From positions 1 to 38,397 of IMG/VR virus record IMGVR_UViG_3300036861_000825: 38,397 nt of DNA; one strand, 5' to 3'. The stretch is from a virus. Shown here one piece after another: positions 1-38,397 of the stretch. A model generated the notes under the pieces. The model was not told where the DNA came from, searched no databases, and worked only from the letters and a program-made list of their open reading frames with translations. The position numbers and the translations under genes were made by a program. The stretch's first letter is position 1. Every line of letters begins with the position of its first letter.

Positions 1-14
1 GGAGCGGATCGTCG

Positions 15-45
15 TCTGTCGACGGGGTGTCGACAGAACCCCACC
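15..45. repeat. Terminal-region inverted repeat, left copy
   Basis: Perfect inverted repeat with 9-bp arms, TCTGTCGAC at 15-23 and GTCGACAGA at 29-37, spaced by 5 bp and followed by ACCCCACCG. It matches the reverse complement of the repeat at about 38330-38359 almost base for base, so the left end of the window belongs to the same repeat family as the right end. The rest of 1-98 has no gene; a TACAAT hexamer at 74-79 could be a -10 box for the first gene, but no convincing -35 box is paired with it. Confidence 0.8.
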
Positions 46-98
46 GTTGCGCCGCGTTTTCCGTGTTTCGGAGTACAATCACGATCGAGGGGGAACCG

Positions 99-428
99 AT
101 GATCTGGATGCTGCTGCTCGCGTGCGCCAAGGAGCCCGACGACGGACCTGCCTTCGGCGTTCGCATCACTGACCCGTTGGACGACGACACGTTCTACAGG
201 CACGACGACGTGCACGTGCTCTTCCTGCTCGATGGCTACGACCCGACTCTCGACTCCGACGTCGAGCTGCAATGGGAGGCCGAGGACCACGCCCCATTCA
301 GCACGGTCGAGAACGTGTCAGAGATCATCACGTTCGAGCCGACCGCACAGGGCGACACCGTCATCACGCTCACGGTGAGCAACGGCGAGAACGAAGCGAC
401 GGACGACGTGACGATTCACGTGAAGTGA
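99..428 (+). CDS. Small lipoprotein with PKD/Ig-like domain
   Basis: Predicted 109-residue lipoprotein. The chosen ATG at 99 follows a purine-rich GAGGGGGAA site. It gives a very short hydrophobic leader ending in the lipobox-like LLAC with Cys9, then an acidic linker and one beta-rich domain (about residues 20-109). That domain ends in a PKD/Ig-like pattern (TVITLTVSNGEN, then DVTIHV). The leader has no positive n-region, which is atypical, and a GTG at 27 would give a 24-residue longer form. It sits at the head of the late arm, before the terminase. A phage-encoded surface lipoprotein could act in superinfection exclusion or lysogenic conversion; this is inference. Exporting it would need only the host Sec and Lgt pathway. 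Confidence 0.6.
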   Translation: MIWMLLLACAKEPDDGPAFGVRITDPLDDDTFYRHDDVHVLFLLDGYDPTLDSDVELQWEAEDHAPFSTVENVSEIITFEPTAQGDTVITLTVSNGENEATDDVTIHVK

Positions 429-456
429 GCGATGCTCCCCGCAGGAGCAACGCACC

Positions 457-744
457 ATGGACCTCGCAAGCATCCCGCGCCCCGAAGGTGTCTCTCCGAC
501 TGCAGTGCCGATCATCGTGTGGGACGCCGCCAGCGACTACGGTGATCTCACCAAGCGCGCCGAGCTGAAGGCGAACGGATGGGAGCCATGTGGAATCTCG
601 GTCTGCCCGAGGCCGAGGGGCGTGCTGACAGCGGGCGGCACTGCGATGCATGACGAGCTCATTGTGGTGTTCGGGTTCAAGCGCGTGAGCCACATCGTCT
701 GGGTCGAGTCGACCGAGCAGCAGGGCGAGCAGGCAAGCGCATGA
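457..744 (+). CDS. Hypothetical protein, 95 residues
   Basis: Unrecognised small protein that starts at an ATG after a clear CAGGAG site (440-445). It is mixed alpha/beta in character with no membrane segment or signal peptide. It has two Cys (around residues 45-50) and a hydrophobic strand pattern near the C-terminus (ELIVVFGF, then HIVWVES). The stop overlaps the start of the next gene in ATGA, so the two are probably co-translated. It lies between a lipoprotein gene and the terminase genes. No function can be assigned. Confidence 0.6.
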   Translation: MDLASIPRPEGVSPTAVPIIVWDAASDYGDLTKRAELKANGWEPCGISVCPRPRGVLTAGGTAMHDELIVVFGFKRVSHIVWVESTEQQGEQASA

Positions 745-992
745 ACGTCGAACGAGACGAAGCGCGCGCCCTCTACAAGGTGTCGTCGCCCGACCGTCGG
801 GTCTGGGCGTACGTCAGCGACCTGTTCCATTTGGCCGGCGGTGAGCCGGCTGAGGTGCTCATCGAACGCACGCTGCTCAAGGCGCGAGAGGATGGCGTGA
901 ACGGACGCGTGATGCTCACGGTGACCAGGAAGCAGGAGCCTGGAGACGCGGTCGCCGAGTACACGATGACGTACGAGCCGGTGCCCGAATAG
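741..992 (+). CDS. Hypothetical protein, 83 residues
   Basis: Unrecognised small acidic protein whose ATG overlaps the stop of the preceding gene (ATGA at 741-744). It shows an N-terminal helical stretch, then strands including GRVMLTVTRKQ and YTMTYEPVPE. No signal, membrane segment or metal site is visible. A 127-bp non-coding stretch with tandem GATCGGG repeats follows, before the terminase small subunit. Function unknown. Confidence 0.6.
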   Translation: MNVERDEARALYKVSSPDRRVWAYVSDLFHLAGGEPAEVLIERTLLKAREDGVNGRVMLTVTRKQEPGDAVAEYTMTYEPVPE

Positions 993-1029
993 GGCGCACG
1001 CGATGTGTGCCCAGGACGATCGGACCGGG

Positions 1030-1098
1030 GAGGTTCCCACCTCGACCTTCTCGCGTGAGCAGCGTCGAAAAACCGATCGGGTGATCGGGCGATCGGGT
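1030..1098. repeat. Hairpin and tandem GATCGGGN repeats before terS
   Basis: The gap 993-1119 holds a 5-bp hairpin (GAGGT 1030-1034, ACCTC 1039-1043) and three head-to-tail octamers, GATCGGGT, GATCGGGC and GATCGGGT, at 1075-1098. A related GATCGGAC lies near 1018. The position just upstream of the terminase small subunit fits a packaging recognition site or a late regulatory site. This is inference from position and repeat structure. Confidence 0.45.
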
Positions 1099-1119
1099 CC
1101 GTAGGGTACGATTGGCGTC

Positions 1120-1656
1120 GTGCCGGCGCCACGCAAGGCCGTCCCCGACGAGATTCGTCCGCTGCTCGGCATCGAACCCGACAAGGAGCTCGCACGCCGC
1201 GCGGGCGTGAGCGTCGACACGGTCGCCGAGTGGCGGAAGCGGCTCGGCATCGCGCCCGCGAAGCGTGGGGCGTCGCGGACACCGACACCGACACCGATGC
1301 GGACACCGGCGCCGCCGGCGACGGATGCGGTGTCCGAGCTCGGCCCCGTCGCCTACCTCGAGCTGCAGCTCCAGGAGCTCCGTGACGCCGAGCGCGAGGC
1401 GAACGGCATCGCGTTCGCGCAGCTGAAGAAGCAGGAGCGGCAGGTGTACGCCGAGCTCGTCGTCGCCCGGAAGACGGAGCGCGACCGGGTCGCTGCCGAG
1501 TCGAAGAAGAAGGCCGGACCCGATGACCTCCTCCGGCAGGCCATCATCCCGCGCGCGTTGAAGATGTCGCGCCCGCACCGGGAGGCGCTCTACTCGGCCC
1601 TCGGGGCGAGCCTCGGCGTCGGCGCCGAGCTCGAGCAGGACAGCGTGGAGCCTTGA
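1120..1656 (+). CDS. terS: Putative terminase small subunit
   Basis: 178-residue protein that probably recognises phage DNA at the start of packaging. The N-terminal third has a helix-turn-helix pattern (KELARRAGVSVDTVAEWRKR, about residues 24-43). A Thr-Pro repeat linker encoded by ACACCG repeats follows, then a long charged helical region (about 65-140) suited to oligomerisation. The GTG start at 1120 follows a weak GTAGGG site. The stop overlaps the TTG start of the large subunit gene by two bases. Assignment rests on the DNA-binding domain, the size and the position before the terminase large subunit; no family signature was checked. An alternative is a generic phage HTH protein. Confidence 0.7.
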   Translation: MPAPRKAVPDEIRPLLGIEPDKELARRAGVSVDTVAEWRKRLGIAPAKRGASRTPTPTPMRTPAPPATDAVSELGPVAYLELQLQELRDAEREANGIAFAQLKKQERQVYAELVVARKTERDRVAAESKKKAGPDDLLRQAIIPRALKMSRPHREALYSALGASLGVGAELEQDSVEP

Positions 1657-3065
1657 GCTTCCTCGTCGAGGACAACTACGTCGAGCTCCAGGAGGGCGTC
1701 GACGAGGCCGCGCAGCTCAACCAGCTGAACCCGCTCACGGGCTGGCACCCGACACTCCCCGGCTACGAGTTCATGAGCGACCCCGCACTCGTGAAGGCGC
1801 TCCGCGGTCCGACGCAGTTCGGCAAGACGGAGACCGGCGTGGCCGAGCTCCTCCACCGGATGCGCGGGACGCACCCGTACCTGAAGACGCACACGCCGCC
1901 GATCGACTGCTGGGTCGTCTGCACGTCGTGGGGGCAGTCGCTCACGATCCAGCGGAAGATCTGGGCGCTCATCCCGAAGGACGAGCTGAGCGAGGACACC
2001 CGCTTCTCGAACAAGAACGGGTTCACAGGTCACTACTTCGCGCTGAAGAACGGCAGCACATGCACCATCGTGACGGCCGGGCAGGAGACGATCGAGCTCG
2101 CGTCCGCCACGCTGCACTACATCTGGGTCGACGAGCCCGCGCTCGAGAAGCATTGGGGCGAGCTCACCTCGCGCGTATTCCATCACCAAGGCGTGATCGG
2201 CCTCACGTTCACGCCGATCAACCGCCCGGTCGAGTGGCTGAAGAAGAAGTGCGAGGACGGCGAGATCGCCGACCACCACTTCGTGATGAGCGAGAAGAAC
2301 GCGACGCCGATGGGCCTCACGATCCCGTTCCGGTCGCAGGCCGCGATCGATCGGTACCGGAACAGCATCCTCGCCATCGATCGCGCGCAACGCTGCGGGG
2401 CGGCGTGGGAGGGGACGACCGGCGAACGGGTCTGGCAGGCCTTCACCGAGGACATGATCCGCGACGAGTACCCGCCCGGCGAGGCGACCTGGTGCGTCGG
2501 GATCGACCATGGCGCGAAGGCGGGCCGGCAGATCGCGGTCCTCGTCGGCTGCATGCGACTCCCAGGCGCGAAGCGACCGTCGGTCTGGGTCGTCGACGAG
2601 GCGCGGTCCGACGAGCGCACCGGCCAGTACGACGACGCCAAGCTCATCCTCGCGATGCTCCGGCGCAACGATTTGAGCGTGAAGGACATCGACCTCTGGC
2701 GCGGCGACCGCGCGCACGGCGGCGACTTCCAGGGCAACAAGAAGACGAACCGCGATCTCAAGAAGGCGATCGCGACGGTGCTCGGGCTCTCGTCGGTGCA
2801 CAAGCTCCCGGAGGCGCTCTACCAGATCCGCACGCCGCACAAGTTCGACGGCTCGGTCAGCTACGGCACCACGCTCGTGAACAAGCTCATGGCGGACGAG
2901 CGCTTCACGATCCGCCCGGATGCCGTGACGACGATCGACGGCATCCGTCATTGGGAGGGCGCCAAGCAGGACCCGAAGAAGGATCCCTGCGACGCGATGC
3001 GGTACGCCTGCGAAGCCGTGTTGGATGCGGCCTACGGCGGCTCGCTCCGACGCTATGCGGCCTGA
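1653..3065 (+). CDS. terL: Terminase large subunit
   Basis: 470-residue packaging motor with ATPase and nuclease. The ATPase N-domain has a deviant Walker A, GPTQFGKTE (residues 52-60), and a Walker B strand ending in IWVDE (157-161). The C-terminal RNase H-like nuclease shows its first acidic position in GIDHG (283-287), a second acidic cluster at WRGDRAHGGD (349-358) and a third at DPCDAMRYA (444-452). The length suits the family. Translation starts at TTG 1653, nested over the stop of the small subunit gene, which implies coupling. It cuts concatemeric DNA and pumps it through the portal encoded next door. Confidence 0.9.
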   Translation: MSFLVEDNYVELQEGVDEAAQLNQLNPLTGWHPTLPGYEFMSDPALVKALRGPTQFGKTETGVAELLHRMRGTHPYLKTHTPPIDCWVVCTSWGQSLTIQRKIWALIPKDELSEDTRFSNKNGFTGHYFALKNGSTCTIVTAGQETIELASATLHYIWVDEPALEKHWGELTSRVFHHQGVIGLTFTPINRPVEWLKKKCEDGEIADHHFVMSEKNATPMGLTIPFRSQAAIDRYRNSILAIDRAQRCGAAWEGTTGERVWQAFTEDMIRDEYPPGEATWCVGIDHGAKAGRQIAVLVGCMRLPGAKRPSVWVVDEARSDERTGQYDDAKLILAMLRRNDLSVKDIDLWRGDRAHGGDFQGNKKTNRDLKKAIATVLGLSSVHKLPEALYQIRTPHKFDGSVSYGTTLVNKLMADERFTIRPDAVTTIDGIRHWEGAKQDPKKDPCDAMRYACEAVLDAAYGGSLRRYAA

Positions 3066-3110
3066 GAGTCGCACCCTATCAATGCCCGGAGCGTGGTAGC
3101 CTGCGGGCCG

Positions 3111-4544
3111 ATGCCCATCTCGTACACGGCGCAGACGGATCGCTGGTACCCGCGTCCGAGCGACCCATGGGAATGCGCGCGCATCGATGAGCAGGCGCGA
3201 CGCCGCCGCATCATGACCGAAGAGTGGGACCCGGACCTCGAGGCCTGGCTCGTCGGCACGTTCGGCCGCCGGCGCCGCATCATCCTCGGCCCGAAGAACC
3301 TGTCGCGCAACTTCCTCGCCTCGAGCTCGGGCCAGCTCGCCTCGCTCTACGGAGAGCGCCCCGAGGTCCTGAACGTCGCCGGCGACTTCCCGGAGATCGT
3401 GGGGCAAGACGTCCCGACGGGAGAGACCGATCCGGAGACCGGAGAGCCCGAGACGGTGCGTCAGCGCGGGCTGCTCGAGCGCGGCGGGCTCTGGGCGACG
3501 ATGCCGCGGATCCAGCAGCTCACGATCGGCATCAACGAGATGCTGCTCGTCCCCGGGATCGTCGTGCACGGCGACCGGCCTCGCTTCACGTTCCGGCACT
3601 GCTTCCCCGACCAGGTGTGGGTCGACGCCGACCCCGACGACCCGGCGTGCATCCTCCGGCTCTACGAGATTCGTGAACGCCCGGACCCGCGCCCCGGCAA
3701 GGGCAACGAGATGATCTACGTCTTCGACCAGTGGGACATCTCGGACCCCGAGTACCCGACGTTCCGCGTCGTAGCGGCGAAGGGCGACGGAACCCCGGGC
3801 GAGGACATCACGAAGCTCGTGTTCGGGACGGAGCTCGAGGGCGATGCGTACCCGCGGCGCTACCTCACCCTCGGCGGGCAGCCGTTCATCCCGCACGTGC
3901 TCTACCACCGGTCCTGGCCGGCCACGACGTGGGACCCGTTCTTCGCGCGCCGCGCGGTCGACGGAACGCTGAACCTCGCCACGCTCTGGACGCTCCGCGA
4001 TCACGCGATCCGCGACGGTGCCGCGGCGACGAAGTACATCGCCGGCGGACACATCGTCTCCGACGCGGCGGTCGCCACCGCGGACGGCCCGGTCGAGACG
4101 GCGATGAACGATCTCGCCGCCGTGCTCCGCATCGCGAAGGACGACAACGCCGACGGACAGATGCTGATCTCGCAATGGGGCCCGGCCGTCGACCCCGAGG
4201 TTCTCACGCGCGCGATCCTCGCCGGTCAGGCCGAGCTCGCCGAGGCGCTTGGTGTGGACCAGTCCGACCTCGTGCGCACGAGCTCCGACGCAACCTCGGG
4301 CGCCGCGCTCACGATCTCGAAGCAGGCGAAGCAGGAGGAGCGCGTGCGCCACGCGCCGATCATGCAGCCGTCCGACGAGGAGATGATCGGGAAGTGCTGC
4401 GCGCTCCTGAACATGGCGCTCGACGTCGGCGCCTACCCGGAAGAGGGCTGGATCGTGAAGCACTCGATCAAGCGCAACGACATGCCGACCGTGAAGCTGC
4501 CCGCCGCGCAGAAGCAGCCCGAGCCCGCGCCGCAAGCCGCCTGA
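3111..4544 (+). CDS. Portal protein
   Basis: 477-residue portal that forms the dodecameric DNA entry ring at one capsid vertex. It lies between terminase and scaffold. The C-terminal half has the helix-rich signature of many portals: an ALGVDQSDLVRTSSDATSG stretch (about residues 377-395), then a Lys/Gln/Glu-rich helix (KQAKQEERVRHAPIMQ). An ATG at 3111 is preferred over an in-frame GTG at 3093, because the GGAG at 3088-3091 is too close to the GTG. The last residues are Pro/Ala/Gln-rich and probably disordered. Confidence comes from gene order and sequence character; the subfamily is uncertain. Confidence 0.8.
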   Translation: MPISYTAQTDRWYPRPSDPWECARIDEQARRRRIMTEEWDPDLEAWLVGTFGRRRRIILGPKNLSRNFLASSSGQLASLYGERPEVLNVAGDFPEIVGQDVPTGETDPETGEPETVRQRGLLERGGLWATMPRIQQLTIGINEMLLVPGIVVHGDRPRFTFRHCFPDQVWVDADPDDPACILRLYEIRERPDPRPGKGNEMIYVFDQWDISDPEYPTFRVVAAKGDGTPGEDITKLVFGTELEGDAYPRRYLTLGGQPFIPHVLYHRSWPATTWDPFFARRAVDGTLNLATLWTLRDHAIRDGAAATKYIAGGHIVSDAAVATADGPVETAMNDLAAVLRIAKDDNADGQMLISQWGPAVDPEVLTRAILAGQAELAEALGVDQSDLVRTSSDATSGAALTISKQAKQEERVRHAPIMQPSDEEMIGKCCALLNMALDVGAYPEEGWIVKHSIKRNDMPTVKLPAAQKQPEPAPQAA

Positions 4545-4564
4545 ACCCCACCTCGAGGAGAAAC

Positions 4565-5263
4565 ATGGACTGCCCACACTGCGCCAAGGACGTCGGCGAC
4601 GTCGTTCCCCGGAAGCGCATCACCGACGAGTCCGACAAGCGCGAGGCGGCCGAGAAGGAGCTGAAGGATCTCCGCACGAAGACCGCGGAGCAGGACAGCC
4701 AGATCAAGCTCCTCGAGAAGGACGCGAAGCGCGCGAAGGATGCCGACGCCGAGCTCGGCACAATGCGCGAGGACCGCGAGCTCGAGAAGCTCGCCGGCAA
4801 GTGGGAGATGGACGCCGATGCGGCGGCCGAGTTCCGCCGGCGCTGGCGCGAGCTCCCGAACACGAAGGACTCGCCGCGCCCGAAGTACGAGGACTACATG
4901 AAGGGCCTCGCGAAGGAGCCCGACAACGTCCCCGGGTTCCTGCGCGATCACCTCCCCACCTTCGACGACGAAGGCGCCGTCGTGCCGAAGCAGCCGGCGA
5001 AGGGCGCGCAGATGCGCGATGTCGTGAACACCGACAAGGGCACCTCGCGCGAGGGGAACCGCACGAAGGGGAAGGGGAACATCACGGGCGAGGAGCACAA
5101 GGCGCTCGTCGCGCGCGCGAACGCCGGCGACAAGAAGGCGCTGATGCAGATCGCACAGCTCCGCGGCCAGGTCGCGAATCAGATGGGGATGACGATCGAT
5201 CCGCTCCCAGCATCGAACCCGTTTGCGACCGCGAAGGACACCGGCAGCGGGGGGGACTCTTGA
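4565..5263 (+). CDS. Putative scaffolding protein
   Basis: 232-residue, highly charged protein between portal and major capsid genes, the usual place for a scaffold. Residues 20-85 are a long Lys/Glu heptad-like coiled coil, followed by a mixed charged middle and a Gly/Lys-rich tail. The N-terminus begins MDCPHCAKD, a CxxC pair not typical of scaffolds and perhaps half of a metal site. The ATG at 4565 follows the strong site CGAGGAGAAAC (4554-4564), a sequence repeated before two other virion genes. The stop codon overlaps a TTGACG hexamer that starts the next leader region. Confidence 0.7.
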   Translation: MDCPHCAKDVGDVVPRKRITDESDKREAAEKELKDLRTKTAEQDSQIKLLEKDAKRAKDADAELGTMREDRELEKLAGKWEMDADAAAEFRRRWRELPNTKDSPRPKYEDYMKGLAKEPDNVPGFLRDHLPTFDDEGAVVPKQPAKGAQMRDVVNTDKGTSREGNRTKGKGNITGEEHKALVARANAGDKKALMQIAQLRGQVANQMGMTIDPLPASNPFATAKDTGSGGDS

Positions 5264-5415
5264 CGACAGCGGCCCGCCCGCTGTAGCAATATCTCTGTCA
5301 GCACATCCTGAATCTTCGCCCTCGGGGTCGCGAACCCGACACCACCGCGCAGGGGCTCACCACGAACGTGGTCCCTGCAGCGCCGTGAACGGCCAATGGG
5401 GACCGGGAGCCCCAG
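5260..5415 (+). promoter_or_regulatory. Structured leader before the capsid gene
   Basis: 156-bp non-coding leader. TTGACG (5260-5265), 18 bp and TAGCAA (5284-5289) form a candidate promoter. Downstream are hairpin 1, TCGGG 5322-5326 with CCCGA 5335-5339, and hairpin 2, ACCAC 5359-5363, loop GAAC, GTGGT 5368-5372, extended by GGG 5353-5355 with CCC 5373-5375. The segment 5318-5356 recurs with few changes at 19785-19823 in front of a tail gene. The capsid ATG follows 40 bases later with a GGGAG site. This suggests a dedicated promoter or a processed, stabilised 5' end for highly expressed virion genes. Confidence 0.6.
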
Positions 5416-6342
5416 ATGGCGAACGAAGCTGTCACCTCAGGCATGACGGACATCCTGCTTGCCGAATCGCAAGCGGCCGGCGAAGTCCTCCTCCTCCTCG
5501 CGGACCGCAACAACTTCGCGAACCACCCAGCACTGGTGGACCTCGGCGACGCGAACAGCTCGGGCTCGACCGTTGGCCAGGTGAGCCTCGCCGGCCTCGA
5601 CGGCTACGACGAGATGGCGGCCGTCTCCGAAGCGAGCGCGGTCTCGAACACCGCGATCACGACGGCGCGCGCCGCGGTGACCGTCGCCCGTCAGGCGCTG
5701 CGCTACGAGGTGTCCGACCTCCTCCACTCCGTCTCGCACATGGGCATCTTCGACGCGCAGCGGCTCGCGACCTCGATGGTCGGCTCGGCGATGATGCGGC
5801 TCTGTTCGCTCTACGCGAACATCATGGACGACTTCACGACGATCGTCGGGTCGTCCGGCGTGAACATGAGCGTCGGCGACTGGTACGACGCCAAGATCGC
5901 CCTCATCCTCTCGAACGTGAACGGGCCGTACGCGTCCATCCTGCACGGCCAGCAGTTCGGTGACTTCCTCCGCGACCTGCGCACGGAAGGCGGATCGACG
6001 CAGTGGCAGCCGGCGACCGCGGCGCTCCAGGTCCTCAAGGGCGGCGGCGCCCAGGGGAACTTCGACGGCGTCGACATCTTCACGAGCTCGAAGGTCCCGA
6101 CGGCGAACGCCGGTGCGGACCGCGCGGGCTCGATGTTCGGTCGCGGCGCTGTCGGTCACCGGACCGCGTCCTTCAAGGACGCGCCGCGTGGCGGACCGGG
6201 CCAGGTCGTCATGGCCGCCTGGATCATGACCGTGTTCCAGTACGCCTCGGACACCGCGCTGCAGCGCACGGTCGGCAACGCTCAGTGCGGCGTCGTCAAG
6301 ATCGAAGACCTCCGCGGCGTCACGATCGCTACCGACGCCTGA
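5416..6342 (+). CDS. Major capsid protein (HK97-type, putative)
   Basis: 308-residue protein that follows portal and scaffold, as the major capsid protein does in most tailed phages. An Ala-rich N-terminal helix precedes an extended arm with acidic loop (LVDLGDANSSG), then the mixed alpha/beta body. A late segment with GRGAVGHRTAS and a C-terminal strand region ending in IEDLRGVTIATDA fit the P- and A-domain organisation of HK97-fold capsids. The N-terminus shows no clear protease delta domain, and the separate scaffold upstream agrees with that. It has its own leader region and a GC-rich hairpin directly after the stop, so it is probably expressed more than its neighbours. Confidence 0.8.
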   Translation: MANEAVTSGMTDILLAESQAAGEVLLLLADRNNFANHPALVDLGDANSSGSTVGQVSLAGLDGYDEMAAVSEASAVSNTAITTARAAVTVARQALRYEVSDLLHSVSHMGIFDAQRLATSMVGSAMMRLCSLYANIMDDFTTIVGSSGVNMSVGDWYDAKIALILSNVNGPYASILHGQQFGDFLRDLRTEGGSTQWQPATAALQVLKGGGAQGNFDGVDIFTSSKVPTANAGADRAGSMFGRGAVGHRTASFKDAPRGGPGQVVMAAWIMTVFQYASDTALQRTVGNAQCGVVKIEDLRGVTIATDA

Positions 6343-6345
6343 TTC

Positions 6346-6433
6346 CCGCGGGTGCCCGCGGAGGAGAGCGGCGGCACGCGTTTCTCCTCGCGCGGTCACT
6401 CCGCGGCGCACCCGCCTTCACCAGGAGAAACGC
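6346..6433 (+). promoter_or_regulatory. Post-capsid hairpins with exact anti-SD arm
   Basis: Three nested or adjacent structures lie between the capsid stop and the next ATG. A 6-bp GC hairpin comes first (CCGCGG 6346-6351, loop GTGC, CCGCGG 6356-6361). Then GCGTTTCTCCT (6378-6388) is the exact reverse complement of AGGAGAAACGC (6423-6433), which holds the Shine-Dalgarno site and abuts the ATG at 6434. Between the arms is an inner hairpin CGCGG 6391-6395 / CCGCG 6401-6405. Folded, the ribosome site of the downstream gene would be fully paired, so translation should be throttled after the capsid gene. Confidence 0.65.
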
Positions 6434-7213
6434 ATGGCACGGCACGTACAGGGCAAGCCCCGAGCAGCCACAGGAACGGCCCCGTCGGAGGGACGTTCCG
6501 TCAGCACACCGACACCGTCCGGTACGGACGGGCTTCCGCATTCACCGGGCGACTTCCCGATCTTCGTCTTCAAGTCGCATCCGATCCGCTGGCAGCTCAT
6601 GGGCGACGAGCTCCTCCCGGTGCTCGGGCAGATCAAGCTCGTGCCGGGGCTCAACTGCGTCACCGAGACCGGCGACTGGGCGATGGCGAAGGCGCGCGCG
6701 GAGGCCGAGGGCTGGACCATCATCCCCTACGAGGTGCTCGAGGGCGGCTACGTCCGCGAGCACGACTCCGGCAAGAAGGACGTCCACGGCAACAAGCTCC
6801 ACATCTACACGAGCTGCTTCGAGAAGCCGTACTCAGTCGCTGGCCGGCCCGAGATGGAGTCGGACGCAGTTGGCTACCGCGAGTTCCTGCGCGGGCTCAT
6901 CTCGATCGGCATGGTGCAGCTCCCGCCGCCGCAGTTCCTCGACAAGTTCGCCGACCGCGTGCGGCAGCGTCTGGTCGACCTCGCTGCCGCGGGCATCAAC
7001 AAGCCCGGTCAGCAGGACGCGGCGAACGCGACGCTGCTCGCCATCGACAAGATGAAGGCCCAGCTCGAGGCGAACCCCGGCATCTACGAGACGTACACGG
7101 GACCGAAGATCGAGCTGTCCGGGGCCCCCAACCCGAAGGTCGCCATCCCGAAGTCGGGCGGTCGCAGCAAGACCACCACGCCCCCCGAAGAGGGCGACGA
7201 GTCCGAAACGTGA
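6434..7213 (+). CDS. Hypothetical structural-region protein, 259 residues
   Basis: Unrecognised 259-residue protein directly after the major capsid gene. Residues 1-45 are low-complexity, rich in Ser, Thr, Pro and Gly, and probably disordered. Residues about 50-205 look folded with a mixed alpha/beta composition, and the last 30 residues are a Lys/Ser/Thr/Glu tail. No catalytic motif is visible. Its ribosome site is buried in an 11-bp perfect inverted repeat, suggesting low or conditional expression relative to capsid. The GTGA at its 3' end couples it to the next gene. Likely a head or neck accessory, but this is only from position. Confidence 0.6.
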   Translation: MARHVQGKPRAATGTAPSEGRSVSTPTPSGTDGLPHSPGDFPIFVFKSHPIRWQLMGDELLPVLGQIKLVPGLNCVTETGDWAMAKARAEAEGWTIIPYEVLEGGYVREHDSGKKDVHGNKLHIYTSCFEKPYSVAGRPEMESDAVGYREFLRGLISIGMVQLPPPQFLDKFADRVRQRLVDLAAAGINKPGQQDAANATLLAIDKMKAQLEANPGIYETYTGPKIELSGAPNPKVAIPKSGGRSKTTTPPEEGDESET

Positions 7214-7401
7214 GCGGCGAGATCAAGGGCGTGCGCGAAGCGCGCGACGAGCTCCGTCGCCAGATGAAGGAGTCGGGTCACTCCGAGGCCTTCATCAAGA
7301 AGCAGGTCGACGGTGCGGTGAGGCGGGCCGATCAGCGGATCCGCGAAGGGAAGAACCCGAAGCCGATCTACGACGGCAAGCCCCTCAACACGAAGGACTG
7401 A
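7210..7401 (+). CDS. Small charged helical protein, 63 residues
   Basis: 63-residue protein starting at GTG 7210, which overlaps the previous stop (GTGA). It is almost entirely helical and charged (REARDELRRQMKESG and AFIKKQVDGAVRRAD), with a basic, proline-containing C-terminal tail. It may correspond to a small head-region protein of other phages, but I do not recognise it. The high GC at third codon positions and tight coupling on both sides support it as real. Confidence 0.55.
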   Translation: MSGEIKGVREARDELRRQMKESGHSEAFIKKQVDGAVRRADQRIREGKNPKPIYDGKPLNTKD

Positions 7402-7405
7402 TCCC

Positions 7406-7885
7406 ATGCGCAGAGACGAACAGGCACAGGCCGCGGCGAACGGCGGCAAGGAAGGGCGGATCTTCTCGAAGGTCCTGAACGTCCCGTACACGGCACTCGT
7501 CGCCGCGGCGACGAGCCAAATCATCAACCTCGACGACGCGCTCCCCTCGGACGCGGTCGTGCTGCGCGCGTTCTTCGACCTCATCACCGACTTCGCGGCA
7601 CCGGTCGCCTCGGCGCTGAAGGTCGACGTCGGGATCTCGGGCAACGACGACGTGCTCCTCGACGCGCTCGAGCTCCTCGCGAGCAACCCGACCAACACGC
7701 GTCGCCAGGGGCTCACCGGCGACACGTCGACGCACGAGTACCTCGCGGGGAAGCAGCTCATCGCGACCTTCACGGCGACGGGTGCCAACCTCGGGAACGG
7801 GACGGTCACCACGCTTACCGCGGGCGAGGTCGAGATCCAGGTCCTCTACACGCGCATCGCGCGCATCGGAGCGACCGCCAACTGA
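7406..7885 (+). CDS. Putative capsid decoration or head protein
   Basis: 159-residue beta-rich protein four bases after the preceding stop. It has a short polar N-terminus, then alternating hydrophobic segments (VLRAFFDLITDF, ALKVDVGISG, LIATFTATGANLG) and a C-terminal strand EVEIQVLYTRIARIG. The closing pattern, FTATGxNL then LTAGEVEIxVxY, is like small beta-sandwich proteins often encoded just after capsid genes. A cement or decoration role is therefore plausible but unproven. It overlaps the next gene by one base (TGATG). Confidence 0.5.
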   Translation: MRRDEQAQAAANGGKEGRIFSKVLNVPYTALVAAATSQIINLDDALPSDAVVLRAFFDLITDFAAPVASALKVDVGISGNDDVLLDALELLASNPTNTRRQGLTGDTSTHEYLAGKQLIATFTATGANLGNGTVTTLTAGEVEIQVLYTRIARIGATAN

Positions 7886-8643
7886 TGCCGAGCGGAGACG
7901 TCCAGTACCTGGTGGGCTTCGAGTTTCCCGACTGCCTCGAGCGCGGTCGGGACAACGTCGTCGTCTGCCCGGTGTACCTGAACGGCTCCCTCGTGGCGCC
8001 GAGCGTGTACACGTGCACGCTCTACGACTCGACCGGAGCCGTCGTCTCGGCGCCGACGGCGAGCGTCGTCGGCAGCGTCGCGACAGCGACGATCCCGACG
8101 GCCGACATCGCGTCGAAGGACTACGGCACCGGCTATCGCGTCGAGTGGGTGCTCACGCTCGGCGGCGTCGTGCGCACGTTCACGAACGAGGCGGCGATCG
8201 TCCGCAAGGCGTTCGAGTGCGTCGTGAACGACACCGTCATCACGGCGGTGCACTCCGATCTCGTGCGCCTTCTCGCGAGCTCGAAGAACGGTACCTTCCA
8301 GACCTCCATCTGGCAGGCGTTCGTCACGTTCCAGAATCGGATGTGGGAGAACGAGGATCGCGCCTTCCTCATCTTCACGACGACCGCCCCGCGCGAGCAC
8401 CTGAAGTGGCTCGCGATCGCGAACGTGTACGAGGGACTGTCCGCGAACGCGTCGGACGACGACGGCTTCGAGCGCCAGGCGGCGAAGTACGCGAAGCGCG
8501 CCGAGGATGCGTTCGGCAACATGAAGTTCAACGTCGACACCGACCAGGACGGGACCTCCGACTCGGCCGTCGCACAGGGCCCGAAGGGCACCGTGTTCCT
8601 CACCGACCTTCGACCGGGCTGGGATCCCTTCAGCTCGTACTGA
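7885..8643 (+). CDS. Putative head-tail connector with Ig-like N-terminus
   Basis: 252-residue protein with two parts. Residues 1-115 are a beta-sandwich-like region (VVVCPVYLNGSLV, YTCTLYDSTGAVV, GYRVEWVLTLGG), resembling Ig-like folds that bind or shape particles. Residues about 125-215 are helical (FQTSIWQAFVTFQNRMWENED, ERQAAKYAKRAEDAF), as in head-completion adaptor proteins of the gp6/gp15 type. Gene position between capsid genes and tail genes supports a connector role. The C-terminus is a Gly/Asp/Ser tail. No family match was tested. Confidence 0.5.
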   Translation: MPSGDVQYLVGFEFPDCLERGRDNVVVCPVYLNGSLVAPSVYTCTLYDSTGAVVSAPTASVVGSVATATIPTADIASKDYGTGYRVEWVLTLGGVVRTFTNEAAIVRKAFECVVNDTVITAVHSDLVRLLASSKNGTFQTSIWQAFVTFQNRMWENEDRAFLIFTTTAPREHLKWLAIANVYEGLSANASDDDGFERQAAKYAKRAEDAFGNMKFNVDTDQDGTSDSAVAQGPKGTVFLTDLRPGWDPFSSY

Positions 8644-8656
8644 TTCCGGAGACACC

Positions 8657-9193
8657 ATGGCGAACACGATCACCGGCAACCTCTCGGTCACCATCGAAGG
8701 GCTCGACAATGCGGTGTCCGGTGGGCAGACGCGCACGGGTCGCGACCGGATCGCGTCGGTCATCGCGCTGGCAAACGGCACGACCTCCGGCACGAACAAA
8801 ATCGACCGCAAGGGGGCCAAGTTCAGCCAGACGCTCGCCGCATCCGAGAGCGTGAACTTCGACCTCGCGGGGTCGACCTTCACCGACCTCGAAGGCACGG
8901 CGATGACGATGGCGAAGCTGAAGCTCGTCGCCATCCTGAACTGGAACACCGTCGCCGGCGACTACCTGCTGTTCCGTATGGGGTCCTCGGCCGGTCTCGC
9001 CGACAACACGATCCTCGCCGATGAGACCCACAAGATCACCGTCCAGCCGACGGGCGGCGCCTGCCCGTTCATCTGGCCGGCCACGCTCTTCGGCGTCACG
9101 GTCACGGCGACGACGGCCGACATCATCTCGCTCGAGAACCCGAGCGCGAACACGATCACCTACGACATCATCGTCCTCGGCACGAGCGCGTGA
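8657..9193 (+). CDS. Hypothetical virion protein, 178 residues
   Basis: 178-residue Thr/Ala/Gly-rich beta protein preceded by a GGAGACACC ribosome site. It has few charged residues, no Cys cluster other than one Cys late, and strand-rich segments such as KLKLVAILNWNT, LFGVTVTATTADI and ITYDIIVLG. It looks like a stable structural protein, for example a neck, decoration or fibre-like component. It ends with GTGA overlapping the next gene. Function not assignable from sequence alone. Confidence 0.5.
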   Translation: MANTITGNLSVTIEGLDNAVSGGQTRTGRDRIASVIALANGTTSGTNKIDRKGAKFSQTLAASESVNFDLAGSTFTDLEGTAMTMAKLKLVAILNWNTVAGDYLLFRMGSSAGLADNTILADETHKITVQPTGGACPFIWPATLFGVTVTATTADIISLENPSANTITYDIIVLGTSA

Positions 9194-9702
9194 GCGACCG
9201 CCTCTTCCTCTCGGCATCGGAGGTGCGCCAGCGGTTCGCTGCGCGCCTCGCGAACCTGCGCTCTCCGGTCACGGCACTCGTCGTCGGCGCCGGCACGCAG
9301 GAGCCGCCCTACTACACCGAGAGCGCGAAGGCGCTCGGCCCCGAGGGCGACGGCACCGAGGTCGGCGACCGGCTCTTCTCGATCCTGATGACGCGCGAGG
9401 AAGCGCTCGGGATGACGCGCGGCGACAACGACCGGCTCATCCGGTACGAGCAGGAGCTCACGATCCGCGTGCAGTACCTGCTTCGCCCGAATGCCGAGGG
9501 CGACCAGCTCATCGACTACGACCGCGCCGTGGGACCCGAAGCTCGAGCGCTGCAGGCGTGGATGCTCGAGGTCTCGCCCTGGTGCCTCGGCATCCACCCC
9601 ATCTCCTACGAGAACGCGACTCGCTCTCTCGTCCGCGACGGGCGCTTCCTCATCGTCGACTACCACTTCACCGCGCAACACAACGCGCAACTCGTCGGGT
9701 GA
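9190..9702 (+). CDS. Putative tail terminator/completion protein
   Basis: 170-residue protein with a GTG start inside the previous stop (GTGA). It sits directly before the probable tail tube gene, where tail terminator proteins (lambda gpU-like position) are found. It has an N-terminal helix (SASEVRQRFAARLANLR) and beta strands ELTIRVQYLLRP and FLIVDYHFTAQHN at the C-terminus. The terminator family is mixed alpha/beta of this size. This call is positional inference. Confidence 0.45.
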   Translation: MSDRLFLSASEVRQRFAARLANLRSPVTALVVGAGTQEPPYYTESAKALGPEGDGTEVGDRLFSILMTREEALGMTRGDNDRLIRYEQELTIRVQYLLRPNAEGDQLIDYDRAVGPEARALQAWMLEVSPWCLGIHPISYENATRSLVRDGRFLIVDYHFTAQHNAQLVG

Positions 9703-9705
9703 CCC

Positions 9706-10224
9706 ATGAGCACGCTCTCGTCCGTTCCCAAGGTCCCGCGCGACGGCATCATCGACGTCGCCACATCGGCGCTCACGCTCCGACTCCAGTACGAGGACGG
9801 CGACATGGGCGGCGACGGGTGGGGTGCGAACCTCGCCGAGCGGCTCGACTTCTTCGACCGCGGCACCGTCTACGGGCACCGGAAGGGGAACGACACCTTC
9901 CCGACGTTCAGCTTCTCGGCGCACATGACGATGTTCTCGTGCTCGGTCGGCGGCACCATCTGGGACGCGGTCACGAAGAACGCGGCGGGACCCTGGGCCG
10001 CGGCCGTCTCCACGCTCGGTGCCTTCGCCGACTGGTTCACGGCAGACATCACCTGGAGCATCCTCGGCACGCTTCTCGGCGACGGCGGCGACTCGATCGC
10101 GACTTTCAAGAAGTGCGACATGCTCATCGCGTTCACCGAGTCGAACTCGCCGAACAAGTTCAACGTCTCCGGGACGGTGCTCCGTCCGCGCGAGAGCACG
10201 TTCACGCTCGGGACCGCCGCGTAG
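9706..10224 (+). CDS. Putative major tail (tube) protein
   Basis: 172-residue protein three bases after the previous stop. It has a beta-rich composition with DVATSALTLRLQYEDGD near the N-terminus, long strand segments in the middle and a C-terminal FNVSGTVLRPRESTFTLG. Position immediately before a tail assembly chaperone pair and the tape measure gene is the classic place for the tail tube subunit of long-tailed phages. No contractile sheath gene was seen nearby, so a siphovirus tail is favoured. Assignment is from gene order rather than a recognised motif. Confidence 0.6.
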   Translation: MSTLSSVPKVPRDGIIDVATSALTLRLQYEDGDMGGDGWGANLAERLDFFDRGTVYGHRKGNDTFPTFSFSAHMTMFSCSVGGTIWDAVTKNAAGPWAAAVSTLGAFADWFTADITWSILGTLLGDGGDSIATFKKCDMLIAFTESNSPNKFNVSGTVLRPRESTFTLGTAA

Positions 10225-10246
10225 AGATTCCTCGAGGAGAAACGCA

Positions 10247-10675
10247 ATGCCCGTCACGCTCTTGGGTGCCACATGGGAACCGAAGCTGCCGCCCTCCTAC
10301 ACCGTCCGCGCCGAGATCGTGTTCCAGCAGATCTCGGAGCGGGACGCGCGGGGGGTAGCGACGCGCGGACTGGCCGCCGCGCTCGGTGCAACCTGGGCGC
10401 ACCCCGATCCGAAGCAGCGCCTTCCACGCTACGAGCAGTTCGAGGATCCGGCCAGCTACGGCAAGGCCATCTTCGACGAGCTCCAGGCGCGCGGCGTGTC
10501 GCTGAACGAGATCCTCGAGGCCGGCCGCACCTGCATCCGTTCGCTCGACGCCGGGATCATCACGAGTGCCGACGTGCAGGCACGGGCGGATTTTTCCGCG
10601 GCCTCTCCCGAGCCGAGCGCGAGCGGGAGCGGGCCCGCCGAGAGCGCCAAGGCGAGCGCGCCCGCCGCGGGGTGA
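10247..10675 (+). CDS. Putative tail assembly chaperone (G-like)
   Basis: 142-residue mostly helical protein between tail tube and tape measure genes, matching the position of lambda gpG-type chaperones. It starts at ATG 10247 after CGAGGAGAAACGC (10233-10245), the same strong site used before the scaffold gene. The folded part (about residues 12-110) is followed by a Pro/Ser/Ala/Gly-rich tail. A run of five T at 10591-10595 and a downstream stem mark a possible -1 shift into the next gene. Without shifting, translation ends at 10675, overlapping the GTG start of the next gene. Confidence 0.6.
   Translation: MPVTLLGATWEPKLPPSYTVRAEIVFQQISERDARGVATRGLAAALGATWAHPDPKQRLPRYEQFEDPASYGKAIFDELQARGVSLNEILEAGRTCIRSLDAGIITSADVQARADFSAASPEPSASGSGPAESAKASAPAAG
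10591..10629 (+). promoter_or_regulatory. Candidate -1 ribosomal frameshift signal
   Basis: In the reading frame GAT TTT TCC, the run TTTTT at 10591-10595 lets the Phe codon re-pair perfectly one base back. Nine bases later a stem CTCCCG (10605-10610) pairs with CGGGAG (10624-10629). Shifting gives a product of about 221 residues that runs into the next gene to 10911. The A-site codon does not fit a canonical XXXYYYZ heptamer, so efficiency may be low or the signal may be chance. Confidence 0.4.
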
Positions 10676-10911
10676 ACCCGTTCGAAGGCGCGCAGAAGCT
10701 CGACGCCTCGGTCGTCGGCCTCGGCCTCGATCGGTTCGGTGGCGATCTCGATGCCTGGTGGGAACTCCCGGTCAAGCACCAAGTCGACATCCTCGCCCAC
10801 CTCGAGGTCGTGGCCGAACGCACGCGCCCACAGCGAGGCACCCGTGACCCGGACGCCGGCGGGCTTGCGCGCCTGAGGGAGCGCGCGCTCGCGCAGAGGG
10901 ACCGGCAATGA
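10672..10911 (+). CDS. Putative tail chaperone second part (T-like)
   Basis: 79-residue open frame, lying -1 relative to the G-like gene, from GTG 10672 (GTGA overlap) to 10911. It is read either as a separate protein by coupling or as the C-terminal extension of a frameshifted fusion. The upstream part of this frame, between the T run and 10672, is unusually Arg/Glu-rich (RAERERERARRERQ), like a charged linker. The body ends in a basic helix. The arrangement before the tape measure gene is that of G/GT chaperone pairs. The ATGA at its end couples it to the next gene. Confidence 0.5.
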   Translation: MNPFEGAQKLDASVVGLGLDRFGGDLDAWWELPVKHQVDILAHLEVVAERTRPQRGTRDPDAGGLARLRERALAQRDRQ

Positions 10912-11270
10912 GCGTCGAAATCAAAGTCGACCAGGAGCTCCAGGGGATGATCTCCATCCTCGAGGAGCAGGCACCGGCGGCGATGTCGAAGGCTCTCGAC
11001 GGCCGGCTCCTCGACATCGTGAACGAAGCGCGCGACCAGTGGCCGGTTCGGTCGGGCGCCTCGCAGCGAGCGCTCCGTATGCGCGTTGCGCGCGAGGGCG
11101 AGAAGATCGTCTACATCGTCGAGGATCGCATGCCCTACTCGGGGGCGATCCAGTTCAAGGGGTCGGAAGTCAACGTCGCCGAGCAGCTCGTGTTCGGGCC
11201 GGTCGAAGACGTGCTCGACGAGGTCCTCGAGGAATTCGGCGATCAGTTGTTCGGAGCCCTCGGTGGCTGA
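10908..11270 (+). CDS. HK97 gp10-like neck/tail completion protein
   Basis: 120-residue protein resembling the HK97 gp10-like (tail completion) family. It has an N-terminal helix, then ARDQWPVRSGASQRALRM (about residues 43-60), a strand KIVYIVEDRMPYSGAIQF (about 66-83) and a C-terminal amphipathic helix. The W-P-V-R-S-G and PYSGAIQF elements mirror the family's pattern of a substrate-like loop followed by P-Y-A-x-x-I-E-F. It usually joins head and tail. Its location between chaperones and tape measure is slightly unusual, since it more often precedes the tube gene. Starts in ATGA. Confidence 0.6.
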   Translation: MSVEIKVDQELQGMISILEEQAPAAMSKALDGRLLDIVNEARDQWPVRSGASQRALRMRVAREGEKIVYIVEDRMPYSGAIQFKGSEVNVAEQLVFGPVEDVLDEVLEEFGDQLFGALGG

Positions 11271-12849
11271 CGTAAACAAGTCCTTCCAGCTGAAGGTCCT
11301 CGCCGACCTGCGCGACTTCCAGAAGGAGCTCGCGAAGATCCCCGGCTACACGGACAAGAGCGCCGCCGCCGCGGCGCTCAAGCTCGAGCAGCAGTTCCTG
11401 AAGAGCGCTCAGACGGTCGGCAAGCACGGCCACGAGGCCGGCGGCAAGATCGCCTCGGCACTCGAGACGGCCCACCATTCGGCCAGGAAGCTCGGCGGGG
11501 CGCTGTCGGTCATCGACCCCCAGCTCGGTGGCCTCGTGCGCGAGGTGGGGCACCTGGCGGCCGGGCTCGGGCTCGCCGGCGCCGGCGGCGAGACGCTGCT
11601 CATCACGCTCGGCTCGGTCGCCATCGGCGCCCTCGGGATCGCCGAGGCCTACCACCACGTCCGCGAAGAGATCGAGGAGGCCTACAAGAAGGCCGAGGAG
11701 TCGTCGAAGGAAGCGCTCGAGGCGCAGTTCGGGGAAGTCGACGCCCACCGCTACATCAACGAAGCGAAGAAGAAGCTCGACGAGAAGTTCGCCCTCGAGG
11801 AGAAGGCGATCACCGCCGAGACGTTCCACAACTACATCCAGTTCGCCGAGGACACGGTCGACGTCTTCCTCGAAAGCGTGAAGGCGGTGAGCGACGTCGT
11901 CGCTCGCGTCACGCACATCGACTACTTCCACGAGCTCAGCGACGCGCTCGATACCGTCCAGGTGAACATCGACGAGCTCGCCGACAGCTACGACGTCGGC
12001 ACCATCGAGGACCAGACCAAGGCGCTCGACGGGCAAATCGAATCGCTGCTCGAGCTCGCCCGCGCGGTCGACGAAAAGAAGGACGCCGACAAGGAGGCGA
12101 AGAAGGCCGCCGAGGAGCACGCGCGCATCCTCGAGCTCGTCGCGGAGCGCGAGGAGTCGGTAGCCGAGTACGAGGACGCCCAGCGCCTGAAGGAAACCGC
12201 CGCGGCCGCTCAGGAGGTCGCGGACGCCCGGAAGGCCGAGATCGAGTGGCTCGACGAGCTCGTCCGGAAGAACGGCACGCTCAAGGAGCAGATGGAGGCG
12301 CACGCCGTCGTCGCCGCGTCGACGCGTGACGCGTGGCTCGATGCGTTCGGCTCGATCAACAACGCGATGGGGCAGACGTTCAACAACAGCAAGGAGGCCG
12401 CGATCGCTACGGCCTTCGTGAACATCGCGCTCGGCGCCACAAAGACGATCGCCGACCTCGGCTTCCCGACGGCCATCCCGTTCCTCATCGCAGAGGGCGC
12501 TGCCGGCGCCGCTGAGATCGCCCAGATCTCGAAGCAGTCCTACTCCCCGACGTTTCACTCGGGCGGCATCGTCGGCTACAACCGCGGCGACGGGAACGTG
12601 AGCGTCACCGCGCAAACCGGCGAGGCGTACCTGAACCGTACCGCGACGTCGCGACTCGGCCGTCGCGGTGTCGAAGAGCTCAACCGCGGCGGCGGGATGG
12701 GCGGCGCCATCTTCGTGCCCCAGATCTACGACCACCGCACGATGAACACCTGGGCCGTGCGCTCGCTCGGGAGCCTCGGGAGCCCGCACCGCGTGGCCGT
12801 CCAGAAGGCGCAGACGGGCGTGCGGCCGGGTCGGAGGCCCCGACTCTGA
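11263..12849 (+). CDS. Tail tape measure protein
   Basis: 528-residue protein whose GTG start at 11263 lies inside the end of the preceding gene. Long charged helices (about residues 140-350, rich in Glu, Lys, Ala) and a hydrophobic stretch at about 100-125 fit a tape measure, which sets tail length and threads into the host envelope. The end has a typical tape-measure pattern, FHSGGIVGYNRGDGNVSV then GEAYLNRTA (about residues 425-460). Another Ala/Gly-rich hydrophobic segment (about 380-420) may cross a membrane at DNA entry. Using the common ratio of about 0.15 nm per residue, the tail would be short, near 80 nm. That number is an estimate, not a measurement. Confidence 0.8.
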   Translation: MADVNKSFQLKVLADLRDFQKELAKIPGYTDKSAAAAALKLEQQFLKSAQTVGKHGHEAGGKIASALETAHHSARKLGGALSVIDPQLGGLVREVGHLAAGLGLAGAGGETLLITLGSVAIGALGIAEAYHHVREEIEEAYKKAEESSKEALEAQFGEVDAHRYINEAKKKLDEKFALEEKAITAETFHNYIQFAEDTVDVFLESVKAVSDVVARVTHIDYFHELSDALDTVQVNIDELADSYDVGTIEDQTKALDGQIESLLELARAVDEKKDADKEAKKAAEEHARILELVAEREESVAEYEDAQRLKETAAAAQEVADARKAEIEWLDELVRKNGTLKEQMEAHAVVAASTRDAWLDAFGSINNAMGQTFNNSKEAAIATAFVNIALGATKTIADLGFPTAIPFLIAEGAAGAAEIAQISKQSYSPTFHSGGIVGYNRGDGNVSVTAQTGEAYLNRTATSRLGRRGVEELNRGGGMGGAIFVPQIYDHRTMNTWAVRSLGSLGSPHRVAVQKAQTGVRPGRRPRL

Positions 12850-15800
12850 TGGCGACGAACCGGCTCCGCTCGACGGGACAGAAGGGCATCCTCCGGCAGA
12901 TGCCGACGCTCGGCGTGGCGCGCCTCGTCGCGGCGACGTCGTCGACGGGGCTCTCCGCGTACACGCAGGCCGGCGCATTCCCGGACGTGCCGCAAGCCGA
13001 CTCGACGGTGACGCAGCTCTTCCTGAAGGCGACGGGGACCATCCCCGAGGACGAGGACCCGATCACCGTCCAGACGCTCCACGGCGGCATGGTCGGGCTC
13101 GGCGAGGCCTCCTTCATCTGGTCGCAGGCGATCGACGACGACCTCCGGCCCGTCATCAACACGGGATCCGGAAAGGGCTCGATCGACACGGTCCGCGGAT
13201 GGGAGTGGCCGAGCTACGCGACCTACTACCAGGCGCTCGTGTTCGACGACGCGCCCGACCTCGAGCAGCTCGATTCGGCGACGCTCTCAGACGGCCGCGT
13301 GCTGCAGGCCTACCGGCTCTACGACTCGGGCAGCTCGGTGTCGGTCATCGTGAAGGTGCGCGCCCTCGACGGCACCTGGACCGACGTGACCGTCTACGAG
13401 AGCACGGACACGACGCGCACGCTGTTCCTCCCGTGCCTCGTCGTGCTGCCGGACGATCGCGTGATCGTCTACCTGATGAACTACCCGCCGGGCGGCGAGA
13501 CGTTCCAGATCCAGGCGCGCGTCATCTTCCCCGAGGATCTCACCGTCGGCGACTACGAGGTGGCGTGTCTCAAGTCGGCGCTCGCGATCGACACGTACGG
13601 GTCGCCCGATTCGACGAGCCAGCTCCGCGGCGCCATGAAACCGGACGGGACCTGCGTGCTCGTGCTCGCGACCGACATCAGCGGCACGACCCAGATCCTC
13701 CAGCTCGGGAGCTACGACTACGGGCACAGCTTCGACGTCGTGAGCTACGGCTCGGTCGACGAGGATCACCGCTACCCCGACGTCGTCTGGTGCGACGGCT
13801 GCTTCGTCGTCTCGTACGCGCGCGCGATCGAGGGCGAAGAGATCAACATCGACGTCGTCGCGGTGAAGCGGCTCGCGCACTACTTCGACAGCCTTGCGTC
13901 GGCGCCGACGCTTGCCACCTACAAGGAGACGGCGGACGGCGGCACGGACAGCGTCATCCTCGGGAACGCCCTCGTTGCGACGCCGGACGGGCTGCTCTAC
14001 GGCGTGAACACGGTCCGGAACGACGACTCGCAGGAGGTGTACGGCCACGTGCACGTGAGCCAGGACCTCGGCGACACGTGGACCGACAGCGCCGACGCCG
14101 ACAAGCCCAACGTCGGCTACGACTCGGGATCGATCGGACCCTCCTGGCTCTACTTCACGATCTCGACCTCACAGGAGACCGCGGCCGTTCCGTTCGGGAT
14201 CTGCGCGACCTACCAGGGGAACCGCGTCTACGTCGGCACGATCTTCGGGAAGGACAGCCAGACGAGCGACAACTTCGACGACGGGTCGCTGCTCGCGTTC
14301 TACCTCGGCGGATGGTCGAACCAACAGAAGACGTTCATCGACAACCTCGCGAAGACATCCGACGGGCAGCTCTCGTACAAGGAGGTTTTCTTCGGATTCG
14401 TCGATCCGGAATTCAACGGCTGGACCAAGACGACGTCGGGGACGGCGGCGGGCCTCCCGATCGCCGGCAAGCGCAACATCAACACGTCCGACGGCGGGAA
14501 GCTCGTCTACTCGCGCGGCGGCGGGACGAGCGTGTCCACGTGCTCGGGTGAGTTCGACGTGTCGTCGGCCGTCTTCAACACGATGGCCCAGGGCGACGTC
14601 GGGCTCGAGATCCAGATCGACAACGGGACGCTGAAGTACCAGCTCGGCCTCTACCTCGTCGGCTCGAGCAGCACGGCGACGGGCCTCCTCCTCCGCGACC
14701 GCGTCGCCGGCACGACGATCGCGACCATCCCAATCGACTTCACCGACGAGTACACGTACAAGTTCGAGCTCTACAACTCGAAATTCCAGCTCTTCTACCG
14801 ACCCGCCGATTCGACCGACGACCAGGTCTGGGAGCGCGCCAAGGACCCGTTCTCGGGCGACACGTACGCCGGCTACACGCTCACCTCGACGGCCTCGACG
14901 GGCGCCACCGCGAGCGTGTCGTGGGGGCACTTCTTCGCCACGACGACAGGCTCGACGGGCGACGCCATCTCGAACTGGCGCCGCGTGCTCGTAAGCTTCG
15001 GCACGAACCTCGCGACGAGTGCCGTGAGCTCGGGGATCAAGAACTGGTTCATCGCGAGCTACGTCGACTACGCGAGCACGGACGACTTCCACAACGGCTA
15101 CCACTACGTCGACTCGCCCGTCTGGGTCACCGACGGCGTGTACGTGAAGGCGTCGGGCGGCCCGACCTACTTCATGGACCAGTGGGAGATCGGCGCCGCG
15201 TACCAGTACGGCGTGCGGAATATTATGCCCGAGGTCGCGGCGAGCCCGCTCCGGCACTGGCGCTCGACGAGCGACGATGTGGACGTCACGATCACCTGGG
15301 TCGTCGGCGCCGAGGACATCGACACCGCGATCGCCGACGTCGTCGACGAGTGGCCGGGCGGCGAGTCGTTCTTCGTCTACCTGCAGGGGACCAACTTCAA
15401 GACGGCCGCCTTCTACGGTGTCGACGAGTCGGACAACGAGGAGAAGATCTGCGACTGCGTCTTCACGCGCTGGGGGACGCTCATCGTCGACACGCACGGC
15501 GGCACCACGATGGTGCAGTCCGGCGGCGGCACGCAGTACGTCGGGCTCGGCGAGCTCGCCGGCTCCTACATCATCCTCTCCGGGGACGGCCTGCCGCGGA
15601 AGATCACGACGAACAGCGAGGGGCAGCTCAACACGACGACGAAGCGCGTCACGGTGCGGTTCGAGGCGGACGGCAACGAGGACCAGGGGATCGACAACGA
15701 CGCGGGCAACTGCATCTTCGGAACGGTCGGCCTCTTCGCCAACCACGACATGCCGTCGAACCACTTCAAAGCGTACAAGCTGAAGATCCCCGCCCAGACG

Positions 15801-16301
15801 ACGGCCGAGGGCTACTTCAAGATCGGCAAGTGCATCTTCGGGCCCCCGATCGTGTTCGGGCTTGCCCCGTCCGAGGGCTTCTCGACGGAGCTCCCGCAGG
15901 ACAACACCCTCCTGAACGAGACGCAGGCCGGGCACACGGAGGCGCGCGTCTACAACGACACGCCGCGCATCAAGTCGCTGTCGTGGAACAGTGCGGACCA
16001 GACGATGCTCGACCAGGCGTCGCCCGACTACGTGCAGTTCGCCGTCGGCGACGAGCCCCAGGCGCTCTACGACGACGTCGCGCGTCAGCTCTACGGGCTC
16101 TACAGGGAGCTCCACGGGGCGGACGGCCTCGTCGTCTACTGTGACCAGATCCCGGCCGTCACGAACACGGGGCAGCTCGATCCGGAGCGCCTCATGTACG
16201 GGCGGTGCCGGAGCTCGTTCCAGGAGTCGAACATCGTCGGCGACGAGGGGACCGACGAGCTCGTGCAGGTCACGAACTGGACGATGAAAGAGGAGCTGTA
16301 G
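12849..16301 (+). CDS. Tail tip protein with sialidase-type Asp box
   Basis: 1150-residue tail protein starting in TGATG overlap with the tape measure stop. The first 120 residues resemble a tail-attachment region. Residues about 130-480 alternate strand and turn in a way expected of a beta-propeller. They include a clear Asp box, SQDLGDTWT at about residue 400, the fold marker of sialidases and related glycan binders. The middle (about 500-700) looks like a lectin or jelly-roll region, and the C-terminal 300 residues are again beta-rich and end in a conserved-looking WTMKEEL. A role in binding or trimming host surface polysaccharide is likely. Active-site residues for sialidase were not identified, so enzyme activity is uncertain. 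Confidence 0.6.
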   Translation: MATNRLRSTGQKGILRQMPTLGVARLVAATSSTGLSAYTQAGAFPDVPQADSTVTQLFLKATGTIPEDEDPITVQTLHGGMVGLGEASFIWSQAIDDDLRPVINTGSGKGSIDTVRGWEWPSYATYYQALVFDDAPDLEQLDSATLSDGRVLQAYRLYDSGSSVSVIVKVRALDGTWTDVTVYESTDTTRTLFLPCLVVLPDDRVIVYLMNYPPGGETFQIQARVIFPEDLTVGDYEVACLKSALAIDTYGSPDSTSQLRGAMKPDGTCVLVLATDISGTTQILQLGSYDYGHSFDVVSYGSVDEDHRYPDVVWCDGCFVVSYARAIEGEEINIDVVAVKRLAHYFDSLASAPTLATYKETADGGTDSVILGNALVATPDGLLYGVNTVRNDDSQEVYGHVHVSQDLGDTWTDSADADKPNVGYDSGSIGPSWLYFTISTSQETAAVPFGICATYQGNRVYVGTIFGKDSQTSDNFDDGSLLAFYLGGWSNQQKTFIDNLAKTSDGQLSYKEVFFGFVDPEFNGWTKTTSGTAAGLPIAGKRNINTSDGGKLVYSRGGGTSVSTCSGEFDVSSAVFNTMAQGDVGLEIQIDNGTLKYQLGLYLVGSSSTATGLLLRDRVAGTTIATIPIDFTDEYTYKFELYNSKFQLFYRPADSTDDQVWERAKDPFSGDTYAGYTLTSTASTGATASVSWGHFFATTTGSTGDAISNWRRVLVSFGTNLATSAVSSGIKNWFIASYVDYASTDDFHNGYHYVDSPVWVTDGVYVKASGGPTYFMDQWEIGAAYQYGVRNIMPEVAASPLRHWRSTSDDVDVTITWVVGAEDIDTAIADVVDEWPGGESFFVYLQGTNFKTAAFYGVDESDNEEKICDCVFTRWGTLIVDTHGGTTMVQSGGGTQYVGLGELAGSYIILSGDGLPRKITTNSEGQLNTTTKRVTVRFEADGNEDQGIDNDAGNCIFGTVGLFANHDMPSNHFKAYKLKIPAQTTAEGYFKIGKCIFGPPIVFGLAPSEGFSTELPQDNTLLNETQAGHTEARVYNDTPRIKSLSWNSADQTMLDQASPDYVQFAVGDEPQALYDDVARQLYGLYRELHGADGLVVYCDQIPAVTNTGQLDPERLMYGRCRSSFQESNIVGDEGTDELVQVTNWTMKEEL

Positions 16302-16305
16302 GACC

Positions 16306-19300
16306 GTGCTCACGGGCTCGAAGCGCATGTCGCGCATCGGCGACAAGGACACCTTCTGGGTGCTCGAGCTCGAGGTAGCGGGCCAGTCGTACTACTTCGG
16401 CGACGTCTCCCGCGACATCACGAACCGGTACGGGAAGCCCACCGTCATCCACGTGCTCGGCTGCAACCTCGTCGACGCGTTCACGAAGGCCTTCGACGTC
16501 GCGACGGACTACAGCGCCGACTCGAGCGTGTCGTTCGAAGGGCTCCGGCTCCCCATCCAGCTCCCCGACGCCTTCCGTGCCGGCGAGACGATGGTGGCCA
16601 ACCGCGCGCTCCTCTCGCTCGTGCGCGATGGCGAGGACTACGGCCAGAAGTGGACGCAGGTCGCCGGCGTCGTCGAGAGCCCGAACATCATGGACGTGCA
16701 GGCTCCCGAGCACACGGTCAGCTTCACGGTCCAACAGGAGCGCGGCAGGGTGCAGCGCTTCCCGGACGACGACTACGTCATCCAGCCCGGCTGGATCGCG
16801 TCCGTGAATCTCGCGCAGACGCCCGCCGAGCTCTTCGGGTGGGACAACGACGACATGCTGTCCGACGACGACAGCGACCACGCCGGCGACGCCGGCGAGC
16901 TCACGCCCGAGTGGCTCGCGTTCTACCTGTTCGGCAGCACCGACATCACGCTCGAGATGCCGACCGAGTACGCCGACAGCCCCGTCTACGCGCCGTTCGT
17001 CTTCGGGCGTCCGGGCATCGACAGCCTCACCGCGCTTTCGCGCGACCTCGACAGCAACGGCACCCTCGACTCCGGGATCCCCGACGAGCGGGCGCTTGGG
17101 TACTACACGACGTCCGGCCAGACGATCGCGGTGCGCGCGCTCGAGGTGGAGGACGACGAGGGGCTCAAGCTCCACGACGCCGTCGACGAGTACGACAGCT
17201 CGCTGAACATCGACACCGACGAGTCGGGGAGCGACAAGTTCTCCTTCGTGTTCGAGTTCCGCGAGACCGGGCTCTACGCCCGCGTGCTCGTCCACGCCGG
17301 CGAAGCGCTCCAGGTCGGCTCGACCCTCCGCATCGTCGACCGGGCGAACTTCGGGACGCCGTACGACACGACGGGCGACTACACGGTGCAGCTCGCCTAC
17401 ACGACGAACGGGCGGCCCTACAGCTACGTCGACATCCCCGCGGACTACTCGCGCTACCTTCACATCCTCGACCCGGTCGACCGCGACCACGACACGGCGG
17501 ACGGGGGCGGCGTCTTCATCGTCCTCGACGGCGACGACAGCGAGTTCCACATCTTCAACGAGGAGGCGAGCGGGCCGCTCGATGGCGTCGGCGGGCACAG
17601 CTTCGTCGACGAGGACGTCGTGAAGGGGATGTGGGACATCTTCTACGTCTGCTGGATCTCGGCACTGCGGACCGGCGGCAACATCGGCGACGCGCTCGAG
17701 GCCTTCTTCGCCATCCCGGTGATCCAGCGCATCTTCGAGGGCTCGAACGCCTCAGGCCGGACGTACCAGGACTACCACCTCTCGTGCTTCAACTTCGCGA
17801 TGGATCCGGGCGGCGGGGACGACCCGTTCGTCATCCGCTACCCGGTCGTCGACGACCTCACGAACTACGGCGTGACGAACTGGACCGTCGGTGGGCAGCG
17901 CTACCTCGACGACGCGTGCTGCGAGAACCCGGCCGAGCTCATCATGTTCATGTGCGACTGCGCGGGCGTTCAGTACGACCGCGGGTCGCTCTTCACGCTG
18001 CGCGACAAGTTCCGGAACTGGAAGATCGGCGGCGTCATCGACGACGCCACGGACGTGCTCTCGTACGCGGTCGACGTGCTGCAGTCGTTCCTCCCGTTCT
18101 CGCTCGGGCGATCCCCGGACGGCATCACTGCGACCTTCTGGAATTGGGCCGCGACGAAGCTCGACGCGTGCCACCACTTCGTCGAGGGCGTCGACCTCGA
18201 GGTGGTCGGTGACGGCGTGGCGGCCGACGAGTCGAACGTCATCCGCTCGCTCCGGATCTCCGGCCGCAAGGTGTCGTGGCTCTCGCAGGGCAAGCCGCCG
18301 TTCGCCACCACCACCGCGGTGACGGACGACCTCCTCACCGAGAAGGAGCTCAACAAGCTGAACCGGCTCCGCTCCCACCAGGGGATCACGACCGGATGGA
18401 AGCGCGGGCACTCGGCGGCGCGGCGCTACGCCCGCTACCTGCACGAGCTCCGAACGAAGTACGGCACGTGGGACTTCTCGCAGAACTTCGAGGTGACCGA
18501 GGGTGCGGACGAGTACTGGCGCACGAACAACTACACGGGCGACATCGTGTCGGCGAACCAGGGGCACTGGTTCGAGAACCCGCTCACCTTCCCGATCGAA
18601 GACGAGCGCGAGGAGCAGTGGTCGCGGTTCATGCCGAGCCCGATCCTCATCGCCGCGTTCAGTCGCAACAAGGAGCTCGACGCCGAGGACCTGGTGCTCG
18701 AGATCGAGGAGCTCTACGACACGGACACGCTGGGGCGGTCCGCGGACTCGCTCATCGCCGCGCGCGCAAACCCCGTGCTCACGTTCCAGGGCATCAGCGG
18801 GAAGGAGCTCGGCTGGGTCGTCGAAGGCGACGAGGTCCGGGTGACGGCGCCGACGTTCGGCATCTACGACGAGGAGTGCTTCGTCGCCGAGAAGACGTGG
18901 CAGCAGACCAACGTCGCGTGGCGGTTCCGGCTGAAGCGGAAGCCGCAACCGGCCGCGCACCCGACACCGAACGCCGAGGTGTCGACGCCGGCCTCAGAGA
19001 TGGTGGACACCGAGGCGGCGCTCACCGTGTTGTGGGTGGATGCCGAGGGCGGCGAGAGTCCGGACGAGCTCTGGGATCTCAGCGATGTCGACGGCGACCT
19101 CGTGTTCTCCGGGTCGACTGTCCGCGACGACGGCGGCTGGTCGAGCTCCCCGAGCTTCGCCATCCTCGCGACGGGCGACGGCGGGTTCCAGGTCTGGGAC
19201 TCCGGTTTCGCGGATCCGCCCTACGTGGCAACGGTCCACAGCCAGATCCTCCAGTTCGGGGCAGACGGCGACTTCTGGTTCGCGTGCGTGCTCTACCCGG

Positions 19301-19737
19301 CCTCGAACGGATCGAACCCACGCATCATCCTCGGGCACGAGCGGACGGCGACGAGCTTCTTCGTCATCCGCCAGACGACCGCCGGCAGGATCGAGCTCGT
19401 GAAGAACGTCTCGGGGGTCGAGACGACGATCCTCACGTCCACGTCTTCCGTCTCGCTCGTCGGGCCAACGCAGGTCCTCTTCAACTGGCACGGCGGCTTC
19501 ACGTCCGTTGGGATCAACGGGGTGTGGGAGGCGAGTGCTGTCGACCACACCGACTACAACCAGTTCAGCTCGGGGACGGGGAGCGGAACCGTCCGCTTCC
19601 TCGACTCGGGCCTCAGTGGCACCGCCGGCGACAACTACATCGGCCTGATCGACGACATCGTCTGCCGAATCGGGTCCTACTGGACGAACGCTACGAGCGT
19701 CGGCGCTACGTACACGCACCCGCTCACCCCAACTTGA
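16306..19737 (+). CDS. Tail hub/receptor protein with LamG-like C-terminus
   Basis: 1143-residue protein five bases after the previous stop, with a GTG start and AGGAGCTGTAGGA upstream. The N-terminal 130 residues (VSRDITNRYGKPTVIHVLG and following) resemble a tail-tip or baseplate module. Residues about 150-880 hold several long beta and mixed regions. Residues about 905-1143 look like a laminin G/concanavalin-like lectin domain, with alternating strands such as VLFNWHGGFTSVGINGVWE and FLDSGLSGTAGDNYIGLIDDI. Such C-terminal lectin folds bind sugars. The protein is probably the central hub or the receptor-binding tip. Its stop overlaps the TTGACG of the second structured leader. Confidence 0.6.
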   Translation: MLTGSKRMSRIGDKDTFWVLELEVAGQSYYFGDVSRDITNRYGKPTVIHVLGCNLVDAFTKAFDVATDYSADSSVSFEGLRLPIQLPDAFRAGETMVANRALLSLVRDGEDYGQKWTQVAGVVESPNIMDVQAPEHTVSFTVQQERGRVQRFPDDDYVIQPGWIASVNLAQTPAELFGWDNDDMLSDDDSDHAGDAGELTPEWLAFYLFGSTDITLEMPTEYADSPVYAPFVFGRPGIDSLTALSRDLDSNGTLDSGIPDERALGYYTTSGQTIAVRALEVEDDEGLKLHDAVDEYDSSLNIDTDESGSDKFSFVFEFRETGLYARVLVHAGEALQVGSTLRIVDRANFGTPYDTTGDYTVQLAYTTNGRPYSYVDIPADYSRYLHILDPVDRDHDTADGGGVFIVLDGDDSEFHIFNEEASGPLDGVGGHSFVDEDVVKGMWDIFYVCWISALRTGGNIGDALEAFFAIPVIQRIFEGSNASGRTYQDYHLSCFNFAMDPGGGDDPFVIRYPVVDDLTNYGVTNWTVGGQRYLDDACCENPAELIMFMCDCAGVQYDRGSLFTLRDKFRNWKIGGVIDDATDVLSYAVDVLQSFLPFSLGRSPDGITATFWNWAATKLDACHHFVEGVDLEVVGDGVAADESNVIRSLRISGRKVSWLSQGKPPFATTTAVTDDLLTEKELNKLNRLRSHQGITTGWKRGHSAARRYARYLHELRTKYGTWDFSQNFEVTEGADEYWRTNNYTGDIVSANQGHWFENPLTFPIEDEREEQWSRFMPSPILIAAFSRNKELDAEDLVLEIEELYDTDTLGRSADSLIAARANPVLTFQGISGKELGWVVEGDEVRVTAPTFGIYDEECFVAEKTWQQTNVAWRFRLKRKPQPAAHPTPNAEVSTPASEMVDTEAALTVLWVDAEGGESPDELWDLSDVDGDLVFSGSTVRDDGGWSSSPSFAILATGDGGFQVWDSGFADPPYVATVHSQILQFGADGDFWFACVLYPASNGSNPRIILGHERTATSFFVIRQTTAGRIELVKNVSGVETTILTSTSSVSLVGPTQVLFNWHGGFTSVGINGVWEASAVDHTDYNQFSSGTGSGTVRFLDSGLSGTAGDNYIGLIDDIVCRIGSYWTNATSVGATYTHPLTPT

Positions 19738-19852
19738 CGATCGGTGCTCTCGTAGCGTATTTCTGACTGCGCAAGATCAGCATTGCCCTCGGGGTCGCGA
19801 TCCCGAAATCACCGCGTAGGGGCCATCCGAACCTCGATGGAGGCGGCCCCCG
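19734..19852 (+). promoter_or_regulatory. Second structured leader, copy of capsid leader
   Basis: Non-coding leader with the same order of elements as 5260-5415: TTGACG (19734-19739), GTAGCGTATTTCTG, then the shared core GCCCTCGGGGTCGCGA at 19785-19800 and CACCGCGTAGGGG. Hairpin 1 is TCGGG 19789-19793 with CCCGA 19802-19806. Hairpin 2 is closed by GGGGCC 19819-19824 and GGCCCC 19845-19850, with an inner CCTC 19832-19835 / GAGG 19840-19843. The GGAGG ribosome site (19839-19843) is inside the inner stem, so folding would hide it. The spacing of a possible -10 box differs from copy 1, so promoter activity is less certain than RNA structure. Confidence 0.6.
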
Positions 19853-20239
19853 ATGGCGTTCGTACAGGGCAGCATTACTCGCCGAAAGATCACGATGGGC
19901 GGGGTCAACTACCTCCGCCTGGACTGGACCGACACCGAGGCGGGCACCGACGCGGCGAACACCGAGGGCACGATCCCGGACCTGCCGGAGCTCTGCCGGC
20001 TCATCTACTGGAAGGCGACCGCCAGCGCCTCGACGATCCAGACGCGCTGGATGGACACGGCACTCGCTGCCATCGGCTCGCACGCGGACCTCGGCCAGAT
20101 GCAGACGCGGGCCATTCGGATCAACGAGGAGCCGAACCTACTCCTCCCGCTCGGGTCGAGCTCGCTCTTCTACCGCGACTGCGTCCTGACCTCGACGGCG
20201 ACGGTCGTGCATCGCGCCGTCATCCTCTACGGAGCGTAG
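19853..20239 (+). CDS. Small tail-associated beta protein, 128 residues
   Basis: Unrecognised 128-residue protein, first of a set of small genes after the tail-tip genes. It begins MAFVQGSITRRKITMGG and has strand-rich segments (VNYLRLDWTDTEAG, LCRLIYWKATASA, SLFYRDCVLTSTATVVHRAVILYG). No signal or membrane segment is seen. It is preceded by a structured leader that duplicates the one before the capsid gene, so it may be a high-copy virion component such as a fibre or decoration protein. Three bases separate it from the next GTG. Confidence 0.5.
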   Translation: MAFVQGSITRRKITMGGVNYLRLDWTDTEAGTDAANTEGTIPDLPELCRLIYWKATASASTIQTRWMDTALAAIGSHADLGQMQTRAIRINEEPNLLLPLGSSSLFYRDCVLTSTATVVHRAVILYGA

Positions 20240-20242
20240 GCC

Positions 20243-20797
20243 GTGTGGCACCTCATGGCCGACGTGCGCTCGCCGGCGATCGGCACGGGCGGCGGAGGGT
20301 GGACGAAGACCACCTACTCGGCCGCGGCCGACATGCCGGACACCGTCCCGCAGGCGGGCGTCGATACCTGGTACCGCTGCCTGCTCCACTCGGACCAGGC
20401 GCAGACGACGTCGAACTTCGTCGCCTTCGTGAATGGCGATCTCACGGCGGCGAACTACCACGCGCAGCGCGCTCTCGCGCAGGATGGCGTGGGCTCCTTC
20501 ATCGAGAGCACGACGCCGAACGGGACGCAGCAGGCCGGCGGCACGAACGTCGCCGGCTACTTCAGCGTCGTCTACCTGTACTACCCGTTCTTCCGCATGG
20601 CCTCGCGGCAGCGCACGTGCCTCCTCTGGTCGTGCATCGAGCTTGCGGCCACATCGCAGCAGTGCTCGGTCTCGGCGGTGAAGCGCCAGGGTGCGAGCGT
20701 CACCGGCACGATCACCGACCCGCTCACGAGCGTGAACATGCGGCACCCGACGCAGGTCTGCAACTACTCGGGCGAAGTCCACCGGATGGCCGCATGA
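20243..20797 (+). CDS. Small tail-associated protein, paralogue A
   Basis: 184-residue protein with a GTG start. Its central and C-terminal region (about residues 40-160) aligns with the protein encoded at 21156-21737. The match includes GVDTWYRCLL against GVDAYLKLLI, YFSVVYLYYPFFRMASRQR against YYSIVLIAIPFIRKAAVQR, and a shared VKRQ/HKRQ followed by a TxTD/GTLVD stretch. The two therefore look like products of an old duplication. It holds six Cys, more than its relatives. Likely a beta-structured tail or fibre component; exact role unknown. It overlaps the next gene by four bases (ATGA). Confidence 0.5.
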   Translation: MWHLMADVRSPAIGTGGGGWTKTTYSAAADMPDTVPQAGVDTWYRCLLHSDQAQTTSNFVAFVNGDLTAANYHAQRALAQDGVGSFIESTTPNGTQQAGGTNVAGYFSVVYLYYPFFRMASRQRTCLLWSCIELAATSQQCSVSAVKRQGASVTGTITDPLTSVNMRHPTQVCNYSGEVHRMAA

Positions 20798-21159
20798 AGC
20801 TCTTCCTGCTCGTCGACCGGAAGACGGACGAGATCCGCGGCACGAGCCCGATGGGGTACGGTCCGGACGCGCTCATCCCCGAGGGCTGCGAAGTGCTCGA
20901 GGTCGACGACGTCGACGACGGGCAGCCCGGCGTGAAGCTCGACCGCAAGAACATGCGGCTCGTCGTGGACCAGGACGCACGCGACGCGATCAAGATCGCG
21001 AGCACCGAGGACAAGCTCGTCGGGCTCTACGTGACGCAGGCCGGGCTGGCGGCCGCCGAGGCCGCCGGCCTCGACACCAAAGGCCAGCGCGATCGCGTCG
21101 ACGAGCTGATCGACTCGCTCCACGACACCCTCGCCGAGCTGAGGGGCGAAACGCCATGA
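20794..21159 (+). CDS. Hypothetical protein between paralogues, 121 residues
   Basis: 121-residue protein starting at ATG 20794 in ATGA overlap. The N-terminal half is beta-like and acidic (CEVLEVDDVDDGQPG). The C-terminal half is helical and charged (GLAAAEAAGLDTKGQRDRVDELIDSLHDTLAEL). It sits between two paralogous beta proteins and is coupled to both. A chaperone or partner for them would fit, but there is no direct evidence. Not recognised. Confidence 0.5.
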   Translation: MKLFLLVDRKTDEIRGTSPMGYGPDALIPEGCEVLEVDDVDDGQPGVKLDRKNMRLVVDQDARDAIKIASTEDKLVGLYVTQAGLAAAEAAGLDTKGQRDRVDELIDSLHDTLAELRGETP

Positions 21160-21737
21160 GCCCCTTCAAGGTGCAGGGCGTCAACCCGCAGGCCGCCGGC
21201 GGCCTCGTGTACCCGCAGCACGCGAACCTCGGATGGATGTACGGCGACTTCGCGGCTGCGGCCTCGAACACGATCGCACTGCCGGGCGGCGGGGTCGACG
21301 CGTACCTGAAGCTCCTGATCAAGGGCGACACGGCGGCGACCTCGATCGGCCTCACGATCACGCTCATCTTCGACGGCGGCGAAGACACGACGACCGGCGA
21401 CTACCACTGGCAACAGGTCGGCGGCTCGAACGCGGCCAGCATCGTCGCCGAGGGGACGAACTTCACGCCCTGCATCATCGCGGCCGGCAACTCGGTGTCG
21501 ACCTACTACTCGATCGTCCTCATCGCGATCCCGTTCATCCGGAAGGCGGCGGTCCAGCGGTCGCTCCTCATCACGAGCGTGGCGGAGAAGGCCGCACTCG
21601 ACCAGACGCTCGCGTTCGCGGTTCACAAGCGGCAGACGGCGGGTGTTGGCACGCTCGTCGACGTGCCGCGGTCGCTGAAGATCGCGTGCACTGCCGGCAA
21701 CGTGCTCGGCACCTACGGCGTGCGCGCGGGGGCATGA
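21156..21737 (+). CDS. Small tail-associated protein, paralogue B
   Basis: 193-residue protein, coupled by ATGA to the gene before it. It is the paralogue of the 20243-20797 product, with the same order of strand motifs but fewer Cys and more Ala/Thr. Its segments YYSIVLIAIPFIRKAAVQR and LDQTLAFAVHKRQTAG carry the clearest match. Probably a structural tail or fibre protein. The stop codon overlaps the start of a small membrane protein gene, linking tail genes to the lysis cassette. Confidence 0.5.
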   Translation: MSPFKVQGVNPQAAGGLVYPQHANLGWMYGDFAAAASNTIALPGGGVDAYLKLLIKGDTAATSIGLTITLIFDGGEDTTTGDYHWQQVGGSNAASIVAEGTNFTPCIIAAGNSVSTYYSIVLIAIPFIRKAAVQRSLLITSVAEKAALDQTLAFAVHKRQTAGVGTLVDVPRSLKIACTAGNVLGTYGVRAGA

Positions 21738-21865
21738 TGATCGCCACCGCCGGTATCGCCCCCGCAAACGTCGTCGTGCTGCTCCTCTGCACGCTCGCGA
21801 TTGGGCTGCTGCTCGGGTTCATGCTCGGCGTCGCGGTCATGACCGGACGGGGGACAGGCGGATGA
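21734..21865 (+). CDS. Small single-span membrane protein (holin-like)
   Basis: 43-residue protein from ATGATG at 21734, overlapping the previous stop and ending four bases into the endolysin gene (ATGA). One hydrophobic segment (about residues 11-37, VVVLLLCTLAIGLLLGFMLGV) is followed by a short tail with one Arg. The size, single span and location immediately before the endolysin fit a pinholin-like or antiholin-like protein. Too short for a confident family call. Confidence 0.5.
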   Translation: MMIATAGIAPANVVVLLLCTLAIGLLLGFMLGVAVMTGRGTGG

Positions 21866-22335
21866 CACTCGGCGACCTCCTCGTGCTGCACCCCGTCGCC
21901 CTCGACTTCTTGAAGGCGATCGGCACGCGCTACTGGTGGTGCCGGGGGACGCCGCGGACGCCCTGGGAGAGGCTCAAGGACGGCGTCGACTGCTCGGGCT
22001 TCGTGCAGATGGCGATCGTGCGCGCCGGCATCTACTCGAGCAACCAACCGGATCGGCGCGCCACGATGTCGACCCCGACGCTCCCGTCCCTCGCCGACAT
22101 CTGCCTCCCGACTCCGCAGCCGCAGTTCGGCGACCTCGCGATCTACCCGGGCCACGTGATGTTCTACCTCTTCGGACCGTTCGTGATCGGCGCGTCCGGT
22201 GGCGACAGCCACACGCTCGGCGACAACCCGAAGGCCTGCGTCCAGCTCGAGCGGTTCGACTACCGCCACGACTTCCTCACGTTCGGGACGCTCAAGCCCG
22301 AGCATCGTCTCACCCCGACAGGAGCCAACCCATGA
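21862..22335 (+). CDS. NlpC/P60 endolysin
   Basis: 157-residue peptidoglycan hydrolase of the NlpC/P60 type. The catalytic Cys44 is in GVDCSGFVQM (41-50). The catalytic His is most likely His98 in YPGHVMFY, and a third polar residue may be His117 or Asp115 in GGDSHTLG. The sequence FGDLAIYPGH (89-98) is the usual family strand before the His. No signal peptide or cell-wall binding domain is present, so it needs a holin or pinholin for release. It is coupled on both sides by ATGA overlaps. This family cuts within or between peptide stems, often gamma-D-Glu to diamino acid. Confidence 0.85.
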   Translation: MTLGDLLVLHPVALDFLKAIGTRYWWCRGTPRTPWERLKDGVDCSGFVQMAIVRAGIYSSNQPDRRATMSTPTLPSLADICLPTPQPQFGDLAIYPGHVMFYLFGPFVIGASGGDSHTLGDNPKACVQLERFDYRHDFLTFGTLKPEHRLTPTGANP

Positions 22336-22892
22336 GCCTCGTCCTCTTCCTCGCCCGCACCTTGGGCATCACGCTGCCGGGTTTCCTCGGCGACGTTCTC
22401 GTCGACCTCGCCAAGGGAATCCAGTGGCTCGTCGGCCAGCTCCACAAGAGCGACCTGCCCGGTGCGCAGAAGCTCGAGACCGCTGTCGCTCTCGCCCGAG
22501 AGTTCGCGGACGACTACCTCGACTCGATCCCGGCGTGGAAGGAGCTCGACGAGGATCGTCGTGACCGGATCCTCTCCGGCCTCGTCGAGCTCGTCCTCTT
22601 CTTCGAGCACATCAACGAGCACCCCGACGACCTGAACAAGACGGGCCCCGATTCGGGTGATGCCCGTCGCGCACGCCGCGTCGTGCTGCAGCGATTCCAG
22701 GACAAGCACGTGATCGGGTATCAGCAAGGCGAGGTCGTCGTCTCGGAACCGTCGGACATCAGCGGGGAGGCCGTCGTCGACGATCCCGAAGCGCCGCGGC
22801 TCGAGCCGGGCGAGGACGATCCCGCGAAGTGGACGGGGGAGCCCGAAGCCGCGCCCCCCACGAAGCCACGCAGTCACCACCGCGGACGATGA
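22332..22892 (+). CDS. Hypothetical lysis-cassette protein, 186 residues
   Basis: 186-residue protein directly after the endolysin (ATGA). Residues 1-38 are hydrophobic to amphipathic (MSLVLFLARTLGI, FLGDVLVDLAKGIQWLVG). The middle is helical and charged (about 45-120) and the C-terminal 60 residues are acidic and proline-rich, then basic (SHHRGR). It could be membrane-associated at its N-terminus. No catalytic motif is visible. Location suggests a role in lysis or in lysis timing, but this is positional only. Confidence 0.5.
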   Translation: MSLVLFLARTLGITLPGFLGDVLVDLAKGIQWLVGQLHKSDLPGAQKLETAVALAREFADDYLDSIPAWKELDEDRRDRILSGLVELVLFFEHINEHPDDLNKTGPDSGDARRARRVVLQRFQDKHVIGYQQGEVVVSEPSDISGEAVVDDPEAPRLEPGEDDPAKWTGEPEAAPPTKPRSHHRGR

Positions 22893-22996
22893 GGCCCGGG
22901 ACCAACGAGGCCCTCTGGTTGGTCATCGGGCTTGTGTTTGCGCTCCTCGCCGTGATGGCCGCGGCGTGGGGCTACGCGGGCTGCGTCACGCGCTGA
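22889..22996 (+). CDS. Very small membrane protein, 35 residues
   Basis: 35-residue ORF starting at ATG 22889 inside the previous stop (ATGA). It is one transmembrane segment (about residues 8-29, ALWLVIGLVFALLAVMAAAWG) followed by YAGCVTR. The AGC could be a weak lipobox, but there is almost no protein after the Cys. Third codon positions are GC-rich, supporting real coding. It could be a small lysis-related membrane peptide. Confidence 0.5.
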   Translation: MRPGTNEALWLVIGLVFALLAVMAAAWGYAGCVTR

Positions 22997-23008
22997 CGGA
23001 AGGGGACG

Positions 23009-23539
23009 ATGTCGGATGGACTGCGAAATCACGAACTTGCGAACGCCCTGTCGGAGAACGAGCGGGCGATTCGCGCCGCCACGATCGCTGCGCACGCCGG
23101 CTTCATTCGGATCGAGGAGCAGACGCGCATCGTCGCCCAGCACACCGAGGTGTTGCGCGCCCTCCAACGTGAGGTCGGCGGGCTCCGAAGCGCCGTCGAG
23201 AGTCTCGTGCAGCTCGAAGCGGATCGGCTCGACATCCGGAAGGAAAAGAACCGGCTCAAGCGCGAGGAGCTCGACCTCAAGCGCGAAGAGGACCAGATCT
23301 CCGGCTCCTACCAGATCACGAAGCTCGAGCACGATTCCAAGCAGCGCGAAAAGCTCATCGACGCGGCGCGGGACGGTGCGAAGGCCGTCGGTTCCTTTTT
23401 CCAGTCCAAGGGGGGACTCATCCTGTGCGGAATGATCGTCGTCGTCCTGGCCCAGGCACTGATGGGGACGGGCCCGCTCCTGGATTTGCTCTCGGGCCTC
23501 GTCGCACTCATGAAAGGGCTGAGGGGACAGGGGGGATGA
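23009..23539 (+). CDS. Coiled-coil tail-anchored membrane protein
   Basis: 176-residue protein in the lysis region. Residues about 10-125 are a long coiled coil rich in Glu, Arg, Lys and Leu (for example DIRKEKNRLKREELDLKREE). Residues about 136-152 form a hydrophobic segment (GLILCGMIVVVLAQALM), and a short amphipathic region (157-170) with a basic end follows. This is a C-terminally anchored topology. A spanin-like or holin-partner role is conceivable, but the canonical i-spanin has an N-terminal span, so the match is imperfect. It is preceded by GGAAGGGGAC as ribosome site. Confidence 0.55.
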   Translation: MSDGLRNHELANALSENERAIRAATIAAHAGFIRIEEQTRIVAQHTEVLRALQREVGGLRSAVESLVQLEADRLDIRKEKNRLKREELDLKREEDQISGSYQITKLEHDSKQREKLIDAARDGAKAVGSFFQSKGGLILCGMIVVVLAQALMGTGPLLDLLSGLVALMKGLRGQGG

Positions 23540-23632
23540 TCATGGAACGCGACCCGGAACCGACCGATCCAATGGTGACTGCGGCATGCCGGGCCCCGGA
23601 CTGCCCATGCTCCGCACTCGACCGCTCAGCCG

Positions 23633-23737
23633 ATGCGTGGGGCGGCGGCCGCCCGCGTGGTGGCGGCGCTCCCGGACAGCGGCCGCGTGATCGACTTCGC
23701 GCCGTCGACGACGAAACGGCGTCGGCGCGACCTGTAG
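23633..23737 (+). CDS. Possible small basic ORF, 34 residues
   Basis: ORF of 34 residues whose third codon positions are almost all G or C, unlike the two other plus frames over the same bases. It encodes a helical start (AAAARVVAALPDSG) and a strongly basic end (TTKRRRRDL). There is no good ribosome site. The overlapping alternative is an upstream extension, from ATG 23536 (ATGA with the previous gene), of the gene that follows. That extension has poorer codon use over this stretch. Either may be real; nothing else is seen in 23540-23760. Confidence 0.3.
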   Translation: MRGAAAARVVAALPDSGRVIDFAPSTTKRRRRDL

Positions 23738-23760
23738 TCCTTCAACCGAGAGGTGTTCCC

Positions 23761-23916
23761 GTGACCACACTCCTGATCGTGATCCTCGTCGTCCTCGCGC
23801 TCGGTGGTGGCGGGTGGGGCTACTCCCGCTGGGGATGGGGCGGCGGCGTCGGACCCATCGGCGGCGTGCTTCTCATCCTGTTGATTTTGTACTTGATGGG
23901 CTACCTGCACGGCTGA
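23761..23916 (+). CDS. DUF3309-like small membrane protein
   Basis: 51-residue protein from GTG 23761, preceded by a GAGAGG site. Two hydrophobic segments (residues about 3-13 and 34-48) flank a Gly/Trp-rich middle (GGGGWGYSRWGWGGG). This pattern, a short leader of Leu/Ile, then WGYS and Gly runs, then LILLILYLMGY, matches the DUF3309 family of tiny membrane proteins common in proteobacteria. Function is unknown in that family. Its presence at the end of a lysis cassette suggests a membrane role here. A 126-residue form starting at 23536 in the same frame is the alternative. Confidence 0.6.
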   Translation: MTTLLIVILVVLALGGGGWGYSRWGWGGGVGPIGGVLLILLILYLMGYLHG

Positions 23917-23952
23917 TCCTACGGGTGGAGCACACCACCAACGGGGGTCAAC

Positions 23953-24123
23953 ATGAGCAACACCACGAAGCCGCAGGACCAGCCGCACCCGCAGACGTCG
24001 AAGCCGACGGACCTTCCGTCCGCGGAGCCGAAGACGCCAGAGCCCAAGACGGCGACGCACGCTCCGGCGCAGGCGCGTCCCGAGGCGAAGCCCGACACGA
24101 CGCCCAAGACGGATCGGCACTGA
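23953..24123 (+). CDS. Proline/lysine-rich disordered protein, 56 residues
   Basis: 56-residue ORF from ATG 23953 after GGGGGTCAAC. It is almost all Pro, Lys, Thr, Ala, Glu, Asp and Gln (KPTDLPSAEPKTPEPK and similar), so intrinsically disordered. Repeated KPxx and EPKT units are visible. There are no hydrophobic segments. It is the penultimate ORF of the rightward late arm. Function unknown; it could be a chance expression of a repeat-like sequence, but it has a good ribosome site. Confidence 0.45.
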   Translation: MSNTTKPQDQPHPQTSKPTDLPSAEPKTPEPKTATHAPAQARPEAKPDTTPKTDRH

Positions 24124-24124
24124 C

Positions 24125-24190
24125 ATGGGCGCCGCACCGAAGCCGCAGCCCAAGCCCACCGCGCCGCGTCCGAATCCGAAACCGCGGTAG
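24125..24190 (+). CDS. Proline/lysine mini-ORF, 21 residues
   Basis: 21-codon ORF one base after the previous stop. It encodes a string of KP and PK dipeptides that resembles the preceding protein's composition. It could be a separate peptide or the remnant of a longer Pro-rich protein broken by the TGA at 24121. No ribosome site is obvious. Confidence 0.3.
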   Translation: MGAAPKPQPKPTAPRPNPKPR

Positions 24191-24205
24191 GCTGTCCGCA
24201 GCACG

Positions 24206-24265
24206 CAGCCCTTCGGGGCATAAGTATTGGACGCGTTCAGCCGGCTCCACGTGCGACTACGGCTG
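24206..24265. terminator. Candidate convergent terminator region
   Basis: The two long transcription arms converge here. GCCC (24208-24211), loop TTCG, GGGC (24216-24219) is a stable tetraloop hairpin, followed by the AT-rich ATAAGTATT. A second inverted repeat, AGCCG near 24239 with CGGCT near 24260, follows. No long T tract is present, so intrinsic termination may be weak. Confidence 0.4.
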
Positions 24266-24270
24266 ACTCT

Positions 24271-24987
24271 TCACCCGTCCCACGTCGACGACCAGGCCGT
24301 GGGCTCGCCGCGCTCCTCCTCGTCGAGCTCGTCGACAGCGGGATGTGCGGTCTGGACGTGGACCTTCATCGCGGTCCCGACCATGAAGGTTGACTGGCCC
24401 TCGATCGTGTGGGGGCACTGGTCGCACGTCAGCCTGACGTGTTGATTCCGGATGGGGAATCCCTGGTCGAGCGCGTCGTCGGCGTGCGTGATGTCGACGC
24501 CGAAGAGCGACGGCGCGCGCGTCTCCAGCTCCGCTGGCGTGAGCGTCCGACGGAGCGCGAGGCACATGCCGCACGGGTTCTCCGCGCACTCGGCGTGAGG
24601 CGAGGGGTACCGCGAGGTCACGATGCGCTGCGACGCGAAGATGAACGACCCCGGATGGACGGTGAGACCGACTGCTCCAAGGCCATCGTTGTCGCGGACC
24701 TCGGCGAACGTCGGGTGGCGAAAGTGCCCTGCTCGGATGCCCTCGACGATGATGGCCGGCGACAGGACGATGATCGGTACGCCGTTCCGGAAGACGGTCG
24801 GCTTCGCGTTGGGGAGGCCGTAGTCGATGCCGATGGCGTACCGCGACTTCGCGCGGCGGAGCGCGATCTGGAGCTCCGTCTCGAGCGCCTTCAGCGCTTC
24901 GACCTCGTGGTCGGTCTCAGGAACGTAGGCGAGAAGGTGGTCGCGGAGCGCGCGCGCCAGGTCGGGGATCGTCGTGTGTCGCGGCAT
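24271..24987 (-). CDS. Hypothetical protein with Cys/His-rich C-terminal half
   Basis: 238-residue protein, last gene of the leftward arm. The N-terminal half is mixed alpha/beta (RALRDHLLAYV, AIGIDYGLPNAKPTVF, GVPIIVLSPAIIVEG). A central CAENPCGMCLALRR (about residues 134-147) and a C-terminal C2H2-like arrangement (CDQCPHTIEG to HVQTAH, about residues 189-215) are likely metal sites. The end is acidic. Not recognised as a known family; nucleic-acid binding is a guess from the zinc-finger-like end. It is separated from the next gene by nine bases. Confidence 0.55.
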   Translation of the reverse strand: MPRHTTIPDLARALRDHLLAYVPETDHEVEALKALETELQIALRRAKSRYAIGIDYGLPNAKPTVFRNGVPIIVLSPAIIVEGIRAGHFRHPTFAEVRDNDGLGAVGLTVHPGSFIFASQRIVTSRYPSPHAECAENPCGMCLALRRTLTPAELETRAPSLFGVDITHADDALDQGFPIRNQHVRLTCDQCPHTIEGQSTFMVGTAMKVHVQTAHPAVDELDEEERGEPTAWSSTWDG

Positions 24988-24996
24988 GGTCAGAGT

Positions 24997-25512
24997 CTAC
25001 CTCGACTCTGGCGCTGGTCGCTCGCGGAGGAGCTCCTCGAGCTGGTCGCGCATGTGCGGGGTAAGCGCGTACCATTCGCCGCGAAGATGGTGTTCGCGGA
25101 ACCGAGCATGCAGGAGCCGCTCATCGCGGACGGTGCCGCGGATGGCACCGAGCGGCACGAGGGGCATCGGACAAGCCGTCTGGAGCGACTCGATCCGGAG
25201 GGTTGGCTCGCGCGCAGAGAAGCCGATCTTGACGGCGTTCAGGCCCTGCGCCTCGACGAAGTAGACGAACCCCGCGGCGATCCCGCGCGGCGTTTCGTCC
25301 TGCGTCACGGCTTCGTCGACAAACGCGCTCTGCAGGATGCGCTCCGCCTCATCGCGCGTCGCCCACCCGGACCAGAGAGCGCGCCATTCGCGCTCGACCT
25401 TCACCTCGAGGAACCAGTACCAGTGCTGGCCCGAGGGACCACGCTTCGCGGTCATGCGGTAGTCGCCGACGCGTAGCGACTTCGGGCGCCCGCGCTTGGA
25501 GAGACGCGACAT
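24997..25512 (-). CDS. GIY-YIG-type nuclease with integrase N-domain
   Basis: 171-residue protein with two domains. Residues about 7-65 match the N-terminus of the integrase encoded at 25972-27093: RGRP, then AKRGPxGxxWYW, then a conserved E, K and W. Residues about 80-150 fit the T5orf172/MUG113 branch of the GIY-YIG superfamily, with FVYFVEA (82-88), AVKIGFS (93-99), Arg106, Glu131 and HLRGEWYAL (142-150). The start at ATG 25512 was chosen because it aligns with the integrase start (both begin MSR); a longer form from 25554 is possible. The gene lies immediately downstream of a cluster of GGGAACA repeats. It may nick DNA at or near the same sites as the integrase, or regulate it. Known: family nuclease fold. 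Inferred: role. Confidence 0.7.
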   Translation of the reverse strand: MSRLSKRGRPKSLRVGDYRMTAKRGPSGQHWYWFLEVKVEREWRALWSGWATRDEAERILQSAFVDEAVTQDETPRGIAAGFVYFVEAQGLNAVKIGFSAREPTLRIESLQTACPMPLVPLGAIRGTVRDERLLHARFREHHLRGEWYALTPHMRDQLEELLRERPAPESR

Positions 25513-25524
25513 CAGCGCCCCACC

Positions 25525-25680
25525 GGGAACAGATCGTAGGAACACTGTTCCCATATATGCCGTTTTCTGGGAACAGCCTGTCGAATTATCGGCGTTGTAC
25601 CTACTACAGACTGTACATCATGTACTGGATGGATCCGCTGCTGCTGCGGATCGTAGAGGCGTGTTCCCGTTTTTGTTCCC
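25525..25680. other. Candidate attP with GGGAACA arm-type repeats
   Basis: Non-coding, comparatively AT-rich stretch (25513-25681) between a DUF3850 gene and the nuclease gene. It carries five copies of GGGAACA or its complement TGTTCCC, at 25525, 25546, 25569, 25662 and 25674. GGAACACTGTTCC (25539-25551) is a perfect 6+1+6 palindrome. Between the repeat groups are the palindrome GTACATCATGTAC (25613-25625) and the inverted repeat GATCCG 25632-25637 / CGGATC 25647-25652. Clusters of short repeats on both sides of a core are what a tyrosine-recombinase attachment site looks like. An operator for the nuclease gene is the alternative. The exact crossover is not identified. Confidence 0.5.
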
Positions 25681-25681
25681 A

Positions 25682-25975
25682 TCACGCCGGCGACGGAGGG
25701 TTCGGCTCGTACGGCCGGATCCCCATGCACACGAAGCCGTCGGCGAGTGGCTTACCGACCGGGGCGAGATGGTGGGCCCAGGCGACGTACGTCACCACGA
25801 CGTCGACCGATCGACCGGTGTGCTCCTGCGTGCGCGGGTCCCACTCCTCGAGCCGCAGCACGTTGCCAACCGTGAACCCGCGGTCGTCGCGGCGGAGCTC
25901 GAACGTCTTCGAGCCGTCGAGCACGGCGGCGAAGTAGATCGGCCACGTCTTCAACCGGTGGACCGCGCGACTCAC
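25682..25975 (-). CDS. DUF3850 (ASCH/PUA-like) protein
   Basis: 97-residue protein from GTG 25975, overlapping the integrase stop (GTGA). It matches DUF3850 well: HRLKTWPIYFAAVLDGSKTFELRRDDRGF (starting near residue 6) then VGNVLRLEEWDP, a TGR segment, and a VVVTYVAW strand. DUF3850 proteins have an ASCH/PUA-like fold thought to bind RNA. The function in phages is unknown. Coupling to the integrase suggests co-expression in the same regulatory unit. Confidence 0.75.
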   Translation of the reverse strand: MSRAVHRLKTWPIYFAAVLDGSKTFELRRDDRGFTVGNVLRLEEWDPRTQEHTGRSVDVVVTYVAWAHHLAPVGKPLADGFVCMGIRPYEPNPPSPA

Positions 25976-27093
25976 TCCTCGCCTCCCTTCATCGCGATCA
26001 CCTTCCCGCGCGGGAGCTTCCCGAGCGTCGCCACCGCGGCGGTCCTCTCGTCGAGCGTCCCCTTGCTTGCGTAGTACGTGAGCATCACCGCGGGGTGGTG
26101 GCCCGTCACCGCGGCGGCGACCTCCGCGCGCACGCCGGCGCGTCGCATCTCGTCGACGACGAGACGCCGCACCCCGTGCGACGTGAAGGCCTTCACGCCG
26201 GCGAGCTCGCACCAGCGGTCGAGGTCGGACCGGAGCGCGCTGTAGGTCGCGTCCGTGAAGATGCGGCCCTTCCGCTTCGCCTCGTCGGGCTCGAGCGCCA
26301 GGAGGCGATCGTACGCCTCCTTCGCGAGCGGCACCTTCCGGGGTCCCGTCTTCCCGTCGAGCTCGACCCAGCCGTCCGCGATCGCTTCCCACTCGAGCGC
26401 GCCGACCTCGCCGATCCGGGCGCCGGTCGCGAGCTGGACGTGGAGCGCGGCCGCGTGCCGGGGGCGCCGCTCCTCAAGGAGACGGATCACCGCGGCGACG
26501 TCGCCGACGGTCGGCGTGTGCTTCTTCCGCGCGCGGGTCGGGTGCTTCCGCTTTTCCTCGGAGGTGACGTGCGGGAGCGTGAGCGGCACCGTCACGAGGC
26601 GGCGCTGCTGCCCCCAAATCCACGCCATCTTGATGTAGCGGAGCTCGAGCCGGATGGTCGAGCTCGGCGTCCCCGACCGCATCCGGCGGTTCTTGAAGTC
26701 CTCGAGGGCACCGAGCGGGAGCGCCTCGAGGCTCACGTCGCCGAGCAGCTTCGTGACCCGGGCGAGCACGTACCGCATGCTCTCGATCGTCGGCAGCGCG
26801 ACGTCGGTGGTCTCGAAGTAGGCGCGCCACATTCCGAGCAGCTCCTTCACGGTCTCGCAGCGGGCCCGCATCTGCGTCCCCGGCGAGCTCGGCGAGGAGA
26901 CGATCCGCGCCATCGCGCGGTCGAGCTCGTTGCGGTCGGCCCACAGCGCGACGCCGATCGGCATCCACTTCCCGTCGATCTTCCGCTCGACGTGCCAGTA
27001 CCAGCGATCGCCCTTCGGCCCGCGCTTCGCGCGCGCGCGCAGGTCGGCCAGGGGGACGGCCGCCGGGCGCCCGCGCGTGGGTTCCCGAGACAT
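25972..27093 (-). CDS. int: Tyrosine recombinase (phage integrase)
   Basis: 373-residue integrase. An N-terminal arm-binding-like domain (about residues 7-65) is followed by a SAM-like core-binding domain (about 80-170) and the catalytic domain (about 195-345). The catalytic set is visible: Arg226 in TGARIGEV, Lys248 in DGKTGPRKV, His306 and Arg309 in SHGVRRLV, His332 in TGHHPAV, and the nucleophile most likely Tyr341 in TYYASK. This carries out integration and, with an accessory factor, excision of the prophage. The ATG at 27093 is chosen because the downstream nuclease starts with the same residues; an upstream extension to 27399 has poor coding character. It is coupled to the downstream DUF3850 gene. 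Confidence 0.9.
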   Translation of the reverse strand: MSREPTRGRPAAVPLADLRARAKRGPKGDRWYWHVERKIDGKWMPIGVALWADRNELDRAMARIVSSPSSPGTQMRARCETVKELLGMWRAYFETTDVALPTIESMRYVLARVTKLLGDVSLEALPLGALEDFKNRRMRSGTPSSTIRLELRYIKMAWIWGQQRRLVTVPLTLPHVTSEEKRKHPTRARKKHTPTVGDVAAVIRLLEERRPRHAAALHVQLATGARIGEVGALEWEAIADGWVELDGKTGPRKVPLAKEAYDRLLALEPDEAKRKGRIFTDATYSALRSDLDRWCELAGVKAFTSHGVRRLVVDEMRRAGVRAEVAAAVTGHHPAVMLTYYASKGTLDERTAAVATLGKLPRGKVIAMKGGEE

Positions 27094-27104
27094 CGGGGCG
27101 GGTA

Positions 27105-27347
27105 TCAAGCCGGCACCTTGCTCGCCCGCCAGAGGTCCCAATCGACGACGAGCGGCTCGTCCAGCGAGGCGACCATCATCGAGAGGGTGATCTCCCCGAG
27201 CAGCTCGCCGTCCAGGTAGAGGAGCCGCCGGTCGTTCGCGACGTCGTGGACCACGTGGAGGGTCCCGCTCTCGGGAGGCACGCCTTTCCAGGCCATGCCC
27301 GGCGGCGCCGGCGTCGTCGCGCCCCGGAGCTCGAGCTCGGCGCTCAC
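27105..27347 (-). CDS. Hypothetical protein, 80 residues
   Basis: 80-residue ORF from GTG 27347 (GTGA overlap with the gene upstream), ending 11 bases before the integrase ATG. Beta-rich middle (TLHVVHDVANDRRLLYLDGELLGEITL) followed by SMMVASLDEPLVVDWDLW. No known family recognised. It is probably real because of the coupling. It could be a small factor of the integration module. Confidence 0.55.
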   Translation of the reverse strand: MSAELELRGATTPAPPGMAWKGVPPESGTLHVVHDVANDRRLLYLDGELLGEITLSMMVASLDEPLVVDWDLWRASKVPA

Positions 27348-27583
27348 GGCACGCTCGGATCGATGTACGGCATGAGCATCGGCGCCGAGCTCGCGCCACG
27401 GAGCGCGTCGAGCACGTCGCCCCAGATCACCACCTCGCGGCCGCGGAGCGATCGCACGAGCTGGCGCTCCCGGATGAAGGCCTCCGCGTCGCAGTCGGAG
27501 ATCGGGAGGCGCTTCACGGCCTCGCGGACGGTCACCACCGCGGCGGCGCCGAGTGCGATGCGCTCGTCGCGGCGGGAGGTCAC
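27344..27583 (-). CDS. Excisionase-like DNA-binding protein (putative)
   Basis: 79-residue protein from GTG 27583 (GTGA, with GGACGGA upstream); an ATG at 27592 is an alternative. It contains a winged-helix/MerR-AlpA type pattern: VTVREAVKRLPISDCDAEAFIRER then RGREVVIWGDVLDAL. Proteins of this kind serve as excisionases or as small regulators, and the location two genes upstream of the integrase fits Xis. The match is by pattern only, so it may also be a transcription regulator. Confidence 0.55.
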   Translation of the reverse strand: MTSRRDERIALGAAAVVTVREAVKRLPISDCDAEAFIRERQLVRSLRGREVVIWGDVLDALRGASSAPMLMPYIDPSVP

Positions 27584-27873
27584 TCCGTCCATCCCGGCGG
27601 CAAGAGTCCAAGCGCGCGCACCTCGGCGAGCCGCTCGTCGATCGCTGGCGTTCCGCGGATGTCGATCACCGGACCGACGATCGCCTCCTCTTCGGGCGTG
27701 AGGCGTCGTCGAACGTGAAACGCCGATCCGCCGGGCAGTACCTCGTCCCACTGTCCACGCAACGGAGAGCCGACCCGGTGCAGCGCATCGAGCGCGCGTG
27801 CGCGCAGCACCTTCCGCCGGCCAGGACCGGCGACAGACGCATGCCATACGGGACCCCCGTAGCCACGCTCCAT
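27580..27873 (-). CDS. Hypothetical protein, 97 residues
   Basis: 97-residue basic protein of the leftward early arm, from ATG 27873. Its N-terminal half starts MERGYGGPVWHASVAGPGRR and contains VLRARALDALHRVG. Its C-terminal half contains AFHVRRRLTPEEEAIVGPVIDIRG. No recognised family. It looks like one of the many small conserved proteins in phage early operons, but I cannot name a function. It starts next to the stop of a 43-residue ORF and overlaps the next gene by four bases. Confidence 0.55.
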   Translation of the reverse strand: MERGYGGPVWHASVAGPGRRKVLRARALDALHRVGSPLRGQWDEVLPGGSAFHVRRRLTPEEEAIVGPVIDIRGTPAIDERLAEVRALGLLPPGWTE

Positions 27874-28005
27874 TCACTCGTACCCGCGGTTGACGGTGAG
27901 CACGAGCGTGAACCCGTCGACGAGTCGCCAGCCGTACCGCGGGTGCGCGGTCTCGCCGCCGAGCAGACACGGGTGCGAGAGCGCGACGAGCTGGGCCGGG
28001 GTCAC
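27874..28005 (-). CDS. Small ORF, 43 residues
   Basis: 43-codon ORF from GTG 28005, overlapping the previous gene's stop (GTGA), and ending exactly before the ATG at 27873. It reads TPAQLVALSHPCLLGGETAHPRY, then a strand WRLVDGFTLVLTVNRGYE. Reliable coupling at both ends in an operon of such overlaps supports it, though it is short. Function unknown. Confidence 0.5.
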   Translation of the reverse strand: MTPAQLVALSHPCLLGGETAHPRYGWRLVDGFTLVLTVNRGYE

Positions 28006-28448
28006 TCCTCGCCTCCGTCTCGCTGCGTTGCATCGTGTTGCACGTCGTCACGCACCGACGCGGCGAGTCGCTCCCACCGACCGAGCAGCTCGTCGACCTC
28101 GATTCGTGCGGTCAGGGAGCCGGCGAACACGTCGTCGAGCCGTTCGACGATGGCGTCGGCGATCTCGACCTTCTTGCGGAAGAGGTCGACGCGGATCCGG
28201 AGCGCGGTCACGGTGTCGTGTTGCTCGTCGAGCCGGCGGCCGGCTTCGAAGACGGTGTTCTCGAGCTCTCGGGCAAGCCTCAGGATCCGGGCCTTCGCGT
28301 CCGCGTGCGCAGCGCGCTCCTCGGTCAGCTGTCGGGCGTACCGACGCGCCTCCGTGCGGGCGCCGACGAGCTCGGCACGGGTGCGCTCGAGCTCGGCCGT
28401 CGTCTTCAACTGTGCGGTGCCGTCCTCCCGGAGCTCAGTCTCGAACAT
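28002..28448 (-). CDS. Coiled-coil protein, 148 residues
   Basis: 148-residue protein with ATG 28448 after a GAGGAG site. Most of it is a charged, Arg/Glu/Leu-rich coiled coil (about residues 15-125) with the Arg-rich look of nucleic-acid-associated proteins. The end is acidic then Gln/Arg/Gly-rich. It starts inside the end of the preceding gene. No family recognised. Confidence 0.6.
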   Translation of the reverse strand: MFETELREDGTAQLKTTAELERTRAELVGARTEARRYARQLTEERAAHADAKARILRLARELENTVFEAGRRLDEQHDTVTALRIRVDLFRKKVEIADAIVERLDDVFAGSLTARIEVDELLGRWERLAASVRDDVQHDATQRDGGEE

Positions 28449-28665
28449 GGCGACGCTCCTCGGCGGATGGGGGGGGGGTCTGGCCGGCGAGCGCCTCGAC
28501 CTCGCGCGCGCAATCGACGCAGAGGTCACGGAGCTCGGGCACCCGCCAGCCGGGCTTCTTCACCGGCACGCGACGACGCGCCGTCTCGCCGCAGGCCTCG
28601 CACTTCGTTCCCGGCCTCGAGGCGCGCTCGGGCTCGGGCGGATGGTCGAGAGCGGCGCCGCCCAT
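28435..28665 (-). CDS. Small zinc-ribbon protein
   Basis: 76-residue protein from ATG 28665 (TGATG overlap). Two CxxC pairs, CEAC (about residues 22-25) and CVDC (about 48-51), are spaced for a zinc ribbon. The rest is basic then Pro/Glu-rich. It may bind nucleic acid or a host protein. Longer start at 28710 is possible but would overlap the upstream gene more. Several such mini zinc proteins occur in this operon. Confidence 0.6.
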   Translation of the reverse strand: MGGAALDHPPEPERASRPGTKCEACGETARRRVPVKKPGWRVPELRDLCVDCAREVEALAGQTPPPSAEERRHVRD

Positions 28666-28919
28666 CACGCCCTCGCCTTCAGCACGCCGCGATAGAACGA
28701 CCGACCCCACTTCGTGGCACGGACAGCGCGCCCGCGTGCAGCCGTCACAAGTCCGGCGTCACGCAGGCGCTGAACGCAGACGTCGACGTGTCGGCGATCG
28801 ATCCCCGCCTGCGTGGCGAGCTCGCTCGCGGGAAGCGGGTCGAGGTTCGCGTACGCGAGGACCTCGAAGGCGGCCGAGCCCTTGGTCGGCATGTAGGCGG
28901 ATCGGTTCTGAATCGCCAT
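28665..28919 (-). CDS. Winged-helix DNA-binding protein (putative)
   Basis: 84-residue protein with a winged-helix/MarR-ArsR-like pattern: AFEVLAYANLDPLPASELATQAG, a recognition helix DRRHVDVCVQRLRDAG, and a wing LVTAARGRAVRATKWGRSFY. It probably binds DNA as a regulator of this phage or of the host. The start ATG is one base from the stop of the preceding gene. The target is unknown. Confidence 0.6.
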   Translation of the reverse strand: MAIQNRSAYMPTKGSAAFEVLAYANLDPLPASELATQAGIDRRHVDVCVQRLRDAGLVTAARGRAVRATKWGRSFYRGVLKARA

Positions 28920-29102
28920 TCAGTCTCCGGACTGCGTAGGGTCGGCGTCGTGCAGCATCGCGAGCTCGCGCTCGAGGCGCTCGGCCCGCGCGCCGAACAC
29001 GACGACCGAGAGCAGGAACCCGATCGCGATGCCGACCAGGACGGCCCAGAGGGTCATGCCGGGCTCACCCGCGCGGGGCAGGCCGATGCGGCGGACGGTC
29101 AT
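28920..29102 (-). CDS. Small single-span membrane protein, 60 residues
   Basis: 60-residue protein from ATG 29102 (ATGA overlap). Residues about 17-37 (TLWAVLVGIAIGFLLSVVVFG) form one membrane segment, followed by a charged helical tail (ARAERLERELAMLHDADP). The orientation is probably N-in with the Arg-rich side at the front. Early, not lysis-linked, position suggests a role in host take-over or exclusion. Not recognised. Confidence 0.55.
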   Translation of the reverse strand: MTVRRIGLPRAGEPGMTLWAVLVGIAIGFLLSVVVFGARAERLERELAMLHDADPTQSGD

Positions 29103-29311
29103 GCGCTCGCCACTCGCATCGAGCCGAACGCGCCGGCCTCGTCCATCTCGGCGATGACGATGCGCGCGACGACGTCCTCGACCGTCGTGCCGGCGACGCA
29201 GGCACTGCAGATGGGCGGCTCCTCGCAGACCCACCAGCAGCCACCCGCGCATGCGTGCGAGTCGGTACACCCGCACACGGCGCAGGTGAGCTCGTCGAGC
29301 AGGTCGATCAC
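29099..29311 (-). CDS. Small Cys-rich zinc-binding protein
   Basis: 70-residue protein from GTG 29311 (GTGA). The first 40 residues contain eight Cys (CAVCGC, ACAGGC, VC, CSAC), an arrangement common in short phage proteins with the CGCTDxxAC motif. This suggests two zinc sites. The rest is an acidic helical tail. Function unknown for the type, though it is frequent in early regions of phages. Confidence 0.65.
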   Translation of the reverse strand: MIDLLDELTCAVCGCTDSHACAGGCWWVCEEPPICSACVAGTTVEDVVARIVIAEMDEAGAFGSMRVASA

Positions 29312-29661
29312 TGCGGGACGACCTTGCCGAGCTCGCCGGGCAGGGTCGTCTGCTTCGGCGCGTTGGCGCTCGGGCGCGTCCTCTTCGGAGCGCCGCCGTT
29401 CGCTTTCGGCATCTTGAACGGGGAGAGTTCCGACTTGGCCGGCGTCGCGGGCTTCGTGCCCATCCGGACGAGCTGGCCCTCGGCGTTCGCGAGGATCTGC
29501 TCGAGCTTCGCGCAGTACGTTCTCACCGCCTGGTTCTCGTCGCGGAGCTGCTCGAGCTCGTCGCGATCGAGGAACCGATCGCGTTCCTTCATCGCCTCGA
29601 GCTTCTTCGTGCGGATGTCGTGAGCGATGTCGCTCGGGTTCGCTGACTTCTTGTTGCCCAT
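29308..29661 (-). CDS. Basic coiled-coil early protein, 117 residues
   Basis: 117-residue protein from ATG 29661 after an AAGGAG site. An N-terminal charged helix (TKKLEAMKERDRFLDRDELEQLRDENQ, about residues 18-44) is followed by another helical piece and a Lys/Pro/Thr-rich basic tail. A nucleic-acid or protein-binding scaffold is plausible. No known family seen. The GTGA at its end couples it to the Cys-rich protein gene. Confidence 0.6.
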   Translation of the reverse strand: MGNKKSANPSDIAHDIRTKKLEAMKERDRFLDRDELEQLRDENQAVRTYCAKLEQILANAEGQLVRMGTKPATPAKSELSPFKMPKANGGAPKRTRPSANAPKQTTLPGELGKVVPQ

Positions 29662-29688
29662 GTCGTCGTTCTCCTTGGGGGTGATCGG

Positions 29689-30159
29689 TCAGGGGAAGAG
29701 GCTTGCGGCCTGCTCGTCGACGGCCGTGTGCGGGTTCGCCGGCGGCGGCGGCTCGAGCGGGAGCGGAGCAGGGGATGTCGCCGGCGACGATGAAACCGCC
29801 TCGCCGCCGGCGTTCCCCTGTGGCTTGCATCGGGTCCCGTTCGGCAGGTTGTGCGCGCGGAACCCGTCCTTCGTTTTCTGCACCTCCTTGCCGCAATCCG
29901 GGCACGTCTCCTTCTGGCGAGGGACACGTGACTCTGTGGCGTCCGGCTGCGGCGCTGCTGGTTCTTCTCCCTGTGAGTCGTCCTCGAGGCGCTCGATCGC
30001 GTCGTCGAGCAGGGCCTCGATCTGGGCGTGGTACTCGCTCACGACCGCCGCGCGGGCCTGCTCGTACTCGCGCTTCGCTCGATCGAGCGCCTCGTCGCGC
30101 GCCGCGGCGATCGCCTCGCGGCGCATCTCGATGAACTGTACGAGCTCTCCGTTGGTCAT
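29689..30159 (-). CDS. Zinc-finger protein with coiled coil, 156 residues
   Basis: 156-residue protein from ATG 30159. An N-terminal charged helical region (about residues 1-60) precedes a probable zinc finger with CPDCG (86-90), His103 and Cys111. A Pro/Ala/Ser-rich tail follows. It sits next to the Cas4-like nuclease and overlaps its end by four bases. It may be a recombination accessory, but there is no direct support. Confidence 0.6.
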   Translation of the reverse strand: MTNGELVQFIEMRREAIAAARDEALDRAKREYEQARAAVVSEYHAQIEALLDDAIERLEDDSQGEEPAAPQPDATESRVPRQKETCPDCGKEVQKTKDGFRAHNLPNGTRCKPQGNAGGEAVSSSPATSPAPLPLEPPPPANPHTAVDEQAASLFP

Positions 30160-31421
30160 GGTGTTCCCTTCGATTGGCGGAAGACTCCAAACTTCGGCGC
30201 CGTCGACGTCGTGATGAGCTCGTCCATCAGCGCGCCGCGGCGTTCCTTCCAGGCCTTGTCGCCGCGGTCGAACGGGGCGAGCGCCTGCGCGAGCGAAGTG
30301 ATCGAGGTCACACCCGGGTCGAGCGCACGGAGCAGTCCGAGGACCTCGCCGTGCTCGGCATCCCACACGCCGGCCTGGTCCTCGGACACCTGGAACCAAC
30401 GGTGCGCGATCGCGCGCCACGCCTCGTCGCGGGGGACACGCTCGTCCTTCGGCAGCCAGCCGACGACGCCGCGGTCGATCTCGATCGGCGCCTCCTCGGT
30501 GAGCCGGCGCGCGTGCTGCTTCAGCTCGGCCGCCATCGCCTCGGCGACCGCGAGCCGCGTGCCGACCGCACGCCGGCGCGCGAGCTCGTCGTCGAGCCCA
30601 TCGAGCAACGACCCGCGCATCCAGGCGTGCGCCGCGTCGCAGCGCGTGATGTACGGGCAGCCGTCGCAGCCGGCACCGGGCGTCGCGATCCGCTTCCCGT
30701 CGGCGCCGCGCGCGTCGGCCGCGGCGATCGCTAGCTCGAGGTCACGGGTCCACTTGGCGAGCTCGGCGCGCCCCGCCTCGTCGAGCACGATCGTCTTCGC
30801 GTAGAGCTTGCGCGTCCGGAGCGCACCGATCTCGAGCCGGACGGCGTCGGCGTTCGGGTACGCGAGCGCGGCGAGGACGGCCTGGCCGCGCATCTGGACG
30901 CTGTCGAGGTCGGACTCGTCCGCCTGCCAAGAACTCTTGTAGTCGAGACACACCGCCGTCTCGAGCCCCTCGCCCTCCTGGTCCTCGTCGACGTCGACGG
31001 TCTCGCTCCAGACAAGGTCGTAGATGGCACGGTAGTGCGCGGCGCTGCTGCCGTACTCGACGAGGTGCCAGCGACGGTCGACGGCGACGCCGCGCTCGGC
31101 CTTCGCGCCCGGCGCGATCGGATGCTCGCCATGCCACGCGAGCGCGAGGCCGACACCCTCGATGACGGCGCCCGGATCGAGCGGCGGCTCGGGCACGCCG
31201 TCGAAGCTTCGGCCCTTCGTCGTGAGGTGCTCGGCCACGGCCTGCGCGACGGTGTGCGGATCCGCACCGCCCGGCATTCCGGCGAGGCCCTGTAGCACCG
31301 CGTGCGCGGCGACGCCGACCGCGAACAAGCCACGGTCGCGCGGTACGCCGGCCTCGATGAAATCCAACGCCTTCATGCAATGACGGGCGGCCAGCATGAG
31401 GTGCGTCGACCTACTCGGCAT
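30156..31421 (-). CDS. Cas4-like Fe-S PD-(D/E)XK nuclease
   Basis: 421-residue nuclease of the Cas4/AddB-like group. A cysteine at residue 15 (AARHC) and the trio Cys252, Cys255 and Cys261 (CDGCPYITRC) fit the four-cysteine iron-sulfur site of that group. Catalytic motif candidates are His40, Asp135 in IYDLVW and the D-x-K pair Asp160-Lys162 in CLDYKSS, followed by a Q-rich QxxxY-like helix. The C-terminal 130 residues are an additional region. The start at ATG 31421, 11 bases inside the upstream gene, is chosen because it includes the first Cys. It probably resects DNA ends for phage recombination. Confidence 0.75.
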   Translation of the reverse strand: MPSRSTHLMLAARHCMKALDFIEAGVPRDRGLFAVGVAAHAVLQGLAGMPGGADPHTVAQAVAEHLTTKGRSFDGVPEPPLDPGAVIEGVGLALAWHGEHPIAPGAKAERGVAVDRRWHLVEYGSSAAHYRAIYDLVWSETVDVDEDQEGEGLETAVCLDYKSSWQADESDLDSVQMRGQAVLAALAYPNADAVRLEIGALRTRKLYAKTIVLDEAGRAELAKWTRDLELAIAAADARGADGKRIATPGAGCDGCPYITRCDAAHAWMRGSLLDGLDDELARRRAVGTRLAVAEAMAAELKQHARRLTEEAPIEIDRGVVGWLPKDERVPRDEAWRAIAHRWFQVSEDQAGVWDAEHGEVLGLLRALDPGVTSITSLAQALAPFDRGDKAWKERRGALMDELITTSTAPKFGVFRQSKGTP

Positions 31422-32055
31422 CGAGAACCTCTGCGGCAACGTTGCCGTAGGTCCGGCCTGCCCGGCAGTTGCGAATGTTCCGTGCGTTGGTTGCGAAGCG
31501 CTGCGCCAGCACGGACGAGGACTCGCCCGACCGCAGGACCTCGAGAACATCATCGTGCGAGAGGTGCGCGCGGGCCTTCCTGCGCGCGTGCGCGCCAGGC
31601 AGATGGGCGAACGACTTGCCGCCCACGACGTCGCCGAGCTCGGCGGCGCCGATGGGGTACAGCAACGCGAGCTCGCGGACGGTTGAACCTGTTGCGTAGA
31701 GCGTGCGGATCGCGAGCACCTGACGATCCGTCAGCTTCGCGTTGGCGACCAGCTCACCGCGCGGTTGCCTGTTCCGACGCTTCTCGTGCATGTCGCGGTT
31801 GTTGTCGCCGCGAGTGCCGAGCCACAGGTGTCTCGGGTTGCAGCACGGGCGGTTGTCGCACGTGTGGAGCACGCAGAGGGGGCCCGGGTCGCCCTTCGCG
31901 AGCGTGTACGCGCGCCGATGCGTCAGCAGCGTACGCCAGCTGCCATCCACCTTGGCGTGACACTCGCCGTAGCCTTCGCCGCCGAGTCGACCGGTCCAAG
32001 GCCAGCAGGCGTCGTCGCCGCCGGACCGATCGACGCGCGCCCAGAAGTCCGTCAC
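31411..32055 (-). CDS. HNH endonuclease with C-terminal HTH repeats
   Basis: 214-residue HNH nuclease. The core CVLHTCDNRPCCNPRHLWLG (61-80) followed by TRGDNNRDM gives the HNH_3-type beta-beta-alpha metal motif (His64, Asn73, His76). The C-terminal half has two helix-turn-helix-like repeats (ELALLYPIGAAELGDVVGG and LAQRFATNARNIRNCRAG), typical of homing-type nucleases with NUMOD-like DNA-binding units. It starts at GTG 32055 inside the stop of the upstream gene and overlaps the next start. This tight coupling argues it is an established part of the operon, not a recent insertion. Confidence 0.85.
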   Translation of the reverse strand: MTDFWARVDRSGGDDACWPWTGRLGGEGYGECHAKVDGSWRTLLTHRRAYTLAKGDPGPLCVLHTCDNRPCCNPRHLWLGTRGDNNRDMHEKRRNRQPRGELVANAKLTDRQVLAIRTLYATGSTVRELALLYPIGAAELGDVVGGKSFAHLPGAHARRKARAHLSHDDVLEVLRSGESSSVLAQRFATNARNIRNCRAGRTYGNVAAEVLDAE

Positions 32056-32942
32056 TCGCCACCCCCACCCGGCAGGTCGACGTCGACGACGATCCCCTTC
32101 GTGTCCTCGAGGAGCGCCTTCGCCGTGCGCTGCTCGTCGTCGGTGAGTGCGACGAGCAGCGGCGCGGATCCGCCGAGCTCGGCGAGGCGCAGCTTCTGGT
32201 TGTAGAGGAACTCGACGACGTCGCCGTCGACGGAGGCGCTCACGACCGGGAACGCGCGGCCGGACGCACCGCCCTCACCGCGGCGCTTCTTCCGGCTCAG
32301 CGTGAGCATGAACGGCAGCCCGTAGACGGAGAAGCTTTCGAGGTGGAGCTGCTCGGCCTGCGTGCGCACGTGCTCGAAAAGGCCGTGCAGACTCGCGACG
32401 CTGTTCCACGATCCGGTCGTCCACTTCGTGAGCAGCGACGGGAGCGTCGAGCCCTCCTTCCATCGCGGGCGGAAGAGGAGGCGGCCGAACGGCTTGCACG
32501 GTGTCGGCCCGGACTTCCCGTTCACCATCGTCGGCTGCCGGAACGGACACTTCTCGTTCGGGCACGGGATGTCTTGGTACTCGCCGTCGATCCAGCGCTT
32601 CGCCGCGTGCCCGTTCCCGATGCACGTCGGCGCCTTTGCCGGATGCGGCGGGTAGCCCTGGAGCACCTGCGCTTTCAGGCTGTACGAGAAGGCCGCGTCG
32701 ACGTCGACGTGCACGATGTGGCCGCGGATGATGGTGCGGTGTTCGGGCTTCTCGTTGTTGAACGCAGCGAACGCAGGGTGGAGCGGACGCACGCCGTCGA
32801 CCTCGTTCGGGACGACGAAGTAGAAGCGGTCGTTGTCGACGGGCGCGCCGCGATCGCCCTTCCGGCCGATCGACAGGCAGCAACCGATCGGCTCGCGCGC
32901 GGTGAGCCCGTCGATCCCGCGGATGTCGGGGACGACGTTCAC
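32052..32942 (-). CDS. Gp3-like (recombination directionality factor-like) protein
   Basis: 296-residue protein resembling the Gp3-like family of phage proteins, annotated as recombination directionality factor-like. Features I recognise are the front region PIGCCLSIGRKGDRG, the four Cys (107, 127, 132, 149, with CPNEKCPF and CKPFGRLLF) that likely bind zinc, the TTGSWNSVASLHGLFEHV segment (about 175-192) and the strand-rich YGLPFMLTLSRKKRR. The name comes from phiC31 Gp3, which directs serine integrases. Here the integrase is of the tyrosine type, so another DNA-binding or recombination role is likely. It neighbours an HNH nuclease and a Cas4-like nuclease. GTG start is coupled. Confidence 0.65.
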   Translation of the reverse strand: MNVVPDIRGIDGLTAREPIGCCLSIGRKGDRGAPVDNDRFYFVVPNEVDGVRPLHPAFAAFNNEKPEHRTIIRGHIVHVDVDAAFSYSLKAQVLQGYPPHPAKAPTCIGNGHAAKRWIDGEYQDIPCPNEKCPFRQPTMVNGKSGPTPCKPFGRLLFRPRWKEGSTLPSLLTKWTTGSWNSVASLHGLFEHVRTQAEQLHLESFSVYGLPFMLTLSRKKRRGEGGASGRAFPVVSASVDGDVVEFLYNQKLRLAELGGSAPLLVALTDDEQRTAKALLEDTKGIVVDVDLPGGGGE

Positions 32943-33199
32943 GGCGCCTCGCCGAGCAGGTGCGACTCGTCGGCGACGAGGCATGCGCGGCACAGACGAT
33001 GCGGACCGTGGAGCGGGACCTGCCGGCCGCAGTCGGTGCAGCAGAGATCGCAGATGCCGTGGCTGTCGCCGACTACGCCCTGGCCGTCCTTCGTTGCGTA
33101 GACGCGCCGACACCAGTGGCAGACGCATCGGATGACGGTGCTGTTCTCGAGCTCGAGCGGCGTGACGTCGTCGAGGAGGATGTAGTCGACGTCGTTCAT
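32939..33199 (-). CDS. Multi-CxxC zinc-binding protein
   Basis: 86-residue protein from ATG 33199 (ATGA overlap). It has ten Cys arranged as CVCHWC, CDLCCTDC and CRAC (residues about 25-75), enough for two zinc sites. The N-terminus is acidic. Part of the leading block of small early genes. Not recognised beyond its Cys pattern. A GTG at 33205 would add two residues. Confidence 0.6.
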   Translation of the reverse strand: MNDVDYILLDDVTPLELENSTVIRCVCHWCRRVYATKDGQGVVGDSHGICDLCCTDCGRQVPLHGPHRLCRACLVADESHLLGEAP

Positions 33200-33402
33200 C
33201 GGCACTCCGCGAGCATCTCGCTCATGGTGCCGTCGCCTTCACGCTCGTCGAGGTACCGTTCGGCGCGCTTTGTCGCGCGCTCGAGCTGCTCCTCGTACGG
33301 GTCCTGGCAGACGCAGGGGATCCACTCGTCCGAGGGGACCGAGCGGAAGTGGATGCGGCCGGTGCCGTTGCAGATCGGGCAGATGACGACGAAGTTCGGC
33401 AT
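33196..33402 (-). CDS. Small DnaJ-type zinc-finger protein
   Basis: 68-residue protein from ATG 33402, overlapping the upstream gene's stop by one base; a GTG at 33405 is the alternative. CPICNGTGRI near the start is a DnaJ-like zinc-finger unit, with CVC later as the second half. The C-terminal half is a charged helix. Possibly a regulator or host-interaction protein. Confidence 0.6.
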   Translation of the reverse strand: MPNFVVICPICNGTGRIHFRSVPSDEWIPCVCQDPYEEQLERATKRAERYLDEREGDGTMSEMLAECR

Positions 33403-33611
33403 CACGCTTCACCCGCGGCGCGCTTCACGGCCTTCGCGAGGAGGGCGACGGTCGGCGCGCTGCAGACCTGTGCGAAGGAGCCGTCGGTCTGCTTCATCCA
33501 AACCGACCAGCTCGAGAATGGAACCACGACCCCGGCCAACCTCTGGTCGGCCCGAAGCTGGAATCGGCCGTCGATCGACTCGTGTACCCCCTCTGCCACG
33601 AACCGGAACAT
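33402..33611 (-). CDS. First early-left protein, 69 residues
   Basis: 69-residue protein, first gene of the leftward arm, ATG 33611 after AAGGAG. It is a mixed alpha/beta protein (FVAEGVHESIDGRF, LAGVVVPFSSWSVWMKQTDGSF, LLAKAVKRAAG). It lies right after promoter PL and its operator and would be made first after derepression. This is the position of antitermination or host take-over proteins in other phages, but no signature supports that here. Confidence 0.6.
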   Translation of the reverse strand: MFRFVAEGVHESIDGRFQLRADQRLAGVVVPFSSWSVWMKQTDGSFAQVCSAPTVALLAKAVKRAAGEA

Positions 33612-33620
33612 GGGCTCTCC

Positions 33621-33635
33621 TTAAGTGAGACTTAA
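33621..33635. promoter_or_regulatory. Operator OL1
   Basis: TTAAGTGAGACTTAA, a perfect 6+3+6 palindrome touching the PL -10 box and lying over the expected transcription start. It aligns with the operators at 33660, 34331 and 34369. Confidence 0.75.
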
Positions 33636-33663
33636 TGCTATTGAAGCCCTCCGGAGCGGTCAA
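33635..33663 (-). promoter_or_regulatory. PL, leftward early promoter
   Basis: Read on the minus strand, TTGACC (33663-33658), a 17-bp spacer and TAGCAT (33640-33635) form a good sigma-70-type promoter for the leftward early operon. It is identical in both boxes and spacer length to PR on the other side of the repressor gene. Confidence 0.8.
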
Positions 33664-33674
33664 GGGAAACTTTA
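33660..33674. promoter_or_regulatory. Operator OL2
   Basis: TCAAGGGAAACTTTA, the 15-bp operator overlapping the PL -35 box. Its complement TAAAGTTTCCCTTGA differs from the OR1 complement in only a few positions. Confidence 0.7.
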
Positions 33675-33687
33675 GATTTTCTCGCTG

Positions 33688-33707
33688 ACCTGTACGACCG
33701 TTCAGGT
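33688..33707. promoter_or_regulatory. 20-bp near-perfect palindrome
   Basis: ACCTGTACGACCGTTCAGGT has arms ACCTG-ACG and CGT-CAGGT with one mismatch pair. It is unrelated to the 15-bp operators, and lies between PL and a small plus-strand gene, so it may be the site of a different dimeric regulator. Confidence 0.5.
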
Positions 33708-33737
33708 GAAGGTGTCAGATCTCAAGGGAAGCAAACG

Positions 33738-33932
33738 GTGGCTCGCGTCCTGCCGTTCCCAGCGAAGCGCCGCGACGACCCTTACGAGGTCGAGCGCCTT
33801 CGTACGTCTCTGGCCGCGCGCGTCGTGCGGATGAATGCGTACGAGCTGCGCCTGCTGGAGGCGGCGCTCGGGATGCTGCTGCCGTGCGTCGAGCCGGGCA
33901 GCGTGCCTACCGGCGACGGCTCTTCTTCGTAG
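33738..33932 (+). CDS. Small plus-strand protein in immunity region
   Basis: 64-residue protein from GTG 33738 after AAGGGA (33724-33729). N-terminus is basic (ARVLPFPAKRRDDPYEVERLR) and the middle helical (NAYELRLLEAALGMLL); the end is Gly/Ser-rich. It runs against the repressor gene and overlaps its 3' end by 26 bases, so its transcript would be antisense to the end of that gene. A small regulator is possible. A 20-bp palindrome lies just upstream. No family recognised. Confidence 0.5.
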   Translation: MARVLPFPAKRRDDPYEVERLRTSLAARVVRMNAYELRLLEAALGMLLPCVEPGSVPTGDGSSS

Positions 33933-34305
33933 GCTTCGCGGGGCGCATCGGAATCGGCGGCGTGACCGGAACGGGTTCGGGCGCCGGCGGCAGGTTCCGC
34001 GTCATCTCGGCCATTTTGATCGACTGCATCACGAGCGAGCGAGCTTCGACGTCGATCCAAGGGAGGAGGTCGGCGAGGCGCTGAACGAGCTCGGCATCGT
34101 GCGCCGGAACGATCTCCATGACCAGGGCGGCGTCGATCGCCTTGCAGTAGGCCTCGAGGTTCTTCAGCCGGGAGACGTTCTCGCCGCGCTCGAAATTCGA
34201 GATGGCGGCCGCCGTTTTCCCGACGTTCGCGCCCACAGCTTCCTGACTCATGCCACGGGCGCGCCGGAGCTCCTCGAAGCGAGAACGCAGGCGGACCCAG
34301 TCCAT
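33907..34305 (-). CDS. CI-like XRE-family repressor
   Basis: 132-residue repressor with an N-terminal XRE helix-turn-helix (about residues 5-58: GMSQEAVGANVGKTAAAISNFERGENVSRLKNLEAYCKAI, written here in two overlapping parts as MSQEAVGANVG and AAAISNFERG). It has a helical middle and a Pro-rich, basic C-terminal tail. There is no LexA-like S24 peptidase domain, so it should not be self-cleaved in an SOS response. The gene lies between PL and PR operators and is divergent to the Cro-like gene. ATG 34305 is preferred; ATG 34329 would add eight residues. Confidence 0.8.
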   Translation of the reverse strand: MDWVRLRSRFEELRRARGMSQEAVGANVGKTAAAISNFERGENVSRLKNLEAYCKAIDAALVMEIVPAHDAELVQRLADLLPWIDVEARSLVMQSIKMAEMTRNLPPAPEPVPVTPPIPMRPAKPTKKSRRR

Positions 34306-34330
34306 TCGCGGGGCATAGCAGGCCGTCATC

Positions 34331-34345
34331 CAAAGTTGGCCTTGA
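34331..34345. promoter_or_regulatory. Operator OR2
   Basis: CAAAGTTGGCCTTGA, the 15-bp operator upstream of and overlapping the PR -35 box. Together with flanking bases it matches the OL2 side as ATCYAAAGTTNNCCTTGACC (17 of 20 positions). This is the weakest of the four sites. Confidence 0.6.
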
Positions 34346-34370
34346 CCATACCCGAGTGCTCACATAGCAT
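34342..34370 (+). promoter_or_regulatory. PR, rightward early promoter
   Basis: TTGACC (34342-34347), a 17-bp spacer and TAGCAT (34365-34370). It is followed by operator OR1 and the ribosome site AAGAAGG of the Cro-like gene. Boxes and spacing are the same as at PL. Confidence 0.8.
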
Positions 34371-34383
34371 AAGTGAAACTTTA
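34369..34383. promoter_or_regulatory. Operator OR1
   Basis: ATAAGTGAAACTTTA, the 15-bp operator overlapping the end of the PR -10 box and the expected start site. The core AAGT-GAA-ACTT is palindromic and matches OL1 in position and form. Confidence 0.75.
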
Positions 34384-34394
34384 AAGAAGGCCCG

Positions 34395-34625
34395 ATGGTC
34401 CTACCCGACCTCATCCGCGTGAAGAGCTTCGCTCACGGCTACGAAACGCCGGCGCAGCTCCACAAGGCGTTGATCGATGCCGGCGCAGAGCTCACGTACG
34501 AGGCCGTCTACCAATGGTGGACGGGGAAGGCCCGGCCCGAGCGACACGCGACCGCGCTCGTCGAGCTCCTCGAGTTCACCGACAAGGAGCGCCTGCTCCT
34601 CTACGAGCTGCCGCTCGCCGCCTGA
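34395..34625 (+). CDS. Cro-like helix-turn-helix protein
   Basis: 76-residue protein at the PR start, ATG 34395 after AAGAAGG. A Cro-like DNA-binding core can be seen: ETPAQLHKALIDAG, then the recognition region LTYEAVYQWWTG. It lies divergent from the repressor gene with shared operators, so it probably shuts repressor synthesis or PR at lytic entry. It has no extra domains. Confidence 0.75.
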   Translation: MVLPDLIRVKSFAHGYETPAQLHKALIDAGAELTYEAVYQWWTGKARPERHATALVELLEFTDKERLLLYELPLAA

Positions 34626-34670
34626 CACCCCCGCCGTTTCTCCTGCCACGTCCCGCCGTCGAGGTCCCCC

Positions 34671-34763
34671 ATGCCGTCTGTTCAACCGCTGCCCGATCGT
34701 CTCGAACAGCTCCGCACCATGCTGTGGGACGCGGCCGCCATCGTCGACCCGCCCGCGGCGTAG
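34671..34763 (+). CDS. Small ORF before the helicase, 30 residues
   Basis: 30-codon ORF from ATG 34671 with GAGG 10 bases upstream, ending three bases before the helicase ATG. It encodes a helix-like PLPDRLEQLRTMLWDAAAIV. Third positions are GC-rich. It could be a small early protein or a translated leader for the helicase. The rest of 34626-34766 shows nothing else. Confidence 0.4.
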   Translation: MPSVQPLPDRLEQLRTMLWDAAAIVDPPAA

Positions 34764-34766
34764 ATC

Positions 34767-36254
34767 ATGGACCCGTGGTCCGGCGCGCCGTGGGAGCCGC
34801 GCCGCTGGCAGAAGGAATGCCTCCCCGTGCTCGTTGATGCACTGAAGGCCGGTCGTCGACCGGTCGTGTCCGCCGTCATGGGGTCCGGGAAGTCGATCCT
34901 CCAGACCGAGCTCGCATGGCTCGCGTCCTTCAAGGCCGCCGGGCGTGCGATCGTCTTCGTGGTGCCGTCGCAGCACCTCGTGCGACAGCTCGCCTCCACG
35001 ATGCGTCACCGTCTCGGGCGCGCGAACGTCGGCATGTTCTACGCGGAGACGAAGGAGGCCTACGCGGCCGTGGTGATCTGCTGCGCGGCGTCGCTCTCGG
35101 CGCTCCAGGAGGAGCTCGAGCGGCGGGGGCGCACCGTCGCGCTGCTCGTGATCGACGAGTGCCACAAGTCGGAGGCCGAGCAGGTCCTCGACGTCGTCCC
35201 GAAGCTGAAGCCCATCCTCACGTGCGGGTTCACGGCGACGCCGTTCCGCTCGTGCGAGGCGGAGACGCTGACCCTCTTCACCGACATCGTCTACCGGTAC
35301 ACGCTCGCCGACGCGCTCGAGGACCGCGTGCTCGTCCCGTTCGTCGTGCACGGGTGGAACGGCGACGGCGAGGCCGACACCGATCGCGTGTGCACCGAGC
35401 TCATCCAGCTACACGGCGATGGGCCCGGGATCGCCTCGGCGCTGTCGATCGAGGACGCGGAGGCCTACGCGGAGAAGCTCCGGGTCGCGGGGATCCCGGC
35501 CGCGTCCATCCACTCGAAGCTCGGGCGCGCCGAGCGGGACGGTCGCATCGAAGCGCTGCGGAAGGGCGAGCTCCGCGCACTCGTGCACGTCTCGCTGCTG
35601 GCCGAGGGGGTCGACTTCCCGTGGCTCCGCTGGCTCTGCATGCGGCGCCCCGTGTCCGCGCGCGTTCGGTTCATGCAGGAGCTCGGCCGCGTGCTCCGCT
35701 CCTGCGAGGGGAAGCGATCGGCGGTGGTCATCGACCCGCACGATCTGGTGGGCGTCCACGGGCTCCAACACGCCGCAGCCCTCGGTGAGGCGCTCGAGCG
35801 CGAGGCGGCCGACGCCGAACGGAAAGGGAAGGGCCCGGGCTTCGGCGATCCGCGCGAGATGCCCGAACCCGTCGCCATCGCCGAAGCCACCAGGTGGGCG
35901 CGGTCGCTCCTGCTCGCGCTGCAGGCGGCGGGGCTCGCGCCGCAGGACCAGGTCCAGGGCCGACGGTGGCGGACCCAGGGCCCGACCCAGCGACAGGTCG
36001 AGGTCGCCGTGAAGATGAAGTGGGCGACGCGGTATCTTCCGGCGGTTCACCGCGAGGCAGTGAAGGTGCTCATCGATCGCGCCCCTGAGCTCCAGCGCGG
36101 AGCCGTGTCGGACCTGCTGTCAACGCTGTTCGCGGTGGCGGACGCCTCGAAGGAGGCCCGCGCGAATCGCGCCCACTGGCTGTGGCCGAGCGGCCTCGAG
36201 GTGCCGCCGGCGCCGGAAGGCGTGTTCGAGCTGCTCCGGAGCGCAGCGGCATGA
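34767..36254 (+). CDS. SF2 (DEAD/DEAH-like) helicase
   Basis: 495-residue superfamily 2 helicase. Walker A SAVMGSGKS (35-43), the DECH motif II (130-133), TATP motif III (156-159), a motif V region LLAEGVDFPWL and motif VI QELGRVLR are all visible, with two RecA-like domains in the first 320 residues. The C-terminal third is helical and may bind DNA or a partner. It probably opens the phage origin or remodels DNA during replication. Its stop overlaps the start of the replication protein (ATGA), so the two are made together. No DNA polymerase is encoded in this window. Confidence 0.85.
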   Translation: MDPWSGAPWEPRRWQKECLPVLVDALKAGRRPVVSAVMGSGKSILQTELAWLASFKAAGRAIVFVVPSQHLVRQLASTMRHRLGRANVGMFYAETKEAYAAVVICCAASLSALQEELERRGRTVALLVIDECHKSEAEQVLDVVPKLKPILTCGFTATPFRSCEAETLTLFTDIVYRYTLADALEDRVLVPFVVHGWNGDGEADTDRVCTELIQLHGDGPGIASALSIEDAEAYAEKLRVAGIPAASIHSKLGRAERDGRIEALRKGELRALVHVSLLAEGVDFPWLRWLCMRRPVSARVRFMQELGRVLRSCEGKRSAVVIDPHDLVGVHGLQHAAALGEALEREAADAERKGKGPGFGDPREMPEPVAIAEATRWARSLLLALQAAGLAPQDQVQGRRWRTQGPTQRQVEVAVKMKWATRYLPAVHREAVKVLIDRAPELQRGAVSDLLSTLFAVADASKEARANRAHWLWPSGLEVPPAPEGVFELLRSAAA

Positions 36255-38092
36255 GCAAGGTCGCCGAGCTCGAGCGGTCGCTCCTCGGCGCTCTCCTTGT
36301 GGATCCTGCCCGCCTCGACGAGCTGGGCACGCTCAAGCCCGAGCACTTCGACCGCGACCATCACCGTCGGCTCTTCGAGCTTCTGCTCGAGCTGCGACGC
36401 GCCGGGAAGGGGATCGACCTCACGCTCGTCGTCGAGGAGATCGGGCGCCGCGGCGCGGACGACTACGGCGGGGTCGCGTTCGTGGTGCAGCTCGGGGACA
36501 ACGTTCCCAGCACCGAGAACCTCGCCTACTACGCGAAGCAGATCCGGGGTGCGTCGAACAAGCGCGCCATCCGGCACGCCGCCCGCGAGCTCGAGCACGC
36601 CGCGGCGAACGGGCACGACCCCGAGGACGTGGTCGCGATGGCGCGAGCCCTCGCGCAGATTGCGATCAACGACGAGTGGCCTACACCGCAACCGCTGATG
36701 GCTCCTCGGCCTCCGTTCCCTGTTCAGTGTCTGCCGAGCTGGGCGTGCGACTTCGCGTGCGCGCTCGCCGAGGCCATCCAGGTGCCGCTCGACCTCGCCG
36801 GCGTCGGCGTGCTGTCGGCGATGGCGACGGCGGTGCGCGGCCGCACCATCCTCGACGTGACACCCGACTGGCGCGAGCTCCTCACGCTCTACACGATCAC
36901 GGCGCTCCCGAGCGGGGAGCGGAAGTCGCCCGTGTTCGCCGCGCTCACGCGCCCCATCTGGCACTGGCTCAGCACCGAGAACGACCGCATGAAGGTCGAC
37001 GTCGCGATCAACGAGTCGATGCGTCGCGTGCTCAAGAAGCGCGTCGACGCGCTCGAGAAGAAGAGCTCGAAGTCTGGTGACCCCGAGGTGAAGGCCGAGC
37101 TCGACGCCGCCGTGAAGGAGCTCGATGCGCTTCCCGTGCTGCGCGTGCCGCGCGTCACCGTCGACGACGTCACCTACGAGAAGGCCGCTGACCTGCTCGT
37201 GCAGCACAGCTTCATCGCGGTCGTCGCCGAGGAGTCGGGCATCTTCGACACGATGGGCGGGCTCTACCACGGGGGCACCGAGCGGCTCGACCTGTTCCTC
37301 AAGGGCCACGACGGCTCGCCGCATACGGTCGACCGCGTCAGCCGTCCGAACACGCTCATCAAGAGCGCGAGGATGGGCTTCTTCCTCAGCGTGCAGCGCT
37401 ACGTCATCGAGGCGTTGTCGAAGCAGGAGGGGTTCATGGGGAAGGGGATCCTGCCGCGGTTCCTCTTCTCGATCCCCGACTCACTCGTCGGGTCTCGTCG
37501 AGCGGATCCGACCGCGCTCCCCGAGGGCCTGAAGGCGACGTACGGCAGGCGCATCCAGGAGACGCTGTCGTCGCAGTCGATCTCAGCGAGGATTCGTCTC
37601 ACCCCGCAGGCGGAGGAGCTACGGCAAGTCGCGAGCGTCGAGCTCGAGCCGCGGTTCCGTACCGACCTCGCCGAGATGGTTCCATGGTCGGCGAAGATGC
37701 TCGGCCGCACGCTGCGCATCGCCGGCATCTTCCACCTCTACGCGAACCGCGGACACGACGACGTGCTCCAGGAGGACCTCGAGCGAGCGCTCGGACTGCA
37801 GGAGTACTTCATCGCGCACGCGAAGGTCGCCCACGGGCTCATCGCGCAGGGGCACACGACGGACGCCGAGCGTGTGCTCGACTGGATCCGCCGCAACCAG
37901 TGGCGCGCGATCTCGGTTCGCGACGTGCGGCGAGGTCTTCGTTGGCGATCGAATGACCAGGCCTGGGCGGCCGTGAGCCGGTTGCTCGACCTCGGCTACC
38001 TGCGACGCATCGACGTGCCTCCGACGGGGCGTGGCGGAATGCCGCACGCGATCTACATCCCGCACCCGTCCATCGTCGCCGACGCGCACTGA
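36251..38092 (+). CDS. DnaB_N/DUF3987 replication protein
   Basis: 613-residue replication protein. Residues about 1-110 are a DnaB N-terminal domain (ELERSLLGALLVDP, LKPEHFDRDHHRRLFELLLEL, LAYYAKQIRGASNKRAI). Residues about 135-480 resemble DUF3987: a degenerate P-loop LPSGERKSP (about 218-226), VVAEESGIF (about 319-327) and later FMGKGILPRFLF. Residues about 545-600 look like a winged helix (AERVLDWIRRNQWRAISVRD and LLDLGYLRRI). It likely recruits or acts as the helicase-primase core at the origin. It borders a non-coding region of nested inverted repeats. DnaB_N joined to DUF3987 without a RecA-type DnaB motor is the odd feature. Confidence 0.7.
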   Translation: MSKVAELERSLLGALLVDPARLDELGTLKPEHFDRDHHRRLFELLLELRRAGKGIDLTLVVEEIGRRGADDYGGVAFVVQLGDNVPSTENLAYYAKQIRGASNKRAIRHAARELEHAAANGHDPEDVVAMARALAQIAINDEWPTPQPLMAPRPPFPVQCLPSWACDFACALAEAIQVPLDLAGVGVLSAMATAVRGRTILDVTPDWRELLTLYTITALPSGERKSPVFAALTRPIWHWLSTENDRMKVDVAINESMRRVLKKRVDALEKKSSKSGDPEVKAELDAAVKELDALPVLRVPRVTVDDVTYEKAADLLVQHSFIAVVAEESGIFDTMGGLYHGGTERLDLFLKGHDGSPHTVDRVSRPNTLIKSARMGFFLSVQRYVIEALSKQEGFMGKGILPRFLFSIPDSLVGSRRADPTALPEGLKATYGRRIQETLSSQSISARIRLTPQAEELRQVASVELEPRFRTDLAEMVPWSAKMLGRTLRIAGIFHLYANRGHDDVLQEDLERALGLQEYFIAHAKVAHGLIAQGHTTDAERVLDWIRRNQWRAISVRDVRRGLRWRSNDQAWAAVSRLLDLGYLRRIDVPPTGRGGMPHAIYIPHPSIVADAH

Positions 38093-38374
38093 GGTTCTGT
38101 CGGCGCCTGTCGGCGGGTGTCGACGGGGGTGTCGACACCCGAGAGCATGCGTTTGCGGCTGCGATGCGCGCGAATCATGGGGGTTCTGTCGACGGATCCG
38201 GGGGTCCGATCTCGCGTTCACGTGCACGGATCGAAAACGCGATCGCGAAAGCGCGAATGCGTCGACAGAACCTTCGCACGACGGGCGATAGAGAGAGAAT
38301 GATTACCTTTCTTCCTACCGTTTGGCTGCGGTGGGGTTCTGTCGACACCCCCGTCGACACCCGCCGACAGAACC
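38093..38374. repeat. Nested inverted repeats, candidate origin region
   Basis: Non-coding tail of the window. Copy A (38093-38140) holds four TGTCGRC units starting at 38098, 38108, 38118 and 38130, a spacing of 10, 10 and 12 bp. Copy D (38335-38374) has GGTTCTGTCG 38335-38344 paired with CGACAGAACC 38365-38374 and is an inverted match of A. Between them GGTTCTGTCGAC (38182-38193) and GTCGACAGAACC (38261-38272) form a 12-bp inverted repeat across 67 bp. An AT-rich stretch near 38287-38323 lies inside. Position next to the replication genes favours an origin or partition site. Bases 38375-38397 show no gene. Confidence 0.65.
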
Positions 38375-38397
38375 TTCTACGATCGGCTGCTGGAGCG

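What the first reader, a model, noticed from the sequence alone, without database searches (positions are those of the whole stretch)
24997..27093. Integrase and GIY-YIG-type nuclease share their N-terminal domain
The first 65 residues of the nuclease at 24997-25512 match the first 65 of the integrase at 25972-27093. Both start MSR, keep RGRP near residue 7, AKRG and then WYW at residues 31-33, with further matches after that. The catalytic parts are unrelated. If this domain binds arm-type sites, a nuclease has been built onto the integrase's addressing module. It could compete with the integrase at attP, cut the empty attachment site of a rival, or act as a directionality switch. This pairing is not one I know as a described system.
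Basis: partly seen in the sequence, partly recalled or inferred. Interest (0 to 1): 0.85.

Follow-up and report, generated by a model that had tools for sequence, protein, structure and literature searches.

The report
Nuclease wearing the integrase's DNA-binding domain
A temperate phage carries a small DNA-cutting enzyme whose front end shares ancestry with the front end of the phage's own integrase, which suggests a nuclease aimed at the DNA sites that integrases recognise; a similar trick is known in one phage that cuts a parasite's replication origin, but not with an integrase domain as far as could be found.

Summary
On the minus strand, a 171-residue MUG113/T5orf172 (GIY-YIG superfamily) nuclease (25512-24997) and a 373-residue tyrosine integrase (27093-25972) share residues 1-61 at 43% identity, 61% similarity (pairwise E 1e-13; 0 of 5000 shuffles as good). 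The catalytic parts are unrelated, and both keep their catalytic residues. The shared module is predicted as beta-beta-beta-alpha behind a basic RGRP tail and sits where integrases carry their arm-site-binding domain; it could not be assigned to a known family. The noncoding stretch 25513-25681 holds 5 of the window's 8 GGGAACA copies, its most surprising 7-mer cluster, flanking a 7-7-7 inverted repeat: attP-like, and also the nuclease's upstream region. Closest precedent: ICP1 Odn, a T5orf172 nuclease whose N-terminus resembles a satellite's RepA_N (42%/61%) and which cuts that satellite's origin. Best reading: an Odn-like chimera aimed at integrase arm-type sites, probably of rival elements and/or regulating its own promoter. 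Target, cleavage and attP status are inferred. No second example turned up in the phage, plasmid, viral and bacterial collections searched, but the host lineage was not identified. New variant of a known kind.

The parts
24997..25512 (-). Chimeric nuclease gene, 171 aa: N-domain 1-61 shared with the integrase, MUG113/T5orf172 GIY-YIG-superfamily domain about 81-163
   Evidence: Pfam MUG113 E 8e-11 (42.8 bits, cut-off 22.3), T5orf172 1.3e-5 (26 bits, cut-off 20)
25330..25512 (-). Shared N-terminal module in the nuclease (residues 1-61): basic RGRP tail, then predicted beta-beta-beta-alpha
25972..27093 (-). Tyrosine integrase, 373 aa, catalytic R226, K253 (probable), H306, R309, H332/H333, Y340/Y341 present
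   Evidence: Phage_integrase E 5e-11; phrog_1 E 6.7e-34, residues 27-364
26911..27093 (-). Shared N-terminal module in the integrase (residues 1-61)
25682..25990 (-). DUF3850/ASCH-like gene between the integrase and the repeat region (ORF as translated; true start near 25980, overlapping or abutting the integrase end)
   Evidence: DUF3850 E 9.8e-23
25513..25681 (.). Noncoding, locally AT-richer stretch, candidate attP and nuclease upstream region
   Evidence: (50-bp blocks at GC 0.48-0.62 against 0.68 for the window)
25525..25531 (+). GGGAACA repeat 1 (candidate arm-type site or operator)
25546..25552 (-). GGGAACA repeat 2
25569..25575 (+). GGGAACA repeat 3
25662..25668 (-). GGGAACA repeat 4
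25674..25680 (-). GGGAACA repeat 5
25632..25652 (.). Inverted repeat GATCCGC-TGCTGCT-GCGGATC between repeats 3 and 4, candidate core-type site (inferred from shape only)

Best explanation
The gene at 25512-24997 is a domain chimera: a T5orf172/MUG113 nuclease that carries the N-terminal DNA-binding module of an integrase (donor: this phage's integrase or a relative's). Shown: homology of the modules, intact catalytic residues on both sides, a clustered repeat array beside the nuclease start. Inferred: the module binds arm-type repeats of the GGGAACA kind. The nuclease is thereby recruited to attP-like DNA and cuts near it, most usefully on rival temperate phages or satellites whose integrases use related arm sites, as ICP1 Odn does to a satellite's origin. 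On its own genome it would sit on the repeats upstream of its own start and act mainly as a repressor of its own gene, spared from self-cutting by diverged specificity or a missing cleavage site, as I-TevI does.
For: N-domain homology E 1e-13, 0/5000 shuffles. The same-genome integrase is the only one of nine tested that matches. GIY-YIG residues Y84, K95-I-G97, R106, E131, H135, G145-E-W147 all kept. The integrase keeps R-K-H-R-H-Y. Its match to the PHROG integrase profile begins at residue 27, so the module lies in the arm-domain position. Predicted beta-beta-beta-alpha at pLDDT about 70-81 for residues 11-60, the topology known (own knowledge) for arm-binding domains. GGGAACA cluster: p 6e-8, the top 7-mer cluster in the window, against a best of 4.5e-5 in 60 Markov simulations. 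Precedent with almost the same numbers: Odn N-terminus 42% identical, 61% similar to RepA_N, cuts the cognate origin (PMC8263062). Repression/cleavage duality of I-TevI as cited in PMC10448857.
Against: No binding or cleavage data. The N-domains are 57% different, so specificity may have parted. Nuclease and presumed target lie in one genome, unlike Odn, so self-cutting must be explained. The module matches no Pfam arm-domain family, profile comparison with eight arm domains is weak (P 0.018, probability 2.6%; a hand-made alignment gives chance), and structure searches are inconclusive. No second example and no rival with the same core found.
Confidence: 0.42

Rival explanations
1. Ordinary free-standing homing endonuclease: a T5orf172 selfish gene that picked up an integrase-type DNA-binding domain by shuffling and homes into the int-attP neighbourhood of related phages lacking it. 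The integrase connection only sets the homing site.
For: T5orf172 genes are typical phage homing endonucleases with shuffled DNA-binding domains (PMC10448857). Gene sits beside int at a module boundary. HNH_3 gene elsewhere in the same phage. A Rhizobium phage has a GIY-YIG gene directly beside its integrase.
Against: No empty allele is known (no related phage found). The repeats it would recognise are not disrupted by its own insertion, so its own copy would stay cuttable. In that survey T5orf172 genes lie mostly by terminase, ribonucleotide reductase and capsid genes, and most carry zinc-finger domains.
Confidence: 0.25
2. Regulator of integration: the protein competes with or helps the integrase on attP arm sites (a directionality or timing factor), nuclease activity being weak, nicking or vestigial. 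Integration at the core would part the nuclease gene from the far half of the region and so switch its promoter context.
For: The repeat array is both upstream of the nuclease start and attP-like. Overlap of an att region with a promoter controlled by the integrase is established for KplE1 intS (PMC2951348).
Against: All conserved nuclease residues are kept, which a pure binding factor would not need. No known directionality factor is a GIY-YIG protein (own knowledge).
Confidence: 0.18
3. The shared module is a general nucleic-acid-binding tail (RGRP AT-hook-like plus a small sheet) spread through this phage lineage, with no common target; the GGGAACA array serves another protein, for example a repressor of the nuclease promoter.
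For: RGRP matches the AT-hook core (own knowledge). Module not assignable to arm-domain families. Repeats 1-3 lie within 65 bp of the nuclease start, as operators would.
Against: Only two copies in the whole 38 kb, both in one neighbourhood and one of them in the arm position of an integrase. The repressor-like gene lies 8 kb away.
Confidence: 0.15

Closest known systems
Odn (Gp88) of Vibrio phage ICP1 (PMC8263062)
   Same: T5orf172 nuclease with a DNA-binding N-domain homologous to that of another protein with a defined site; similarity nearly equal (42%/61% there, 43%/61% here); small single gene; catalytic Arg and Glu kept.
   Different: Donor type is an integrase, not RepA_N. Donor and nuclease are in one phage, not phage versus satellite. 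The presumed target would be attP-like arm sites, not an origin. Cleavage untested here.
T5orf172 homing endonucleases of phages (PMC10448857)
   Same: Same nuclease superfamily, modular architecture, domain shuffling.
   Different: Those mostly carry CapR/DUF723/DUF4397 zinc fingers and lie near structural or nucleotide-metabolism genes; none with an integrase N-domain is mentioned in the passages read.
Lambda-type bivalent tyrosine integrases with arm-binding N-domains
   Same: The integrase here has the catalytic residues, an N-terminal module of arm-domain size and predicted topology, and a nearby repeat array; best PDB sequence hits are lambda Int (weak, E 0.27-0.5).
   Different: N-module not recognised by Pfam arm families; repeats not shown to be bound.
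I-TevI (GIY-YIG homing endonuclease and autorepressor)
   Same: GIY-YIG nuclease on a separate DNA-binding module, candidate binding sites at its own promoter.
   Different: Different binding domain; nuclease domain N-terminal in I-TevI, C-terminal here.
GIY-YIG gene beside int in Rhizobium phage RHph_I3_18
   Same: T5orf172-like gene directly upstream of an integrase gene.
   Different: No N-domain shared with its integrase.

Membership tests
MUG113 / T5orf172 (GIY-YIG superfamily) nuclease | Score above the Pfam gathering cut-off | tested here: met
   42.8 bits against 22.3 (MUG113) and 26 against 20 (T5orf172)
MUG113 / T5orf172 (GIY-YIG superfamily) nuclease | Conserved Y, KIG, Arg and Glu positions | tested here: met
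   Y84, K95-G97, R106, E131, also H135 and GEW 145-147, aligned with seven phage members
MUG113 / T5orf172 (GIY-YIG superfamily) nuclease | DNA cleavage | not testable with these tools
   no biochemistry available
Tyrosine recombinase / phage integrase | Catalytic domain and R-K-H-R-H-Y set | tested here: met
   Pfam E 5e-11, phrog_1 E 6.7e-34; residues located by motif
Integrase arm-DNA-binding domain (Pfam Arm-DNA-bind families / AP2-like) | Sequence match to a family profile | tested here: inconclusive
   No Pfam match for either N-domain; but the control, an ordinary phage integrase N-terminus, itself scored only 15.4 bits, under the cut-off
Integrase arm-DNA-binding domain (Pfam Arm-DNA-bind families / AP2-like) | Three-stranded sheet packed on a helix | tested here: inconclusive
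   beta-beta-beta-alpha predicted at moderate confidence; no arm domain among the structure matches listed
Integrase arm-DNA-binding domain (Pfam Arm-DNA-bind families / AP2-like) | Position before the core-binding and catalytic domains of an integrase | tested here: met
   phrog_1 alignment of the integrase spans residues 27-364
Odn-type directed nuclease | T5orf172 domain fused to a DNA-binding domain homologous to a protein with a defined site | tested here: inconclusive
   Fusion and homology shown (comparison); that the partner domain has a defined DNA site is inferred
[quoted passage not shown]
   Its homologue in this genome is the integrase N-domain and no RepA_N match appears in Pfam
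Odn-type directed nuclease | Cuts the site of a competing element | not testable with these tools
   no competitor found, no cleavage assay
attP of a lambda-type system | Repeated arm-like sites flanking an inverted-repeat core, near int | tested here: met
   five GGGAACA flanking GATCCGC-N7-GCGGATC
attP of a lambda-type system | Core identical to a bacterial attB | tested here: inconclusive
   host unknown; exact core absent from IMG/VR; bacterial genomes were not searched with it
Homing endonuclease | Empty allele in a relative, cut at the insertion site | tested here: inconclusive
   no relative of this phage found

The most novel reading that the evidence does not exclude
A temperate phage encodes a nuclease that uses the integrase's own address module to find and cut the attachment sites of rival temperate phages or satellites, so blocking their integration or destroying their excised circles: a superinfection-exclusion system acting at attP.
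Probability: 0.27. Interest if true: 0.85.

Novelty: new variant of a known kind. Interest (0 to 1): 0.62.

Why it matters
If the nuclease reads integrase arm sites, it would extend the Odn principle (take a DNA-binding domain with a known address, attach a nuclease) from replication origins to integration sites, and show that recombinase address modules are interchangeable parts in phage conflicts. It also gives a directly testable pair: two proteins, one 169-bp DNA target, two catalytic mutants.

Tried and rejected
Searches for relatives: exact-peptide and degenerate scans of IMG/VR with the nuclease, integrase and N-domain gave none (the RGPxGxxWYW hits are terminases and other unrelated ORFs, or no real ORF). 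Rows invented only to widen the search pattern were put into alignments A2 and A3; they carry no evidence. Genome collection: N-domain none; the T5orf172 query gave 17 bacterial and 6 viral loci, none whose N-part resembles another ORF of its locus (one locus has two tandem T5orf172-like ORFs). N-domain profile: 0 of 398 genomes in one phylum, 1 weak partial hit (E 1e-3, 32 positions, not pursued) in 396 genomes of another. Integrase: no match at the set thresholds (E 1e-10 or 1e-8) in about 1,060 genomes of four phyla, partly the same genomes, so the host lineage was not reached. Myxobacterial phage Mx8 was considered: it has a T5orf172 protein, but its N-part and its integrase do not match these. 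Plasmids: nothing useful. Phage hit H38 (E 2) was chance. The single-sequence model of the whole nuclease was poor (pLDDT 40); the N-domain model was fair (65), but Foldseek and VIA-align gave no match that stands out (best Z 4.2, unrelated proteins), and lambda Int or Tn916 Int N-domains were not in the lists. LexA-type reading of the repeats rejected by eye: the spacings (GTTC N8 GTTC, GAAC N9 GAAC, GAAC N3 GTTC) fit no SOS box known to me. No sigma-70-like promoter found near the genes. No PADLOC defence family for the nuclease.

Full report
WHAT IS THERE. The window is a whole virus record of 38,397 bases, 68% GC, with no close relative found. Structural-type genes run on the plus strand to about 24 kb, and an integration/early block runs on the minus strand from 33 kb to 24 kb. 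Within that block, reading along the minus strand: tyrosine integrase (27093-25972), a DUF3850/ASCH-like gene (to 25682), a noncoding 169-bp stretch, the nuclease (25512-24997), and an unknown 238-residue gene (24987-24271).

THE SHARED DOMAIN IS REAL. Residues 1-60 of the nuclease align to 1-61 of the integrase with 43% identity and 61% similarity, one gap, E 1e-13. In 5000 shuffles no score came near (141 against a maximum of 71), and the two catalytic parts match nothing in the other protein. The shared residues include MSR, RGRP, D-R, AKRGP-G, WYW, E-K, W and WA-R-E-R. Against nine integrases, only the one encoded next door matches. DNA identity is 61% and 16 of 21 shared residues in the ungapped part use the same codon, which in a GC-rich genome is weak evidence on age.

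THE REST OF EACH PROTEIN. The nuclease C-part passes the curated cut-offs of MUG113 and T5orf172, both GIY-YIG-superfamily nuclease domains, and keeps every position invariant in an alignment with seven phage relatives. None of the T5orf172 relatives read here, from eight phage records, 17 bacterial loci and six viral loci, carries this N-part. The integrase has the full tyrosine-recombinase residue set and a strong integrase-profile match that begins inside the shared domain at residue 27. The domain therefore sits where bivalent integrases carry the arm-site-binding domain; that is why the integrase is taken as the donor type. This is inference from position.

WHAT THE DOMAIN IS. AlphaFold2 on the two window sequences gives beta-beta-beta-alpha with pLDDT 70-81 over residues 11-60. 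The single-sequence model of the nuclease shows the same order of elements at low confidence. A three-stranded sheet with a helix is the known topology of arm-binding and AP2-like domains (own knowledge). Sequence profiles do not assign it, and structure searches list no convincing relative. So DNA binding is likely from context, and family membership is open.

THE DNA BETWEEN THE GENES. GGGAACA occurs eight times in the window, five of them within 156 bp, in the order plus, minus, plus, then an 86-bp gap, then minus, minus. It is the most surprising 7-mer cluster of the window (p 6e-8 given its own count; the best in 60 third-order Markov sequences was 4.5e-5). The gap holds GATCCGC-TGCTGCT-GCGGATC, a 7-7-7 inverted repeat of the shape of a core site. 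Because phage genes flank this stretch on both sides in an unintegrated-looking record, an intact attP is expected near int, and this is the best candidate. It is equally the upstream region of the nuclease, whose start codon is about 13 bp from the first repeat. Neither binding nor attP function is shown.

HOW IT MOST LIKELY WORKS. The nearest precedent is Odn of ICP1 (PMC8263062): a T5orf172 nuclease with an N-domain 42% identical and 61% similar to the RepA_N domain of a satellite, which sends the nuclease to the satellite's origin. By analogy this protein would be sent to integrase arm-type sites. Since the phage carries such sites itself, full identity of specificity would be suicidal. 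The likely ways out are diverged specificity, a separate cleavage requirement as in I-TevI, or repression without cleavage at home. Targets would then be attP-like regions of rival temperate phages or satellites with related integrases. Control of the nuclease by the integrase or by itself is plausible, since att-promoter overlap with integrase autorepression is established for KplE1 intS (PMC2951348). I give this whole chain 0.42, the specific anti-rival reading within it 0.27, a homing endonuclease 0.25, an integration regulator 0.18, and an unrelated general binding tail 0.15.

KNOWN OR NEW. T5orf172 proteins swap DNA-binding domains often, and one such swap is a known anti-satellite weapon (PMC10448857; PMC8263062). 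Paper searches for a T5orf172 nuclease with an integrase domain found none; that library lacks most subscription papers. This is a new variant of a known kind. Limits: one example only, host lineage unknown and not reached by the genome searches, and no functional data.

Noticed in passing
31411-32055 (-): HNH_3 endonuclease gene (Pfam 8.7e-7; PHROG endonuclease 2e-28) overlapping a PD-(D/E)XK nuclease/exonuclease ORF (30156-31553): a possible second homing-type nuclease in the same block.
   Followed up: no
25682-25990 (-): DUF3850/ASCH-like gene between the integrase and the candidate attP, overlapping or abutting the integrase stop.
   Followed up: partly
L015 2899-4741 (Rhizobium phage RHph_I3_18): A T5orf172-type GIY-YIG gene lies directly upstream of the integrase gene; the two share no domain.
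   Followed up: partly
L021 3001-3225 (Mycobacterium phage Nigel, record 4725-4949): An open T5orf172 frame lies where the record annotates no gene, between gp6 and the RuvC-like gene.
   Followed up: no
25532-25559 and 25649-25675: GATCGTAG followed 5-6 bases later by TGTTCCC occurs on both sides of the candidate core: the two arms look like diverged copies of one another.
   Followed up: no
38118-38397: Small clusters of GTCGACA (4 copies) and ACAGAAC (3 copies) at the right end of the record, after the DnaB/DUF3987 gene.
   Followed up: no
32052-33128 (-): Match to PF18897 Gp3-like (recombination directionality factor-like) above its cut-off, in the same strand block as the integrase.
   Followed up: no
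1653-19737 (+): The large structural-type genes that were scanned have no significant Pfam or PHROG match, and the one searched in IMG/VR by exact peptides had no relative: a very divergent virion.
   Followed up: partly
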